Source of the DNA: Hyalangium gracile
GTDB taxonomy: Bacteria; Myxococcota; Myxococcia; Myxococcales; Myxococcaceae
DNA: 64,000 nucleotides
Assembly (NCBI RefSeq): GCF_020103725.1
Contig: NZ_JAHXBG010000002.1
Coordinates: forward strand, 186,001-250,000
Direction of reading: 5' to 3'
The translations under genes and the position numbers were made by a program. Within the stretch, counting starts at the first letter, position 1; each line of letters begins with the position of its first letter. Positions 1-64,000 of the stretch are shown here, piece after piece. Under the pieces are notes generated by a model. It was not told the origin of the DNA, searched no databases, and saw only the letters and a list, made by a program, of their open reading frames with translations.

Positions 1-96
1 CCTATGGCGCTCGGCCGAACGCTCCCCGGACGATGCTGGTGGGCCTGAAATACTCGTTCTGAAGTCCGCGGTCTTCCTCGCGAATTAACCTCGAGA

Positions 97-134
97 CGGC
101 TCCGGGGTTCTCTCCACAGAGACCGCCGGAGCCG
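97..134 (+). other. Stem-loop in leader of Spy-like gene
   Basis: A perfect 9-bp stem (CGGCTCCGG at 97-105 with CCGGAGCCG at 126-134) encloses a second stem (TCTCT against AGAGA around a CCAC loop). It ends about 45 nt before the ATG at 179. No T-run follows, so it is a poor intrinsic terminator. It may be a leader hairpin, or the end of a transcript entering from the left edge. Nothing else is recognisable in bases 1-178. Confidence 0.4.
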
Positions 135-178
135 CCGGGGTTCCGACGCTCGAAGTCACACCCGAGGAGACCCACTTC

Positions 179-565
179 ATGCGTATCAAGACCGCCGTGC
201 TGTCCACTGCCCTCGCCTCGCTCCTGTTCGCCACCTCCACGCTCGCCGCCGAGAGCCCCGCGCCGCAGGGCAAGGAGTTCCGCTCGGGCGACTGCCACGG
301 CGGCAGGGAAGAGAAGATGTTCCGCAAGATGGCGCGCATGGAGCACCGGCTGGACCGCGCCGTCGAGAAGGGCCGCCTCACCTCGGCCCAGGCGGAGCAG
401 TTCAAGGCCGAGGCCCGCCAGCTGCGCGAGGAGTTCCAGAGCCAGCGCCAGGCCAACGGTGGCCAGCTCACCGACGCGCAGAAGCAGCAGTTCCATCAGC
501 GCAAGCAGGAGCTGCGCGCGAAGGTGAAGGCGGCGCTGAAGGCCACCGCGCCCCAGGGCGTGTGA
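179..565 (+). CDS. Spy/CpxP-like small periplasmic protein
   Basis: This is a 128-aa exported protein. Residues 1-24 form a Sec signal peptide (MRIK, a hydrophobic stretch, then a cut after STLAA). The mature part is highly charged and almost wholly helical, and carries two LTxxQ-type motifs (LTSAQ near residue 71 and LTDAQ near residue 99). The LTxxQ motif marks the Spy/CpxP family of periplasmic chaperones and stress sensors. The length fits that family, but similarity is limited to the motif and helical character. An RBS-like GAGGAG precedes the ATG. It converges on imuB, whose stop is only 11 nt away, so it is probably transcribed alone. It could instead be an unrelated helical periplasmic protein. 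Confidence 0.7.
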   Translation: MRIKTAVLSTALASLLFATSTLAAESPAPQGKEFRSGDCHGGREEKMFRKMARMEHRLDRAVEKGRLTSAQAEQFKAEARQLREEFQSQRQANGGQLTDAQKQQFHQRKQELRAKVKAALKATAPQGV

Positions 566-575
566 GGCTCGGGGC

Positions 576-2087
576 TCAGTCGAAGAGGCCCTGGAGGTAG
601 AAGCGGCCGTCCTGCGCATCCCGAAAGACCCAGGCGGGGCCGAGCCCCTCGAAGTGGACGCGGTAGTAGTCCCGACTGAAGGGTGACTGCGCCCACCACT
701 CCCCGCCCAGGCGCTCGGGGCCGGCCATGGCCACCACCCGGCGCCGCTTGCCCAGCAGCCACGCCGCGAGCAGCTCGCCGGACTCCGTCACCTCGGCATC
801 CAGCGTGGCGGGCTGCTCCAGCAGCCGGGAGGGGCGCTCCTTCAGCGCCTCATCCACCGGCACCTCCACCTCTTCCTCCGGCAGCAGCTCTCCCGCCATG
901 CCTCGCGTGGAGGCCGGAGGATGGAAGGCCCGAGCCACGTAGGCCTGCTCGGGGCGGTGGACGGCCTCCAGCGAGGCGGAGAACAGCGCCTCCTCGCCCA
1001 GCGTCGTGGCCAGCCGCGACAGCACCACCTCCAGCGCCGCATCTCCTTCTGGCGTGTCTCCGAGCGCGAGCTGCTGGCCGCGATCCTCGCTGTGCTCTTC
1101 CACGCGCACGGAGAGCGTCGCCACCGGGTTCTCCAGCCGCAGATCGGACAGCTGGTGGCGGGCCAGATCCAGCAGCAGCTTCGCGCGCGCCGTGGGCCGA
1201 GCCAGCGTGAGCGGCAGCTCCACCAGCCCGGAGGGATCCAGCTTCAGCACGAAGCTCAGCCGCACCGCCGCCCGGCGCCGTCCGGCCAGTCGCGCGCAGA
1301 GCCGATCCAGCACCGTCTTGAGGGCGAACTGCAGGGGCTCGAAGGACTCGGCGGGCCACTCCAGCGTCATCCGCTCCTCGAGCACTTCCTCCAGCACGGC
1401 AGCGACGAAGGGAGTGTCATCCCCTCCTCCGCAGAGCGTGTGCGCTTGCAGGCCCGCGGCGCCACCTCGAGCCGCCACCGCGCCCGCGGGCAACGCCGCC
1501 ACCTCTCCCAGCGTGCTCAGCCCGAGCGCGGCGAAGGCCTCGCGCTCCCGGCCCTCCAGCGCGGTGAGCGGCAGGGGCGCCAGCGCGCGCGCACTGCCAC
1601 CCTCGGGAACCACCAGCACGGGCCGGGTGCCAAGACGGGCCAGCACCCGGGCGGTGAACAGCTCCGAGGCCACCACGGCCTTGCCCCGGTAGCCATGGCC
1701 CGAGCAGACCTCCAGCGCTCGCAGGCACAGCCCCTCCTCGCCACCGAAGAGGTGCGCGGCGCTCGCGTCGAACCACATCCCGTCCGGCGCGGAGAGCTGG
1801 AAGCCGGGCGCGACGCACATCAGCGCTTCGCCCAGGGACATCAACGCGCGGGCCTCTTCCCCGGCCCGGTAGGGGAAGTGCTGGAGCGAGGGCTCCAGGG
1901 CCGTGGCGGCGGTCAGCGTCATCCCCGTCCGGACGCCGGCCTTCAGCGCGCTCGACGAGGCGAAGGCCACCCGTCGCTGGCCTCGAACCTCCTCCTCCAG
2001 CACGAAGGGCTTGCCCGCCAGCGAGGGCATCTCGATGACCCTGCGCTGCGCTGGGAAGCGCGAGAGGTGCAGATAGCCGAGCCGCAT
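576..2087 (-). CDS. imuB: ImuB-like Y-family polymerase homologue
   Basis: This 503-aa protein resembles the catalytically dead Y-family polymerase ImuB. The N-terminus (LGYLHLSRFPAQR) aligns with the first polymerase motif but lacks the metal-binding acidic residue, as expected for ImuB. The palm, fingers and little-finger regions follow, then a C-terminal extension ending in GRFYLQGLFD, which is typical of ImuB and contains a plausible beta-clamp-binding QGLF. In known systems ImuB bridges ImuA, the clamp and the error-prone polymerase DnaE2 during SOS mutagenesis. It lies 18 bp downstream of imuA, as the second gene of the operon. No dnaE2 follows it; the next gene is on the opposite strand, so the polymerase must be encoded elsewhere. 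Confidence 0.85.
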   Translation of the reverse strand: MRLGYLHLSRFPAQRRVIEMPSLAGKPFVLEEEVRGQRRVAFASSSALKAGVRTGMTLTAATALEPSLQHFPYRAGEEARALMSLGEALMCVAPGFQLSAPDGMWFDASAAHLFGGEEGLCLRALEVCSGHGYRGKAVVASELFTARVLARLGTRPVLVVPEGGSARALAPLPLTALEGREREAFAALGLSTLGEVAALPAGAVAARGGAAGLQAHTLCGGGDDTPFVAAVLEEVLEERMTLEWPAESFEPLQFALKTVLDRLCARLAGRRRAAVRLSFVLKLDPSGLVELPLTLARPTARAKLLLDLARHQLSDLRLENPVATLSVRVEEHSEDRGQQLALGDTPEGDAALEVVLSRLATTLGEEALFSASLEAVHRPEQAYVARAFHPPASTRGMAGELLPEEEVEVPVDEALKERPSRLLEQPATLDAEVTESGELLAAWLLGKRRRVVAMAGPERLGGEWWAQSPFSRDYYRVHFEGLGPAWVFRDAQDGRFYLQGLFD

Positions 2088-2105
2088 GAGCCCCTCCCGC
2101 CCCTC

Positions 2106-2972
2106 TCAGCGCGCCGCGGTGCCCGTTCCGAGCTTGGAACGGAAGGACGGCATCGGCGCATCACGCCCCGGACGCTGCCCCAGGATCCCACAGCCGTTGC
2201 GCTGCTCCCACGAGCGCCCCCGATGGAAGTCCGGCACGAGATCCTCACCGGTCGGCATCTCTCCGGCGAGCAGGAGAGCCTCCTCGCTCTCGGACTCCAG
2301 CGCGGGATAGAGGGACTGCCACGGCATCACGGCTCGTGTCCCCAGCCCACCCTGCCGGCTGCGCACGACTTCCACCGAGAGCCCCTCGGGCCCCATGGCC
2401 TCGGTCCGCATGCGCGTCACTCCGTCGGCGGGGGCGTTCGGCGAGGACAGCAGCAGCAGCAGGCTTCCGCCACGGAAGGCCGCATCCGCCAGCTTCTTGC
2501 CCTCGGCGAGCGAGAGCCGCACGCCGGAGGACCTGCCTCCCGCGAGGCCCTGCGTGAGATCCAGCACCACGCACGCGAACGCGCCGCTCCGGGCGAGCTG
2601 GACCGCGGTCCACGCGAGCTGGGAAGGCTCCTTGGGGCGTACGATGAGCAGCCGGGCCAGATCGACCCCCATGGCAGCGGCAGCCGGGGGATAAAGCTCC
2701 TTGGGACCATCCACCCAGGCGCACAGGCGATGCTCGCGGTGGGCCGAAGCCACGGCACGCAGCGCGAGGCTGGTGCGCCCGGAGGCCGCCTCGCCGCAGA
2801 GCTCCAGGGCCTGGCCCAGGGGGAAGCCGCCCGAGGGCAGCAGCGCATCCACTTCCGCGACCCCGGTGCGCAGCGTGGCCAGATAGCTCCGGGGCGCGGC
2901 CTGCAGCTGGCGGATCCGCTCGCGCAGCTGTTCGACCACTGCTCCCGATCGCTGTTCCGCCGTCGCGCTCAT
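2106..2972 (-). CDS. imuA: ImuA-like RecA-fold SOS mutagenesis protein
   Basis: This 288-aa RecA-fold protein is the partner of ImuB. The core TGVAEVDALLPSGGFPLGQ followed by a P-loop-like LCGEAASGRTS matches the RecA/ImuA fold, but the Walker A lysine is arginine, so nucleotide binding may be weak or lost. A Walker-B-like strand (FACVVLDL) follows. The Arg/Gly-rich C-terminus is typical of ImuA. I chose the ATG at 2972 because GGAGA lies 7 nt upstream; a GTG three bases earlier (2975) is possible. Transcription should start just upstream, where a Myxococcus-type LexA box sits at 2998-3014, so imuA-imuB is likely SOS-induced. Confidence 0.8.
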   Translation of the reverse strand: MSATAEQRSGAVVEQLRERIRQLQAAPRSYLATLRTGVAEVDALLPSGGFPLGQALELCGEAASGRTSLALRAVASAHREHRLCAWVDGPKELYPPAAAAMGVDLARLLIVRPKEPSQLAWTAVQLARSGAFACVVLDLTQGLAGGRSSGVRLSLAEGKKLADAAFRGGSLLLLLSSPNAPADGVTRMRTEAMGPEGLSVEVVRSRQGGLGTRAVMPWQSLYPALESESEEALLLAGEMPTGEDLVPDFHRGRSWEQRNGCGILGQRPGRDAPMPSFRSKLGTGTAAR

Positions 2973-2997
2973 CACATCTTCTCCGGGCCGAGCAGAT

Positions 2998-3014
2998 CTA
3001 CACGCTCGTTCAGT
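2998..3014. promoter_or_regulatory. LexA (SOS) box of imuA-imuB
   Basis: The plus strand reads CTACACGCTCGTTCAGT. It agrees with the Myxococcus xanthus LexA-binding consensus CTRHAMRYBYGTTCAGS, as I recall it, at 16 of 17 positions; only the last base differs. It ends 26 bp upstream of the imuA ATG, where a repressor would block initiation. The rest of 3015-3304, upstream of the divergent gene at 3305, shows no further convincing gene or signal. Confidence 0.75.
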
Positions 3015-3304
3015 ATGCTCACGGATCTGACTGGCGGCACGAAGGACCCACTGCGGTGGACGAGTTCGAGCGGAGGAGGATCGCGCGATCCCTGCGTGAT
3101 CACGAGCGAGCCCCCCACCAACCCAACCTCACAGGCCGGATCGCGCCGAGCAACGGCCCGGCGCCAGATCGATTGGACCCCGGATAACCGAGGCGGGACA
3201 AGCGCGCTGCCTGCGGAGCGCCGTGTTTCTTCCTCCTCCCTGTGCCAAGACGGGTATTCTCGCGGACACGACTGCTTCAAGGAGGGTGAGCCATCTCCGG
3301 GTTG

Positions 3305-3622
3305 ATGATGTTTCTAGCCTGGGTGGCGTGCGTGGTGGTGGCGTCGACGCTCTACGTGGTGATCTACAACTTCATCGGCGCCTGGCCGACCCAGACGTGG
3401 CCGAAGCCGAAGCGCCTACGCTGCCCGGAATGCGGAGGCAAGTACCAGCCTGGCATCACCCACCTGTGGCAGTCGCCCTCGGAACTGGGCTCATCCCAGA
3501 AGCCTCCCCGACGAGGACCCTCGGCATGGCAGGTGACGTGTGCCGCCTGCGGACTCCACGTCATCTATGGGAGGTGGAGCAAGGTCCTGCGAACCTTGCG
3601 AGATCCTACTGCTGGAGGGTGA
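3305..3622 (+). CDS. Small membrane-anchored zinc-ribbon protein
   Basis: This is a 105-aa protein. Residues 2-24 form a hydrophobic N-terminal helix that should anchor it in the inner membrane. Two CxxC pairs follow (CPECGG near residue 39 and CAACG near residue 79), spaced as in a rubredoxin-like zinc ribbon. Two ATG codons in a row (3305 and 3308) and a TTG at 3302 are possible starts; AGGAGGGTG lies about 15 nt upstream, which is rather far. No family is recognised. It is transcribed away from the SOS operon and faces the VWA lipoprotein gene tail to tail. Confidence 0.6.
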   Translation: MMFLAWVACVVVASTLYVVIYNFIGAWPTQTWPKPKRLRCPECGGKYQPGITHLWQSPSELGSSQKPPRRGPSAWQVTCAACGLHVIYGRWSKVLRTLRDPTAGG

Positions 3623-3678
3623 CCGCGGATCGCGCATCCAGGAACGTGGGCCCGTGCTCCAGAACCGTGTCCCGGCGC

Positions 3679-4899
3679 CTACCCCGCGCAGAACACCTTC
3701 ACCTCGATGCCCTGATCATCCTGCCTGCGCAGACAGTCCCCGAGGAAGAAGATGCGCGCCGGCCGCTCCTCGCCGGACGCGTCGTAGCGAAGGTCGCCCC
3801 CGGCGACGCTGCACGTCTGCACCGTGCCGTCCGCGCGAGTCACCCGCACCTGGGCCAGCCGCGGATCCGGCAGGTTCATCACCTCGATGCTCTGCGAGAT
3901 GGCGGCCAGCGACGCGATGGTGATCAGCGTGTCGCGGTAGCTCGGCTTGCAGATGGAGTCCAGGTTCTCGCGATTGCTGTTGAAGCGCTCCGCCATGGCG
4001 CGGTGACGGAAGCCTGGCCCGTAGGAGGTCGGGCACTCCACGTTGCGCACGAAGATGCCCTGCGGCGTCGTGTCCTTCACCACTCCCACGCTCTTGTCGG
4101 TCAGCCCCACCGGGCCGATGGTGGCCCACAGCACCTCGCGAGCGCCCCCCTTGCTGTCCCGTAGCCCCTGGAAGAGCTGGAAGTAGTCATCCACCGAGTC
4201 GAGCTTCGCCGCCTCCTCCGAGCAGATGTCCCGGGAGGTGTCATCCGTGAGGGCCACCGGCGGTGGCCGCTGCCGGGAGCTGCAGTCCTCCTCGTCCGTG
4301 ACGACCACCACCAGCAGCCGGGCCCCATCCCGCAGGAACCCCCCGTTGCCACCCTGCGCCAGGGGGGTGGTGGCCAGCGAGGAGGCTACCGCCAGCCGAA
4401 CCGCCTCGAACGGCGCCTCCTGCCCGCTGCCGCTCGTCCCCTGCACCACCACCCGGCGGAACTTCTCCAGCAGCGCAGGGTCCGAGCCCTCGATGAAGCG
4501 CTCCGCGCTCGGCTCCCCGCTCGCAGTGGGAACGGGCCTCAGCCGCCCGGACTCTTCCGGGTACTCCCGATTGGTCTCCCGGTTATTGACGATGGCGCGC
4601 TGATAGACGGACGTCGTGATGACGCCCACCCGGAAGTCCTGCGCCACCCCGCCCCCCTGGCGCAGCTCGGCCAGGAAGGCGGGCAGCTCCGTGGCAATGC
4701 CCGCCTGCTCCTCCGCCATCGAGCCGGAGTTGTCGATGACGAAGAGGACGTCGGTCTTCTGGGCCGTGATCACCGGAGCATCCGCCTGGCACTTCCCAGG
4801 CACGGTGGACCCCGGCTCATCCACCGGAGAACTGCACGCCGCTACCCACCCCAGGGCAGCGGCCAAGAACATGGAACGAGCAGGCTTTCGGGCCCTCAT
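3679..4899 (-). CDS. VWA-domain lipoprotein
   Basis: This is a 406-aa lipoprotein. The signal peptide ends in a lipobox-like WVAAC, with the lipidated Cys near residue 22, so it should sit in the envelope. A von Willebrand factor A domain starts near residue 50: DVLFVIDNSGSM contains the MIDAS motif DxSxS, and VVVVTDEEDC supplies a later MIDAS aspartate. Cysteines in the C-terminal half (CPTSYG, ICKPSY, CSVAGG, GDCLRR, VFCAG) suggest disulfides. I chose the ATG at 4899 because GGAGG lies 8-9 nt upstream; an in-frame start at 4935 would add 12 residues lacking signal character. Myxobacteria carry many such VWA lipoproteins, and the ligand is unknown. Confidence 0.8.
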   Translation of the reverse strand: MRARKPARSMFLAAALGWVAACSSPVDEPGSTVPGKCQADAPVITAQKTDVLFVIDNSGSMAEEQAGIATELPAFLAELRQGGGVAQDFRVGVITTSVYQRAIVNNRETNREYPEESGRLRPVPTASGEPSAERFIEGSDPALLEKFRRVVVQGTSGSGQEAPFEAVRLAVASSLATTPLAQGGNGGFLRDGARLLVVVVTDEEDCSSRQRPPPVALTDDTSRDICSEEAAKLDSVDDYFQLFQGLRDSKGGAREVLWATIGPVGLTDKSVGVVKDTTPQGIFVRNVECPTSYGPGFRHRAMAERFNSNRENLDSICKPSYRDTLITIASLAAISQSIEVMNLPDPRLAQVRVTRADGTVQTCSVAGGDLRYDASGEERPARIFFLGDCLRRQDDQGIEVKVFCAG

Positions 4900-5151
4900 C
4901 GGGGTTCCCTCCAGATCAGCGCGAGCGACGCGCATGGACGCGCCGCATCAGATTAGAAGAAGCAGGTGTCCAGCATGCCCCACCCGCCACCGCCCCGCGA
5001 TAATCGTCCGGCAGGTGAACTCCCATCTGGAAAAATGCACGTTGCGTTTGCCATGGGCGTTTTGGTTGCTACGTTGGGTCAACTGGCACAGAAGAACAGT
5101 GTGTAATCAACAGCCCGACACCCAGCCGGGCGCTTAGAGGGTCGAAACCAC

Positions 5152-7662
<2,511 letters not shown>

Positions 7663-7694
7663 CGTTCCGCCCTCGCAGTCCGTAGTCCCATGAG

Positions 7695-7734
7695 ACGGGC
7701 GGGTTCCTTCCGAGGAGCCCGCCCGTTTTCTTTT
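7695..7734 (+). terminator. Rho-independent terminator of lon
   Basis: A 14-bp stem (7695-7708 with 7713-7726, one G-T wobble) with a TCCG tetraloop is followed by TTTTCTTTT. It begins 33 bp after the lon stop and separates it from the convergent heme oxygenase gene. This is the clearest intrinsic terminator in the window. Confidence 0.92.
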
Positions 7735-7761
7735 GGGTCCGGGGGATGTAGTCGGGCCGGC

Positions 7762-8493
7762 TCAGAGCCCCGCGGTGGAGGAGCTCACCCCGAGAGACTC
7801 CCGCGCCAGCGCATCGGACAGGAGGGTGTCGAGCCGGAAGGCGAGCCGCGCCTCCTGCACCACCTCGCGCATGGCTTCGGCGGAGAGCGGGAGGCTGTCC
7901 AGGCTCCGATTCGCCCGGAGGCGCAGGGCCTCCAGCGACTCGGCCGTCGTCGCCTGGTAGAAGGCCGTCCCATCCCCTTCGCTCAAGTCGAAGGCCCGCG
8001 CCACCTGCTCGCCCAGGAGCGGGCCGGAGAGGATGTCCCGGGTGTAGCGCACGTAGGCATGCGCCACGAGCAGGTGCGGAGACACCAGGGCGATCTGGCG
8101 GATCCGCTCCACGTGAAGGCTCGAGAGGTGCTCGGGCCGAGGGGCCTCGATCCAGGACGGCCCCAGGAAGCAGCGCAGATCGGCCTCGAGGGACTGGGAG
8201 CGCCAGAGCTCCGGCAGGAGGAACCCGCCCACCACGGGGTGGGAGCAGAGGGCCTCCAGCGACACCTCCAGCGCCCCGTACACCTCCAGGAGACACTGGA
8301 GATAGGTGACGTAGTGGCGCCCGCGCACGAGCTGCCCGTACACGCTGGTGCCCCACGTCCCCCGGAAGAGGCTGCGCAGGAACGGGGTCTGCTCCGTCTC
8401 ACGGCGCGTGGCCGCGGTCCCCTCCTCCAGGCGCACCGACAGCGGGATCCGATCCCGGGGCGACGCGAGGCTCACGACTGCGGCAGCGGGCAT
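7762..8493 (-). CDS. Heme oxygenase family protein lacking the heme-ligand histidine
   Basis: This is a 243-aa protein of the biliverdin-producing heme oxygenase fold. Family landmarks are LEEGTAATRRETEQTPF near residue 22, LQCLLEVYGALE, LLPELWRSQSLEADL, LLVAHAYVRY and GTAFY. However, the proximal His that ligates heme (TxxxH..aE in the family) is Arg here (TAATRRETE), and the distal GDLSGG hinge reads RDILSGPLLG. It may therefore have lost catalysis or bind heme differently; plant HO2 proteins show a comparable His-to-Arg change. I chose the ATG at 8493 because GGAGAGG lies about 6 nt upstream; a longer in-frame start at 8568 would run through a Fur box. The Fur box suggests iron-repressed expression. 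Confidence 0.75.
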   Translation of the reverse strand: MPAAAVVSLASPRDRIPLSVRLEEGTAATRRETEQTPFLRSLFRGTWGTSVYGQLVRGRHYVTYLQCLLEVYGALEVSLEALCSHPVVGGFLLPELWRSQSLEADLRCFLGPSWIEAPRPEHLSSLHVERIRQIALVSPHLLVAHAYVRYTRDILSGPLLGEQVARAFDLSEGDGTAFYQATTAESLEALRLRANRSLDSLPLSAEAMREVVQEARLAFRLDTLLSDALARESLGVSSSTAGL

Positions 8494-8513
8494 GATGACC
8501 TCTCCATTCAATC

Positions 8514-8532
8514 GATAACGATTCTCAAAATC
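8514..8532. promoter_or_regulatory. Fur box upstream of heme oxygenase gene
   Basis: GATAACGATTCTCAAAATC matches the 19-bp Fur consensus GATAATGATAATCATTATC at 14 of 19 positions, in an AT-rich island within GC-rich DNA. It ends 20 bp before the heme oxygenase ATG (minus strand), a position suited to iron-dependent repression. The divergent amidase gene starts about 100 bp away and may or may not be affected. Confidence 0.65.
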
Positions 8533-8636
8533 AAATTCATGGTGCCTGGAGACTGCCCGAAACGTCAAGGCCTTTGGTGGGTGCCTGTCATCGGGTGAGA
8601 GAATGCGGGAACGCCGCGAGTCCCCCGGGCGTCGGA

Positions 8637-9527
8637 ATGGCCATGTCGAGAGTCCTCACGCTGCTGCTGGGCCCCCTCGTGCTGCTGGGAAGTGTCCAGG
8701 CGGCCCGAGCGCAGGTCCCCTCGGTGCCCCACCCAGCGGGCGTGCTCTCCTGGCCCGCGCCGGGTGCTCCGCTGAAGGTGCAGCCGCTTCAGGCGCCCAA
8801 GGACTTCCGCAAGAAGCGCATCTACCTGGACGCGGGCCATGGCTACCGCGGCAACCGGGGCAACTCGTCCGTCACGTGCGAGGACGAGGCGGACTTCACG
8901 CTGCGCGTCGCCGAGGAGCTGGCGCGGCGGCTGGAGGCCACGGGGCGCTTCCGGGTGCGCCTCAGCCACAAGGCGGGGCAGGACGTGGCCTATCGCGCCC
9001 GCATCGCCGACGCGGAGGCCTGGAAGGCGGATGCGTTCGTGAGCCTCCACTCGGATGCGCGTGGCATGGCCACCTGGTGGGAGGGGGCTCCGGGCAGGCA
9101 GTGCCTGCGCCAGGACGCGACGCCCGGCTTCAGCGTGCTCTGGGCCGATGACACCTCCGAGCCCATGAAGGTTCGCCGCGTGACGCTGGCCCGGGCGCTG
9201 GCCCGGAACATGGCCCAGGCGGGCTTCCTGCCCTACGACGGCGTGGACTACGTCAACCTGTACGCCGGAGACCCCGAGCACCCGGGCGTCTTCGTGGACC
9301 GGCACGAGCAGGGTCAGCGCATCATGATGCTGCGCCGTCCGAAGGTCCCCTCGGTCATCATCGAGACGCACCACGCGCTCGACTTCGAGGAGGCCGCCCG
9401 CTGGAAGGAGGCCCGGACCCTGGAGTCCTTCTCCGCGGCGGTGGCGCAGGGCCTGGTGGACGCGCTCGCTGCTCCCACCTCCCCTGCCCCTCCCGTGGCG
9501 ACGACCGGAGTCGCCGCGCAGAAGTAA
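8637..9527 (+). CDS. Exported N-acetylmuramoyl-L-alanine amidase (amidase_3)
   Basis: This 296-aa zinc amidase should cleave the bond between N-acetylmuramic acid and L-Ala in peptidoglycan. A signal peptide (cut near AARA) precedes a short linker, then the amidase_3 fold: DAGHG (first zinc His, near residue 68), EDEADFT (zinc Glu), SLHSDARG (third zinc His) and the catalytic Glu in VIIETHHA near the C-terminus. There is no SPOR or LysM domain. I chose the ATG at 8637, which opens the signal peptide; ATG 8643 is also possible, and the RBS is weak. It is transcribed divergently from the heme oxygenase and converges on the FHA gene. Confidence 0.85.
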   Translation: MAMSRVLTLLLGPLVLLGSVQAARAQVPSVPHPAGVLSWPAPGAPLKVQPLQAPKDFRKKRIYLDAGHGYRGNRGNSSVTCEDEADFTLRVAEELARRLEATGRFRVRLSHKAGQDVAYRARIADAEAWKADAFVSLHSDARGMATWWEGAPGRQCLRQDATPGFSVLWADDTSEPMKVRRVTLARALARNMAQAGFLPYDGVDYVNLYAGDPEHPGVFVDRHEQGQRIMMLRRPKVPSVIIETHHALDFEEAARWKEARTLESFSAAVAQGLVDALAAPTSPAPPVATTGVAAQK

Positions 9528-9551
9528 GACGCACCTCCGCTCGCGCGCGCC

Positions 9552-10520
9552 TCACTTCTCCTTGGCGAGCTCATCCACCTGCTTCTGGAGCTCATCCGCC
9601 TCCTGGAAGAACTCGTCCATCGAGGAGGCCGGAACCAGCCGGAAGGAGGCCGGCAGCATCGAGCGCGGGAACTGCAGCGCCGTGCTGAACTCCTCGTTGC
9701 CCAGCAGCTCCTGCGCCTGGACCAACGTGCCGAAGCCCAGGACGATCGCGGTGACCATCGCGCCCAGCCGCCTCGACTCCCAGCGCGTCACGTAGCGCAG
9801 GTGCCAGAACAAGCCCCAGCCGACCAGCATCAGGTAGAGGCTCAGCCCGAGCAGCGGGTGCGTCGAGTCCCACGCCAGGGTGAAGCTCAGGATCATCAAG
9901 AAGCCCGGGATGCCGATGAACCCCAGCAGCACCAGGCTGCCGATGGCCCCGTGGGCGCGGAAGTGGAACTGCCGGCGCGCGATCCGGCTCGCGATGGACC
10001 AGCCACCGGCCCAGGCCAGCGTGAGCGCCGTCGGCAGCAGCATGGAGAACAGCAGCTCGCCCCAGTCCGGCTTGTCGTAGCTCGTCAGGTAGCTGGCCAG
10101 GAGCGAGGCCAGCATCGCCGCTCCCAGCGCGGCCAGGAAGGTCCGCGGACGCTCGAAGAGGCGCTGCCGGGGCCCCACGGGCGCCTCGGCCTCCAGCGCC
10201 TCCGGCACCGCGTAGCCACGCCCCCGGAAGCGCAGCACCGTGTCGCCCACCATCACCCGCGCGTCCTGTACGAGCACCATCTCGGCCAGCCGCGCCCACG
10301 GCTCCAGCCGGAAGGTGCCGTTGCGGCTGCCCAGATCGCGCACCACCAGCCCGCCCTCCTCGGTGCGCTCGATGCGCAGGTGCACCGGGGAGACCTTGGG
10401 ATCGTCCAGGATGACGTCGTTGGAGTAGCCGCGCCCCACCGTGACGGGGAAGCGCTCCAGCCGGTGGCGTGCGTGGACTCCGTCCCCCTCCAGCACCTCC
10501 AGGAAGATCACTTCGTCCAC
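9552..10520 (-). CDS. FHA-domain multipass membrane protein
   Basis: This is a 322-aa protein with an N-terminal FHA domain, residues about 10-100, with the canonical phosphothreonine-binding landmarks GRGYSNDV, VSPVHLRI and DLGSRNGTF. About five hydrophobic segments follow between residues 130 and 260, then an acidic C-terminal tail (EADELQKQVDELAKEK). The GTG start at 10520 lies inside the end of the upstream protease gene (13-nt overlap), so the two are cotranscribed and probably translationally coupled. A longer in-frame start at 10916 would lie inside the protease gene and add non-native sequence. It probably tethers a phosphorylated partner, such as a Ser/Thr kinase substrate, to the inner membrane; the partner is not visible here. 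Confidence 0.75.
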   Translation of the reverse strand: MDEVIFLEVLEGDGVHARHRLERFPVTVGRGYSNDVILDDPKVSPVHLRIERTEEGGLVVRDLGSRNGTFRLEPWARLAEMVLVQDARVMVGDTVLRFRGRGYAVPEALEAEAPVGPRQRLFERPRTFLAALGAAMLASLLASYLTSYDKPDWGELLFSMLLPTALTLAWAGGWSIASRIARRQFHFRAHGAIGSLVLLGFIGIPGFLMILSFTLAWDSTHPLLGLSLYLMLVGWGLFWHLRYVTRWESRRLGAMVTAIVLGFGTLVQAQELLGNEEFSTALQFPRSMLPASFRLVPASSMDEFFQEADELQKQVDELAKEK

Positions 10521-11866
10521 GACAGCGCCTCCAGATAGTGGCGGGCCAGCTTCTGGGCGTTCTCCCGCGAGAACCCCGCCAGGGTGAGGCTGGTGTCCAC
10601 CCCCTGGTTGTTCGTGGGCAGCGCGGCGGCGCGGAGCACCAGATCGTACAGCCCCGGGAACCGCTTGTAGGCGCGCAGGCACAGCGCGGCACGCAGCGTC
10701 AGCCCTCCCGTGCTCACGAACTCCGAGTGGCACCGGAAGTTCGTCACGTCCTCGCGGGTGGCCTCCACCACCGACGGATCCGACGCGAAGAAGGCGCTGT
10801 AGAGCGCCGAGAAGCGCAGCGCCCCCAGCTTCGTGGAGGACAGGTGCTGGTGGCTGTAGGCCACCGCCCCGGTGCGGTGCTCCGAGGACAGGAACACGTC
10901 CTCCTCGGAGGAGCACTGGTAGTTGGTCACCGTGTACTGCGCCTCCGGATCATGCGGCGTGTCGCCCCAGCACTTGAGGAACGGGAGCCACCGGCCGGGC
11001 ACCCGGTAGGGCCCCAGGGACTGCTGCGGCAGGGGCGTGGCCAGCATGCGCTCGGTGGTGCGCTGCTGGTGATCGAGCAGCTGCGTGCGCACCGAGGCCA
11101 GCAGCGCGGCGGGCTCGGAGTCCTCCGGCTTCGCCGCGAGCGCGCGCATCAGCAGCGCCCGGGCGTGCTCCACCGGCACGAGGAAGCCCACCTGGTTGCC
11201 CATGGTGGCCACGTTGACGCCCACCACGCGGCCCTCGCCGGTGAGCGTGGGGCCGCCGCTCATGCCCGGGTTGATCGCGCCGCTGAAGTGGACCCGATCG
11301 TACAGCGCGTCCTGGATGAGCCCGTTGTAGGTGCCCTCGACGATGGTGGTACCCAGATCGCGCGGGTTGCCCATGGCGAACAGGCGCGTGCCCTGCGGCG
11401 GCGGCTTCTCCAGCAGCTGGAAGAAGTCCGCCACCGGCTGCTCCATCCGGATGACGGCCAGATCGTCCACCACGTCCACGTCGAGCAGCTTCACCGGCAC
11501 CGGCTCCTGCCCGTCGCGCATCAGCTCGGCGGTGTAGTCCTCCGGGTGGACCACCAGATCCGACACGACGTGGTAGTTGGTGATCGCATGCCCGTCCGCC
11601 GTCACGAAGAAGGCCGAGCCAATCGAGGACTTGGTCCCCGAGCGGCGCTCGATGATGCGCACCTGGGCCACCCGGCGCTTGATGCGCTCGAACAGCTCGT
11701 GGGTGGCGGGCGGCAGCGTGGCCACGGGGAGCTGCGGCACGGCCGCCGGCTCATCCGAGCCTGGAGGGAGCGGCTCCTCCGGGCCCGGAGCGGGCGCGGG
11801 AGGCTGCGCGGGCACCGGAGCCTGGGTGAGGAGGGTGAGGACGAGAAGAGCAACCATGAGAGCCAC
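10508..11866 (-). CDS. Exported trypsin-like serine protease (S1C-like)
   Basis: This is a 452-aa protein with an N-terminal hydrophobic signal, a Pro-rich linker and a chymotrypsin-fold protease domain. The triad is visible: His in AITNYHVV (about 98), Asp in DVVDDLAVI (about 132) and Ser in NPGMSGGPT (about 203). This resembles HtrA/DegP proteases, but no PDZ domain follows. Instead there is a region of about 230 residues of unknown fold with several Cys. Two starts compete, GTG 11866 and ATG 11857, neither with a good RBS. It overlaps the FHA membrane-protein gene downstream, suggesting a protease plus phospho-signalling pair in the envelope. Confidence 0.75.
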   Translation of the reverse strand: MALMVALLVLTLLTQAPVPAQPPAPAPGPEEPLPPGSDEPAAVPQLPVATLPPATHELFERIKRRVAQVRIIERRSGTKSSIGSAFFVTADGHAITNYHVVSDLVVHPEDYTAELMRDGQEPVPVKLLDVDVVDDLAVIRMEQPVADFFQLLEKPPPQGTRLFAMGNPRDLGTTIVEGTYNGLIQDALYDRVHFSGAINPGMSGGPTLTGEGRVVGVNVATMGNQVGFLVPVEHARALLMRALAAKPEDSEPAALLASVRTQLLDHQQRTTERMLATPLPQQSLGPYRVPGRWLPFLKCWGDTPHDPEAQYTVTNYQCSSEEDVFLSSEHRTGAVAYSHQHLSSTKLGALRFSALYSAFFASDPSVVEATREDVTNFRCHSEFVSTGGLTLRAALCLRAYKRFPGLYDLVLRAAALPTNNQGVDTSLTLAGFSRENAQKLARHYLEALSWTK

Positions 11867-11931
11867 ACACTAATCGTGATCCGGGTCTTCTCCTGAGCTT
11901 GAATGCGCCCCCTGACTGGAGGATGCCACCC

Positions 11932-12723
11932 ATGAACCTGCTCCTGCCCTCTCTCGGTCTCTGTGCCCTCCTCGTCGCCCTGCCCGCCCAGGCGGCCCCC
12001 GAGGATCCCCTGGCGAAGGGCACGGAGAATCACGAGGCCCAGGTCCTCGGCTGGTCCGCGGACGGCAAGCGCTTCGTCGTGCGCCTCTACCAGCTCGACC
12101 CCTTCACTCCGCGTCCGGCCCTCGGTGAGAAACCGCTCTGCCCGGGCTACGTGAGCCACGAGGGCAACGCCTTCCAGGGCGGGCTCGTCTGGCTCGTGTA
12201 CGAGCGGAGCCGCCTGATCTCCGCCCTGCCCATCCTCGACGTGAAGACGTGCACCCCGGAGCAGGAGGCCCAGAAGCGCACCGAGGCCGCGAAGAAGAAG
12301 CTGGGCTCGCTGGGCATCCAGCTGGACGCCCCGGGCCGGGAGATCCTCGCCCACGTCAACACCTCCAGCATCGACGTGAGCCAGGGCGCCCAGGCGCCCT
12401 ACACGCTCGAGTACGAGGAGCGTGCCACCCCTCAGGCCTCGAAGGCCCCGTCCGAGATGCAGCGGGGCGCCCTGGAGCAGCAACTGTACGTCCGCAAGGG
12501 CGAGGCTCGGCAGAGGGTGCTCGGCCGCAAGTCCTCCTTCGAGTACTCGACGGCCATGGCCGGGTACCTGAGGACGGGCCTGGACCGGGTGTGGCTGTCG
12601 CCCTCGGGTTCAACCGTCGTCGTGCTGGCCTACGAGCGCGTGGGCAACATGAGCGGGGGCCGCAAGTCGCTGCGGCTGCTCGGCGTGCTGGGCTGGTCCG
12701 GCGCCGCGCTCAAGCCACTCTGA
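11932..12723 (+). CDS. Secreted protein of unknown function
   Basis: This is a 263-aa exported protein with a signal peptide MNLLLPSLGL..PAQA. The mature N-terminus ENHEAQVLGWSADGKRFVVRLY resembles secreted proteins of the DUF2259 kind, with a beta-propeller-like 'GWSxDGKRF' strand, but I cannot confirm that family. A charged helix (QEAQKRTEAAKKKLGSLGI) sits mid-protein, and the C-terminus repeats a 'LSPSGSTVVVLAYER' strand. I chose the ATG at 11932 because TGGAGG lies about 9 nt upstream; ATG 11923 abuts the RBS. The next gene starts 29 bp downstream, so the two probably form an operon. Confidence 0.65.
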   Translation: MNLLLPSLGLCALLVALPAQAAPEDPLAKGTENHEAQVLGWSADGKRFVVRLYQLDPFTPRPALGEKPLCPGYVSHEGNAFQGGLVWLVYERSRLISALPILDVKTCTPEQEAQKRTEAAKKKLGSLGIQLDAPGREILAHVNTSSIDVSQGAQAPYTLEYEERATPQASKAPSEMQRGALEQQLYVRKGEARQRVLGRKSSFEYSTAMAGYLRTGLDRVWLSPSGSTVVVLAYERVGNMSGGRKSLRLLGVLGWSGAALKPL

Positions 12724-12752
12724 GGCCTCACCTCAGCCGATGGAGATCGAAC

Positions 12753-13532
12753 ATGTCGCTGCCGAACTATGAGACGGTGGATGGCTCGACGCCGGAGATC
12801 ACCCCGCTGGGCGCGGAGCACGGGCGGCGGCTGCCGCTGTCCGCCTTCACCCTGCTGGCCGGGGGAGACGCCTTCGAGTCCCGCGGCGGCAAGCCTCCTG
12901 CGGACGGCCCCGCCCGCGCTCGCGCGTACCTCAAGGCCAAGGTGACGCTGGTGCCCCATGGCGCGCCAGCCGAGCAGCTCCAGCGCGTGGAGGCGGACAT
13001 CGTCCGGCAGCTCTCCGGGAACCTCCAGCTCATCGGGCGCATGGAGGCCTCCCGACCGGTGACGATCGATCTCATCCCTGCCGGTCAGCCCATGGCGAAG
13101 TACGGCTACCCGCGCTCCGTCTCGCCGCTGGCGGCGGGCCTGTTCTGGGATCACCCGGACTGGGAGCGGGCACGCATCGCGCTGCGCCAGGACAAGCTGG
13201 GCTCCGAGCCGCACCTGGTCTTCCACGAGATGGCGCACGCCATCCAGGGCCTGGCCTTCACCCAGGAGGAGAACGATCTCGTCTACCGCGTCATGCTGCG
13301 CACCTACCGCCAGCGCGCCATGGTGGACGAGGTGTTCGCGCTCTACAGCGAGCGCGAGTTCGTCCCCAACGTCACCTCGCACGATCTGCGCGCCCCCGGC
13401 GTCTACGGCATGGCGCGCCAGCGCTGGAACGAGGAGCACCTCTTCACCCGCTTCGTGCGCAACCTCTACTTCCCCTACAAGCCGCTGGCCGGCCCCGGCA
13501 CCGGCGGCATGGGCTCCTCCTTCGAGGGCTGA
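12753..13532 (+). CDS. Zinc metalloprotease with HExxH motif (ATLF-like)
   Basis: This is a 259-aa protein without a signal peptide. FHEMAHAIQG (about residue 156) is an HExxH zinc-protease motif, and VDEVFALYSE about 40 residues later offers a third glutamate ligand. The arrangement recalls the C-terminal catalytic domain of anthrax lethal factor (ATLF-like gluzincins). The N-terminal half (MEASRPVTIDLIPAGQPMAKYGYPRS) would be the usual alpha/beta lead-in. GGAG sits 8 nt before the ATG. It is probably cotranscribed with the preceding secreted-protein gene. The substrate is unknown, and lack of a signal peptide suggests cytoplasmic action or non-Sec export. Confidence 0.7.
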   Translation: MSLPNYETVDGSTPEITPLGAEHGRRLPLSAFTLLAGGDAFESRGGKPPADGPARARAYLKAKVTLVPHGAPAEQLQRVEADIVRQLSGNLQLIGRMEASRPVTIDLIPAGQPMAKYGYPRSVSPLAAGLFWDHPDWERARIALRQDKLGSEPHLVFHEMAHAIQGLAFTQEENDLVYRVMLRTYRQRAMVDEVFALYSEREFVPNVTSHDLRAPGVYGMARQRWNEEHLFTRFVRNLYFPYKPLAGPGTGGMGSSFEG

Positions 13533-13585
13533 TCCCACCGTCCGGAACCGGGCGGAGCGCACGGCGGCCGCCCGCCCGGCGCCCC

Positions 13586-13616
13586 TTGACAGTGTATCCG
13601 CTATAGCGGATATATA
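13586..13616 (+). promoter_or_regulatory. Promoter with 18-bp palindromic operator
   Basis: A consensus -35 TTGACA (13586-13591) is followed by TATATA (13611-13616), or GATATA at 13609 with 17-bp spacing. Between and over them lies a perfect 18-bp palindrome, TATCCGCTATAGCGGATA (13595-13612), and a further half-site ATCCGCT occurs at 13621. Binding there would block polymerase directly. The first long gene downstream is an XRE-cupin regulator, so autoregulation is likely. Confidence 0.75.
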
Positions 13617-13665
13617 GATCATCCGCTTTCACGGACGACTGTCCGGTAACAAAGAGGGATGTTCC

Positions 13666-13800
13666 ATGAGCGCTGCCGTGATCGACCTGCAGGACTTCCG
13701 CAAGAAGCGAGAGGCCGAGCAGTGTCAGATGGCGGCACGTCCCGCACCGGTCCGGCCTTGGCTGCCGGTATGGGTGTGGGTAATGGTCTGGCCCGCATGA
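13666..13800 (+). CDS. 44-aa protein coupled to the XRE-cupin regulator
   Basis: This is a 44-codon ORF with an excellent RBS (AGAGGG, 7 nt before the ATG). The N-terminus MSAAVIDLQDFRKKREAEQ is a charged amphipathic helix; the C-terminal 18 residues are Trp/Val/Pro-rich (RPWLPVWVWVMVWPA) and could insert in a membrane. Its TGA overlaps the ATG of the next gene (ATGA at 13797-13800), so translation is probably coupled. The alternative ATG at 13659, in the frame of the regulator, abuts the RBS with no spacer and is unlikely. It could be a real microprotein or a leader peptide; no family is recognised. Confidence 0.65.
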   Translation: MSAAVIDLQDFRKKREAEQCQMAARPAPVRPWLPVWVWVMVWPA

Positions 13801-14558
13801 AGTCCGTACGGGAGAACTCCGGGCGTAAGGGTCGAGGGGCTGCTCAGCGCCGAAAGGAGGCGGAGCCCGTCCCGAAGGCCGTGGCGCCCGTGCCTCCCCC
13901 TGAGAGCGAGCCACCAGACGATCCATCCCCCGCTGCCTCTCCTCCCAAGGGAGAAGAGGCATGGACGTACGAGGTGGCGCACCCGGATGCCGATCAGGAT
14001 CTCGCCCCCATCGTGGGGCGGAACCTGCGGCGGCTGCGCGTGCAGCGCGGGCTGTCGCTCGAGCGGATGTCCAAGGCCTCGGGCGTGAGCCGGGCCATGC
14101 TGGGGCAGATCGAGCTGGGGCAGAGCGCGCCCACCATCAACGTGCTGTGGAAGATCGCCCGAGCGCTGGATCTGCCGTTCTCGGCGCTGATCAGCACCAC
14201 GGGCGGCGCCGGGACACGGCTGATGCGCGCCTCGCAGGCCAAGCGGCTGACGTCGCACGACGGGAGCTTCGCGTCGCGAGCGCTCTTCCCGTTCGACGAG
14301 CCACGGCGGGTGGAGTTCTACGAGCTGCACCTCAAGGGCCACAGCGAGGAGAAGGCCGAGCCTCACCCGCCGGGCACGCTGGAGAACCTCATCGTCACGC
14401 GGGGCACCATCGAGATGGAGGTGGGCACCGAGCGCCACCTGCTGGCCACCGGTGACGCCATCCTCTTCGAGGCCGACAAGCCCCACGTCTACCGCAACGT
14501 GGGGCCCGAGGACGTCACCATGTACCTGGTGATGACGTACGCCGAAGAGGTGGGCTGA
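13797..14558 (+). CDS. XRE-family regulator with C-terminal cupin
   Basis: This is a 253-aa transcription regulator. After a basic, Pro-rich N-terminal stretch of about 65 residues comes an XRE helix-turn-helix (VGRNLRRLRVQRGLSLERMS, then SRAMLGQIELGQSAPTINVLWKIARAL), residues about 75-135. A cupin_2 fold follows in the C-terminal third (GTLENLIVTRG, GDAILFEADKPHVYRNVG), which usually binds a small ligand. The ATG at 13797 is chosen for its 4-base overlap with the stop of the 44-aa ORF. Such regulators often bind palindromes in their own promoter, and one exists at 13595-13612. The Met-rich protein gene converges on it only 7 bp downstream. Confidence 0.85.
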   Translation: MKSVRENSGRKGRGAAQRRKEAEPVPKAVAPVPPPESEPPDDPSPAASPPKGEEAWTYEVAHPDADQDLAPIVGRNLRRLRVQRGLSLERMSKASGVSRAMLGQIELGQSAPTINVLWKIARALDLPFSALISTTGGAGTRLMRASQAKRLTSHDGSFASRALFPFDEPRRVEFYELHLKGHSEEKAEPHPPGTLENLIVTRGTIEMEVGTERHLLATGDAILFEADKPHVYRNVGPEDVTMYLVMTYAEEVG

Positions 14559-14565
14559 GCCGGCG

Positions 14566-15018
14566 TTACTTCGCCATGCCCATCATCATGGGCATGCCGT
14601 TGCACATCATCATCACCGGCGCGCCCATGGCCATCATGGAGTTCATGGCGTCGCAGCACTCCTTCATCATCGCCATGTCCTGGCCGTCCATCGGCATCAT
14701 CTTGCACATCATGCCGTCCTTGCCCATCTCGCACGTCATGCGGGCCATCATCGGCGCCATCTGACGCATCATCATGGGCATCATCATCGGCATGCCCATG
14801 CCCATGGGCATCATCATGGGGTTCATGCCCATGCCCATGTTCATCATCGGGTTCATGGGCATCATGCCGCCCATCATCATGGGGTTCATGCCCATGCCCA
14901 TGTTCATCATCGGGTTCATGCCCATCATCGGCATGCCCATGTTCATCATCGGGTTCATGCCCATCATCGGCATCTGCTGCTGGGGCATGTTCATGGGCAT
15001 GGCGTTCGCGGTCATCAT
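14566..15018 (-). CDS. Extremely methionine-rich protein (46% Met)
   Basis: This is a 150-aa protein with 69 methionines by my count. Residues about 15-95 are built of imperfect units around MNPMMNMGMGMNP, with only M, G, N and P. The C-terminal third is less repetitive, adds charge and five cysteines (TCEM, MMCKM, ECCDAM, MMCNGM), and looks foldable. There is no signal peptide. Met clusters with Cys suggest soft-metal (Cu(I)/Ag(I)) binding or an oxidant sink, but no family is recognised. I chose ATG 15018 because GGAGGAG lies 12 nt upstream; ATG 15015 is equivalent. The same frame runs upstream to 15213, but that part has ordinary composition and overlaps two strong hairpins. The convergent neighbour is an XRE-cupin regulator. 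Confidence 0.7.
   Translation of the reverse strand: MMTANAMPMNMPQQQMPMMGMNPMMNMGMPMMGMNPMMNMGMGMNPMMMGGMMPMNPMMNMGMGMNPMMMPMGMGMPMMMPMMMRQMAPMMARMTCEMGKDGMMCKMMPMDGQDMAMMKECCDAMNSMMAMGAPVMMMCNGMPMMMGMAK
14810..14920 (-). repeat. Direct repeats coding the Met-rich units
   Basis: A perfect 48-bp direct repeat occupies 14810-14857 and 14873-14920, offset by 63 bp (21 codons). A 39-bp (13-codon) periodicity continues from 14902 to about 14975. All offsets are multiples of three, so length change keeps the frame. Recent slippage or unequal recombination is likely. Confidence 0.85.
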
Positions 15019-15064
15019 GGCTCGGCTCGGCTCCTCCCGGTCTCCCGGGACGTGAAGGAACGCC

Positions 15065-15104
15065 GTGGGGATAGGACATCCCCCACCGGGCCGCGACTGC
15101 CCGG
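15065..15104 (-). promoter_or_regulatory. Paired hairpins in leader of the Met-rich gene
   Basis: Two adjacent stems lie 47-86 nt upstream of the Met-rich start. One is GTGGGGAT (15065-15072) paired with ATCCCCCAC (15078-15086), with one extra C. The other is CCGGGC (15086-15091) paired with GCCCGG (15099-15104). They fall in the 256-bp gap between the upstream cyclic-nucleotide-binding gene and this gene, which holds no other gene. They could be a structured 5' leader, or a processing or termination site; no known riboswitch is recognised. Confidence 0.35.
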
Positions 15105-15274
15105 CGAGGCAACCCCGCGCTTTCCTCCGAAGCAACGGAGAGGTGGACCAGGGCAGCGGAGGTGTTGCCGGCTCGCGCGGATGGCCATCTGCTGGCGCGG
15201 ACAAGGACGTCACCGGCTGGACGGATGCCTGCTGTCAGGGAGCACACACGGCAGGCACCCGCCGCGCCGCGGGC

Positions 15275-15745
15275 TCAGTCCTCCGCGTCGGCTTCCTGGC
15301 CCTTGTGGGCCTGCTCCAGCAGGGCCCACAGGAGCTTCACGCCCAGGGCGGGCTGCTGCCGGGAGAGCTTCACGAGCGAGGCCCGGCTGAAGCGCAGCGC
15401 CTCGCCCTCGGAGACGGCCCGACAGGACAGGGGCGCGGGGACGGTGCTCACCAGCGCGCGATCTCCGAAGAAGGTGGACGGGCCCTGCTCGATGCTGCTG
15501 CCGTCCTTGGTGACCTCGACGCGGCCGGTGACGACCACCCAGAATGCGTCGAGGGGATCTCCCTGCTTGAGCAGCTGCTCCCCGTCCTGGAAGGGGTGCC
15601 GCTCACCGGCCTGGAACAGCTGCTTGAGCTCCGTGCCGTTCAGCTGCCCGAACAGGGAGGAGGCCTTCAGCGCCTCCATGCCCTCCATCATGTAGAGCGG
15701 ATTGACCGCCAGTTCCGTGCGCTCGTTGTCGTTGCTCTGTCCCAC
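15275..15745 (-). CDS. Cyclic-nucleotide-binding domain protein
   Basis: This is a 156-aa stand-alone cNMP-binding domain. The Crp/cNMP beta-roll signature is clear: LFQAGERHPFQDGEQLLKQGDPLDAFWVVVTGRVEV, then FFGDRALVS in place of the phosphate-binding cassette FGExAL, then helix RASLVKLSRQQPAL. There is no helix-turn-helix, kinase or channel domain, so it likely works as a sensor or partner protein. The conserved cassette Arg is not obvious, so nucleotide binding is uncertain. The start is GTG 15745, with GGAGGGG close upstream. The divergent patatin gene begins 179 bp away. Confidence 0.8.
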   Translation of the reverse strand: MGQSNDNERTELAVNPLYMMEGMEALKASSLFGQLNGTELKQLFQAGERHPFQDGEQLLKQGDPLDAFWVVVTGRVEVTKDGSSIEQGPSTFFGDRALVSTVPAPLSCRAVSEGEALRFSRASLVKLSRQQPALGVKLLWALLEQAHKGQEADAED

Positions 15746-15924
15746 ATGCCCCTCCCGGCTTGCGTCGTGCCCCAGACGCTAGAGGCAAAGCCTCGGGAGG
15801 GGCAACGGCTGGCGCCATCCCGCGCAGACTTTTCGTGGGCCTCGGCGGAAGCGCAAATCGTTCGGCCCCAGGCCCGCGCCGAACCCGCGCCCAGCCGGGC
15901 ACAGTGCTTGCTCCGAGGCTGGGA

Positions 15925-18900
15925 ATGTCTTCCCCAGAGCCTGTCTCGGCTGAGTCCCCCGCGACCCCTGAAGAAGCACCGCGGGACACCACGCCCGTGG
16001 AGCCCGGCGGTGATGATGCCCTGTGCTTCGCCGCGGGCATGACGGGAACCCCCTTCGGAGCGGGCGTCATCCACGCCTATCTCACCGCCGACAGGCCTCC
16101 TCCCCAGGCCGTCGCGGGCATCTCCACCGGAGCGCTGACCGCCGCCGTCATGTGGCTGAGCTACCGCGAGACGCAGGCGCACGCGCGCTTCGCCAGGGGC
16201 GAGCCTCGGCGCTGGTCCCGTCTGAGGCAGTACGTGACGCTGCTCAGCGAGGACCCCTACCGCGTCCTCTGGAACGCCCTGCCGAACCAGTCCGACTTCT
16301 TCATCGATCTGCCTCCCCTGGAGGATCGCACGGTGCCGAAGCGGCTGCGGCAGGACGAGCGCCGGGCCGCGCGAAGCCGCCACCACCATGTGCTGCTCGG
16401 CCGCTGGCTGGCGGGGCTGCCGCTGCGCGGGGATCACCTGGCGGACCTGATGGAGGGCTACGTCCACCTGAAGGAGCAGAAGGCGCCGTCACGGCTCGCG
16501 CAGCTCCGCTGGTCGCTGCGCTGCATCCGGGACGTGCTGCCCGTCCTCTTCTACGCGGCCTTCCACCCCATGCGCTTCCCGGCGGACGCGACGCTGTGGA
16601 CCTCCTCGGCGGAGGCCTCAGGCCCCCCACCCTCCCCGGCCGACGCGAGCCCACCCGCTCCCCGCCGGCCGCCCCTCATCGGCTGGCTGCCCTATCTGGC
16701 GATCTCGCTCGTGGTGGCGCTGATCGCCGCGGGGCTGTTCGGCGTGGCCTCGGGGGTGCTCCTGGGCGTGGCGGCGGGGGCCTTCCACCAGCCCTGGGCC
16801 TCGCCCGGACTCGCGGGCGGGCTGCTCATCGGGGGCACGTCCCTGCTGGGGATCCTGCTCCTGGGCTCCACCCTGCTGCTGCGCGGGCTCGCCTTCGGCC
16901 CCTCCTCGAAGGAGGAGTCCGGGCCCAGCCCCTTCCTCAACTCCTTCCTCGAGGGCTCCAACCTCACCCGGAGCCTGCTCGACGACTTCCACCTGCGCCT
17001 GGCGCTGCACCGCCTCTTCACCGAGCCGGAGCGGGAGGACGAGGTGCCGGACGTGCAGCTCACGCACGCCCCGCGGCCGCTGCTCGTGGCGGCGCCGCTC
17101 CAGACGCTGAAGCGCAGCGCCACCTCCCGCTCGCTGGTCGCCCAGCAGCTCTGGGCGACGCAGGGCCCCATCGTCGATGCCTTGCGCGCGGCGCTCGCCA
17201 GCCCGCCGCTCTTCGCGCCGGTTCGCCTCGAGTCCGATGATCTCAAGGCGCACTGGCTGGACAAGGGCGCCACCCCGGACAACGGCGGCCCGCTCGATCT
17301 GGTGGATGGCTCGGTGATCCGGCAGAACCCGCTGCCGGCGCTGCTCAAGTTCATCCAGCGCAACCCGGAGACGCGCTCCCCCCTCTCGACGAGCAGCGAG
17401 CGGCCCGGCATCCATGTCGTCTACTCCGTCCCGATCGAGTCGGCGGACGGCACCAACGCGAGGCCCGTCGACGATCAGACGGACAACATCGTGGACGTGG
17501 GGCTCCTCAGCCTGCGCCTCGCGCAGCGGCTGGACACGCGCCTGGAGGTGGGGCTCACCAACTTCATCAGCAACCTGGAGACGCTCATCCCGCCCTCGAG
17601 CGAGCCCTCGCGCGGGACCGTCCCGGTGTTCGTGGACGAGATCGCCCCGGCGCCCCAGCACATCACCTTCGAGAATCCCCTGAGCCCGAGCAAGCCGGAG
17701 GTCCTCCAGGCCATCGCGGGGGGATGCCAGCGCACCCTGGAGACGCTCTACTCGCGGGAGCTCCGCGAGCAGGTGGGCGCCGCCTCCGCCATCCCCTGCA
17801 ATGCCTTCCTCGGCACGCTGAAGACCCGGCGCGACCTGGGCAGCGTGGATCCGGCGGCCCCGGGCCTCCCGGAGGTCTGCGGGCGCTGCACGCGGATGCT
17901 GCGGCCACGCGATCGCACGGAGCCGCTCGGCATCCCGGAGCCGGTGACACCGAGCGTGGCGGCTGCCGCCCCGAGCCCCCAGCCTCCCGCTCCTCCCGCG
18001 GCGCTCGTCCCCGCGGCCGAGTCCTCGGGCGAGTGGAAGCCCCGGATCGTCTTCGTGGCCAGCGGCGGCGTGTTCCGGGGGGCCTTCCACATCGGCATGG
18101 CGGCGGCGCTCACGGAGGTGCGCATCAAGCCCGACATCATCGTCGGGGCGTCGGTGGGCTCGCTCATCGGCGCCGCGCTGGCCAAGATGTTCTACAACCA
18201 GCACAAGGGCGATGACGCCGCCGTCACCCGGCTTCTGGGGGACATGGTGGGCCTGTTCCTGCGCGTGGACGAGCGCGTGGCGCTCACCCAGCCGCTGCTG
18301 TCCACGGTGCGCGAGGTGAAGAGCCGCCTGGCGCGGGTGAAGCTGTCGCCCGCCCGGATCACCCACCTGGTGCGGCAGGGCATCCGCTCGGACCTGGGGT
18401 ACACCATCCTCGGGGCTCCGCCGCAGCTCATCGAGGCCATCTCCAACGTCTTCCTGCTGCCGCACCAGGACACGCGGGACATCGCCGCGGAGTTCCTGGC
18501 CGGGCACGTCACGGAGTCGGTGGACCTGCTGGCGCGCAAGGTGCGCAAGGAGACGCTCGTTCGCCTGGGCATCTCCCACGCGGTGATGGGCGCGTCGCTG
18601 CTGGAGCGAGCGGTGCGTGACATCCTCTCCGGGCAGGGCTGGCCCATCGCCCTGGATCAGCGCCAGCCCTTCCTCGAGGCGGGCATCGAGTTCTACTGCA
18701 CGGCCACGGACCTCAGCACCTACGAGTCCCTCATCCTGGGGACCGAGCAGAAGTACGCGGGCCGGCCCTATGACTTCGTGGAGGCGTGCCTGGCCTCGAG
18801 CGCCTTCCCGAGCGTCTTCGCGCCGCGCCGGGAGAGCGATGTCTTCCCGGGCTCGGGACGGCGCGAGGTGCGGCTGGCGGATGGCGGGCTGTTCGACAAC

Positions 18901-19644
18901 CTGCCCTTCTCCCACGGCATCAACGTCCTGGAGCGGAAGCAGCGCGCCTGGCGCCAGGCGCACCCCGAGACGACTCCCCTGGCGTTCCTCGAGAAGCGCT
19001 CGAAGGCCCGGCACCTCTTCCTGGTGGGGGCTCTCAACGTCAACCCCGAGGCCAGCTCCTTCCCTGAGCATGGCAAGGACCACCTGCTGGCCACCTCGAG
19101 CCGCGCCGGCTCGCTCAAGGACAACGTGAAGATCCGCGCCTTCGAGGGCGCGAGCCTGCGCGTGCGTGGGCAGGTGGGGCGGCTGCTGAAGGCTCCACCC
19201 CGCGAGCTCTCGGCGGGCCAGCAGGACTTCATCGACGAGATCGTGGATCCGCTCGTGCTGCCGGTGTTCCCGGCGAGTCACGCGCACCTGAACGGCACCT
19301 TCGCGTTCTCCCGCTCGATGGGCCTGGAAGGGGATCGCGTCAGGCGCTCCATCGCCGATGGCTGCTTCCAGACGCTGCGGCAGGTCGCCAGTCCCCAGAA
19401 TGTCCTCGATGACGGGACCCAGGCCAACCTGGCGGATCTCCAGCGCACCGGGCGCATCCCCGAGATCGTCCGCAAGCCCCAGCCGCGCCCGGCCGGAGCG
19501 GAGTCCGCCTCGCTCTGTCCCTTCTTCAAGAAGGGACACGAGGACATCGTCTGTCCGTTCGCCCGGAAGGCGGCGGGCACGGACCTGTCCCAGGTGATGG
19601 GGATCTGCAGGAAGGACCCGCAGCACCGGGCGGCGCTCGGCTGA
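15925..19644 (+). CDS. Tandem patatin-like phospholipase with membrane segments
   Basis: This is a 1239-aa protein with two patatin domains. Domain 1 (about 30-510) has the nucleophile elbow GISTG near residue 70 and the dyad Asp in VDGSVIRQN near residue 460, and is interrupted near residues 250-320 by two or three hydrophobic segments (WLPYLAISLVVALIAAGLFG and following). A CGRC Cys pair and Pro/Ala linker follow. Domain 2 (about 700-1040) is more canonical: the oxyanion loop GGVFRGAFHIG, elbow GASVG and dyad LADGGLFDNLPF. The C-terminal tail has further Cys (CPFFKKGHEDIVCPF). It probably hydrolyses membrane phospholipids or acyl esters. I chose ATG 15925 (GAGG just upstream); an in-frame start at 15760 would add atypical sequence. 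No lipase chaperone is adjacent. Confidence 0.8.
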   Translation: MSSPEPVSAESPATPEEAPRDTTPVEPGGDDALCFAAGMTGTPFGAGVIHAYLTADRPPPQAVAGISTGALTAAVMWLSYRETQAHARFARGEPRRWSRLRQYVTLLSEDPYRVLWNALPNQSDFFIDLPPLEDRTVPKRLRQDERRAARSRHHHVLLGRWLAGLPLRGDHLADLMEGYVHLKEQKAPSRLAQLRWSLRCIRDVLPVLFYAAFHPMRFPADATLWTSSAEASGPPPSPADASPPAPRRPPLIGWLPYLAISLVVALIAAGLFGVASGVLLGVAAGAFHQPWASPGLAGGLLIGGTSLLGILLLGSTLLLRGLAFGPSSKEESGPSPFLNSFLEGSNLTRSLLDDFHLRLALHRLFTEPEREDEVPDVQLTHAPRPLLVAAPLQTLKRSATSRSLVAQQLWATQGPIVDALRAALASPPLFAPVRLESDDLKAHWLDKGATPDNGGPLDLVDGSVIRQNPLPALLKFIQRNPETRSPLSTSSERPGIHVVYSVPIESADGTNARPVDDQTDNIVDVGLLSLRLAQRLDTRLEVGLTNFISNLETLIPPSSEPSRGTVPVFVDEIAPAPQHITFENPLSPSKPEVLQAIAGGCQRTLETLYSRELREQVGAASAIPCNAFLGTLKTRRDLGSVDPAAPGLPEVCGRCTRMLRPRDRTEPLGIPEPVTPSVAAAAPSPQPPAPPAALVPAAESSGEWKPRIVFVASGGVFRGAFHIGMAAALTEVRIKPDIIVGASVGSLIGAALAKMFYNQHKGDDAAVTRLLGDMVGLFLRVDERVALTQPLLSTVREVKSRLARVKLSPARITHLVRQGIRSDLGYTILGAPPQLIEAISNVFLLPHQDTRDIAAEFLAGHVTESVDLLARKVRKETLVRLGISHAVMGASLLERAVRDILSGQGWPIALDQRQPFLEAGIEFYCTATDLSTYESLILGTEQKYAGRPYDFVEACLASSAFPSVFAPRRESDVFPGSGRREVRLADGGLFDNLPFSHGINVLERKQRAWRQAHPETTPLAFLEKRSKARHLFLVGALNVNPEASSFPEHGKDHLLATSSRAGSLKDNVKIRAFEGASLRVRGQVGRLLKAPPRELSAGQQDFIDEIVDPLVLPVFPASHAHLNGTFAFSRSMGLEGDRVRRSIADGCFQTLRQVASPQNVLDDGTQANLADLQRTGRIPEIVRKPQPRPAGAESASLCPFFKKGHEDIVCPFARKAAGTDLSQVMGICRKDPQHRAALG

Positions 19645-19701
19645 GGCCGCGTCGCGTCGCGAGCCTCGCACCGAGCGCCCATGGGAAGGGCCCGCGAGTG
19701 C

Positions 19702-20106
19702 TCATCCCACGGCACGCAGGATCGGGAGGATCCGGCGGAGGCCCCGGCTCGCGCTGCGCAGCCCCGGTGTTCGGTGCCGCGCCCGGAGCACCGTGCCGAG
19801 CACCAGCAGTCCGACGGCCGCGACGATCTGCCCGCCAAGAATGATGCGGTTCACGTCGATGGCGGGCCTCCACTCGACATCGCCCTGCCGGATGACGAAG
19901 GCGCCCACGGGCCGGGCCGACAGGCCGAACCCGCTGCCTGCTCCACTCCCCTGCTCCGAGGGCCCCTTGCCCTCGCCTCCTCCCGCGCCCCCGCTCACCC
20001 GGGCAGCCGGGATGATGATGGCATCGCCCTGCAGGACGGGCTCACCAAACACGCGCCTGGGGTTGATCTCTCCGCGGGTCTTGTCGAGCAGCTCGCTCAC
20101 ATCCAT
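19702..20106 (-). CDS. GerW/YtfJ-like spore protein family member
   Basis: This is a 134-aa protein. The pattern FGEPVLQGDAIIIPAARVSGGAGGGEGK, then GSGAGSGFGLSARPVGAFVI, then a hydrophobic segment (RIILGGQIVAAVGLLVLGTVL), matches the YtfJ/GerW family. That family is named for Bacillus spore germination but also occurs outside Firmicutes. The Gly-rich loop is intact. The basic C-terminal tail (RARHRTPGLRSASRGLRR) is not part of the family core. In a sporulating myxobacterium a spore-envelope role is conceivable, but that is inference. It converges on the patatin gene (57-bp gap); the 278 bp upstream, to the divergent kinase, contain no visible gene. Confidence 0.75.
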   Translation of the reverse strand: MDVSELLDKTRGEINPRRVFGEPVLQGDAIIIPAARVSGGAGGGEGKGPSEQGSGAGSGFGLSARPVGAFVIRQGDVEWRPAIDVNRIILGGQIVAAVGLLVLGTVLRARHRTPGLRSASRGLRRILPILRAVG

Positions 20107-20384
20107 GGCGTCCTCCCCTCGTGGGATTCACTGCCGCACAGGTATGCACGCGCGCGGCTCCAGGGAGGAAGGAGGGAGCCAGGCACTTCCTCCGATGGAT
20201 GCGCGCTCCGACAGGCGAGCAGCGAGCCCGGAGGGCTCCTGGGGTTTTCCCCTGGTGCTCCCAGGGTTCCCCTTTGGCCAGGATGCGGCAGGCGAGCGGG
20301 TGCAGGCTCCTCGTCGGGTGCTATCAGCGGGCTGGGGAGAAGAGATTCACCCCAGCCACTCGTTCCGAACAGGGAGGCCTCACC

Positions 20385-22337
20385 ATGCCTCATGTCCCTC
20401 CCGACATCCCTGGACAGCTCGCGTCGAAGGGCCCGATGGGCTCGCTCGAGACGTCTCGCGCCTGGCTTCTGCGGCGGCTCGACGGGCTGCTCTCGGAGTC
20501 GCTCCGGCGAGCACCCCTCTCGGCGCTGACTCGCGCCCGGGTGCTGGCCGCCGCCACCTGTGTCCTGCTCCTGCTCAATGTGCTGTACACCCTCTCGCTC
20601 CAGCCGCCTTCGGACGAGTGGATCTGGAGAGCCCCAGGAGGTTTCGGCTCCCTGGGAATGCTCGGGGCGCTGCTGCTGCTGCGTCGCGTCAGGTCGACCA
20701 CCGCTCCGGCGCTCCTGCTCTGCGCGAGCATGCTGTGGGGGATTGGCTTCACCCTGGTCCTCTATTGGAACTCCTACATCAGCACGCACGCCACGCTCAT
20801 GCTGCTGCCCGCGTTCGGCGTGTATCTGCTGGGCCCGCGCAAGGGCCTGCTCCTGACGCTGCTGACCATCCTGCTGATGGGCATCGTGGCGCCGTTCCTC
20901 CACCTCCACTTCGGGCTCACCGCCCCGCCAACGAGCCCCGCGTTCCTGAGGATGCTGCACGTCGCGTCCTCGATGGCCTTGCTGAGCATCTGGCTGCTGG
21001 GCGCGCTGCACAGCACCGCGCAGAGCGGGGCGCAGGAAGCGCTGGAGCGGACCCTGAAGGAGCTCCGCGACACCGAGCGCAAGCTCACCAGCCTCTTCGA
21101 GAACACGGACGACATGCTGTGCTCGCTGGACGCGGAGGGGCGCCTGCTCATCGCCAACACGGCCATGAAGCAGGCCTTCGCCCAGCGCTTCGGCCAGGAG
21201 CCCGTCATCGGCCAGCGGCTCTTCGCGCCCGCGCCCCCCGCCACCCAGGAGCTGTGGGCCGCGCGCTTCCGACAGGTGCTCCAGGGCGAGCGCCTGAAGC
21301 TGGAGGTGGAGTATCGCGAGGGAGAGACGCGGGTCGTGCTGGAGACGTCGCTGAGCCCCATCCGCGGAGAGGACGGCGTCCCCCAGGGCATCGTCCTGCT
21401 CGGGAGGGACATCACCGCGCGGAAGGAGGCGGAGACCCGGCTGGGCGAGATGCACCGCACGCTGGTGGATGTCTCCCGCCAGGCCGGCATGGCGGAGATC
21501 GCCACCGGGGTGCTCCACAACGTGGGCAACACGCTCAACAGCGTGAACATCTCGGCCCATCTCATCTCGGACGGGCTGCGCAAGCTGCGGCTGTCGGGCA
21601 TCGGCCGGACCACCAGGCTGCTCCATGAGCACTCCCGCGAGCTGGGGCCTTTCTTCACCCAGGATCCACGAGGCCAGCAGCTGCTGCCCTACCTCCAGGC
21701 CCTCTCGCGCGAGCTGCGCGAGGAGCAGGAGGCGCTCATGAAGGAGACGGTCTCGCTCACGGAGGGCATCGATCACATCAAGGCCATCATCAACATGCAG
21801 CAGAAGCATGCGCGGACCGTCGGGGCCATGGAGACGGTGTCGGTGCCCCAGCTCATCGACGAGGCGCTGCGCCTGCACGCCGTCTCGTTCGAGCGAATGA
21901 GCATCCGCATCGAGCGCGACTTCGCCGCCGTGCCGCTCATCGTCACGGATCGCCACAGGCTGCTGCAGATCCTGCTGAACCTGCTGAACAACGCGCGGCA
22001 GGCGCTGGCGGGCAGTGAGCCGAAGGACAAGCGCCTGCGCCTGCGGGTGGGGCTGGCCGAGGCAGGCGGGCAGCTCTTCATCGAGGTGAGCGACAACGGC
22101 CAGGGCATTGCCCCGGAGCACCTGCCGCGCCTGTTCACCCAGGGCTTCACCACGAAGAAGGAGGGGCACGGGTTCGGCCTGCACGTCAGCGCCCTGTCCG
22201 CGGCGGAGATGAACGGGCGGCTCACCTGCGCCAGCCCCGGGGTTGGACAGGGCGCTACTTTCACCCTGATGCTGCCGCTCGCGCCGGCGGAGGCCCCGGC
22301 GGAGAGCTCCGGGGGGATGTCGGCATCGATCCGTTGA
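20385..22337 (+). CDS. Membrane PAS sensor histidine kinase
   Basis: This is a 650-aa sensor kinase. Six or so hydrophobic segments occupy residues about 55-210, followed by a coiled-coil linker, a PAS domain (LTSLFENTDDMLCSLDAEGRL to IVLLGRDITARKEAE, about 225-350), and a kinase core. The phosphoacceptor is His378 in an atypical H-box (GVLHNVGNTLNSVN). The N-box LNLLNNARQAL, G1 DNGQGI, and GFTTKKEGHGFGLH of the ATP lid follow, so ATP binding looks intact. There is no receiver domain and no response regulator next door, making it an orphan kinase, common in myxobacteria. GGAGG lies 7 nt before ATG 20385. The next gene starts 80 bp downstream on the same strand and may be cotranscribed. Confidence 0.9.
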   Translation: MPHVPPDIPGQLASKGPMGSLETSRAWLLRRLDGLLSESLRRAPLSALTRARVLAAATCVLLLLNVLYTLSLQPPSDEWIWRAPGGFGSLGMLGALLLLRRVRSTTAPALLLCASMLWGIGFTLVLYWNSYISTHATLMLLPAFGVYLLGPRKGLLLTLLTILLMGIVAPFLHLHFGLTAPPTSPAFLRMLHVASSMALLSIWLLGALHSTAQSGAQEALERTLKELRDTERKLTSLFENTDDMLCSLDAEGRLLIANTAMKQAFAQRFGQEPVIGQRLFAPAPPATQELWAARFRQVLQGERLKLEVEYREGETRVVLETSLSPIRGEDGVPQGIVLLGRDITARKEAETRLGEMHRTLVDVSRQAGMAEIATGVLHNVGNTLNSVNISAHLISDGLRKLRLSGIGRTTRLLHEHSRELGPFFTQDPRGQQLLPYLQALSRELREEQEALMKETVSLTEGIDHIKAIINMQQKHARTVGAMETVSVPQLIDEALRLHAVSFERMSIRIERDFAAVPLIVTDRHRLLQILLNLLNNARQALAGSEPKDKRLRLRVGLAEAGGQLFIEVSDNGQGIAPEHLPRLFTQGFTTKKEGHGFGLHVSALSAAEMNGRLTCASPGVGQGATFTLMLPLAPAEAPAESSGGMSASIR

Positions 22338-22417
22338 TGGCCCCCTCCGATAGGATTGTCGTCCGGGGGCACATCCTGCTCAACTCACGTCATGCACTTG
22401 CTGCGAGGGGGAACACC

Positions 22418-24337
22418 ATGAACCCGGACAGGCGTCCGCTCACTCCGTGGCGAGCTCCGTGGTTGTGGGTGATGGGAGTGCTGCTGGTGGCTCCTGGGAG
22501 CCAGGCGGCGGACGCTCCTCCCATCGTCACCATCATCCCCCGCTACCCGGCCCAGGAACCGGCCACCATGGAGGTGCCAGGCCCGGAGGCCCAGGGCAGC
22601 GTGGGTTCGTTGACCGACCGACAGTTGCCAGCCAGCCAGGAGTTCTTCCTGCGCTACCCGGCCTCCAGCGACGTGGAGCAGGGCGTCGGCTCGCTGGAGG
22701 TGTGGCCCGAGGCGGAGGATGCCAGCGGGGACGCCGTCGCGGCGGAGGCGGAGCTGGCCACCACGCGTGACGTCCAGCTGGGAGGTGCCCGGTGCACCCA
22801 GCCCCGGGTGGACGGCAAGCAGACGTACCTGCTCGGCATGGTGCTGAAGGAGGACGGGGGCAGGAAGTTCCTCGAGGCCAAGGTCCCCGCGCTTCAGGTG
22901 GGACAGAAGTTCTGCTTCCGGGTGACGCCCAGCTTCTCGCTGACGAGCTCGCAGGCGCAGGCGCTGGCGGTGGCCGCGACGATGGAGCTCGTCACCGCCT
23001 TCATGGCCTCGCCCGGCCAGCGGGTGAGCTGCGACGGGCGGGATGATGCGCCCTTCCAGGCGGCGCTGGTGAGCGCGCTGAAGTCACAGAAGTACCAGGG
23101 CAACGTCTTCAACGTGACGCAGGCGGCGCAGCTGGCCCAGCGCCGCTACCTCACGGCGCTGCAGCAGGCGGGCGCCCCCGGTCAGGCCAACCCGTGCAGC
23201 GAGTTCACCAGCGCCCTGAACACCGAGCCCTCGGGACTGGAGATGGCCAGGGCCCAGCAACGCGTGCTGGCCGCGGAGCAGCAGCTCTCGAAGCTTCCCC
23301 CGCAGCTGCCAGCCCTGCGCTCTCCCCTGGTGAGGCTCCCGTCCGGGGTGATCGTCGAAGCCCGGACGATCGCCACGAGCGGCAAGCAGGCGGACATCGA
23401 GGCCGCCGCGACCCAGCTCGACGCCCGGCAGAACGAGTTCGCGGAGTGGACCGCCACGCTGAGCGCCTGGGCCACGGCGTTCGGGACGGTGGCCGCCGCG
23501 CAGGACAAGACCCAGGCCACGGCGCAGCTCCAGCAGCAGCTCTCCGGCGGGCAGCTCCCCAGGCCCCCGGCCTTCGAGGTGTGGAGCGGGCGGGGCTTCG
23601 TGCCGACGGCGCAGTTCGTGAAGGAGCCCGGCACGGAGCTGGAGGCCACCCTCGCCTCGCTGCAGCTGCTCCCGGCCAGCGCCGAGCGCAACCAGTGGAT
23701 CGCCGCGGTGACGGAGCTGCGCGCCGCCCGCCAGAACCGGGACGCCGCGCAGAAGGCCCCAGCGGACTACCAGGCCCGGCTGGCCACGCAGACCAAGGCG
23801 CTGCGAGAGCTCGTGCTCCAGGCCTTCTCACAGGAGGACGTCCGCAGGGCGCTCGTGGTGAGCGGCACCCGGAGCGTCCTGACTCCGAAGTCGGGCATCG
23901 GCGAGACGCCCTCCAAGGCGAGCTTCGCCGCGCTGGACATCGGCGCGGTGTTCGCCTTCCCGGGGTTCGACACCTGGGTGCTGCCGTACGTGGGGCTGAA
24001 CGTGTACTCCGTGCCGGTGGATCGGACGATCGCTCCGGGAGAGCTGACCGGCAGCACGCTGGATCAGGTCCGGCAGCGCATCTCGTTGACGATTGGCGCC
24101 ACGCTCACGGCGCCCTCGAGCGCGGGCCGAGCGCTCGAGGCTCCGTTCATGGGGCGCTATCCGCTGCTGGCGGTGGGCTTCCGCGTCGGTGGGTACACGC
24201 GGCTGGTGGCGGGCAGCGTCTTCTACAACGTGAACGACCCGAACCCCGCCTCCGCGGACAAGCGGCTGCACGCGGCGCCGTTCGCTGGAGCCTCACTGGA
24301 TGCCGATCTCGTCGACATCCTCACCAAGAAGCTCTGA
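22418..24337 (+). CDS. Exported protein with C-terminal barrel-like region
   Basis: This is a 639-aa protein of no recognised family. It has a signal peptide (cut near GSQAADA) and an N-terminal region of about 160 residues with beta character. A long Ala/Gln-rich helical middle (about 190-470) contains heptad-like stretches (RAQQRVLAAEQQLSKLPPQL, AELRAARQNRDAAQKA). The C-terminal 150 residues have alternating hydrophobic strands (LDIGAVFAFPGFDTWVLPYVGLNVYSV, PLLAVGFRVGGYTRLVAGSVFYNVN), as in small outer-membrane barrels. GAGGGGG lies about 6 nt before ATG 22418. Only 17 bp separate it from the next gene, so it is probably the founder of the five-gene run to 27257. Function unknown; it may be a periplasm-spanning structural protein. 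Confidence 0.65.
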   Translation: MNPDRRPLTPWRAPWLWVMGVLLVAPGSQAADAPPIVTIIPRYPAQEPATMEVPGPEAQGSVGSLTDRQLPASQEFFLRYPASSDVEQGVGSLEVWPEAEDASGDAVAAEAELATTRDVQLGGARCTQPRVDGKQTYLLGMVLKEDGGRKFLEAKVPALQVGQKFCFRVTPSFSLTSSQAQALAVAATMELVTAFMASPGQRVSCDGRDDAPFQAALVSALKSQKYQGNVFNVTQAAQLAQRRYLTALQQAGAPGQANPCSEFTSALNTEPSGLEMARAQQRVLAAEQQLSKLPPQLPALRSPLVRLPSGVIVEARTIATSGKQADIEAAATQLDARQNEFAEWTATLSAWATAFGTVAAAQDKTQATAQLQQQLSGGQLPRPPAFEVWSGRGFVPTAQFVKEPGTELEATLASLQLLPASAERNQWIAAVTELRAARQNRDAAQKAPADYQARLATQTKALRELVLQAFSQEDVRRALVVSGTRSVLTPKSGIGETPSKASFAALDIGAVFAFPGFDTWVLPYVGLNVYSVPVDRTIAPGELTGSTLDQVRQRISLTIGATLTAPSSAGRALEAPFMGRYPLLAVGFRVGGYTRLVAGSVFYNVNDPNPASADKRLHAAPFAGASLDADLVDILTKKL

Positions 24338-24354
24338 TCCGAGGAGCGCGCATC

Positions 24355-24663
24355 ATGGGGACGTTGCAGATCTTCCTCTCCGAGCCCATCCACACCGGAC
24401 AAGCGGAGTCCGCCGCCGTGAAGGTGGAAGGCGCCACTCCCGGTGGCCAGGTGGATGTCACCCTGACGCAGGTCCAGGGCAAGCAGCCGTTCTGGGGGCC
24501 GCAGACCCTGAAGGGCACGGTGGACACGACGGGAGTGGCCTTCGTCACGTTCCAGATGACCTTCGCGGGCCCCAGCCCCATGGCGTGCCTCAAGGCGACG
24601 GCTCGGGACACGACGGGCACGTATTACGAGCCGGACGCTCACAGCTTCGAGGTGCTCCCATGA
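24355..24663 (+). CDS. Small beta-rich protein without signal peptide
   Basis: This is a 102-aa protein, apparently an all-beta Ig-like fold: alternating strands such as TLQIFLSEPIHTG, QVDVTLTQVQ and VAFVTFQMTF. There is no signal peptide or membrane segment and only one Cys. GAGGAG lies 9 nt before the ATG. Its stop codon overlaps the ATG of the next gene (ATGA at 24660-24663), so it is translated in step with the lipoprotein. It may be a cytoplasmic partner, or a domain split from an exported neighbour. No family is recognised. Confidence 0.6.
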   Translation: MGTLQIFLSEPIHTGQAESAAVKVEGATPGGQVDVTLTQVQGKQPFWGPQTLKGTVDTTGVAFVTFQMTFAGPSPMACLKATARDTTGTYYEPDAHSFEVLP

Positions 24664-25394
24664 GAGGCGCGTGGCTGTTGGGAGTCCTGGGGCTGGGGAC
24701 GCTGGCGGGCTGCGGGACGGAGCTGGCCTTCGTGCCTCCGGAGGAGGTGCTCGTGCTCTCCGCCTGCCCCGAGGGTTCGCGCTGCGAGCGGGTGGCGGAT
24801 GGGCGCTCCCGCATCACGGTGGAGGCGTGCGTACCGGAGAGTGTGCGCACGCCGAGGGCCGACGCCCAGGTGACCCTGACGCTGTCGGCCGGGAGCTGGG
24901 AGGGGCTGGATGGCGCGACGCGAACGGTGAGCGCGTCGATCAGGACGGACCCGTGTTTCCGGCCGACGCTGGTGACGAGCACGGAGCTGAGGACGCTCCG
25001 AGTGGACGCGGAGCTGAAGGGCGTGCGGCGGTTCCTCGAGATTCCCCTGCAGCCGGCGGCGCTCGAGGCGGTGGAGCTGATCCCCGGGCCGCTGCAGCCG
25101 CGGGGGGGACAGGAGTCACAGCTGCAGGTGCAGGTGCGCGCCACGAACGAGGGCCTGCCGACGCAAGGCACACGGGTGGTGTTCCAGGTGGAGGGCATCG
25201 AGCCCGCCAGGGCGCAGGTCGCCCTCTGGCCGGATCAGACCGAGCTCGACGCTCAGGGCCGGGTTGTCGCCCGGCTCCTGCCGTCCCAGGAGGTGACGCA
25301 GGTGACCCTCCGGGTGCAGGCCATCCCGCCGGGCACCTCCACCTCGGTGCCACCGATCGAGCGGACGTTCACCCTCAATGTGACGCCTCCGTAG
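24660..25394 (+). CDS. Lipoprotein with Ig-like C-terminal domain
   Basis: This is a 244-aa lipoprotein: the signal MRGAWLLGVLGLGTLAGC ends in a lipobox with the lipidated Cys at residue 18. Paired cysteines in the first 100 residues (LSACPEGSRC, VEACVPE, TDPCFRP) suggest disulfides. Residues about 150-240 look like a bacterial Ig-like (Big) domain (QESQLQVQVRATNEGLPTQG, GTRVVFQVEG, TFTLNVTPP). The 4-base overlap with the upstream gene and 4-bp gap to the downstream protease gene place it in the middle of an operon. It probably sits on the outer membrane; role unknown. Confidence 0.7.
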   Translation: MRGAWLLGVLGLGTLAGCGTELAFVPPEEVLVLSACPEGSRCERVADGRSRITVEACVPESVRTPRADAQVTLTLSAGSWEGLDGATRTVSASIRTDPCFRPTLVTSTELRTLRVDAELKGVRRFLEIPLQPAALEAVELIPGPLQPRGGQESQLQVQVRATNEGLPTQGTRVVFQVEGIEPARAQVALWPDQTELDAQGRVVARLLPSQEVTQVTLRVQAIPPGTSTSVPPIERTFTLNVTPP

Positions 25395-25398
25395 CCAG

Positions 25399-26310
25399 AT
25401 GCCTCGTCCTCCTTGGTGGCCGTGGCTGCTGCTGCCGCTGAGCCTGGTGATGAGCTGCGGCGGATGTTGGGGCAACCGCCTCGAAGCACCCCAGCCCCCT
25501 TCTCAGCCACAAGGTACCGAGAAGAAAGCCGAGACGACGGAGGGATCCATAACGGACTTCGACACCTTTCCTCGGGACGAGCGCATGCTGCCCGGTGACG
25601 GGCTGGGAGATTCGACGAATCGATATTCCTCGACAGTGATGGTTAATGCCTCGACGGCCGCGGGGAAGTCGAAGTGCAACGGAGTCATCCTTGCTCCTCG
25701 GCTGGTCCTGACCGCGGGCCATTGCGTCTGCCGCAGCAGGGACTGTGCCGAGAACGCCACCGTGACCACCGTCACCTATCCACCCGCGAGAGGCTCACTC
25801 GATCTGGTCATGGGCGCTCGCTACGAAGAACGCAGAGGTACGGTTCGTCCTCATCCCAGCCTCGAGCTTCGGCACGGCGACAACGCGGCATCCAGCTCGA
25901 CCCGCGCGGACCTCGCGCTCATCTTCCTGAACCAGCCGTTAGGCTCCACCTTTCCGGCGGTTCCGTTGGCGAATGCGGAGGCCAGAGCAGGTGAATCCAT
26001 CACCTTGGTGGGCTACGGCCGGCAGGATGCCTCCGACCGGGTTCTGGGAGTTCGCCGCTTCGGCGTGAAGAAAATCACGAGCGTGCGTGAAGGAGGGGGC
26101 TTCCTCGAGCCACATGGCTTGATCGCGCTGAACAGCGGCAGCGGAGAGCCCTGCCTACGCCAGGAAGGGGCGCAGGAAGTCCTGGTAGGCATCGCCAACA
26201 GCCACTCGGGAGACAAGCCGACCTTCACCAGCGTGTACCCGCATAGGGAGTGGCTGCTCTCCGAAATCCACCGGGCAACCCACGTGGGTGCCGAGGAGTC
26301 CAGCCCATGA
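25399..26310 (+). CDS. Trypsin-like lipoprotein protease, degenerate Ser motif
   Basis: This is a 303-aa lipoprotein (lipobox LVMSC near residue 20) of the trypsin (S1A) family. The catalytic His is in VLTAGHCVC and the Asp in TRADLALIFL. The serine motif reads LNSGSGEPCLR where GDSGGPC is expected: a Ser is present, but the preceding Asp (chymotrypsin D194) and one oxyanion-loop Gly (G197) are replaced. Activity or zymogen activation may therefore be impaired. It starts 4 bp after the preceding lipoprotein gene and overlaps the next protease gene by 4 bases. It looks like a diverged tandem copy of that downstream protease and may act as a pseudoprotease or binding partner. Confidence 0.75.
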   Translation: MPRPPWWPWLLLPLSLVMSCGGCWGNRLEAPQPPSQPQGTEKKAETTEGSITDFDTFPRDERMLPGDGLGDSTNRYSSTVMVNASTAAGKSKCNGVILAPRLVLTAGHCVCRSRDCAENATVTTVTYPPARGSLDLVMGARYEERRGTVRPHPSLELRHGDNAASSSTRADLALIFLNQPLGSTFPAVPLANAEARAGESITLVGYGRQDASDRVLGVRRFGVKKITSVREGGGFLEPHGLIALNSGSGEPCLRQEGAQEVLVGIANSHSGDKPTFTSVYPHREWLLSEIHRATHVGAEESSP

Positions 26311-27257
26311 CTGGAACGCGGACGTCACCCGCCTCGTACGCACTCGTGATGGCGCTGCTGCTGGTAGGGAGTGGATGCGTTGGGAGTTCCCGCCTCCATG
26401 AGGATTCGCTCTCCACGCAGAGCCTTCCCGAGATGGAATCCTCGGACGAAGTCTTCAATGTCTCCAACGGCAGCAAGGACTTCGGCAATCGCTACGCCTC
26501 CGTCGTCCTGGTTGCGATTGGAGGCGTTCCAGAGTGCAGTGGCGTGATCATCCATCCTCGACTCGTCCTCACGGCAGGTCACTGCGTATGTCGAGGACGC
26601 GAGGATCAGAACACCATCACCCTGGACAGCTCAGCCTGTGAGAAGACCGCAACGGCCATCGCCGTTGCCTATGATGCATCCACCGGACGTCCCAACTTCA
26701 GGCGCTACACAGGCACGGTCCGTCCCCACCGCGGCTTCAGAGCCGTCCTCAAGAAGAAGCGGCTGTCCGTACCTGCCGCCGTGGGATCGCAGGGCAACCA
26801 ATCCGATGCCGGAACACCCTATGTGGTCGTGAACACCGTGTCGGAGAGCAAGGCGGACCTCGCCCTGATCCTTCTCGACTCAGCCGCCGAGGGCCTTTTC
26901 CCCCCTGTCCCCCTGGCAAGAACCCACCCCACGGCCCACGCTCCCGTCGTCGTGGTCGGCTACGGAGCAGACGCCGTCGAGAACGGTCTCGCTGCATTCA
27001 ACGACGAGCAGCCGACCCGTCGCTTCGGCAAGAACTTCATTGCCCAACCTGGCGATGAGCGGTTCATGATCGAGCCACCGGGCTCGCTGGCGCTGCCAGG
27101 TGACAGCGGAGGACCTTGTTTCCGCGAGCAGCCCGAGGGCCTGTCGCTCGTCGGCATCAACTCGAGGTCAGCCCCTGGAAAGAGAGCGACCTTCACGAGC
27201 ACCTACCACTATCTGGACTGGCTGGACGCGGAGATCCGGCGAACGAACCAGATGTAG
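26307..27257 (+). CDS. Trypsin-like lipoprotein protease
   Basis: This is a 316-aa S1A-family protease with a lipoprotein signal (ALLLVGSGC, Cys near residue 24). All triad motifs are intact: LTAGHC (His), SKADLALILL (Asp) and ALPGDSGGPCF (Ser). An insertion of about 30 residues between His and Asp (KKKRLSVPAAVGSQGNQSDAG) is Ser/Gly-rich and flexible. The first in-frame ATG giving a signal peptide is 26307, which overlaps the stop of the upstream homologue. It is the last gene of the run and probably acts at the cell surface or in the periplasm. The convergent gene ends 19 bp away. Confidence 0.85.
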   Translation: MTGTRTSPASYALVMALLLVGSGCVGSSRLHEDSLSTQSLPEMESSDEVFNVSNGSKDFGNRYASVVLVAIGGVPECSGVIIHPRLVLTAGHCVCRGREDQNTITLDSSACEKTATAIAVAYDASTGRPNFRRYTGTVRPHRGFRAVLKKKRLSVPAAVGSQGNQSDAGTPYVVVNTVSESKADLALILLDSAAEGLFPPVPLARTHPTAHAPVVVVGYGADAVENGLAAFNDEQPTRRFGKNFIAQPGDERFMIEPPGSLALPGDSGGPCFREQPEGLSLVGINSRSAPGKRATFTSTYHYLDWLDAEIRRTNQM

Positions 27258-27276
27258 AGGCACGTACCGGGGAGAG

Positions 27277-27936
27277 CTACGGACTTCCCCCCCGCCGCTG
27301 CCGCCGCCACGCCGCGTAGGAGGCCACCAGCGCCCCCGCCAGCGCCCCCGCCAGCGCTCCCGCGGCCCGGCGTGACAGGCCTCCGTGCGTCGGCGCCTCC
27401 ATCCGGAACGTCTCCAGCGAGGCCTCCACCTTCGGCGCCAGCGCCTCCCACCGGACCGCCGGCGCGCTGACCATCACCACCGCGTGCCGCCCCTCGGACG
27501 CCAGCCCCGCCACCAGCACCGTCCTCACCTGCCCCGCCTCCTTCAACGTCCCCAGCACCTCCACCCTCGGCACCGGGCCGCCGAGCCGCTCCACCCGCTC
27601 CGGCACCAGCGTCAGCCCCAGCTCCCGCTCGAAGTGCCGCACCACCGCCGCCCCGAAGTCGTCCCGCTCCGAAGGGCTCGCGGAGAACGTCCCCTCCACC
27701 ACCGCCACCAGCAGCATCGCCGCCTCGGGCCCCTCCCCCTCCGACAGCGCCGCCGACAATGTCCGCGTCGCCCCCGGGTCCAGCGCCACCGCGCCCGCTC
27801 GCGTCCCCGCATAGGGCTCCTGCCGCACCATCCGGAACCCCGCGGGCGGACGGAAGCTGTAGCCGTCCTTGCGCAGCTCGGAGCCGAGCGCGCCCTGGGC
27901 CAGCCACAGGCTGAGTGTGAGCGAGGAGAGAAGCAT
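27277..27936 (-). CDS. Exported protein with C-terminal membrane anchor
   Basis: This is a 219-aa protein with an N-terminal signal (MLLSSLTLSLWLAQGALGS), an alpha/beta body of about 150 residues (SFRPPAGFRMVRQ, DDFGAAVVRHFERELGL, VRTVLVAGLASEGRHAVVMVSAP), and a Gly/Ala-rich transmembrane helix (AAGALAGALAGALVASYAAW) followed by a basic tail (RRQRRGG). The topology is a periplasmic body held by a C-terminal helix. The body resembles proteins of the PsbP/DUF1795 fold, but I cannot confirm it. It is divergent from the TPR-like gene at 27998 (61-bp gap). Confidence 0.65.
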   Translation of the reverse strand: MLLSSLTLSLWLAQGALGSELRKDGYSFRPPAGFRMVRQEPYAGTRAGAVALDPGATRTLSAALSEGEGPEAAMLLVAVVEGTFSASPSERDDFGAAVVRHFERELGLTLVPERVERLGGPVPRVEVLGTLKEAGQVRTVLVAGLASEGRHAVVMVSAPAVRWEALAPKVEASLETFRMEAPTHGGLSRRAAGALAGALAGALVASYAAWRRQRRGGSP

Positions 27937-27997
27937 GGGCCTGGACGAGGATAACCCCGTGCGTGACGTGGGCCCCGCACGTTAACCTGCCGCCGCG

Positions 27998-28480
27998 ATG
28001 ACCCCTGAAGCCCGGGCCGAGATGCAGGCGCGCGCCGAACGTGCCCTGCGGCGCGGAGAACTGGCCGAGGCGGTGGGCCTCTACGAGACGCTCGTCCAGC
28101 ACTTCCCCCAGGACGAGGCGCTGTCCCAGAAGCTCTCCCTCCTCCGCGAGTCCCTCCAGCCCATGGAGCTCCAGGCCACCAAGGCTCGTCCCCCCGCCAT
28201 CCCCGAGCCCGTCCCCCAAGGCCCCTCCTCCCCCGTCCAGGAGGGCGAGCGCCTCTTCGCCCTCGGCGACTATCCCGGCGCCGCCGCCGCCTACCGCCGC
28301 GCCCTCCAGGAGCGCCCCGACAACGAGCTCATCCAGGAGCGCCTCGTCGAGCTCTACCGCCTGGCTACCACCACCCCCCACCACTCCCCCACCGACCGGG
28401 CGCTCCCCAAGGAGCCCGAGCACCGCCTCCAGGCCCTGCTCGACCGCCTGGCCGCCAGGCGCCGCCTCAAGCGCGGTTGA
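27998..28480 (+). CDS. TPR-like repeat protein
   Basis: This is a 160-aa cytoplasmic protein. It has two tetratricopeptide-like units, RAERALRRGELAEAVGLYETLVQHFPQD (about 9-36) and GERLFALGDYPGAAAAYRRALQERPDN (about 82-108), joined by a Pro-rich linker (PPAIPEPVPQGPSSP). The C-terminus is basic (LAARRRLKRG). TPR units mediate protein-protein contacts; no catalytic domain is present. The ATG at 27998 has no strong RBS. The downstream pfk promoter overlaps the stop codon of this gene. Confidence 0.75.
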   Translation: MTPEARAEMQARAERALRRGELAEAVGLYETLVQHFPQDEALSQKLSLLRESLQPMELQATKARPPAIPEPVPQGPSSPVQEGERLFALGDYPGAAAAYRRALQERPDNELIQERLVELYRLATTTPHHSPTDRALPKEPEHRLQALLDRLAARRRLKRG

Positions 28481-28506
28481 CCTGTCATACCCCCGCATCC
28501 TTATAA
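28477..28506 (+). promoter_or_regulatory. Sigma70-like promoter of pfk-pkn4 with palindrome
   Basis: TTGACC (28477-28482) and TTATAA (28501-28506) are separated by 18 bp, close to the housekeeping consensus. A perfect 12-bp palindrome TCCTTATAAGGA (28498-28509) covers the -10 element and could be an operator. The -35 overlaps the stop codon of the upstream TPR gene. The pfk ATG is 137 bp beyond the -10. Confidence 0.6.
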
Positions 28507-28645
28507 GGACTGGAAGTTCCGGGTCCCCAGCCGACGCACCGCGCGATTCGTGCGTTGCACCCCCGGGGGGTGGGTCCTACAATCCCGCCCAGACGCCGCT
28601 GTCATAGGCGCTCCCCTGGTCCCTGACACCCGCGTCCGACTTTCT

Positions 28646-29743
28646 ATGCCCAGACCCCTGCGACTCGGAGTCCTCACCGGCGGCGGTGACTGCCCCGGCC
28701 TCAACGCCCTCATCCGAGGGCTGGTCAAGCGTGGCATCCACGAGTTTGGCCACGAGTTCGTGGGCATCGAGAACGGCTACATGGGGCTCGTCGAGCCCGA
28801 GCTCACCCGCCCCCTCACCGAAGAGGACACCCGCGGCATCCTCCCCAAGGGTGGCACCATCCTCGGCACCTCCAACAAGGCCAACCCCTTCCAGTACGCC
28901 GTCCGCGAGGGCGACACGTGGGTGGAGAAGGACGTCTCCGACATCGCCCTGCGCCGCGCCGAGGAGCTCAAGCTGGATGGAATCATCGCCATCGGCGGCG
29001 ACGGCACGCTGACGATCGGCCACAAGTTCACCGAGAAGGGGCTGCGCGTGGTCGGCTGCCCGAAGACGATCGACAACGATCTGTCCGGCACCGACCAGAC
29101 CTTCGGCTTCGACACCGCGCGCGCCATCTGCACGGAGGCCATCGACCGGCTGCACTCCACCGCCGAGGCGCATGACCGCGTCATGGTGGTGGAGATCATG
29201 GGTCGCAACTCCGGCTTCCTCACCCTGGACAGCGGCATCGCCGGGGGCGCGGACGTCATCCTCATCCCGGAGATCCCCTACCGAGTGGAGGCCATCGTCG
29301 AGAAGATCCGCCGCCGGGGCCGCCGCAAGCGCAGCTTCTCCATCATCGCCATCGCCGAGGGCGCCTACCCGGAGGGCGGCACCCTGGCCGTGCTCGACAA
29401 GGCCAGCGACATCCCCGGCCGCGGCGTGGTCCGCCTGGGCGGCGCGGGCAAGGTGTGCGCCGACCTGCTGGCGCGCCACATCGAGGCGGAGATCCGCGTC
29501 ACCGTGCTCGGCCACCTGCAGCGCGGCGGCACTCCCACCGCGGCCGACCGGGTGCTCGCCACCATGTACGGCTGCAAGGCGCTCGACCTGGTGCGCGACG
29601 GGCAGTGGGACTCCATGGTCGCGCTGCGCAATGGGAAGATCGTCACCGCGCCGCTGAGCGAGTCTCGCAAGGAGCGGCGCGTGGATCCGAACGGCGAGCC
29701 CGTCCGCTTCGCCAAGAGCATGGGCATCAGCTTCGGGGACTGA
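28646..29743 (+). CDS. pfkA: 6-phosphofructokinase
   Basis: This is a 365-aa enzyme that phosphorylates fructose 6-phosphate in glycolysis. Motifs are GVLTGGGDCPGLN at the N-terminus, IGGDGTL (about 117-121), PKTIDNDLSGTD (about 139-150), MGRNSG (185-190) and AEGAYPEGG. Gly120 at the site equivalent to E. coli Gly104 favours ATP as donor, while Lys140 replaces the Gly typical of classical ATP-PFKs; this Gly/Lys pair marks a mixed subgroup. I chose ATG 28646, which opens the fold. In M. xanthus the orthologue is activated by the kinase Pkn4, whose gene follows here after 23 bp. The Thr226 phosphosite I recall for M. xanthus is not Thr here: the region 221-232 is RRRGRRKRSFS. Confidence 0.93.
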   Translation: MPRPLRLGVLTGGGDCPGLNALIRGLVKRGIHEFGHEFVGIENGYMGLVEPELTRPLTEEDTRGILPKGGTILGTSNKANPFQYAVREGDTWVEKDVSDIALRRAEELKLDGIIAIGGDGTLTIGHKFTEKGLRVVGCPKTIDNDLSGTDQTFGFDTARAICTEAIDRLHSTAEAHDRVMVVEIMGRNSGFLTLDSGIAGGADVILIPEIPYRVEAIVEKIRRRGRRKRSFSIIAIAEGAYPEGGTLAVLDKASDIPGRGVVRLGGAGKVCADLLARHIEAEIRVTVLGHLQRGGTPTAADRVLATMYGCKALDLVRDGQWDSMVALRNGKIVTAPLSESRKERRVDPNGEPVRFAKSMGISFGD

Positions 29744-29766
29744 GGGCCGGGAGGGCTTTGGACACG

Positions 29767-31629
29767 ATGACGCTCGTTGGCCGCCAGATCGGTCGCTATC
29801 GCATCCTCGAGCAGCTCGGCTCGGGGGGCATGAGCGTCGTGTACAAGGGGCTCGACACCGCGCTGGACCGCGAGGTGGCGGTGAAGGTGCTCCACCCGCA
29901 CCTGGCCGGCAAGGACGAGTCCCGCCGCCGGCTGGCTCGCGAGGCCAGGGCCGTGGCGCGGCTGCACCACCCCAACATCCTCGAGGTGTTCGACTTCTCC
30001 GCGGCCGACTCGCAGAACGCGTACATCGTCACCGAGTACATCCGCGGCCGCACGCTGCGGCAGTACCTGGACGAGGGCGGCATCGATCCGCCCGAGATCG
30101 CCGCGATGATCATCCACGAGCTGGCCGCGGCGCTCGCCCACGCGCACGAGGAAGGCGTCATCCACCGCGACCTCAAGCCAGAGAACGTCATGGTCCGCGA
30201 GGACGGCGTGCTCAAGCTGATGGACTTCGGGATCGCCAAGCTCCTGGAGACCGAGGAGCGGATGACGCTCACCGGCGCGCTGGTGGGCTCGCCCGCGCAC
30301 ATGGCCCCGGAGATCATCGAAGGCCTGGAGGCCGGCCCCGAGGCGGACGTCTTCTCGCTGGGCATCATGCTCTACGCCTTCGTCACCGGCCGGCTGCCCT
30401 TCACCGCGTCCAACACGACGGCCACCCTCAAGCGCATCCTCGACGGCTCCTACGAGGACCCGCGCCGGCGCGTGGGCGCGCTCTCGGACGAGCTGGCGGA
30501 CATCATCACCCGGTGCCTGCAGCGCGACCGGCACCACCGCTACCCGAACGCCGCCGGGCTACGCGACGCGCTGGCCGACTACCTCACCGGCCTGGGCTTC
30601 CCTCGCGTGAACGAGGAGCTGGCCTCCTTCTTCACGGATCCGGACTCCTACAAGAAGACCGCCCGCCAGCGCATCGTCGCCACCCTGCTGGAGCGCAGCG
30701 AGCGCTTCCTGGCCGAGAAGCGCACCCCGCGCGCCCTGGCCAGCCTGAACCAGGTGCTCGCCCTGGACGGGCAGAACACCCGCGCCCTGGCGATGCTCGA
30801 CGGGCTCAACCGGGCCAGGCGTCGCCGGCTGTGGCTGAAGCGCGGCGCCCAGGCGGGCGTGGCGCTCGTCATCCTCACGGTGCTCGGCGCGGGAGGGTAC
30901 TTCCTCCTGCGCTCGCCCCCCACGACGGGTTCGCCTCCCGGCACGGACACGCCACCCCCCGGCACCGTCACGAAGCCGGCCGAGCCCGCCCCGACCAGGC
31001 CCGCCGAGCCGCCCACCCAGGCCCAGCCGACGGAGCCGGGCCTCAACGCACCGCTCCAGCCGCCCACCCCGCTGCCCATCCCACCGGGAGAGGCCCAGGG
31101 CGAGGAGCCGGCCAGCGCGAAGAAGCCCCCCACGCGCCCCGAGCCGTCCAAGCCCGACACCGCCCGCCCGGCCAGGGTGCGCGTCTCCATCCTGGTGCGC
31201 CCCTACGGCGCCATCCAGGTCGACGACGAGGCGCCCAGCCCCCAGCCGCTGGCCCAGCACGATCTGCAGCTCGCGCCCGGGCGCCACACCATCACGGTGC
31301 GGTGCGAGTGGTGCGAGGACGCTGTGGAGACCATCGACGTGGCCGCGGGCGCGGAGAACGTCTTCCGGCTGCGCGCCTCGCTCAAGCCCTCGCGGCTCTC
31401 GTTCGACTACGCGCCCGCCGAGGCGCAGGTGCGCGTGGGCAAGGAGTCCCGCACCGCGCGCGAGAGCCTGGAGCACCCGTTCGACATCACCTCGCCGCGC
31501 GGGCCGGCCATCTTCAAGCACCGCGTGGAGTACGAGGTGAGCCACCCGGGCTATCGGACGGAGAAGCGCGAGGTGCTTGTGGAGCCGGGCAAGCCCCTCA
31601 CCCTGCGCGGGAGCCTCGTCGCCGAATGA
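29767..31629 (+). CDS. pkn4: Membrane Ser/Thr protein kinase, Pkn4-like
   Basis: This is a 620-aa eukaryotic-type kinase. The kinase domain (about 11-280) has the Gly loop LGSGGMSVV, Lys40 in VAVKVL, HRDLKPEN (133-140), DFG (153-155) and SPAHMAPE, so it should be active. A helical region, one transmembrane helix (about 362-382), a Pro/Thr-rich linker and a C-terminal beta domain of PEGA type (YGAIQVDDEAP, LAPGRHTITV) place the C-terminus in the periplasm. It lies 23 bp after pfk. In M. xanthus Pkn4 sits directly downstream of pfk, phosphorylates phosphofructokinase and stimulates glycogen use in development; synteny makes orthology likely. The next gene overlaps by 4 bases. Confidence 0.88.
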   Translation: MTLVGRQIGRYRILEQLGSGGMSVVYKGLDTALDREVAVKVLHPHLAGKDESRRRLAREARAVARLHHPNILEVFDFSAADSQNAYIVTEYIRGRTLRQYLDEGGIDPPEIAAMIIHELAAALAHAHEEGVIHRDLKPENVMVREDGVLKLMDFGIAKLLETEERMTLTGALVGSPAHMAPEIIEGLEAGPEADVFSLGIMLYAFVTGRLPFTASNTTATLKRILDGSYEDPRRRVGALSDELADIITRCLQRDRHHRYPNAAGLRDALADYLTGLGFPRVNEELASFFTDPDSYKKTARQRIVATLLERSERFLAEKRTPRALASLNQVLALDGQNTRALAMLDGLNRARRRRLWLKRGAQAGVALVILTVLGAGGYFLLRSPPTTGSPPGTDTPPPGTVTKPAEPAPTRPAEPPTQAQPTEPGLNAPLQPPTPLPIPPGEAQGEEPASAKKPPTRPEPSKPDTARPARVRVSILVRPYGAIQVDDEAPSPQPLAQHDLQLAPGRHTITVRCEWCEDAVETIDVAAGAENVFRLRASLKPSRLSFDYAPAEAQVRVGKESRTARESLEHPFDITSPRGPAIFKHRVEYEVSHPGYRTEKREVLVEPGKPLTLRGSLVAE

Positions 31630-32615
31630 GTGTCCGCCTGACGCTCCTGTTCTGCCTGCTGTCAGCGCTGCTGGCACCGGTGGCGGCGCGCGCTCAGGAC
31701 GCGGACACGGAGCTGGCCGGCATCCGCGCCGCCTTCGAGTACGGCAAGTATGCCGAGGTCCTCGAGCGCTCGGGCACGCGGATCGATCGCGGCGGGCTGA
31801 GCGACGAGCAGCTCGTGGATCTGCACGAGCTGTCGGGCCTGGCCGCCTTCAACCTCCAGCGCATGAGCGACGCGGAGCGCCACTTCAGCGCGCTGCTCCG
31901 GCTGGAGCCGGACCACAGCCTGGATCCCTTCGTGGTGCCGCCTCCCGCCGTGGCGTACTTCGACAGGCTCAAGCAGCGCATGGACTCGGAGCTGGACTTC
32001 CTGCGCCAGGAGCGCCGCCTGCGCCAGGAGCGCGCCCGCGTGGAGGCCGAGCGCCGCGAGCGAGAGCGCCTGGCCGCCGAGGAGCAGCGCCGCCGCGTCG
32101 AGTCGCTCGCCCGCCAGGTGACGATCCGCACGGTGGAGAAGCGCAACTTCCTGGTGAACTTCGTCCCCTTCGGCGCGGGCCAGTTCCAGCAGGGCCGCAC
32201 CAGCCTCGGCGTCGTCTTCGCCGCCTCCGAGGGAGCGCTCGCGGTGACGAGCATCATCGCCTACTTCGCCTACGAGGCCCTCTTCGAGACGGACACCGTC
32301 GAGATCGAGGACGTGCTCACCGAGACGGGCAAGGCCACCCTCACCGTGCGCTACATCCCCACCAGCCGCTCGAGACAGGCGGACGCGTGGCGGCTGCTCA
32401 AGATTGGCTCGGCGGCGGGCTTCTACACCGTGTATGCGCTGGGTGTGTCCGACGCGCTCTACCATCATGAGGACCAGGTGGTGACGACCACCATCGAGGA
32501 GCGCCCCGCTCCGCCTCCGAGCACCGCTCCGACGCGCAGCGGCGCCCCCTCGGCCCACCTCAGGCTGTTTCCCACCTCCGGCGGGCTCGGCGCCGGACTC
32601 ACCCTCACCTTCTAG
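31626..32615 (+). CDS. Exported helical protein of the pkn4 operon
   Basis: This is a 329-aa exported protein with a signal peptide cut after AARA. Residues 25-110 resemble TPR-like helices (GIRAAFEYGKYAEVLERSG, MSDAERHFSALLRLEPDH). A highly charged Arg/Glu coiled coil (about 118-160) follows. Next comes VNFVPFGAGQFQQGRTSLG and two hydrophobic segments, as in proteins that associate with the envelope (compare DUF5683-type membrane proteins). The ATG overlaps the pkn4 stop (ATGA), so it is coupled to the kinase and may work with its periplasmic domain. No named family is assigned. Confidence 0.65.
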   Translation: MSVRLTLLFCLLSALLAPVAARAQDADTELAGIRAAFEYGKYAEVLERSGTRIDRGGLSDEQLVDLHELSGLAAFNLQRMSDAERHFSALLRLEPDHSLDPFVVPPPAVAYFDRLKQRMDSELDFLRQERRLRQERARVEAERRERERLAAEEQRRRVESLARQVTIRTVEKRNFLVNFVPFGAGQFQQGRTSLGVVFAASEGALAVTSIIAYFAYEALFETDTVEIEDVLTETGKATLTVRYIPTSRSRQADAWRLLKIGSAAGFYTVYALGVSDALYHHEDQVVTTTIEERPAPPPSTAPTRSGAPSAHLRLFPTSGGLGAGLTLTF

Positions 32616-32638
32616 CTCCGCATCCCCCTGGAGCCTCC

Positions 32639-34525
<1,887 letters not shown>

Positions 34526-34620
34526 CCTCCGTGCGACGCGACTGTCGTGGTCGGCGCGCGCGCACGGCCTCGGTCCTCTGCTAAATCCCCATCCTTCCTA
34601 TGGAATCCTCTCCTCCGCCT

Positions 34621-35190
34621 ATGGCCAAGGGATTGCTTGCGCTTCCGCTGTGGTGGCTGGGGCTGGCGTGGGTGGCGGGCATGGCGGGCGGGTGCCTCGT
34701 TCCCCAGGACGACACGCTCCTGGAGAGCATCCCCCAGCGCCGCAATCGCCCCCCTCGCATCGTGGAGACGCAGGTGCAGCCCCCCAACCCCATCATCCAG
34801 GACTTTGGCGCGGGAGGCCTGTGCGAGCTGGACTTCTCGGTCCTCGTGGAGGACCCGGACGTGGATGATCTCCTCACGGTGCGCTGGTACCTGGACTACG
34901 ACAACCAGAACCCCACCGGCTTCTTCCGGGAGTTCAAGCTGGCCAACAATGGCGAGCCCCAGCGCGGAGATCGGGCCACGCTGCGCATCAACCTGCGCGC
35001 GGCCAACAGCGCGCTGAGCACCCCCGGCGTGCACCTGGTGGAGGCGCTGGTGAGCGACACGCGCCTGACGGGCCGCGAGCCCGAGCCGGTGAGCACCGTC
35101 ACCCTGGACGGGGGCACCGTCATCGTCAACCCTGGCTACGCGGTGACCCAGGCCTGGTTCGTCACCACGGTGCGCGGAGACTGCCTATGA
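34621..35190 (+). CDS. Lipoprotein of unknown function
   Basis: This is a 189-aa lipoprotein with a long hydrophobic signal ending in a lipobox-like MAGGC (Cys near residue 25). The mature part is beta-rich (ELDFSVLVEDPDVDDLLTVRWY) and reads like a cadherin/PKD-type domain; 'EDPDVDDLLTVRWYLD' recalls Ca-binding Ig-like repeats. The C-terminus ends in GDCL. Start choice is uncertain: ATG 34600 adds seven residues, and neither ATG has a clear RBS. Its TGA overlaps the ATG of the next lipoprotein gene, so they form a pair. Confidence 0.65.
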   Translation: MAKGLLALPLWWLGLAWVAGMAGGCLVPQDDTLLESIPQRRNRPPRIVETQVQPPNPIIQDFGAGGLCELDFSVLVEDPDVDDLLTVRWYLDYDNQNPTGFFREFKLANNGEPQRGDRATLRINLRAANSALSTPGVHLVEALVSDTRLTGREPEPVSTVTLDGGTVIVNPGYAVTQAWFVTTVRGDCL

Positions 35191-36791
35191 GAACCCTGCG
35201 CGCGGCCCTGCTGGCGCTGGCCCTGACGAGCGCCGGGTGCGCCTACCTGCCGGACGATCCCGGGGAGAGCACGCTCGTCTGCCGCAACGACTCCGAGTGC
35301 GCCGAGGGCGAGGTGTGCTTCCTGGACGGCTGCGGCGATCCGGGCGAGCACATCATCGTGGAGGTGACGCCCAACCCGAAGACGGGCCTGCACGCCCAGG
35401 ACTTCCCGGTGGAGAACCTGCGGCCCCAGCAGCAGCTGGAGCTCTTCGGGCCCGCCTCGCTCGCGGGCCAGGTGCTCCGCGAGACGCTGCAGTCCAGCCC
35501 CAGCACCACCGCCTACTTCAGGCCCGTCTCCCTGCGCGTGACGGGCGAGAGCCTGCTCATCCCCGGCCTGACGCGCCGCTACGACAGCTCGCTCGTGCCC
35601 GACAATGGCCAGTACGCGCTCTACGTGGGCTCGGGCAGCTACAGCATCACCCTGCTCGCCGAGGATCCCGAGGTGCCACCGCTGACGGAGACGCGCGTGG
35701 TGGAGCCCGGCAGGACGGTGCCGCTCGACTTCCTGCTGCCCGCGTCCGCCGCCGTCACCCGCCTGTCCGGCCAGGTGGTGCGCCAGGGGAGCACGCGGGT
35801 GGACGCGGACCTGGAGGTGCAGGCCCTGGACGAGAGCCTGCGCCCCCTGTCCCAGCGCGTCCCCGTGTCGCGCGCCACGGGCGGCTTCCAGCTCGCGCTG
35901 CCTCCGTCCGCCGCGAAGCTGGAGCACGTGCTCGTGCAGGTGACCGTGCCGCGTGGCGATCCGCTGGTGCCGCAGAAGACGTTCACCGTGGATCCGCGCC
36001 CGGGCCTCACCCCGCCGCTGGAGCTGGGCGACTACGGCGAGCCGGTGACGGTGAAGGGCCGCGTGGTGAGCCTGGAGGGCCAGCCCGTGGCGAACGCCTC
36101 CGTCTACCTCCAGGGCAAGGTGGGCGGCGGAGGCCAGTTCCGCAGCCGCGCCGTCACCACCGGCACCGACGGGCGCTTCGAGCTGCTCTCCCTGCCCAGC
36201 CACCCGGACACGCCGCTGACGCTCTACGCCGTGCCGCCCCCGAGCTCCACCGCCGGCCTCACCCTGCAGGCCACCGCCATTCCGCGCGGCGGCGTCACGC
36301 TGAAGGACGTCACCTGCCCGGACAAGGTCGTCATCCAGGGCTCGCTGCTGCGCCCCGAGGGGCTCCCGGCCGCCGGAGTGCGCGTGATCGCCGAGCCCGT
36401 GGGAGAGGTGACGGGCTGGCCCCGGCCCGCGGTGGGCACCGAGGCGGAGGCCACCGACGAGGACGGCATCTACCGCCTCCGGCTGGATCCCGGCGAGTAC
36501 CGCTTCGACTTCATCCCCGCGGAGAACCTGCCGCGCGTCAGCCGCTTCGTCACGGTTCTGCCCTCGACGAACGCGGAGCTGGCGCCCTTCACGCTCTCCA
36601 AGGGCCGCCGCATCAACGGGACGGTGACGCTCGCCGAGCCGGCGTACGACAGCCCCATCCCGGGCGTCGCCTACGCCTCCATCCGCTTCTTCCGCGTGGT
36701 GAACGTGGAGGGCAGACCCACCTCGGTGCTGCTGGCCGAGACGGTGTCCGACAGCACCGGCCACTACGCCGCCAGCCTGCCCACGCGCTGA
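35187..36791 (+). CDS. Large lipoprotein with carboxypeptidase-regulatory-like repeats
   Basis: This is a 534-aa lipoprotein: signal MRTLRAALLALALTSAGC, lipidated Cys18. A Cys-rich knot follows (CRNDSECAEGEVCFLDGCGD, a pattern frequent in myxobacterial lipoproteins). The rest contains two or three transthyretin-like (carboxypeptidase regulatory) modules: VKGRVVSLEGQPVANASVYL, TGTDGRFELLSLPS, ATDEDGIYRLRLDPGEYRF and INGTVTLAEPAYDSPIPGV. These beta-sandwiches usually serve adhesion or scaffolding. It starts inside the stop of the upstream lipoprotein gene (ATGA) and ends the run that begins at pfk. It probably resides in the outer membrane. Confidence 0.75.
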   Translation: MRTLRAALLALALTSAGCAYLPDDPGESTLVCRNDSECAEGEVCFLDGCGDPGEHIIVEVTPNPKTGLHAQDFPVENLRPQQQLELFGPASLAGQVLRETLQSSPSTTAYFRPVSLRVTGESLLIPGLTRRYDSSLVPDNGQYALYVGSGSYSITLLAEDPEVPPLTETRVVEPGRTVPLDFLLPASAAVTRLSGQVVRQGSTRVDADLEVQALDESLRPLSQRVPVSRATGGFQLALPPSAAKLEHVLVQVTVPRGDPLVPQKTFTVDPRPGLTPPLELGDYGEPVTVKGRVVSLEGQPVANASVYLQGKVGGGGQFRSRAVTTGTDGRFELLSLPSHPDTPLTLYAVPPPSSTAGLTLQATAIPRGGVTLKDVTCPDKVVIQGSLLRPEGLPAAGVRVIAEPVGEVTGWPRPAVGTEAEATDEDGIYRLRLDPGEYRFDFIPAENLPRVSRFVTVLPSTNAELAPFTLSKGRRINGTVTLAEPAYDSPIPGVAYASIRFFRVVNVEGRPTSVLLAETVSDSTGHYAASLPTR

Positions 36792-36823
36792 GGCCTGGGC
36801 GGGCCGCGGGGCCTCTTGCCGAC

Positions 36824-37369
36824 TCAGCGCTGGGTGCGGCGGATCAGCTCGTTGAGCGGCGCGCTGTGGCTGAGCATGTTGCGCGCGCTCTCGGCGCCCA
36901 GCACCGGCAGCTTCGGATCATTGAGCAGCCCCGCCTGGCGCATGATCGTCGCGCTGTCCCAGTAGAGGTTCTCCGCCGAGATCCGATCGCCCTCGGTGTA
37001 GACGACCACCACCATCGCGAACTCGATGCGCTTGCCCGTCGGAGGAATGCCGGGCAGCACCCAGTCCATCTGCACGGTGTGCGTGAACCGGATGACCAGC
37101 TCGTCCACCACCCGGGAGACGCCCACGGTGCGCGACACCTGCACCACCTCGATGTCCGGCGGGAGCTGGTTGAGGAAGTGCCGGGCGTAGAAGTTCTCGA
37201 GCTCCTCGGTCCCCCTGCCTCCGATCATCGTCGGCACGATGGTGACGCGCGGGTTGCTCGTCATCGTCGCCAGCGCTTCGGCGGGACTCTTGTGGGCGAA
37301 CTCCGCCTCCAGGTGCTTGTCCCAGAGACCCGTCATCGCCTTTTCCGCAGCCGCCACGGAGGTACTCAT
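36824..37369 (-). CDS. SnoaL/NTF2-like protein
   Basis: This is a 181-aa soluble protein of the SnoaL-like (NTF2 fold) group. It has an N-terminal helix pair (LWDKHLEAEFAHKSPAEALATM), the strand pattern RVTIVPTMIGGRGTEELENFYARHFLNQLPPDIEVV, and a later sheet TGKRIEFAMVVVVYTEGDRISAENLYWDSATIMRQAGLL. Many relatives are ester cyclases or polyketide-modifying enzymes, but no catalytic residue can be assigned here. It converges on the pfk-run lipoprotein gene and stands alone. A long inverted repeat lies upstream, at 37405-37451. Confidence 0.75.
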   Translation of the reverse strand: MSTSVAAAEKAMTGLWDKHLEAEFAHKSPAEALATMTSNPRVTIVPTMIGGRGTEELENFYARHFLNQLPPDIEVVQVSRTVGVSRVVDELVIRFTHTVQMDWVLPGIPPTGKRIEFAMVVVVYTEGDRISAENLYWDSATIMRQAGLLNDPKLPVLGAESARNMLSHSAPLNELIRRTQR

Positions 37370-37404
37370 GCATCACGCCTTTCTCGAGCAAACAATATTG
37401 GTTT

Positions 37405-37451
37405 CTTGGAACCTGCGACGCGCGGGGGGGAGAGCGCCAGCAGGTTCCAAG
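37405..37451. promoter_or_regulatory. Perfect 12-bp inverted repeat upstream of SnoaL-like gene
   Basis: CTTGGAACCTGC (37405-37416) is repeated in perfect inversion as GCAGGTTCCAAG (37440-37451), with 23 bp between. It lies 36 bp upstream of the SnoaL-like start in an otherwise empty 248-bp gap. No T-run follows, so an operator for a dimeric regulator or a leader hairpin is more likely than a terminator. Confidence 0.45.
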
Positions 37452-37617
37452 CAAAAGGTTAGCAACCTCTCTCCGCGCTCAACCAGCAGCCCTGAGAGCA
37501 CCGCACCTCCGTCCGGTAGGAGCGAAAGTTTTTCGCGAGGCTTGAGTCGCTCCGCACACGCGCCGCCAGCACCCGACACGCTCCAAGGTGGTCAGGGGAG
37601 GAGCAGCGGCGGGCGGA

Positions 37618-38124
37618 TCAGGGTGCCTGGTCGGAGGCCGGGCTTCTGCGCGCGGCGTCAAAGGCGGCCTGGAGCGCGTCCACGGCCCCGCCCACCTCGC
37701 CGGCGTACTGCACGGCGTGGATGGTGTAGAGGTCCGACACCTCCTCGAGCCGCAGGAAGAGCGTGCGCAGCTCCGGGCTCTTGGGGCACCGGCTCTCGCG
37801 CTCGCGCAGGCGCTCCAGCCAGGCGGTGCGGAAGCGCATCCACTCTTGATCCACGCTGCGCGCGGGCGCCTTGCGCACCAGGCCCTCGCGCTGGCTCTCC
37901 AGCTCGGTCCACAGCGACTGGGCGCCGTCCACGCACTCGCGGAAGGAGACGCCGGGGTCGCCCATGGCGCGCGTCCGCTTCTCCGGCGTCATCGCCGCCA
38001 CGGAGCGGCTCACGTTGACGATGAGCCACAGGCAGAAGAGGGTGGAGACGAGGATGTGGACCCCGTAGGCGGCGGCTCGGAACGAGCGGAAGCGGGGGTC
38101 TTTCCGGGGATCGACGTCGGACAC
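37618..38124 (-). CDS. Small single-pass membrane protein
   Basis: This is a 168-aa protein with one transmembrane helix near residues 18-42 (AAYGVHILVSTLFCLWLIVNV) after a basic N-terminus, giving N-in topology. The periplasmic part is helical and charged (SFRECVDGAQSLWTELESQREG, WLERLRERESRCPKS, LFLRLEEVSDLYTIHAVQYAG) with a pair of Cys that could form a disulfide. No family is recognised. It is preceded by a 222-bp gap shared with the divergent collagen-like gene. Confidence 0.6.
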   Translation of the reverse strand: MSDVDPRKDPRFRSFRAAAYGVHILVSTLFCLWLIVNVSRSVAAMTPEKRTRAMGDPGVSFRECVDGAQSLWTELESQREGLVRKAPARSVDQEWMRFRTAWLERLRERESRCPKSPELRTLFLRLEEVSDLYTIHAVQYAGEVGGAVDALQAAFDAARRSPASDQAP

Positions 38125-38306
38125 GGAGCCCCGTCTTACGACCGAGCCCCCCGTGTGGCAATGACGGACTGATGCCCTGGGTAGGACGGCCCGGGTATCC
38201 GTCCCCTACCCGACCTCCTCGCGCCGAAGTGATTCACGCGGAAGTGACACTCCGGGCGTGAGGGTAGTTCTCGCTATACGTGTGCCCCGCCCCTACACTG
38301 CGCGTT

Positions 38307-38323
38307 CCACGTACTTCACGTGG
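38307..38323. promoter_or_regulatory. Inverted repeat before collagen-like gene
   Basis: CCACGT (38307-38312) and ACGTGG (38318-38323) flank a 5-bp centre, 24 bp before the collagen-like ATG. It is short and could be chance, but it sits where an operator or a leader hairpin would act. No convincing -35/-10 pair was found in this gap. Confidence 0.3.
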
Positions 38324-38346
38324 TGTCCGACTCATCGGGGAATTCA

Positions 38347-39354
38347 ATGGCATTTCGTAGTGGATCTAGTGGCCGTGCATGCGCACTGGTCGCGGTGGCG
38401 TTCCTGGCGCTCCTGCCGGGGATGAGCGCCGCGGCGACTCCGCGCCTTCTTCTCACCTCCTCGCATCCGGAGGCCTCCACCGGGAGGCTGTACGTGTATG
38501 GCGAGGGCTTTGGTACGACGGCTCCCTCGGCGACCTTCGCGGGTCTGCCCGTCACGGTCATCGCGAATACGGATACGACCGCGACGCTCTCCATCCCCTA
38601 CGGTCTGCTCAACAATCCGGGGACCTATCTCGTCACGCTGTCCCGGGGACCGAATCCGGAGGACAACTCCACGCTGGGCGTGGCGGTGGGCCAGCAAGGC
38701 CCCAAGGGCGACAAGGGTGACACGGGGCCGGCCGGTCCTCAGGGCATCCAGGGCCCACAGGGCCCCAAGGGCGACACGGGCGCCCGAGGAGCACGAGGTC
38801 TCACGGGCGACACGGGGCCGCAGGGCCCGCAGGGCCCCAAGGGCGACACAGGCGCCACGGGTCCGGCCGGTCCTCAAGGCCTCCAGGGTCCTGCGGGTCC
38901 CAAGGGCGACACGGGAGACACAGGGCCCATCGGTCCTCAGGGCATCAAGGGTGACAAGGGCGACACAGGCGCCACGGGTCCGGCCGGTCCTCAAGGCCTC
39001 CAGGGCATCCAGGGTCCCAAGGGTGACACGGGGGCCACAGGGCCCATCGGTCCTCAGGGCGACAAGGGCGACAAGGGCGACAAGGGCGACAAGGGCGATC
39101 CCGGCCCGGTGGGTCCCGCGGCTCCGTCGAGCGCCAATTGCGCCTTGCAGGAGTCGACCGGGTATAGCCAGGAAGGCGCCGTCTTCGGCCCAACCCCTGC
39201 GACTGGAGGTCCCGTCACCGTTCCGGCGATGGTGCACAATCAAGTGATTGTCATTCGATGGTCCGTCACCCGGGGAGGAAGCGCCAAGTTCCTCGTGCAG
39301 TGCCGCAACGGCACCTCGTATGTGCTGGATGTCTACGACTACCGGAACTACTAG
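38347..39354 (+). CDS. Secreted collagen-like protein
   Basis: This is a 335-aa protein. After a signal peptide (cut near MSAAA) comes an IPT/TIG-like Ig domain (about 32-112; [22 protein letters not shown]). Next are 48 uninterrupted Gly-X-Y triplets (about 115-258) and a C-terminal domain of about 75 residues with two Cys (NCALQES, VQCRNG). The triplets are rich in [12 protein letters not shown] and GPA, the charge-stabilised type found in bacterial collagens, which form trimers without hydroxyproline; the terminal domain may set trimer register. I chose ATG 38347 (GGGGAA just upstream); a GTG at 38320 is possible. It is probably surface-exposed. A hairpin follows the gene. Confidence 0.85.
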
Positions 39355-39414
39355 CGCGGCAACAGGCAAAGCTCCTGGCGCCCACGTTGTAGCCAGGTAG
39401 CGCGGGAGCATCCG

Positions 39415-39446
39415 TCAGGCGGGGGTTCGAGAGGGCCCCCGCCTGA
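39415..39446. terminator. Bidirectional hairpin between convergent genes
   Basis: An 11-bp perfect GC-rich stem, TCAGGCGGGGG (39415-39425) with CCCCCGCCTGA (39436-39446), has a 10-nt loop. It lies between the ends of the collagen-like gene (39354) and the convergent Kelch gene (39461), where it could end both transcripts. There is no T-run on either side, so termination strength is uncertain. Confidence 0.5.
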
Positions 39447-39460
39447 GGTTCCCACGGAGG

Positions 39461-42400
39461 TCAGTTCACCTCGGCGGTGGCGAGGAAGACGTTGTCGGCG
39501 CCCTCTCCGCCCACCACGAGCAGCCTGCCCCCCGGGAGCAAGGTGGTCGTGTGATACCGGCGGGCTTGCGTGAGCGAACCGCTGGCGGTCCACATGCCGG
39601 TGGCCGGGGTATACACCTCGCTGCTGGCCAGCGAGACGGTGGCGCTCCTCCCGCCGACCACGAGCACCCGACCATCCGGCAGCACCGTCGCCGTGTGGAG
39701 GTAGCGGGCCTCGAGCAGCGCGCCCGAGGCGATCCAGGCGGCGCCATTGACGGAGAGCTCGGAACTCCGGAAGGGGCCTCCGGTCCCCGTCCCTCCGGCC
39801 ACGAGGATCCTCCCTCCCGACACCAGCGTGGCGCTATGGGACTGGCGGGCCTGCACGCTCGTTCCCGTGGATCTCCAGGCAATGCCTCCCATGGGGGAGA
39901 ACTCGCCGCTGGTGACGGCCGCGCCGCTGGTGCCGACACCGCCCACCACCATGATGCGGCCATCGGGCATCAGCGTCGCCGTGTGGGACTGGCGAGCCCA
40001 CGCGAGCGAGCCACCGGCGGTCCAGGTCCCCGTGGCCGGGTCATACAGCTGGGTGGTGGCCAGGGCCCCGCTGGCGCCCGAGCCGCCCACCACGAGCACC
40101 TTGCCATCGGGCTGCCGCGTCGCCGTATGGAAGTAGCGGGCCCCCGCGAGCGAGCCTGTCGCCGTCCAGGTGCCGGTCGTCGGGTCATACAGCTGGGCGG
40201 TGGCCAGCCGGCCGCTGGCGTTGGTCCCACCGGCGACCAGCACGCGGCCATCCGCCAGCAGCGTCGCCGTGTGATGGCTCCGCGCCGTCCCGAGCGATCC
40301 CGTCGGCGTCCAGGTGCCGGTAGCCGGATCATAGAGCTCGGCTGTCGCGAGGTAGCCGCTGGAGCCCTGTCCGCCCGCCACGAGCACCCGGCCATCGGCC
40401 AACAGCGTCGCCGTGTGGAGGCGCCGCGCCTGAGCCATCGAGCCGGTGCGGCTCCAGAGCGCCGCGGGGAGCTCGTAAACCTCCGACTGGGAGAGGACGA
40501 TGCTGGAGGTCTTGTCGAGGTTGCGACTGGAGCCGCCCGTGACGAGCACCTTGCCCGTGGGCAGCAGCGTCGCCGTGTGGTCGTGGCGAGCGATCCCGAT
40601 CGATGGCGCGGTGGCCCAGACCCCGGTGGGGGTATAGATCTCCACGCTGGCCAGGTGGGGAGCGCTGCTATCGAGCAACCCTGCCAGCACGAGCACCCGG
40701 CCATCGGCCAGCAGAACGGCCGAGTGTCCGGAGCGGCCCTGCGTCATCGAGCCTGTAGCGGACCAGGCGCCGGTGGTCGGGTCATACAGCTCGGCGGTCT
40801 TCAGGGCGAAAGTGCCAACCCATCCCCCCGCGACGAGCACCTTGCCATTGGGAAGCAGCGTCGCCGTGTGGGAGCCGCGGCCCTCCGCTGGTGAAGCCGT
40901 CGCGGACCAGGTGTCGGTGGTCGGGTCATAAACCTCGGCGCTCTGCAAGGCGCTCCCGACGAAAGCCCCACCTACGACGAGCACCTTGCCATCGGGCAGC
41001 AGCGTCGCCGTGTGAGCATAGCGGTGCTCTGTCATGGAGCCGGCGGGAGTCCAGGCGCCGGTGGCCGGATCGTACAGCTCGGCGCTCATCAGGGCGAAAG
41101 AGCCGGCCCATCCCCCCGCGACGAGCACCTTGCCATCAGGCATCAGTGTCGCCGTGTGGAACTGGCGGGCCTCCGTCATGGAGCCGGTGGGAGTCCAGGT
41201 GCCGGTGGCCGGATCGTACAGCTCGGCGGTGGCCGTGAGATCGAGGGAGGTCCACCCGCCCACGACGAGCACCCGGCCATCGGCCAGTCGCGTCGCCGTG
41301 TGGCGGATGCGGCCCAGCGCGAGCGAACCGGTGGGGGTCCAACCCCCGGTGGCCGGGTCATAGAGCTCGGCGCTGGCTTCGTATTGGGTGGACACGGAGG
41401 TGGTGTATCCGCCCGTGACGAGCACCTTGCCATCTGCCAGCAGCGTCGCCGTGTGGAAGGCGCGGCCCTGCCAGAGGGTCGAGCCCCAGGAGGCATTGGC
41501 CGGGTCATACACCTCGGAGGACTGAAGGATGCCGGTGGCACCGTACCCGCCGGTGACGAGCACGCGCCCATCGAGGAGCGCCGTGGCCGTATGTCCGGAG
41601 CGAATCAGGGAGAGCGAGCCGGTGGTGAGGGCACCGGAGGTCGGCCCGTATTCCAGGGCGCTGGAGAGGTTGGTGCTGACGTCGCTCCCTCCGGCGAGGA
41701 GCACCCTGCCGTTGGACAGCAGCGTCGCCGTATGGCCCCGGCGGACCGAGCCGATCGAGGAGGCAGCGGCCCAGGTGCCGGTGGCCGGGTTGTACGTCAC
41801 GGCCGTGGCGAGGGCGCCGGTGCCGGTGGAGCCTCCGGTGACGAGCACCTTGCCATCGGGCATCACCGTGGCCGGATGGCTGGCGCGGACCTGAGGCATC
41901 GAGCCGGTGGCGGCCCAGGTGCCAGTGGCCGGGTTGTAGAGCTGGGCCGTGGCGAGGATGCCCGATCCACTCCCGCCGGCCACGAGCACCTTGCCGGTGG
42001 CCAGCAGCGTCGCCGAGTGGGAATAGCGGGCCTGCGCCATCGAGCCGGTGGTGGCCCAGGTGCCGGTGGCCGGATCATACAGCTCCGCGGTGGCCAGGGT
42101 TGCGCTGGTGCCCACCCCGCCGGCGACGAGCACCTTGCCGTTGGGAAGGAGCGTCGCCGTGTGGATGAAGCGGGCGTTCGCCATCGAGCCGGCGGGAGAC
42201 CAGGTGCCGGTGCCTGGGTCATACAGCTCCGCGGTGGCGACGCGGACGAGGTCGGCGGTTTGACCGCCCACGACGAGCACCCGGCCATCGGGCATCAGCG
42301 TCGCCGTGTGACTGTGGCGTGCCTGGGCAAGCGAACCGGTGGGGGACCAGGCACCGGTGGCCGGGTCATACACCTCGGCGCTGGCGAGCGGCACGGCGCC

Positions 42401-42643
42401 GCCGGTGTTGGTGGTGGTGTTGCCGCCCACCACGAGCACCCGGCCATCGGCCAGCCGTGTCGCCGTGTGGTTGCCCCGAGCGGTGGTCATCATCGCCACC
42501 CCGCCCCTCACCGGAGGGCCCACGGCCAGGGCGTGCTCCTCGGCGCCCGGGTCGAGGCCGGACCAGCTCGCCCCCTCCAGGTCTGGACCGCACGCGGCGA
42601 GTACGAGGGCGAGAACTACTGTCAGCTGTGCCTTGAACGACAT
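39461..42643 (-). CDS. Kelch-repeat lipoprotein, 21 units
   Basis: This is a 1060-aa lipoprotein: signal MSFKAQLTVVLALVLAAC, lipidated Cys18. From residue about 45 to the end it consists of 21 Kelch-like units by my count, each 46-50 residues. Each unit has the core HTATLLPDGKVLVAGG, then AELYDPATGTWxxTGSMxxAR. One blade (HSAVLLADGRVLVLAGLLD) has lost the Gly pair. Kelch units form beta-propellers, and 21 would make three seven-bladed ones. Such proteins are common in myxobacteria and probably serve binding at the cell surface; the ligand is unknown. High repeat identity at DNA level suggests ongoing unit duplication. Long ORFs on the plus strand here are antisense shadows. Confidence 0.88.
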   Translation of the reverse strand: MSFKAQLTVVLALVLAACGPDLEGASWSGLDPGAEEHALAVGPPVRGGVAMMTTARGNHTATRLADGRVLVVGGNTTTNTGGAVPLASAEVYDPATGAWSPTGSLAQARHSHTATLMPDGRVLVVGGQTADLVRVATAELYDPGTGTWSPAGSMANARFIHTATLLPNGKVLVAGGVGTSATLATAELYDPATGTWATTGSMAQARYSHSATLLATGKVLVAGGSGSGILATAQLYNPATGTWAATGSMPQVRASHPATVMPDGKVLVTGGSTGTGALATAVTYNPATGTWAAASSIGSVRRGHTATLLSNGRVLLAGGSDVSTNLSSALEYGPTSGALTTGSLSLIRSGHTATALLDGRVLVTGGYGATGILQSSEVYDPANASWGSTLWQGRAFHTATLLADGKVLVTGGYTTSVSTQYEASAELYDPATGGWTPTGSLALGRIRHTATRLADGRVLVVGGWTSLDLTATAELYDPATGTWTPTGSMTEARQFHTATLMPDGKVLVAGGWAGSFALMSAELYDPATGAWTPAGSMTEHRYAHTATLLPDGKVLVVGGAFVGSALQSAEVYDPTTDTWSATASPAEGRGSHTATLLPNGKVLVAGGWVGTFALKTAELYDPTTGAWSATGSMTQGRSGHSAVLLADGRVLVLAGLLDSSAPHLASVEIYTPTGVWATAPSIGIARHDHTATLLPTGKVLVTGGSSRNLDKTSSIVLSQSEVYELPAALWSRTGSMAQARRLHTATLLADGRVLVAGGQGSSGYLATAELYDPATGTWTPTGSLGTARSHHTATLLADGRVLVAGGTNASGRLATAQLYDPTTGTWTATGSLAGARYFHTATRQPDGKVLVVGGSGASGALATTQLYDPATGTWTAGGSLAWARQSHTATLMPDGRIMVVGGVGTSGAAVTSGEFSPMGGIAWRSTGTSVQARQSHSATLVSGGRILVAGGTGTGGPFRSSELSVNGAAWIASGALLEARYLHTATVLPDGRVLVVGGRSATVSLASSEVYTPATGMWTASGSLTQARRYHTTTLLPGGRLLVVGGEGADNVFLATAEVN

Positions 42644-42816
42644 CCATGTCTCCTATGGAGGGCTCATCACCTCGAGCACTGCGGGAGGGACACGTGTCGC
42701 CGTGGGACCGTCGCAATAAAAAATTCCAGGGTATATAGGGGCCGTCGATGCGCACGCGGACACCTGTGCCGTGCTTCCTCCTGACGTCGAGAACACGCCT
42801 GGGCTGAGGCAACCGC

Positions 42817-44340
42817 TCAGTACCCGAACCAGAGGGCCGAGGAGATCTTGTCCCCGAAGCTCCAGTTGTTGAGGTTGACGGACACGGGCGAGCCCGTGCC
42901 GATCAGATCCTTGCTCGTGCCGAGGTAGTTCGAGTCCTGGAAGAGCCGCAGGCGGTACCCCGGAGGGATGCAGTACCGGACGGACGAGATCTTGTCGTTG
43001 AGCCCATCCACGGAGGCGAAGCTGGCCCAGTTCTTCAGCGAGCGATCCGGGTAGTCGTAGATGAAGCCCCGATCGGTGAAGTTGGAGTCATCGTAGAAGT
43101 CCACGAAGGCCTCGTTGATGTCGCTGCCGCAGCGCGTGTTGGGAAAGACGCTGCGGAACTCCATCAGCTTCACCGAGCCGCTGGGGCCATCGTCGGCGTG
43201 CTCGACGGAGTAGAGGAGCAGGTGGCGCTCGCTGTCGACGAAGACGCCGCCCGCGGCCCTGAAGTTGCACTGCCGGTCGCCATCGTTGCTGCAGTAGAAG
43301 TGCTTGGACGCGACGTGCTGGATGGCGACGTTGCCGGTGAGCGACACCTCGTACAGGTGGGCGTGGTCCTCGTCTCCCCCGCCCCAGCGCAGCCCGCCGA
43401 GCATCGTGCCGACCAGGTAGAGGCGTCCATCCGAGCAGTCGGTGAGGAAGTTGATGTTCTGGAACGCGCCCCATTCGCCCGAGGCGATCTCCGAGTCGGA
43501 CCACTGATCATACGGAGTCCAGCCCGTGGTGCTGATGTCGGTGCCGGTCGAGAGGAAGAACTCGAGCTTCCTGGCATCCCACTGCCCGAGCACGAGCATG
43601 AACCGGCCATCCGCCAGCTTCGTCAGGGAGGCGGTGCCCGCGTTGCTGCTGGTGCCGTAGACGGTGCTCAGCTTGATGGGAGCGGTGGGCGCGCTGAAGT
43701 CATAGAGGACGATCTTGCCGTTGCCAGCGCCCTCCTCCATGGGGATGGCGACGATGTTCCCGGAGGCCTGCATCCCTCCTCCATGGTTGTACCCATCGTC
43801 GACGGGGAGCGCGCCCACCGCCCGATCCATGAAGTGGGGAGTCGTGTCCTCCGGCTCGGAGATGGTGGTCGCCAGACGGTTGGAGCGGAAGCGCAGCCCC
43901 GAGGTGTTGCGCGACTCCATGGCCACGGTGTGGGCGACGTTGGCGCCGGAGTCACGGCCGTCCCGCTTGGAGACCACGAAGTAGCGGGCGGAGCCGCTCG
44001 TCAGCCGCTGGATGCCCTGCCAGTGGTCGCTGCTCGGATACCCGACGTTGAAGTTGTACCCGCCGGTGTTGAACCCCAGCACCTCGCCATGATCGCGCAG
44101 GCTGTTGAACGCCGAGACGACGCCCGAGACACAGAGGTTGCAGTCCAGACTCCCCCAGGCGCAGCCCGTGGCGCCCGTGAGCCCCAGAGGCAGGAGCGAG
44201 CGCTCCCGCTGCTGGAGCGTGGGCGCCTCCGTCGTGGGCTCCGCCGACTCCTCACCACTGCAGGCGGACATACACAGGAGCGCGCCGAGTCCTGCCGCGG
44301 CCACTCCGATCCACCGTCCTGCTCCTTGCCTCTGCTCCAC
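42817..44340 (-). CDS. Lipoprotein with C-terminal beta/gamma-crystallin domain
   Basis: This is a 507-aa lipoprotein (lipobox LLCMSAC near residue 26). Residues about 45-400 look like a beta-propeller of the LVIVD type, with strands such as GNIVAIPMEEGAGNGKIVLYDF and GRFMLVLGQWDARKLEFF. The last 95 residues form a beta/gamma-crystallin domain: VDFYDDSNFTDRGF with NDKISSVRY, then RLRLFQDSNYLGTSKDL with GDKISSALW. Each half holds the (N/D/G)DxxSS calcium-binding signature. Myxobacterial spore-coat protein S has the same fold, so a calcium-stabilised coat or surface role is plausible. The GTG start at 44340 has GGAGGTG 7 nt upstream. Confidence 0.8.
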   Translation of the reverse strand: MEQRQGAGRWIGVAAAGLGALLCMSACSGEESAEPTTEAPTLQQRERSLLPLGLTGATGCAWGSLDCNLCVSGVVSAFNSLRDHGEVLGFNTGGYNFNVGYPSSDHWQGIQRLTSGSARYFVVSKRDGRDSGANVAHTVAMESRNTSGLRFRSNRLATTISEPEDTTPHFMDRAVGALPVDDGYNHGGGMQASGNIVAIPMEEGAGNGKIVLYDFSAPTAPIKLSTVYGTSSNAGTASLTKLADGRFMLVLGQWDARKLEFFLSTGTDISTTGWTPYDQWSDSEIASGEWGAFQNINFLTDCSDGRLYLVGTMLGGLRWGGGDEDHAHLYEVSLTGNVAIQHVASKHFYCSNDGDRQCNFRAAGGVFVDSERHLLLYSVEHADDGPSGSVKLMEFRSVFPNTRCGSDINEAFVDFYDDSNFTDRGFIYDYPDRSLKNWASFASVDGLNDKISSVRYCIPPGYRLRLFQDSNYLGTSKDLIGTGSPVSVNLNNWSFGDKISSALWFGY

Positions 44341-44562
44341 GGGTCACCTCCGGTGCGAAACCAAGATAACCCGTAATACAAGAACAAAAGGCCCCGGATC
44401 CACGCGATGGCCCACCTGGTGACGGCACTCCCTCTCCTGGTGACTGCTGTCTCCCCCCGAAACCACCGTGGCCGATGAGCGCAGTCACCAGCGGGCGCGC
44501 CACCGAGCCACCTGGTCCGCGCAAACCCGCGAGAACACATCCTCCTCCTGAGTCGCACAGGA

Positions 44563-44578
44563 TGGCACATGCGGTGCA
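44563..44578 (+). promoter_or_regulatory. Possible sigma54 (-24/-12) promoter
   Basis: TGGCACATGCGGTGCA has the invariant GG and GC 10 bp apart and matches TGGCACG-N4-TTGCW except for two bases. The predicted start near 44589 would leave a leader of about 50 nt before the gene at 44639. The 298-bp gap (44341-44638) holds no other gene; its left part is AT-rich and probably carries the promoter of the divergent crystallin lipoprotein. Confidence 0.45.
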
Positions 44579-44638
44579 GTAGAGCCTTCCCGTCACGGCA
44601 GCCTCCCTCCCTCACTCTTCCTCTCAGGAGTTACTCCC

Positions 44639-45535
44639 ATGAAGCTCGGCGGACTCGGCGGTCTCAAGAACCTTGGCAACGGCTTCAAGGGCATCGGTGG
44701 CAAGCTGCCGAAGCCCAACCTCCCGACGTCCAAGCCCACCTTCTCGCCGCGGCCGGACATCAACGGCAAGCTGCCCGGCGCCAAGCCGAACTTCCTCGAT
44801 GGGTTCAAGCCTGGCGGGTTCAAGCCCGGGTTCAGCAAGCCGAACCTCCTCGATGGGTTCAAGCCGAGCCTCGGCAAGCCGAACCTGCTCGACGGGCTCA
44901 AGCCCAAGCTGGGAGGGCTGGATGGCCTCAAGCCGCACGGGCTCGGCAACGCCCTGGGCGGAGTGGGCAACCTCTTCGGCGGCCTTGCCGGTGGCGCGGC
45001 CCAGGCGGTGGGCGGCATCGTGGGTGGCGCGGCCGAGCTGGCGGGCGGCCTGGTGGGCGGCGCGGCCTCGCTGGCGGGAGCCGGGCTCAGCGCGGTGACC
45101 GCGCTGCCGGGCGCGCTGGGCATGATGCCCCCGACGCTGGATCCGTATGCCGCGGGCGGCGCTCCGGCGGACCCGTATGCCGCTGCGGGTGCCCCGGCGG
45201 ATCCGTATGCCGCCGCGCTGGATCCGTATGCCGCTGCGGGCGCCCCGGTGGATCCGTATGCCGCCGCGCTGGATCCGTACGCGGCCCAGGCCAGCGCCGC
45301 CCCGGTGGATGGCGGTTATGGCGCGCAGAGCGGCGTGACCGGCCCTGCCTCCCTGCTCCAGAACGCCGTGGCGCAGCTGACGGCTCCCGTGCAGCAGGCC
45401 ATCGGCGGGATCCAGAACACCGTGGCGCAGGTGACCGCCCCCGCGCAGCAGGCCGTGGGCGGGGTCCTGAACTCGGTGGGGAACGTTGCTGCCTCCGTGA
45501 ACCAGGCGGCCGCGAACCTGAGCAGCCTCTTCTGA
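44639..45535 (+). CDS. Repetitive glycine-zipper protein of unknown family
   Basis: This is a 298-aa protein with four zones. Residues 1-100 are built of Lys/Pro/Gly units around KPNLLDGFKP and KPGGFKPGF. Residues about 100-160 form a glycine-zipper (GGLAGGAAQAVGGIVGGAAELAGGL) likely to insert in membranes. Residues about 163-220 carry seven copies of DPYAA with spacers AAGAP or AL. The tail (about 230-298) has amphipathic repeats (LLQNAVAQLTAPVQQAIGG). There is no signal peptide and no Cys, and no family is recognised. AGGAG sits 8-10 nt before the ATG and can pair with CTCC next to it, so the RBS may be partly masked. A possible sigma54 promoter lies upstream. It may be a structural or matrix protein. 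Confidence 0.65.
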   Translation: MKLGGLGGLKNLGNGFKGIGGKLPKPNLPTSKPTFSPRPDINGKLPGAKPNFLDGFKPGGFKPGFSKPNLLDGFKPSLGKPNLLDGLKPKLGGLDGLKPHGLGNALGGVGNLFGGLAGGAAQAVGGIVGGAAELAGGLVGGAASLAGAGLSAVTALPGALGMMPPTLDPYAAGGAPADPYAAAGAPADPYAAALDPYAAAGAPVDPYAAALDPYAAQASAAPVDGGYGAQSGVTGPASLLQNAVAQLTAPVQQAIGGIQNTVAQVTAPAQQAVGGVLNSVGNVAASVNQAAANLSSLF

Positions 45536-45810
45536 TCCCCGTTGCCCGAGGCCTCACCGCCCTTCGCGCAGGAGGAGCCCCGCCGGGCGCGGTCTGAGCC
45601 AACTGGTCTGCTTGTCATACCAGTTCGGTCCAGCTCCGCCGCCAGCGGGGCTCTGCTGCTTGTCGGATCCGCGGGGGAGTGTGACGCCCGGTCAACCACT
45701 CGAAGGCCACGGTGCGCACCAAGGTGGCACGCCCGCGCGATGACGGCGGTCCGGTTGGGACGACCGGTCGAACCTCGGAGCCGAGCGGTCGCAGGGCCCG
45801 GACGGACGTC

Positions 45811-46353
45811 TCAAGGACCGGGCTCGGCGTGGGGAATGGCTCGCAGGTACTCGTAGATGGCGCGCAGATCGCGTTCGGTCATGTTCTTGTAGACGGGCCA
45901 CGGCATGACCTGAAGGATCGAGCCATCCTCGTCCCTGCCAGTGCGGATGAGGTGCACGAAGGCGTCGTAGGACAGCCCGCCCGGATTGCCCGCGCCATCC
46001 GGGGTGAGGTTGGTCGAGACGATGTCGGGCCCGAAGGGCCTCCCGCCCGAAAGGAAGTGCGCCGAGTTGATCTGCTCCGGCTCGCCCAGGAACGGGTCGC
46101 CTCCCTCGACGAAGGATGGGTAGGTGTGGCAGTCGTTGCAGGCCCCCTGCGCGTTGACGATGTAGCTGCCGAGCCCCACCAGGTCGCGGTCCTTCCCGGC
46201 CAGGTCGAGGGGCACAGGTGAGAGGGCCAGCCCCTGCTCGATCCGCTTCCGTTCCGCGCGCGCGAGCTCCTCATCGCCGCACTCCATGCCCCCCATCGGA
46301 GCAGCCACCGCGAGGCCGAGCACCACCCAGCTTCCCAACTTGAAGTCGCGCAT
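45811..46353 (-). CDS. Membrane-anchored cytochrome c
   Basis: This is a 180-aa protein (195 aa if ATG 46398 is used). An uncleaved or lipidated N-terminal segment (WVVLGLAVAAPMGGMEC) leads into a mono-heme cytochrome c domain. CNDCH (near residue 88) is the CxxCH heme site, and Met in ILQVMPWPVYKNM is the likely sixth ligand, followed by the closing helix TERDLRAIYEYLRAIP. The family usually transfers electrons in the periplasm. No oxidase or dehydrogenase partner is adjacent. I prefer ATG 46353 because it starts the signal-like stretch and has GGGAGA about 14 nt upstream, but this is uncertain. The 275-bp gap downstream (45536-45810) holds no visible gene. Confidence 0.8.
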   Translation of the reverse strand: MRDFKLGSWVVLGLAVAAPMGGMECGDEELARAERKRIEQGLALSPVPLDLAGKDRDLVGLGSYIVNAQGACNDCHTYPSFVEGGDPFLGEPEQINSAHFLSGGRPFGPDIVSTNLTPDGAGNPGGLSYDAFVHLIRTGRDEDGSILQVMPWPVYKNMTERDLRAIYEYLRAIPHAEPGP

Positions 46354-46607
46354 CCGTTGCTTCGCTTTCTCCCGGCTGGAGGCCGGGGGCGCGGACATAG
46401 GTGACTGGAGTCGAGGTCACATTCGTCCCACGGGTACACGCCACCGTCGTAAAGAAGGCAGCGACTGGCCCCTCAGTCCCTGCTCATCACAACTTTGGAG
46501 CCCTCTGCACCGTGCAAGGAATCTTGGGGTGACGGCGGTTCCGGGGCTCGAATGCCAAGACCGGCGTGGACGTGTCTCCCCTGCTCGCTCGTGGAGAGCA
46601 ACGAACG

Positions 46608-49157
46608 TCACTGCATGAAGTGCGTCAACATCACGGGCGTCACCCGGCGCATGGTCGTCCCATCACCGAGTTCCCCCTCGCCGTTCGAGCCCCACGTCCA
46701 GAGGGTGCCATCCGACGCCACCGCCGCTGAATGGTAGAAGCCCGAGGCGACCGTGGTGGTAGCGGTGAGACCGGGCACCTGCACCCGCATCAGGCGGTTG
46801 TTGGTCGTTCCATCCCCGAGCTGGCCATGGAAGTTGTAACCCCACGTCCACACGGTGCCGTCCAGCTTCACCGCGACGGTCGAATAGCCCCGAGTTGCGA
46901 TGCCGCTGACACCGCTCAGGGAATTCACCAACACGGGCGTGGAGCGGTTGGTCGTCGTCTGGTCTCCCAGCTGGCCGTAGCCGTTGTAGCCCCAGGCCGA
47001 GACATAGCCGTACTGGCGCACGGCCATGGTGTGGTAGCCCCCCGCGGAGATGTCGACGGCGTCGGTGAGTGAAGACGTCTTCACCGGCGTCCACCGCTGG
47101 GTCGTGGTCCCATCCCCGAGCTGTCCATGGGCGTTGTAGCCCCACGCCCACACGGTGCCATCCGCCTTCAGCGCCACGGAGTGGTACCCACCGGCGCTCA
47201 CGGCGATGACGCCGGTGAGGCCCGTCACTCGCACGGGGATCAGCCGCTGGGTGGTCGTCCCATCCCCGAGCAGGCCATAGCCGTTGTAGCCCCACGCCCA
47301 GACGGTGCCATCCGCCTTCAGCGCCAACGAGTGGTACCACCCCGCGGAGATGGCGACGACGTTGCTGAGTCCCGACACCTGCACGGCGGTCAGCCGCTCG
47401 GTGGTGGACCCATCCCCGAGCGAGCCATAGCCGTTGTAGCCCCACGTCCACACGGTGCCGTCCTCCTTCAGCGCCATGACGTGGTATCCGCCCGCGCTGA
47501 TGTCGACGACGCCATCGATGTCCCATACCGGCTCATCCGGCTCGGAGCGGCTCACGGTCGAGCCGTCGCAGAGCTGCCGCTCGGAGTTGCGGCCCCAGGT
47601 GTAGACCTTGCCATCCTGCTTCATCACCACCGTGTACGAGTCGCCCGCGGACACCTTCTTGATGGGAGGCAGCACCGGCACCACGGGCGTGTTGCGCTGG
47701 GTGATGGTGCCGTCTCCGAGCTGACCGGAGACGTTCGAGCCCCAGGCATACACGGAGCCATCCGTCGTCATCGCCACCGTGTGGTTGTCCCCGGAGTCGA
47801 GCCCCATCACGTCCGACAGGCCGCTCACCTGGACGGGGGTGAAGCTGCGGGCGGTCGTCCCGTCCCCGAGCTGGCCAGAGCCGTTATCACCCCAGCCCCA
47901 GACGGTCCCGTCCTCCAGGAGGACCGCGGAGAAGTAGAAGCCAGCGGCCAGGCGAGTGACGCCGTTGAGCCCAGGCACCTCCGACGGGACCGAGCGGTTG
48001 GTGGTCGTCCCATCGCCGAGCTGTCCGTAGAAGTTGTTGCCCCACGTGGCGACGCTGCCGTCCTTCTTCAGCGCCAGCGTGTGATAGAAGCCCGCCGTCA
48101 CCGCGGCGGCGTTGGACAGACCCATGACGCGCACGGGCGTCGGCCGGTACGTCGTCGTCCCGTCTCCGAGCTGGCCGTAGTCGTTGGCCCCCCAGGCGAA
48201 CACGGTGTTGTCCTTCTTCCACGCCACCGAGTGGAACTGGCCCGCCGAGAGGGAGCCCATGCCGCTCAGGCTCGTCACCCGCACCGGTGAGTTGCGCTGG
48301 ATCGTCGTCCCGTCTCCGATCTGCCCGTAGGAGTTGTGGCCCCACGCCCAGACAGTGCCGTCCTTCTTCAGCGCCAGCGTGTGGAAGGAGCCGGCGCCCA
48401 CCGCGACGACATCGCTCAGGTTCGGCACCTGCACGGGGAACGAGCGCAGCGTGGTCGTCCCATCTCCCAGCTGACCGTTGCCGTTGTTGCCCCAGGTCCA
48501 CACGGTGCCGTCCTCCTTCAGCGCCACCGAGTGGTAGGAGCCCGTGGCCACGGCGACGATGTTGCTCAACCCCCTCACCTTCTGAGGCGTGGAGCGAGGG
48601 GCTCGGTGGCCGATCCCCAGCTGACCATTGAAGTTGTAGCCCCAGGACCACACGGTTCCGTCCGCCTTCAGCTCCAGCGTGTGCTGGTAGCCCGCGGAGA
48701 CGCCGGGGCAGGCCTGCTGCACGTTCTGGAAGAGCGACCGGGAGACGCTCAAGCACGGCGCGCGCACGCCATTGCTGTCGAGCACCATCGGGTAGGCCGT
48801 CACCTCCACCGAGTGCACGCCACAGTTCATCCCGGACTGGCTGTAGAACCAGTCGCCCCCGGTCGTCGGAATCTCTTGCTTCATCGCCAGCGTGCCGTCC
48901 ACGCGGTACTCCACGAGGACCCCGTCCGCCATGCCCGACACCGCATAGGTCCCGGCGCCCGCCAGCTCCCCTTCGAACGAGCTGATCCCGTCCAGCGTCA
49001 GCTCGCTCACGTCCAGCCCCGCGCACAGCGCCTGCTCCTGGGTGCTCAGCACCTGCTCGGCACCCGGCGCCTGTGCTTCCGGGGGCACTCCGCAGGCCAG
49101 CCACGCCACTCCCGCCAGGACCGCCCACAGGTGCATGCCCTTCATCTCTTGCCTCAT
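46608..49157 (-). CDS. RCC1-repeat lipoprotein, 14 units
   Basis: This is an 849-aa lipoprotein (lipobox AWLAC near residue 22). An N-terminal beta domain with a Cys pair (about 45-150) is followed by 14 RCC1/ALS2CR-type units by my count. Each unit is of the form GYYHSVALKEDGTVWxWGxNxxGQLGDGTTT.. with a variable strand. Fourteen units would form two seven-bladed propellers. One unit (SYTVVMKQDGKVYTWGRNSERQLCDGS) carries an unusual Cys. GGAGG lies 8 nt before ATG 49157, which sets the start; the open frame upstream to 49559 overlaps the divergent gene. Probably a surface binding protein; ligand unknown. Confidence 0.88.
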   Translation of the reverse strand: MRQEMKGMHLWAVLAGVAWLACGVPPEAQAPGAEQVLSTQEQALCAGLDVSELTLDGISSFEGELAGAGTYAVSGMADGVLVEYRVDGTLAMKQEIPTTGGDWFYSQSGMNCGVHSVEVTAYPMVLDSNGVRAPCLSVSRSLFQNVQQACPGVSAGYQHTLELKADGTVWSWGYNFNGQLGIGHRAPRSTPQKVRGLSNIVAVATGSYHSVALKEDGTVWTWGNNGNGQLGDGTTTLRSFPVQVPNLSDVVAVGAGSFHTLALKKDGTVWAWGHNSYGQIGDGTTIQRNSPVRVTSLSGMGSLSAGQFHSVAWKKDNTVFAWGANDYGQLGDGTTTYRPTPVRVMGLSNAAAVTAGFYHTLALKKDGSVATWGNNFYGQLGDGTTTNRSVPSEVPGLNGVTRLAAGFYFSAVLLEDGTVWGWGDNGSGQLGDGTTARSFTPVQVSGLSDVMGLDSGDNHTVAMTTDGSVYAWGSNVSGQLGDGTITQRNTPVVPVLPPIKKVSAGDSYTVVMKQDGKVYTWGRNSERQLCDGSTVSRSEPDEPVWDIDGVVDISAGGYHVMALKEDGTVWTWGYNGYGSLGDGSTTERLTAVQVSGLSNVVAISAGWYHSLALKADGTVWAWGYNGYGLLGDGTTTQRLIPVRVTGLTGVIAVSAGGYHSVALKADGTVWAWGYNAHGQLGDGTTTQRWTPVKTSSLTDAVDISAGGYHTMAVRQYGYVSAWGYNGYGQLGDQTTTNRSTPVLVNSLSGVSGIATRGYSTVAVKLDGTVWTWGYNFHGQLGDGTTNNRLMRVQVPGLTATTTVASGFYHSAAVASDGTLWTWGSNGEGELGDGTTMRRVTPVMLTHFMQ

Positions 49158-49428
49158 GGTCCATTCCTCCGGCGCATGGGCGCTTCGGGCCCAGGCCAGT
49201 GCTCGTTCGCGCGGAGCCATGTGCATCCGGCAAGCCAACGGAGCGGGCGTTCTCGATTTCCCGGCGGTCCCAATCGTTCTCGGGGCTTGCCAGCACTGGG
49301 AGCTCGAGCGGCGGTCTCCCCTACCCTGGCCCTGATAACGGGAGTGTCCAGGCGGAGGGCTGCTCCTGATAACAGTTGTTTCCCGCAGGCCTTCGCCACA
49401 CCTGCTCTGCCCGTGGAAGACTGGGAGC

Positions 49429-50232
49429 GTGTCCACCCTCGACGTTCCGCTTGGCCCCACCTCTGCCCGCTGTGCCACCCACCCGACGGAGGCCTCCAGC
49501 GGCACGTGCGCGCGCTGCGGCACCTTCTTCTGTCCCAGGTGCGTGAAGCGGATCTCCAACCAGGACTGGTGCTCGGCGTGCGCGGCCCGCCCGGAGGTCG
49601 ACTACCTGGAGCGCCTGCGCCTCAAGCTGTGGGGACGCCGAGACGCCGCGGCCTGGGTGTTCGGTGCCTTCGGGCTGCTGCTCGCGCTCATCACGATCCT
49701 GTCGGTGTTGCAGCGGCGGATGTCCTGGCTGCTCCAGCTGCTCATGGCGGCCTGCGCGGTGGCCAGCATCACCTTCTTCCTGGGCAGGAAGTGGGCGCGA
49801 GAGGCACTCATCGTCACGTCCCTGAGCTGCGCCATGGCGTTCCTGGCGGTCGGCCCCCGGGCCAGCGCGGTCGTCTTCCTGGTCGCCGGCTGCAGCGTGA
49901 GCCTGCTCTACCTCAATACGCGCAACCGGCTTTTCTTCCAGGAGCAGGTCTCAACCGCCCGACTCCAGCGCCTGTGGAACGTGCTGGAGAACAACCCGAG
50001 AGCCCGCGATGCGATGAACCTGGGCCTCGCGTCCCTCTTCTTTCCGCTCTTCGCACCGATGGCCCTCCTCCTCGGAGTGGTAGCCCTGCAGCGGGTGGAT
50101 CCGCACGCCCAGCCCCCCATCGGGCGCAAGGGCCAGGCTATCGTCGGCATCGTCCTGGGAACCGTCATGACGGTCCTCTGGGGCCTGCTGCTGTGGAGCG
50201 TCGCCAACAGCAGCCGCGAGGAGAACTACTGA
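49429..50232 (+). CDS. Zinc-binding multipass membrane protein
   Basis: This is a 267-aa protein. The N-terminal 55 residues hold a B-box-like zinc site (CATHP..SSGTCARCGTFFCPRCV..DWCSAC), with eight Cys/His in cytoplasmic position. Four hydrophobic segments follow (about 78-175) and two more near residues 200-260, the last pair (MALLLGVVALQR, GQAIVGIVLGTVMTVLWGLL) resembling DUF4190. Similar zinc-finger membrane proteins are frequent in myxobacteria; the function is unknown. It starts with GTG at 49429 with GGGAG abutting, so the start is uncertain. The 271-bp gap to the divergent RCC1 gene shows no other gene. The next gene begins 24 bp downstream. Confidence 0.7.
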   Translation: MSTLDVPLGPTSARCATHPTEASSGTCARCGTFFCPRCVKRISNQDWCSACAARPEVDYLERLRLKLWGRRDAAAWVFGAFGLLLALITILSVLQRRMSWLLQLLMAACAVASITFFLGRKWAREALIVTSLSCAMAFLAVGPRASAVVFLVAGCSVSLLYLNTRNRLFFQEQVSTARLQRLWNVLENNPRARDAMNLGLASLFFPLFAPMALLLGVVALQRVDPHAQPPIGRKGQAIVGIVLGTVMTVLWGLLLWSVANSSREENY

Positions 50233-50256
50233 GCGCGGGCTCCCAGCCAGGAGCGG

Positions 50257-52044
50257 ATGGGCGACAGCCCCCTGGCGGTTGCCCGTTGGTATAGTCGCCA
50301 CCTTCGGAAGGTTGGGTTCCGCCTCATGCATGGCCGTCGTGTCCTCTCTCCAGTCCTCCTGCTCGGCGCCGGTACCGGCGAGGCTACTTGCGGGATCCTC
50401 TACCTCGCGGGCTATCTGCGACGCGGCGGCATCGAGGCCTTCGTCCGGCTCTATGACGGGGATGAGACCGAAGAAGCGGTCGCACGCTCGCTCGAAGCCA
50501 TGGTGGCGCGCGTACGCCCTCGGCTGGTCGGCATCAGCCTCAAGTGGTTCCACCACGTCCACCGAGCGCTGCTCCTGGCCCGGACGCTGCGCCGGATCGA
50601 TCCCGAGATCCGGATCGTCGTGGGCGGAAACTCCGCGTCGTACTGGTGGCGGGAGCTGAGCGGGTTCGACTGCATCGATCACGTCATCCTGGGCGACGGC
50701 GAGCTGCCGCTGCTCGCGCTCTGCCAGGGTGCCCCCTCCCCTCCGAACTGCATCACCCGGGCTCCGGACGGCAGTCCGCGACGGCTGCCCCTGGCGTACG
50801 TGCAAGGCACCAAGAACAGCGAGGACGTCTACTACTCGCACTTCAACGACATCTTCCTCAGCCGCCAGGATCTCCACGCCTACTCGGGCTGGGTCGCGCC
50901 CGGTAAGGGGTGCGGTGAGAACTGCCTCTATTGCGGTGGGGCCCGCGGCAACCAGAAGGCGGACTTCGGACGCGCGAAGCCATTCCTGCGGCCCGAGGAG
51001 AACGTGCGCCGCGATCATCAGGAGACCGCTCACCGGACGTGGCAGTACCGCTACGACTTCTCGGGAAGCTCGGCGGAGTTTCTGCAGAGCACCTGGGCCG
51101 GGGTCGATCTCTCACGCCACTCCTGCACGTATTTCTTGTGGGGTGTGGCGCGGATGGAGCTCATCGACGCTCTGGCCCAGACCTTCGAGAAGGTCTACAT
51201 GGTGCTCGACATCGGCTGCTTCTCGGAGCAGCAGCGGCTCGAGCAGATGCGTCGCGGCCTCCTCAAACCATGTGCCACGGACTGGCAGCTCATGGAGCTG
51301 ATCGAACAGTGCCACCGCCATCCCAATCTGGACGTCGAGGTCTCTGGCATCGCGGGCCTGCCCTTCGCCAGCGCCGCCACGCTCGAAGAGGAAGTCCGTC
51401 TGGTGAAGCGCGTGATCGGCATGGACTGCGTGGTGGGCTACCAGCGGCTCGAAGCGCAGCCGGGGGCGCTCGTCACCGAGCACCCCGCGCGGTTCGACAT
51501 GGAGACCGAGGCGCGAACGTTCGCGGAGTTCCTCGAGTACTTCGAGCAGCGTGAGCCGGGCGAGGTAACGGTGCCGATGATCCGCTTCCGTGACGCGGCA
51601 CTCGAGGCGGCGGTGCAGCGCACCTCCGATCACGTGGACTCCCTCATGTGGGAGCACCGCGCCGCGAGGCGAAGGATCGCCATCAACGGACGCACGCGCT
51701 TGCTGAATACCGCCCCCTCGACGCTCCAGTTCAAGCTCGGAGATTGGTTGGGCCAGCACCGGGTCCCCGCCAAGGTGGCCCAGGAGCAGGTGACCGTCGT
51801 GCGCTCGGTGGACGGAACGGGCATGGCCTGCGCACCTTCGGTCAGCCCTCGAAGGTTCACCGATCCGACGCTCGACCAGGGCGAGGACGGGAAGATCCTC
51901 CTGAGCACCCTGGCCGCCTTCGAGCGTCCGACGACGGTGTCCAGCGCGGTGGCGCAGCTGGGAGCCAAGGTGAGGCTCGACCCGGACTCAGCGCTCGAGG
52001 TCATCGAGCATCTCGTGGACGGGCGCTTCCTGCAGCCGGCGTGA
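50257..52044 (+). CDS. B12-binding-type radical SAM protein
   Basis: This is a 595-aa radical SAM enzyme. A Rossmann-like cobalamin-binding-type domain comes first (GAGTGEATCGILYLAGYLRRGG, RLVGISLKWFHHVHRALLLA, RIVVGGNSASY, HVILGDGELPLLAL), but the DxHxxG cobalamin motif is absent. The 4Fe4S motif CxxxCxxC is Cys219, Cys223 and Cys226 (GCGENCLYCGG). The C-terminal 55 residues (KILLSTLAAFERPTT to EVIEHLVDGRFLQP) look like a PqqD-type winged helix, which in other enzymes binds a peptide leader. Substrate unknown; peptide modification is possible. ATG 50257 has GGAG close by; ATG 50326 is an alternative. It stands alone, with a broken small lipoprotein gene after it. Confidence 0.8.
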   Translation: MGDSPLAVARWYSRHLRKVGFRLMHGRRVLSPVLLLGAGTGEATCGILYLAGYLRRGGIEAFVRLYDGDETEEAVARSLEAMVARVRPRLVGISLKWFHHVHRALLLARTLRRIDPEIRIVVGGNSASYWWRELSGFDCIDHVILGDGELPLLALCQGAPSPPNCITRAPDGSPRRLPLAYVQGTKNSEDVYYSHFNDIFLSRQDLHAYSGWVAPGKGCGENCLYCGGARGNQKADFGRAKPFLRPEENVRRDHQETAHRTWQYRYDFSGSSAEFLQSTWAGVDLSRHSCTYFLWGVARMELIDALAQTFEKVYMVLDIGCFSEQQRLEQMRRGLLKPCATDWQLMELIEQCHRHPNLDVEVSGIAGLPFASAATLEEEVRLVKRVIGMDCVVGYQRLEAQPGALVTEHPARFDMETEARTFAEFLEYFEQREPGEVTVPMIRFRDAALEAAVQRTSDHVDSLMWEHRAARRRIAINGRTRLLNTAPSTLQFKLGDWLGQHRVPAKVAQEQVTVVRSVDGTGMACAPSVSPRRFTDPTLDQGEDGKILLSTLAAFERPTTVSSAVAQLGAKVRLDPDSALEVIEHLVDGRFLQPA

Positions 52045-52119
52045 AGCGATGGAGCCCACAATGGGCCGAGCGCGCCGAGAAAGCGCTTTGGGTAGCCTCC
52101 TGCGCAAGGAGCCCAACGC

Positions 52120-52420
52120 ATGTTCCATGCAGAAGGTAACGGTTCTAGCGGGCAAGCCCGGATCAGAGCCGTCGGAGTGGCTGCCCTCCTTTCCTTGCTC
52201 TCCGTAGGTTGCTCGCGCGGCCAGACAAGCCGAAGTGGTGCCTGCTGCACCTGCCGCAACGGCGAACTGCAACAACACCGGACCCTTCTGTGAAGCGGCA
52301 CCCCGGGTCAAGCACCTGCGTTGGTTCGTCCTTGTCGTCTTGCGGCAACACGTACCCCAACGCTCTGCGGACACAGCTGCGCTTGGGGCAGCACTGGCCG
52401 AGGAGCAACGGGGCGCAGGG
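52120..52420 (+). pseudogene. Frameshifted small Cys-rich lipoprotein gene
   Basis: An ATG at 52120 with AAGGAG 8 nt upstream opens a 57-codon frame (to 52293) with a classic lipoprotein signal (RIRAVGVAALLSLLSVGC) and then ACCTCRNGE. Reading on in the next frame gives CNNTGPFCEAAP, and in the third frame GSSTCVGSSLSSCGNTYPN, so Cys-rich sequence continues across two +1 shifts near 52265 and 52305. This suggests a decayed lipoprotein of about 100 residues; the 3' end is uncertain. Alternatively the 57-aa product is functional, for example a substrate of the radical SAM enzyme upstream. Codon usage is less GC-biased than that of neighbours. The rest of 52421-52707 shows nothing recognisable. 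Confidence 0.5.
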
Positions 52421-52707
52421 GCGTAGCCCCTGCGACTTCGACTGCATAGGACTGCCGATCTGCTGCTGGCTCCCGAGGTTTCGTCGTCCTTCTGTTCGCG
52501 CTCGAAGGTGGCGGGCCGTGCCGCCGGCGCATCGGGGTAACTCCAGGCATCCATTTCCCCCTGACGCGAGCCCCGAAACCAAGCTCGCGCGGCTTGTTTC
52601 AGGTTCCACCCGAGGGAGCGGCATGACAGATGCGTATCATCACCGATCCCTGGATGCCGTGCTCCTCGTGGACAGGTGAACAAAGGGCAAACGGCCGTCC
52701 AGGCATC

Positions 52708-52724
52708 AATCCCGCTCAGGGATT
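52708..52724 (-). terminator. Weak hairpin at end of the dpd operon
   Basis: AATCCC (52708-52713) and GGGATT (52719-52724) form a 6-bp perfect stem whose loop contains the dpdD stop codon. There is no T-run. It marks the end of the right-hand minus-strand operon but is a poor intrinsic terminator. Confidence 0.25.
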
Positions 52725-54971
52725 CACCGAAATCGTGGACTTCAGGTAATCAAAAATGACCCGCAGCGCGCTCGCGCTCCCCTTGCCGCTCGGCCGCAGC
52801 AACGGCCGGTCCTTGGGCCTGTGACTCTCGATGAAAAGCGTCGCCGCGTGCTTGGCACTGGCCGTCACCATGACGAAAAGGTCCGAGTCCCGCGCCAGTT
52901 GCTTGAGCCGATCGTTGCCCACCTTGTCGTGACTGAGCTGGACCTGAACCTTGGGAAACGTCTCCTCCAGAACGTCGCGGACACGCCGGCCCGCCGCCTC
53001 GGTCAGCGTGTAGATGACGACCTTCTTGTTCGCCAAGGCCTTGGCGTCTTCTTGAAGCCCCTTCAGCGCCTCGGAGGCTGAAGCGCCGCCCTCCTGGGAG
53101 CCGAGCAGGCCCGACATGGACAATTCGATGCTCAGCTTCCGCAGCAGATGCCACTGCGACGCATCGACCCGCTCGCGGATCTTCCCCAACTGGCTCGTGA
53201 GGGTACCGAGCATGCGCTGGCGCACTGTTTCGCCCGAGCACGGGTAGACCATCAACAGATCCAGGAAGTCGATCATCCCATCCAGCAGGACGGGGGAGCA
53301 CCAGCTCTTCCAGAGTTCCTCGGCCTGACCGACCAGTTCCGAGTAGAGCTCGGAGCGCAGGCCGATGCGGAGAAGTGCCTCGGCCAGCTCATTGAAGATC
53401 CGCACGGCATCCACGCCACCCTGGGTGCCATAGACGAGCGCCTCGACGAGCCGGAGGTAGACACCCCGAAACTCGGCCCGGGGAAACGCCTCGTCCCGCT
53501 GGAAGAAAGCAAGCAGATGGGGAAGTGCATCCTGGAAGGCATCCCCCATGCCCACTTCCTGGATGAGCAGGGCCAGCTCCTCCGTGCGCGGTTGCGGAGA
53601 GAGCAGTGCCTCGATGGACCACTCGAATGCGCCCTGCCGCGCCGTCTCCTGCGCTCGTTCCCATCGGGCATCCTCGCGGAGGCGCCGAAGCCATTCGATC
53701 CAGTCCGTGGGGATCGCACTTCCCTGAACGCGAGCGGTCGCTCTTCCGGCAATGGCCGCATAGAAGTCCCGGTTGCTGCGGGAGCGCAGGAGCGTCTCCT
53801 GTTCGCCGGGAGCGAGCGCATGGAAGGCACGATCCGCCTCATGCTCGGCCTCGAGGGTGCCCAGCTCGTACGCGCACTCGAACAGGAGCCGTGTCCGCTC
53901 GAGCGAAGGGCTGGCCTGACGTGAGAGGGAGAAAGCTCGATCGAAGTCCGCCAGCAAGGCCGCTTGACGTGCTCCTTCCAGCGGGTTGGCCGCCGGAGCT
54001 GGCGCGGCGGCCGGCAAGAGCGCCGCGATCTGGAGGAGGAAGGTCTTCTCGGATGGAGGCAGAGGCAGCGACAGCAATTCGTCGCGCAGTGCGGGCCGCT
54101 CCTGAGCCACCGCGAGCAGCATGAAGCTTTTGACGATCTCCGGCCGGAGAGCGCCCGCCCGCTTCTCATAGAGGTTGCCGTAGACGGGGAGGACTTCCTC
54201 CCGGAAACGCGCCACCGCCCGGACCGCATCACCCGCGGCCTCCAGCGGGGCGAGTTCCTGCTGGTAGACGGCCGTCATGAGGGCCCAGGTGACGGGCAGC
54301 GGCCGACGAACCTGCAGCAGGCTCCCCAGATCCGGCAGGCGCAGGAGCTCCTCGGGGCTGGCAAGCGCGGAGAGGATCTGCACCCGGAGGAACAAGAGGT
54401 TCAGCGCGTCCAGCCGAAAGTTTTCCTGAAGGAAGCGCAGATGCTCCTCGGCGGAGGCGCGGTGCCCCGCCTGGATCGCCAGGTAGAGATCCCGAAGGAC
54501 GGCGCTGGTGGCTCGGGGGAGCGCCCGGGCACGCCCCTTGCGGTACTCCCAGCTGGTGCGCAGCAGGGTCAGCCCATTGAAGATGTCCTTGTCCCCACTG
54601 GAATTCCGCCCGCGGAAGTGAAAGGCCCGCCCTCCCGTGAGCTCGCGCACGGCGCGCTCGATGGGATGGGACTCGTCCAGCACGGCGGGCAGCCCACGAA
54701 AGTCCGAGTAGCTCGGGCCGATGAACGCGGTGAGTTCCTCACCGAGGATCCGGAGTTCCGCGTCGGTGAACGCCATTCCATACCAATCGATCTTCTGGCC
54801 CTTCCGCCAGTAGGGCAGCACGGTCCGCTGAGGCGAGTGGGTGCGCAGCCGCTCCACCCACGGGCGAAGCTTGCCTGCGGGGGTGTTCCCTCCCTTCTCG
54901 ATCTCTCCCAGGGAGAAGTCATTGCCGGCGCCGAAGAAGCGCTGGAGGAACGAGGGAATGTCCAAGCTCAT
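52716..54971 (-). CDS. dpdD: DpdD-like protein
   Basis: This is a 751-aa protein with no catalytic motif that I recognise. The N-terminus (MSLDIPSFLQRFFGAGNDFSLGEIEKGG) and helical middle are unlike known enzymes. The last 115 residues form an alpha/beta module (KKVVIYTLTEAAGRRVRDVLEE, VQVQLSHDKVGNDRLKQLARDSDLFVMVTASAKHAAT) resembling Rossmannoid sensor folds. It is assigned as DpdD because it lies at the end of a dpdH-I-J-K-like operon and its size fits; this is the weakest call of the set. ATG 54971 overlaps the dpdK stop (ATGA) and is preferred to 54989. In Dpd systems this protein belongs to the restriction part rather than to base insertion. Confidence 0.55.
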   Translation of the reverse strand: MSLDIPSFLQRFFGAGNDFSLGEIEKGGNTPAGKLRPWVERLRTHSPQRTVLPYWRKGQKIDWYGMAFTDAELRILGEELTAFIGPSYSDFRGLPAVLDESHPIERAVRELTGGRAFHFRGRNSSGDKDIFNGLTLLRTSWEYRKGRARALPRATSAVLRDLYLAIQAGHRASAEEHLRFLQENFRLDALNLLFLRVQILSALASPEELLRLPDLGSLLQVRRPLPVTWALMTAVYQQELAPLEAAGDAVRAVARFREEVLPVYGNLYEKRAGALRPEIVKSFMLLAVAQERPALRDELLSLPLPPSEKTFLLQIAALLPAAAPAPAANPLEGARQAALLADFDRAFSLSRQASPSLERTRLLFECAYELGTLEAEHEADRAFHALAPGEQETLLRSRSNRDFYAAIAGRATARVQGSAIPTDWIEWLRRLREDARWERAQETARQGAFEWSIEALLSPQPRTEELALLIQEVGMGDAFQDALPHLLAFFQRDEAFPRAEFRGVYLRLVEALVYGTQGGVDAVRIFNELAEALLRIGLRSELYSELVGQAEELWKSWCSPVLLDGMIDFLDLLMVYPCSGETVRQRMLGTLTSQLGKIRERVDASQWHLLRKLSIELSMSGLLGSQEGGASASEALKGLQEDAKALANKKVVIYTLTEAAGRRVRDVLEETFPKVQVQLSHDKVGNDRLKQLARDSDLFVMVTASAKHAATLFIESHRPKDRPLLRPSGKGSASALRVIFDYLKSTISVNP

Positions 54972-55489
54972 GGCAGCTCCGCTCCCCAACGCTCCGCGAG
55001 CAGCACCCGCTTCTCGGCCACCACATCCTGCGCGGTGAAGAAGTGGATGAACTCCTCGTTGAGGGTGATCCCGCTGTAGGTGAAGTTCATCGAGCCGCTC
55101 AGGTAATACCCATCCCCGAGAAGCCCCTTCTCGTGCAGGGCCTTCTGCTCGTGTAGCTTCAGGCGCGGGTGATTGCCCGCGCGCATGACATCCAGGAAGG
55201 CCTCATTCCGGGAATCGGGCCGCGTGGCGATGTGGAGGGTCGTCCCGCTCTCCAGGAGCCGGCGCAGCACGGCGGAGAGGCGGATGGGTGCAGTGCCCCA
55301 CTCTGGCGCCAGGGTGAAGAAGGAATAGGCGCGGTTCTCCAGGACGGCGATGTCGGAGATCCACGGGGACACCAACCAGATGCACCGGCTGGGCGACACG
55401 AGCTCCGAGGCGAAGAGGGCCTGGAGCAACGCGGGGACATTGGGAGCCCTCGCCGAGGTGGACAGGTGACGGGCTTCGCGCAACATCAA
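54968..55489 (-). CDS. dpdK: Phospholipase-D-like nuclease, DpdK-like
   Basis: This is a 173-aa protein with one HKD motif: His119-x-Lys121-x4-Asp126 (LHEKGLLGDGYYLSGSMNFT), followed by the GSxN element (132-135). Single-HKD proteins of this size usually dimerise to build one phosphodiesterase active site, as in Nuc/BfiI nucleases, so DNA cleavage is the likely role. The N-terminal half (CIWLVSPWISDI) is the matching beta strand region. Start and stop codons overlap both neighbours (ATGA with dpdJ and with dpdD). A small PLD protein beside a giant helicase is typical of anti-phage systems (Dpd; compare DrmC of DISARM). Confidence 0.72.
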   Translation of the reverse strand: MMLREARHLSTSARAPNVPALLQALFASELVSPSRCIWLVSPWISDIAVLENRAYSFFTLAPEWGTAPIRLSAVLRRLLESGTTLHIATRPDSRNEAFLDVMRAGNHPRLKLHEQKALHEKGLLGDGYYLSGSMNFTYSGITLNEEFIHFFTAQDVVAEKRVLLAERWGAELP

Positions 55490-58400
55490 GGGATGACCTC
55501 CGGGCAGCGCAGCTTCACGGAGAAGCCCGTGAGTTCACGTACCACGGCTTCGACTCGCGGGAAGAGATGGAGGAACCCCACCTCGATGGGATCGGCCACC
55601 AGTTGGAGAAGTGCGCTCTTGAGCGCATCGCGCTCAGCCTCGGCCGCTACCAGCCTCACCGAGCCTCCCTCCGCGAGCGTCGTCTGCACCTGATTCCGCC
55701 AGTCCTGACTGGAGAGCTCGATCGTCCGCTCCGTGGGCCCGATGCAATCCAGGACAATCTCCCGATCCGCCTCGGGAAGGCTGGCGAACGGGTTGTAGGA
55801 CGACAGCGCCCGGGCCCGAATGATGCTCCCCCGAGGCCACAGCAGGCCGTAGATGGCCTGGTAGCGCCAGGACGCCTCCTCATGCATCCCCTGCCCCACG
55901 CTGGTGAATCCCGCCGCAAGCGCCTCGTCCTGACTGGCCACGAAGGCAAAGGGACGCGCCTCGATCTCGATGCCCAAACGGGCCTCCTCCTGCTCCCATA
56001 AGCGCAGGAGCACGCGGAGCACCTCATCCGTCTCCTGGCTGCTACCGGGACGGAGCACCCGGGCGTGGAGGGCGCAGATGACGGAGTGCGAGGTGAGCAG
56101 TCCCCGTGATGCCATGACTGCGCGCAGGTGCTCCGCGGCCCGGGATAGGCTGCGCATCCCATAGGCACCGCGGACCTCGGCGAGCGCGTCGGAGAGTTCC
56201 TGCTCTGTCTCCAGCAGCTTCAGCAAGCGGGTGAGCTCCGAGTCCACCAGCTCGAAGTCCGACGGCGCCAGCGCGCTCTCCGCGAGGAGATAGAACAGGC
56301 GTGGATCCTCCGCCGTGCGCCGGAGGATCTCCTCGACGATGCCGCCCCCTCCCATGGAGTCCTCGGTGATCCAGATCTCCCGCCACTCCTCCGAGGGAAG
56401 CGCCCCTTGCGGAGAGGGCCCCGGGTCGAGATCGAGCGTGAGATCCCCCGCATCGAACTGAGGGCAGAGGCGTTGACAGGCCTCCAGCAGGGCCCCTCCC
56501 AGGGTGGCGCAGAAGCGCTCCTGGGCCCACCGGTGCCACCCGCCATCGGGAGGCTCCCAGAGGCTGCGCGCCAGCTCGTGGAGCCGGGCCTGGACCTCGG
56601 GGTTGCGGCAGAGTTCCTCGATGTTCTTGTGGACACGGGCCTTGCCCGCTGGCTCGGCGTCCTCCTGCGCTTCCACGTCGACCACCTGGAAGATCACGTC
56701 GAGGACGGAGGAGAGCTCTTCGTCCAGCTCCGCCTCGCGCAGTTCAGCCGCGGCTTCCTTCAACGTCGACTGGGCGCCAGAGGCCTGTGTCACCAGCGCC
56801 GCCAGGTACACCTGACCCAGCCAGTCCAGCTGGAAGGTATTGGCCAGGGAGCCCAGCAGCTCGTCCTGCTGGACTCGGTGGCGGAAGTACGCGGAGCGGA
56901 AGGCTCGGAGCTTGCGCTCGCTGCCGGCTCCCGCCTCCATGCGCAGGTTCTCCGGCATCCGAAAACGGAAGCGGATGCCATCCACGTCCTTGACGAAACC
57001 CACTGCTGCGGGAGGTCCACCGGGTGACTCGCAAAACCGGAGGGAGAGGCACCGCTCCTCGTACTGAACCTTGAGCTCCGCCTCGCAGCCAATCGCGAAC
57101 CGGCGGACGTGGATGCGTGAGTCGAGGTTGTGGGTGAAGTAGCGCACGTCCTCGAAGAGGCGCGCCCAGGGAGTCCCCGCGGGAGGCCGGATGGCCACCC
57201 CGTCGTCCTCGGAGAAGATCTGGCTGCGCCACTCCAGCGTACCTCGCGAGCTGGCCTGGACGGCCCGCTCCGTCACCTGGGTCTTCAGAACCCAGGGGCG
57301 GATGCACCGGACGGGCACCACCTTCCCGTCCTGGATCATCTGGAAGATCCCCGCCTCCTCGAACTCCGCGCACCAGGACGTAACGGGCATGTCCTGGTTC
57401 TCGTCCACCAGGTTGGGCGGGGGGATCCAGTGTTTGATGTCCCCGCGGCTGATGGCGAATCGACGGGTGACATTGCCAGGAGTCAGCACCCGCATGGCCT
57501 GGACGATGGGCATGACGTCCTTGCCCTCCTCGTCGCGGCTGGTCTCCGGCGGGTTGATGATGGTGACCTCGGGCAGGTTGAGGTCACTGAAGAGGTTCTC
57601 GGGGACGAAGTCGGGCAACGGGGCGTTGCGCGCCTGGAGATCCTGGCTCCCCTCCCCTGCCTGAACCTGGAGGCGAGCCCACTTCGAGCGCAGCCGCCGG
57701 AGCATGGTGGGAACGACCGAGGCCAGCAGCGCTCGTGGTGGCTCCCACAGGACGGCGATCACCTCTTCTGGCGGAATCTGCAGGGCCTTGGAGAGGTAGG
57801 ACTCGAGCTCTCGTCGAAGTCCTTCCTCGGTCAGTAACTCCTCCAGGAGCCGGGCCTCCAACTGCTGCCGCTGAACCGCCGGGAGGTACCTGTCCGAGGC
57901 TGGCTTGGTGAAGTCGTACCAGACACTGCCCCTGCCCGCGTTCGCGGGCAGCTTCGTCGCCACCCAGTCCATCAGCGCGTACGTGGCTTGCATCCGCAAC
58001 ACGTGCCTGTTGAGCGTGGGCAGCGAACGCCCTTCCAGTTGGGGATCGAAGAGTTGATCGTACCCCTGGTAGGCCAGCCGATCCCGGCCGTAGTCGGACA
58101 ACACCACCACCGTCCACGGGCGCATCGTCCGCCGGCGCCCGGCGCGCCCCTTGCGCTGGAGAAACGAGGCCACGTCGCGCGGGGCCTTGTGCTGCATCAC
58201 CGCGCCGACCTCGGGATCGTTGTAGCCCACCTCCAACGAGGCCGTGGCCACCACCACGTCGCTGTCACGGTCGACGCCCACGTCCTGCGAGGAGGTACGG
58301 CTGATCTGGAGCGGATGCTTGAGATCGTGCCCCAGTTCCTGGGGCAGGACCCACGCCTGCCCGGCCTGGAACTGCGAGAAGTTCGGGCTCTCTGGAGGCA

Positions 58401-59985
58401 CGCGGAGGGCGGCCAGCGGCTCCTTGATGTGACGTCCAAAGGGCCCATAACCCTCGGCGCTGCGCAGGTCGTGGTAGAGCCGGTTGGTCACGTCCAGGTC
58501 GTCGGTGAAGCAATACACTCGCTTGCCATAGGCGCCCTCGCTGAGCCCGTTCTGGGGATCCAGCGTCCGCCGCAGCAGCATGGCCGTCTGGATGCTCGTG
58601 GACAGGAGGCTCGTGCCTGAGGCGGGATCGCCCCGGAGCGCCAGCTGGTACTCCATGCCCTCCTCCACCATCGGGCCGCTGGGAGAGATCTCCTCCACGG
58701 AGGAAGGGGGCAGACCCACGAGCCGGGAGAAGAAGTCCGTGGCATCCCGCAGCGTGGCCGACAGTCCCGTGAAGTGAAGCGGACTGCCCAGCGCATGGCG
58801 ATAGCGCCGCAGGACGTGCGCGACCTGCGCGCCATGGACGCCGTGGTATGTGTGCACCTCGTCCAGCAGGACGATGCGGGGACGATACGAGGTCCCCAGA
58901 CCGAAGAGATGACCGAACTGAGAACTGCTCAGCTGACGGTTGAGCATCTCGGTAGTGGTGAAGAGGATGTCCGGCGGCACGTGCACCAGCCGGTCGCGCG
59001 TGAGGACGATCTCGTCCTCCTCGACCTTGCCTGGACAGTCGGGAGATTCGCAGCGCAGACGTTCCCTGCCTGCTGCCAGATCCTCCTTCCTCCACTGGAG
59101 AACCCCCTCGCACACGGGGCATCGCAGGACGGGGCAGGCGAAGCTCCCACTCCTCTCCACCCAGGCTTTGTTGCTCCGCAGCGAGTCGGCCGAGGCCTGT
59201 TGCGGAGTGAGGCCCGAGAAGGCGGCCACGATCAGCTTGCGGCCCGCCGGGAGCACTCCATCCAGGCGGCGAGCCTGCAGGAAGGTCTCGGAGAGCTGAT
59301 CCTTGAGCAACTCCGTCCGCGGGTACACCGCGAGCGCCTTGGTGAAGTACTGCCCGGGGCGAATGAGCCCCGCGAGGTACGAGAGCGCGGGAAGGTAGAA
59401 GGCCAGGGTCTTGCCAGTCCCCGTGCCCGCGCAGACGATCATTCCCCGGGGCCGGCTTTCCTCGAGGTCACCGAGCATCCGCTGAGTGGCACGAAGCTGG
59501 AAGTCCGCGAGATGGAGGGGCTTTCCCCCCGCGTTGAGCAGCGCCTCGAAGGCCTGCCAACCCGTAGCCGGGAGACGGACCTCCGGCCGCATCCGGTTCA
59601 GCGCTTCGGCTGGCTGGATGTGCCGGGCCGGATACCGGCGAGGGCGCAACGCGAAGCGGTAGTCGCTCACCAGGGTGGGCGCGTTCTCCCACCGCTTCTT
59701 CGGGAAGAGCTGCCGCAGGCGCGCCATGAGGCGCGTCGTCTCGGCCATGCGCGTCCGGTACAGGGAGCGCCCCGCGATGTGGAACTCGAACAGGAGTCCT
59801 CGCTCGATGAGCTCCTCGCAGAGTTGGCCGGCGGCCACCTGCTCGTCGCGCTCGGAGAGAAAGTCGGCGGCGAACTGGCGCACCTCATCGTCGGAGAAGC
59901 CGCCATCACACAGGCCCCAGCTGAGCTGTCGGGCCTCTTCGCGTTCCAGGGTGTCGAGAAAGTCGCGGAGCAGTTCGAACGTCAT
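55486..59985 (-). CDS. dpdJ: Giant DExH helicase, DpdJ-like
   Basis: This is a 1499-aa superfamily 2 helicase. The helicase core is in the N-terminal half: Walker A AGTGTGKT (186-193), DEVH (375-378), GLSAT (407-411) and QRKGRAGRR (about 608-616). A four- or five-Cys zinc site (Cys284, 289, 292, 312, 317) is inserted between motifs I and II. The C-terminal 800 residues are of unknown fold. The arrangement fits DpdJ of the 7-deazaguanine DNA restriction system; DrmA-type helicases of DISARM are a possible alternative. It should translocate on or remodel DNA and license cleavage by the PLD protein, whose ATG overlaps its stop. GGGAG lies 5 nt before ATG 59985. Confidence 0.7.
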   Translation of the reverse strand: MTFELLRDFLDTLEREEARQLSWGLCDGGFSDDEVRQFAADFLSERDEQVAAGQLCEELIERGLLFEFHIAGRSLYRTRMAETTRLMARLRQLFPKKRWENAPTLVSDYRFALRPRRYPARHIQPAEALNRMRPEVRLPATGWQAFEALLNAGGKPLHLADFQLRATQRMLGDLEESRPRGMIVCAGTGTGKTLAFYLPALSYLAGLIRPGQYFTKALAVYPRTELLKDQLSETFLQARRLDGVLPAGRKLIVAAFSGLTPQQASADSLRSNKAWVERSGSFACPVLRCPVCEGVLQWRKEDLAAGRERLRCESPDCPGKVEEDEIVLTRDRLVHVPPDILFTTTEMLNRQLSSSQFGHLFGLGTSYRPRIVLLDEVHTYHGVHGAQVAHVLRRYRHALGSPLHFTGLSATLRDATDFFSRLVGLPPSSVEEISPSGPMVEEGMEYQLALRGDPASGTSLLSTSIQTAMLLRRTLDPQNGLSEGAYGKRVYCFTDDLDVTNRLYHDLRSAEGYGPFGRHIKEPLAALRVPPESPNFSQFQAGQAWVLPQELGHDLKHPLQISRTSSQDVGVDRDSDVVVATASLEVGYNDPEVGAVMQHKAPRDVASFLQRKGRAGRRRTMRPWTVVVLSDYGRDRLAYQGYDQLFDPQLEGRSLPTLNRHVLRMQATYALMDWVATKLPANAGRGSVWYDFTKPASDRYLPAVQRQQLEARLLEELLTEEGLRRELESYLSKALQIPPEEVIAVLWEPPRALLASVVPTMLRRLRSKWARLQVQAGEGSQDLQARNAPLPDFVPENLFSDLNLPEVTIINPPETSRDEEGKDVMPIVQAMRVLTPGNVTRRFAISRGDIKHWIPPPNLVDENQDMPVTSWCAEFEEAGIFQMIQDGKVVPVRCIRPWVLKTQVTERAVQASSRGTLEWRSQIFSEDDGVAIRPPAGTPWARLFEDVRYFTHNLDSRIHVRRFAIGCEAELKVQYEERCLSLRFCESPGGPPAAVGFVKDVDGIRFRFRMPENLRMEAGAGSERKLRAFRSAYFRHRVQQDELLGSLANTFQLDWLGQVYLAALVTQASGAQSTLKEAAAELREAELDEELSSVLDVIFQVVDVEAQEDAEPAGKARVHKNIEELCRNPEVQARLHELARSLWEPPDGGWHRWAQERFCATLGGALLEACQRLCPQFDAGDLTLDLDPGPSPQGALPSEEWREIWITEDSMGGGGIVEEILRRTAEDPRLFYLLAESALAPSDFELVDSELTRLLKLLETEQELSDALAEVRGAYGMRSLSRAAEHLRAVMASRGLLTSHSVICALHARVLRPGSSQETDEVLRVLLRLWEQEEARLGIEIEARPFAFVASQDEALAAGFTSVGQGMHEEASWRYQAIYGLLWPRGSIIRARALSSYNPFASLPEADREIVLDCIGPTERTIELSSQDWRNQVQTTLAEGGSVRLVAAEAERDALKSALLQLVADPIEVGFLHLFPRVEAVVRELTGFSVKLRCPEVIP

Positions 59986-59995
59986 AAGGCTCCCG

Positions 59996-60700
59996 TCAGG
60001 CTAGGCGGATGCGGAAGGTGGAAGTGAGCCGGTTGGAGACGAGCCAGGCACGCACGGAGTCCGTCCACAGATCGAGCGGAGCTCCCTGCTGTGAGACGGC
60101 CTCACGGAGGAAGCTCACCACTTCCTTGGGCACGTTGTCGCTGCCGAGCTTGCGCCACTCCGCGTCGATGTCCTGGAGCGCCTGCTTGAAGGCCTCGAGT
60201 TCAGCGGCGCTCCGAGGAGGCGTCCGGTTCCTCTGCTGGAGCGCCAGGACGCGCCCGCGCACCGCGTTCACCGTAGGGGTGAAGGCTGGGATCTTCTGGA
60301 GGATGATGAGGAGCTCATCGGAGAACCCCCGCAGCTTTCCGACGACATGGCTCGTCCATGCCTCCACCTGCGCGCGCTCGAGGGGCTCGAGGATCTTCTC
60401 CACCTTGTCCTTCAGCTGGGAGAACGGCTTGTCCAGCGCCTGATCGGGCGACGTGATGTAGGCGGCCCGGAACTCTCCCACCAGCTTGCTGATCGACTCC
60501 GCCAGCCCGGGAGGGACCGTGGACATGCCCTCGGAGCGCAGCAGCGCGGCCGTCGCGGAGAACTGCTGGAGCCGGACCTGGAGCTTCTCGATCTGCTCTC
60601 GGCGCGTCGTGAAGCGATTGAGCTGGTCGAGCTGCCGCTGGAGCTGGAGCTTCGTGTCGATCAGCTGGGGCAACTGCTGGATCTGCTCCTGCATCCTCAT
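59996..60700 (-). CDS. dpdI: DpdI-like helical protein
   Basis: This is a 234-aa protein, almost entirely helical, with a coiled-coil N-terminus (MRMQEQIQQLPQLIDTKLQL, RREQIEKLQVRLQQFSA). There is no signal peptide and no catalytic motif. It is called DpdI from its place between the ATPase (dpdH) and helicase (dpdJ) genes in an operon with G-H-I-J-K order. It probably bridges subunits. ATG 60700 overlaps the dpdH stop (ATGA); ATG 60694 is also possible. Ten bases separate it from dpdJ. Confidence 0.55.
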   Translation of the reverse strand: MRMQEQIQQLPQLIDTKLQLQRQLDQLNRFTTRREQIEKLQVRLQQFSATAALLRSEGMSTVPPGLAESISKLVGEFRAAYITSPDQALDKPFSQLKDKVEKILEPLERAQVEAWTSHVVGKLRGFSDELLIILQKIPAFTPTVNAVRGRVLALQQRNRTPPRSAAELEAFKQALQDIDAEWRKLGSDNVPKEVVSFLREAVSQQGAPLDLWTDSVRAWLVSNRLTSTFRIRLA

Positions 60701-63700
60701 CCTTCACTCCTTTTGAGCTCCTCGGCCAGCTTCTCCATGGTGGCCAGCGCCGTGGTGATGGCCTCACGTGCCACTTCCAGCTCCTGCCCGCCCTCGGTCC
60801 GGAGTTGGGTGAGGTCGGAGTTCACTCGGTTGCTCGAAGCGTTCAGGAACCGCTGCGCCCGCTCGATGAAGGTCTCGATCGAAGACATTCCCGCGTGGTG
60901 GTCGCGCGAGAGATCCACGATCCGTTTGTCCGAGTTCTTCTGCTCCCGGAGGCGCGCGATGGCGGCCAGCGTCGTCCCTGCGCTGGGGGTCAGCGTCTCG
61001 ACGCGCTTGATGGCCTCCTCGAGATCATTCAGGTTGATCCCCACGAAGGCGCCCGCGTCACGGGCCTTCGTCATGGTTGTGCGCAACCCGGCGAGGAGTT
61101 CCTTCCAATCCGTGGATGGCTCGATCACCTGTGTCACCCGAGACTCCCAGTCCAGATGGCGCTCCTGCTCCTCGGCCAGGGCCTTGTCGAGGAGTTCGTC
61201 CACCTTCTGGCGCACCTTCGTGATCGGCTCGAGCTCGATGCCCTTCAGGTCTTGCGGGAGGACTTCGTGCGGACGCCAGTCCTTCAAGAGCCGCTCGAGC
61301 GGCTCGACGATCCGCACGCCATCGACGATCTGGACGGCACGACGCCCACCCTTGGTGCACCCGGTCCGGCTCACGACGATCTGCTGGAGCTTCTGCCGGT
61401 TGCTGGAGAGCACCTTCGTGAGCGCCTTCCAACTGGCTCCGCGCGCCTCCGAGGCAGGAGCCCATTCCGAGAACAGGACATCCACCACCTCCTCGATCGA
61501 ACCTGCCTTCGTATAGGCGGGGCGCCCGGCCAGCCGTGCTCCCAAGGTCAGGAGCTCGACAGCGGCCGGCACGGGATCGAAGGCAGTTTCAGACTCGGTG
61601 GGAGCCTGGATGCGCGCGAGCACGAGACTGGTCCACCGGTCGAGCCGGGAAGTGAAGGCCCTGAGGTACCTCGCCCCGCCCGGGAATCCCCAGTGTCCAT
61701 GCCGATGGAAGCGAAGCAGTCCCTCCAGGGCGAGCGCGGTGGCGCGGAACTCCTCGGCGGTCTCGTGCTCGGGGATGCGGAGGGATATCGCCGTCGAGTG
61801 AAACTGGAGGCTCTGCCGATGGAAGTTGATGCTCTTGACCTGAAACCCACCAGTCTCGCTCACGAAGTGCTTGATGAGGAGCAGGGACGGATCCCAGAGG
61901 TGGTGTCCCGTGATGGCGGCGTGCAGATGCTCCCGGAGCGTCTGCGTGAGGGCACTGGCGAGCGTCCCTCCCTTCAGCCAGGCATTGAGTTGCTCCAGTT
62001 GCTCGTCGAGCTTCGCGTCCTTGGGATCCTGCCGGGATTCCGGGGCCACAGGCGGAACGCCCGGGGTCGCCTTCGGACCCGTGGGGATGAGAGGAGCAGG
62101 CGTAGGCGCGATCGCGACGGGTTCCTCTCTCTCCACACCCAGCGGCGGAAGATCGAAGGCCTCGTGGATGACCGGATCGAGGTCGACGAGCTCACGGCTC
62201 GAGGACCAGAACTCCAGCAGCACCTCGCGCCTGTCGCCGTGGTTCGGGTCCCTCCGGTGGATCTTGTCGGTGACCGCGATGGGCAGACCGGCCTTGCCGG
62301 TGCCGAAGTGGGCTCGCAAGGCAGGGGATGGGAAGTGTCCGGCCTTCAGATCGTCGGTGTACGTCTCCAGGGTGTGCTTGAGAACATCCTTGATGAGGAG
62401 CCGTGGCACGAACCGTCCCGGGCTGACGCGCTCCTGCATGCGCTGGAGCGCCAGGGCGTTGAACGGATAGAGCCCAACGCCATCGCGCTGGCCGAAGGCG
62501 TGGTGGCATTTCTCCTGAAAAGGACACTCCTCGCAGGCATTGGGCGGCTTCGCGGCCTGCTCGCTGCCCTGGTGCACGCCTTCGAACCAACCCTTGAGCT
62601 CGTTTGCGGGTACGCGGGACGCGTTGAGGTAGCGCGCGACGAACTGCTGGATCTCCCCACTCTGCTCCATCTCCGTTGTCGCATGTGAGTCGATGTCTAG
62701 GTTGACGGTGAAGGACGTCCGGTGCTTCACCGTCTCCCTGAAGTCGCGGAAGTAGCCGCTGGTACACGCCAGGGCCGTGCGGATGCCACAGAGAGGGCGA
62801 TGGCCTTCCTGAGCGCTGCGGACCAGGAGTGCCTCGAGCAGCTGGTGCTCGATTCCCTGGAGCTTGGCGAAATCCTCGATGAGGAGGATGAGCTCGACGC
62901 CCTTCTCCGCGAGGACTTCGCGCACCTCGGTCATCAGCTTCAGCAGCCCCTCTCCTCGCAGATGCAACAATGAGGAAATGGACGCATCCAGGTTGAAGTT
63001 GAGCCAGCGGACCGCTTCCTGGAGCACGCTAGGGTCGCTGAGCTGGAAGTACACTTCCCGAGCGGCGGCGCCAGCCTGATTCACTTCATCCAGCCTGAAG
63101 CTGAGATCGGCCTCCGTGAACTTCCTTCGCTCCGTCAGGCGCTCCACCCGATCAGAGCGACCCAGCACGTGGGTCGCCAGCCGATCGATGATGCCGCCAT
63201 CCGACAGGAAGTGCTTCCGGAAGACCGGGTCGTACAACAGGGCGGGCAAGGTCTGGACGCAGTACTCCTGCCCCTCCGTGAGGCCCACCATCCCATGAGC
63301 CCCGTTGGGGCCGATCTCAGTAGCGATGTTGTTGAGCAGCAGTTCGCGCGCCCGGCCCTCGGTGAGGGAGTCCGTCTCCTCATGCAGGCGCTTGCGGAAG
63401 GTGTCGAACCGCTCGCCCTCCAGGTCTCCGACGATCCGCTCGATAACGGAGCGCAGGTTGGTTCCCACCTTGGGAATGAGGAGGGGACGGCGCTTCTCCG
63501 TCTCGGGGATCTGGGTATGTAACCACCGAATGAGGTGGGACTTGCCCGTGCCCGCGTCCCCCAGGACGGGAACAAAGGCAAAGGACGAAGGACTCAGGAA
63601 GTCCTTCAGGAGTTCCTGCTCGCTGTAGGCCCGCGAAGCGGTGCCGTCCTGCAGGTCCTGGCGGGTCATCAACACGGGATGGTGCGTGGCGAGGAAGACC

Positions 63701-63777
63701 TCCTGAGGCACCTGAAGCGCCTCGGTGTCCATTACCTGCTCCACGCGCTCCCGCTTCCAGCAGTCGTACCGCTTCAT
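60697..63777 (-). CDS. dpdH: Large P-loop ATPase, DpdH-like
   Basis: This is a 1026-aa ATPase. The N-terminal AAA-like domain has Walker A GDAGTGKS (73-80) and a Walker-B-like VELILLIEDF (about 294-303). A small Cys cluster (CEECPFQEKC, about 412) may bind zinc. The C-terminal 350 residues are largely helical with coiled-coil stretches (KALAEEQERHLDWESRVTQV, RFLNASSNRVNSDLTQL). ATG 63777 overlaps the stop of the upstream partial gene, which fixes the start; the frame is open further to 63906, but that part overlaps the upstream gene. In Dpd systems DpdH is the ATPase of the restriction module; the STAND or AAA subclass cannot be set by eye. Confidence 0.68.
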   Translation of the reverse strand: MKRYDCWKRERVEQVMDTEALQVPQEVFLATHHPVLMTRQDLQDGTASRAYSEQELLKDFLSPSSFAFVPVLGDAGTGKSHLIRWLHTQIPETEKRRPLLIPKVGTNLRSVIERIVGDLEGERFDTFRKRLHEETDSLTEGRARELLLNNIATEIGPNGAHGMVGLTEGQEYCVQTLPALLYDPVFRKHFLSDGGIIDRLATHVLGRSDRVERLTERRKFTEADLSFRLDEVNQAGAAAREVYFQLSDPSVLQEAVRWLNFNLDASISSLLHLRGEGLLKLMTEVREVLAEKGVELILLIEDFAKLQGIEHQLLEALLVRSAQEGHRPLCGIRTALACTSGYFRDFRETVKHRTSFTVNLDIDSHATTEMEQSGEIQQFVARYLNASRVPANELKGWFEGVHQGSEQAAKPPNACEECPFQEKCHHAFGQRDGVGLYPFNALALQRMQERVSPGRFVPRLLIKDVLKHTLETYTDDLKAGHFPSPALRAHFGTGKAGLPIAVTDKIHRRDPNHGDRREVLLEFWSSSRELVDLDPVIHEAFDLPPLGVEREEPVAIAPTPAPLIPTGPKATPGVPPVAPESRQDPKDAKLDEQLEQLNAWLKGGTLASALTQTLREHLHAAITGHHLWDPSLLLIKHFVSETGGFQVKSINFHRQSLQFHSTAISLRIPEHETAEEFRATALALEGLLRFHRHGHWGFPGGARYLRAFTSRLDRWTSLVLARIQAPTESETAFDPVPAAVELLTLGARLAGRPAYTKAGSIEEVVDVLFSEWAPASEARGASWKALTKVLSSNRQKLQQIVVSRTGCTKGGRRAVQIVDGVRIVEPLERLLKDWRPHEVLPQDLKGIELEPITKVRQKVDELLDKALAEEQERHLDWESRVTQVIEPSTDWKELLAGLRTTMTKARDAGAFVGINLNDLEEAIKRVETLTPSAGTTLAAIARLREQKNSDKRIVDLSRDHHAGMSSIETFIERAQRFLNASSNRVNSDLTQLRTEGGQELEVAREAITTALATMEKLAEELKRSEG

Positions 63778-64000
63778 CCGCGTGCCTCCCCCCGCCACCG
63801 GACCTGCGAGTAGAGCACCACCTGATCGTCGTCTGGCAGTTGGACCGCGTCCGCATCGGACGCGTGGGACATTTCCACCACGCCCTCCTCCTGGAGACGG
63901 AGCCACGCATGGGCGCTGGCCCGGGTCAGGGTGCGACCATCCAGCGGCTTCGAGCGGCCCGCCTGCTCATTCTCACGCCGGAACACGCCTTCCTCGAAGA
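63774..64000 (-). CDS. dpdG: 3' end of upstream operon gene, probably dpdG (partial)
   Basis: This is the C-terminal 74 residues of a gene that enters from the right edge; the frame is open to base 64000 and no start is visible. The fragment (ASAHAWLRLQEEGVVEMSHASDADAVQLPDDDQVVLYSQVRW) looks like a winged-helix-like end with an acidic beta hairpin. Its TGA overlaps the dpdH ATG (ATGA at 63774-63777), so it belongs to the same operon. The dpdG name rests only on gene order and needs the missing part to confirm. Confidence 0.45.
   Translation of the reverse strand, partial: FEEGVFRRENEQAGRSKPLDGRTLTRASAHAWLRLQEEGVVEMSHASDADAVQLPDDDQVVLYSQVRWRGEARG

Follow-up and report, generated by a model that had tools for sequence, protein, structure and literature searches.

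A methionine-rich protein family linked to a SutR-like regulator: a possible methionine reserve within a sulfur regulon of Myxococcota

The stretch of myxobacterial DNA analysed here, 64,000 nucleotides long and hereafter called the window, comes from a genome of 11.7 Mb and carries a short gene for an exceptionally methionine-rich (Met-rich) protein. Comparative analysis delineated a family of such genes, their linkage to a gene for an XRE-cupin regulator, operators shared by the two promoters, sulfur genes as further operator targets in Myxococcota, and the co-occurrence of a microprotein. We propose, at a probability of roughly one half, that the Met-rich protein is a cytosolic, sulfur-regulated methionine reserve that belongs to a sulfur regulon under SutR-like control. 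We infer the storage role from the composition of the protein together with the regulon. The genes and protein segments of the locus are as follows (window coordinates):

14566..15018, minus strand: gene of the Met-rich protein, ATG to stop, 150 amino acids plus stop codon
14746..15018, minus strand: N-terminal repeat tail, residues 1-91, with 47 Met in repeats of M, G, N and P
14569..14745, minus strand: C-terminal Cys/Met domain, residues 92-150, predicted beta-beta-alpha-beta-beta
13797..14558, plus strand: SutR-like regulator, 253 amino acids, with XRE HTH (HTH_3) and cupin (Cupin_2) domains
13666..13800, plus strand: microprotein MSAAVIDLQDFRKKREAEQCQMAARPAPVRPWLPVWVWVMVWPA, 44 amino acids, whose TGA overlaps the ATG of the regulator (ATGA)

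Translation of the Met-rich gene yields 150 residues, 69 of which are Met (46%), as the initial annotation had claimed, along with 17 Pro, 17 Gly, 12 Asn, 5 Cys and no His; the 74 sulfur atoms make up 14.1% of the mass. The tandem units of M, G, N and P that had been described, with lengths in multiples of three, were recovered by Tandem Repeats Finder at 14779-14973, where the periods (18, 21, 30, 33, 39 and 63) are all divisible by three. A Cys-containing C-terminal domain had also been proposed; all five Cys fall within the last 59 residues, and homologues share this domain. The suggested lack of a signal peptide agrees with our inspection of the N-terminus, in which no export signal is visible by eye, and the protein looks cytosolic. 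At the place of the claimed ribosome-binding site, GGAGGAG is present; its distance from the first ATG is slightly far in the window (12 nt) and 8 nt in another locus, L003. Longer open reading frames exist in other frames of 14566-15018. Homologues with the same C-terminal Cys domain were found in Myxococcota, Pseudomonas, Massilia and alphaproteobacteria. Judged by sequence comparison, the Met-rich frame is a real gene, a chance frame being ruled out by orthologues that keep the reading frame, a similar start and the shared domain. Repeats also occur elsewhere in the window, as Gly-x-y collagen-like repeats recognised by eye at 38748-39098 (tandem units of 9-117 bp), as long arrays of 144-bp tandem repeats at 39957-42391, by eye possibly a beta-propeller (Kelch-like) protein, and as 150-bp tandem repeats at 47094-48683, by eye possibly RCC1-like.

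A protein search recovered orthologues in 13 of 59 genomes, including the window's own, and all six congeners were positive; the Met-rich protein of one congener (G006) is the same as that of a Hyalangium versicolor locus (L018). Because low complexity can mislead searches, a profile was built from the C-terminal domain alone, and it was positive in 30 of 195 Myxococcota genomes, with a single copy in each. A scan of genome contigs delivered 34 Met-rich loci, partly from the same genomes as these 30, with L016 and L018 left out as duplicates of L003 and L004. Pseudomonas contributed 20 of the loci, and the others came from myxobacteria, a Massilia MAG, Zavarzinia, Tianweitania, Pararhizobium and MAGs. 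Four alphaproteobacterial genomes carry the gene. Since only one of 289 sampled alphaproteobacterial genomes was positive, namely the seed itself, the family is rare in that group at large. A tblastn search of plasmids with a Pseudomonas domain gave no match, but low-complexity filtering may have concealed some. Note that the genomes compared are related, so that all such counts overstate independence.

In an alignment of 17 sequences, C105, P109, M129 and P134 (window numbering) are invariant, and the remaining Cys positions of the domain vary between lineages, with Met or another residue in place of Cys. The proteins of two MAGs (G158 and G161) have Met at the C105 position and Cys two residues on. 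Values of dN/dS for the domain ranged from 0.05 to 0.52 against the 13 orthologues compared, with only about 20 synonymous sites in each comparison. AlphaFold2, run with 40 homologues, agrees with the original view of a Met-rich tail followed by a distinct domain: residues 1-77 are predicted to be disordered (pLDDT mostly below 50), and residues 92-146 to form a compact beta-beta-alpha-beta-beta domain, with mean pLDDT per ten residues of 83-88 over 91-140 and 73 for the last ten. The domain is duplicated in Pseudomonas, and the model of the Pseudomonas homologue contains two beta-beta-alpha-beta-beta domains (pTM 0.68). Searches of Pfam, NCBIfam and PDB sequences with the Met-rich protein revealed no relative up to an E value of 1 and no match to known copper or metal storage families, and a Pyxidicoccus orthologue gave no Pfam or NCBIfam match. 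Structural comparison returned no PDB match with weight (best Foldseek E values of 1.2 for the window model and 0.1 for the Pseudomonas model), and the best VIA-align Z scores were 3.3 and 4.6, respectively. The family is undescribed among the literature matches listed, which come from an open-access library without most subscription journals.

Clustering of called genes showed the regulator to be the sole neighbour conserved across lineages and phyla. Identified by its HTH motif, it is convergent with the Met-rich gene and lies at most 1.7 kb from its stop in 43 of 47 loci, a linkage that spans Myxococcota, Pseudomonas and alphaproteobacteria; in the window the two stops are 7 bp apart. The four exceptions are a Massilia locus (L040), L045, whose contig stops about 0.8 kb on, L047, where the regulator is 3.1 kb further on, and L089, where it is found elsewhere in the same genome. 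In L029 and L044, genes of 180 amino acids, which by eye look mutually unrelated, separate the regulator from the Met-rich gene. Within the window's family, the regulator is present in all 28 Met-rich genomes of the domain-profile set, and none of the 51 regulator-less genomes carries the Met-rich gene. The MAGs G158 and G161 have the Met-rich gene with no neighbouring regulator, microprotein or operator.

SutR (YdcN) is an XRE-cupin regulator of sulfur utilisation in E. coli. Both HTH_3 (6e-15) and Cupin_2 (2e-12) exceed their gathering scores in the window regulator, and family searches return HTH and cupin domains only. The alignment with SutR extends through HTH and cupin (36% identity over 183 amino acids, 122 bits), and that with PuuR is a 69-residue match confined to the HTH (43 bits). 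By these scores the regulator is SutR-like, its similarity to SutR exceeding that to PuuR, the two proteins that were compared. The best solved relative is 1Y9Q (E value 3e-25), which the available part of the paper by Trouillon et al. describes with D-methionine in the cupin pocket (PMC7901475). Nine other genes of the window between 8574 and 22334 encode amidase, trypsin-like, cNMP-binding, patatin, YtfJ or histidine-kinase domains or match nothing, and no Msr, copper, peroxidase or sulfur gene was found among them. The gene with the cNMP domain (15275-15745, minus strand) was rejected as a conserved neighbour, its cluster holding two loci only. Its product has weak NCBIfam similarity to a family 2B encapsulin shell protein (30 bits, cut-off 400), which apparently runs through the cNMP domain.

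The second companion of the Met-rich gene is the microprotein encoded upstream of the regulator. Its relatives in myxobacteria have a VIDL/VINL-x3-R-x2-R head and a PVWVWVxVWP-like tail. Those in alphaproteobacteria are looser, a variant without the tail occurs in 17 of 20 Pseudomonas loci, and Massilia has a doubtful relative recognised by eye. The window microprotein gave no match in Pfam or NCBIfam, and one relative gave a sub-threshold match (E 0.04). In two myxobacterial families the microprotein is present in 29 of 31 Met-rich genomes (27 of the 30 loci L062-L091, G102, where it is beside the displaced regulator, and G104) and missing in G158 and G161. Sixteen genomes of the window's family possess the regulator without the Met-rich gene, and none of them carries the microprotein at the best regulator locus, second regulator-like copies in G107 and G031 being left out; in G007 (L257), where the HTH motif was unrecognised, the microprotein was judged by the VW test alone. 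With G104 counted as Met-rich-positive, the tallies are 29 and 16 rather than 28 and 17. In that genome an insertion-element-like stretch with inverted ends (2569-3861 of L263) lies between the regulator stop and the apparent 3' end of the Met-rich gene, and the end of the contig cuts this apparent gene. At L089, and perhaps in Massilia, the microprotein stays by the Met-rich gene though the regulator is absent there. From the co-occurrence and L089, the evolutionary partner of the microprotein therefore seems to be the Met-rich protein rather than the regulator.

The promoters of the Met-rich gene and of the regulator have in common a candidate operator, TCCG-N6-CGGA, which is described from the present analysis. 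Its occurrences at the locus, and the elements around them, are:

13586..13614, plus strand: sigma70-like promoter TTGACA-N17-GATATA, recognised by eye
13597..13610, no strand assigned: operator TCCGCTATAGCGGA, between the -35 and -10 elements of the promoter of microprotein and regulator
13622..13635, no strand assigned: second operator TCCGCTTTCACGGA, 25 bp downstream of TCCGCTATAGCGGA
15121..15139, minus strand: operator dyad with conserved tail TCCGTTGCTTCGGAGGAAA, 121 nt before the ATG of the Met-rich gene
15121..15201, minus strand: array of four TCCG repeats starting at 15201, 15181, 15160 and 15139, spaced by 20, 21 and 21 bp

Exact dyads were counted across 17 myxobacterial loci. The regulator promoters (5,950 bp) contain 30, with all 17 loci represented, the Met-rich promoters (2,720 bp) contain 13, in nine loci, and the remaining 233,847 bp contain 12. 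A pair of sites separated by about 25 bp is usual in the regulator promoter, and the Met-rich promoter has the upstream TCCG array without a clear -35 element. In 12 aligned regions upstream of Met-rich genes, the first three TCCG repeats and the sequence GAGGAAA are invariant and the fourth repeat has one variable base; in the window's array, only the last TCCG forms a full exact dyad. That an exact dyad occurs in only nine of the 17 Met-rich promoters is a point against the regulon reading. In two genomes of another family (f5), a dyad is found at -120 or -121 of the Met-rich genes. A fixed -10 box downstream of GGAGGAAA was considered and rejected, the best candidates being located mostly at 34-52 nt and others at 19 nt and elsewhere. 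Since this distance is inconstant, the -10 candidates lead us to claim neither sigma type nor sign of regulation. A Pseudomonas operator was likewise rejected: enumeration of dyads revealed none that was present in both promoters of more than three of the 20 loci. Forward matches to a guessed palindrome in Pseudomonas numbered 12, 2 and 3 versus 10, 2 and 3 for the control, and one match that was inspected had an ABC-transporter ORF and ORFs of unclear nature next to it.

Sites of this kind also lead to genes of sulfur metabolism. In four genomes a looser pattern gave 39 forward matches versus 30 for a control, so that most of these are chance matches. Seven stretches were fetched. The five with a TATA core adjoin cysH/cysD clusters (four) or a metNIQ-like cluster (one), and the two with other cores adjoin no sulfur gene; the sulfur link emerged on picking TATA-core sites (5 of 5 versus 0 of 2). 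The strict TATA-core form, TCCGYTATARCGGA, is found in 28 of the 96 genomes of the family and its reversed control in a single one, the motif having been derived partly from the genomes tested (four of the 96). The strict form is present in 27 of 45 regulator-positive and 1 of 51 regulator-negative genomes. The p-values of the Fisher tests applied should not be taken as probabilities, as these tests regard related genomes as independent and the motif came in part from the genomes tested. The strict sites number 51, with six at regulator genes and 45 in 42 other stretches. A sulfur gene starts beside the site in 18 of these stretches (sulfate ABC transporter in 8, cysH/cysD in 5, cysK in 2 and metNIQ in 3). 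The other 24 hold porin-like genes (10), apparent beta-carbonic anhydrases (5), another outer-membrane-like family (2) and various or unidentified genes (7), with members of a group assigned from BLAST clusters or, in several cases, by inspection. Many strict sites lie between two divergent genes, and the target may therefore be the other gene. Representatives of the sulfate-binding protein, CysT, CysK, CysH and CysD pass the NCBIfam cut-offs; the MetN representative, though short of its cut-off, contains the NIL domain. No copper, silver, Msr or peroxidase gene was seen among the operator targets identified, seven of the 42 stretches being those with various or unidentified genes.

The gene family most commonly found beside the strict operator is the porin-like one, recognised by eye (L145, L147, L154, L155, L158, L163, L164, L166, L170 and L171). 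Its L145 member has no Pfam match, and we regard the family as a candidate sulfur-related outer-membrane channel. The apparent beta-carbonic anhydrase genes, also recognised by eye (L149, L165, L168, L177 and L179), start 13-68 bp from a strict operator.

In the two f5 genomes the looser pattern marks 39 places, with forward and reverse matches of 11/12 and 15/13 versus 3/6 and 1/7 for the control. Eleven of these places were fetched, chosen for near-palindromic cores, and six precede cysK (two, covering both genomes), a related PLP enzyme, sbp, a cysG-like gene or the regulator. In Zavarzinia operator-like sites were no commoner than in the control (5/6 versus 10/8). Searches for sulfur targets in Pseudomonas and Zavarzinia, where the pair of Met-rich gene and regulator occurs, thus did no better than controls, and the computation supports membership of the Met-rich gene in a sulfur regulon in Myxococcota only.

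The arrangement of the sites suggests how the regulon may work. The SutR-like regulator would bind TCCG-N6-CGGA dyads, and its cupin would probably sense methionine or a related sulfur metabolite. Because the dyad is situated between or over the -35 and -10 elements (by eye, at the regulator and at metN, where it contains the -10 box behind TTGACA) or 13-57 bp from the start codons of sulfur genes (cysD in L110; cysH in L152; cysK in L150, L238 and L242; sbp in L151 and L246), binding should repress these genes. Farther dyads also exist, for example one at 266 bp from cysK in L174. The fourfold TCCG array, with repeats about two helical turns apart and some 120-185 nt from the start, means that binding could activate the Met-rich gene. 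Opposite control is proposed because a protein with 46% Met that is induced by sulfur shortage makes little sense. Activation rather than repression at this promoter is accordingly what we infer, and the XRE-cupins studied in P. aeruginosa, all of them repressors in the available part of that paper (PMC7901475), count against it. When sulfur amino acids are plentiful, the acquisition genes would be switched off and the surplus would be laid down as protein containing 14% sulfur; under sulfur shortage, production of the reserve would stop and the reserve would be degraded. The C-terminal domain could provide a folded, perhaps self-assembling, core, and the microprotein, encoded with the regulator, could be a partner of the Met-rich protein in assembly or mobilisation.

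The initial annotation had offered Cu(I) or Ag(I) binding, oxidant quenching or phase separation, guesses from composition. The genomic surroundings point elsewhere, the shared operators and the SutR-like regulator grouping the gene with those for sulfur uptake and assimilation. Oxidant or metal binding by the Met-rich protein is chemically plausible; in view of a regulon that indicates sulfur, we keep functions in copper, silver or oxidant handling as rivals only. It is unlikely, in our estimate, that the protein serves as an oxidant sink. Here oxidant or thiol stress would release a repressor from all targets, Cys and Met supply would be co-induced with a sacrificial Met-rich protein, and MsrA/B would recycle the sulfoxides. 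The density of thioethers is indeed extreme, and such a repressor would be in keeping with the P. aeruginosa regulators just mentioned (PMC7901475). Furthermore, HOCl-responsive HypT of E. coli induces genes of cysteine, methionine and sulfur biosynthesis, as the available part of the report has it (PMC7464077), a precedent by which coupling of an oxidant response to sulfur genes exists. However, neither the operator targets identified nor the nine window neighbours include an Msr or peroxidase gene, family searches with the regulator give nothing beyond its HTH and cupin, and the upstream TCCG array is unlike the usual layout of a repressor site.

A cytosolic buffer of Cu(I) or Ag(I), in which Met clusters and the Cys/Met domain bind soft metals, is more doubtful still. 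Spacings of the MXM and MXXM type have a role in copper binding and run throughout the protein, and the Cys positions of the domain swap with Met between lineages, as soft-metal ligands may; this exchange at several positions would suit soft-metal binding as well. Against this, the operator targets identified comprise many sulfur genes and no copper gene, and the nine window neighbours include no copper gene either, a weak argument given that the neighbours at most other loci are unannotated. The regulator is an XRE-cupin, and we know of no copper-sensor family of that type. We give least credence to a condensate scaffold, by which the disordered tail would drive a phase separation that responds to Met oxidation or to sulfur status and acts in regulation rather than storage. 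The predicted disorder of residues 1-77 and a partner rich in Trp, Pro and Val would suit it, as would the low-complexity domains rich in Met of ataxin-2 and Pab1 in yeast, for which the available part of one source discusses redox responses or a relation to condensates (PMC8394241). However, the Met-rich protein has no fused signal-carrying domain, and condensation could be the mere physical state of a reserve.

The methionine reserve that we favour resembles several known systems in part. SutR shares the HTH and cupin architecture and has the role in sulfur utilisation that the candidate targets suggest for the window regulator; unlike the window gene, E. coli sutR is flanked by ydcO and rlhA and has neither a Met-rich gene nor a microprotein beside it. 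In plants, seed storage proteins rich in Met (zeins, 2S albumins) keep sulfur in the form of protein-bound Met; they are eukaryotic and secretory, and we know of no SutR-like regulator among them. The window protein would share this logic of storage, and sequence comparison, made through Pfam, gave no match. The periplasmic MrpX-type peptide said to have been described by Melnyk in 2015 reportedly scavenges hypochlorite together with Msr and is associated with YedYZ and an ECF sigma factor. The window protein is similarly short, bacterial and very Met-rich; unlike MrpX, it has no export signal visible by eye, its partner is an XRE-cupin, and no Msr gene adjoins it among the nine genes scanned (8574-22334). 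The P. aeruginosa XRE-cupins (PsdR, PauR, ErfA and others) have the same architecture as the window regulator, local targets and palindromic sites; they repress specific metabolic genes and the available part of the paper mentions no Met-rich protein (PMC7901475), whereas the regulon described here reaches distant sulfur operons. The Met-rich copper proteins CopA, PcoC and CopC, periplasmic according to the available part of a further source (PMC10092412), have Met clusters like those of the window protein, which could bind copper; no family match connects them.

Somewhat more tentatively than the reserve itself, we suggest that the three genes form a hitherto undescribed module of Met-sensing SutR-like regulator, Trp-rich microprotein and Met-rich protein, whose scattered presence in different phyla looks like the result of transfer. 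This module might constitute a dedicated, regulated and mobilisable bank of methionine, in which the microprotein, made in sulfur shortage once the regulator releases its sites, hands the reserve to proteolysis, or else assembles it. The known bacterial reserves include those of carbon, nitrogen, phosphate, iron and elemental sulfur. To our knowledge, no protein reserve of methionine is known from bacteria, and none appeared among the open-access literature matches listed. If true, the methionine bank would be a sulfur counterpart of cyanophycin or of seed storage proteins, and it would account for a cell making so sulfur-dense a cytosolic protein. The SutR-like family would gain a methionine-linked circuit, an unannotated microprotein family would be added, and there may be a genetically encoded means to enrich biomass in methionine. 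Should the oxidant or metal reading be true instead, the Met-rich family would still be new and wired to sulfur supply.
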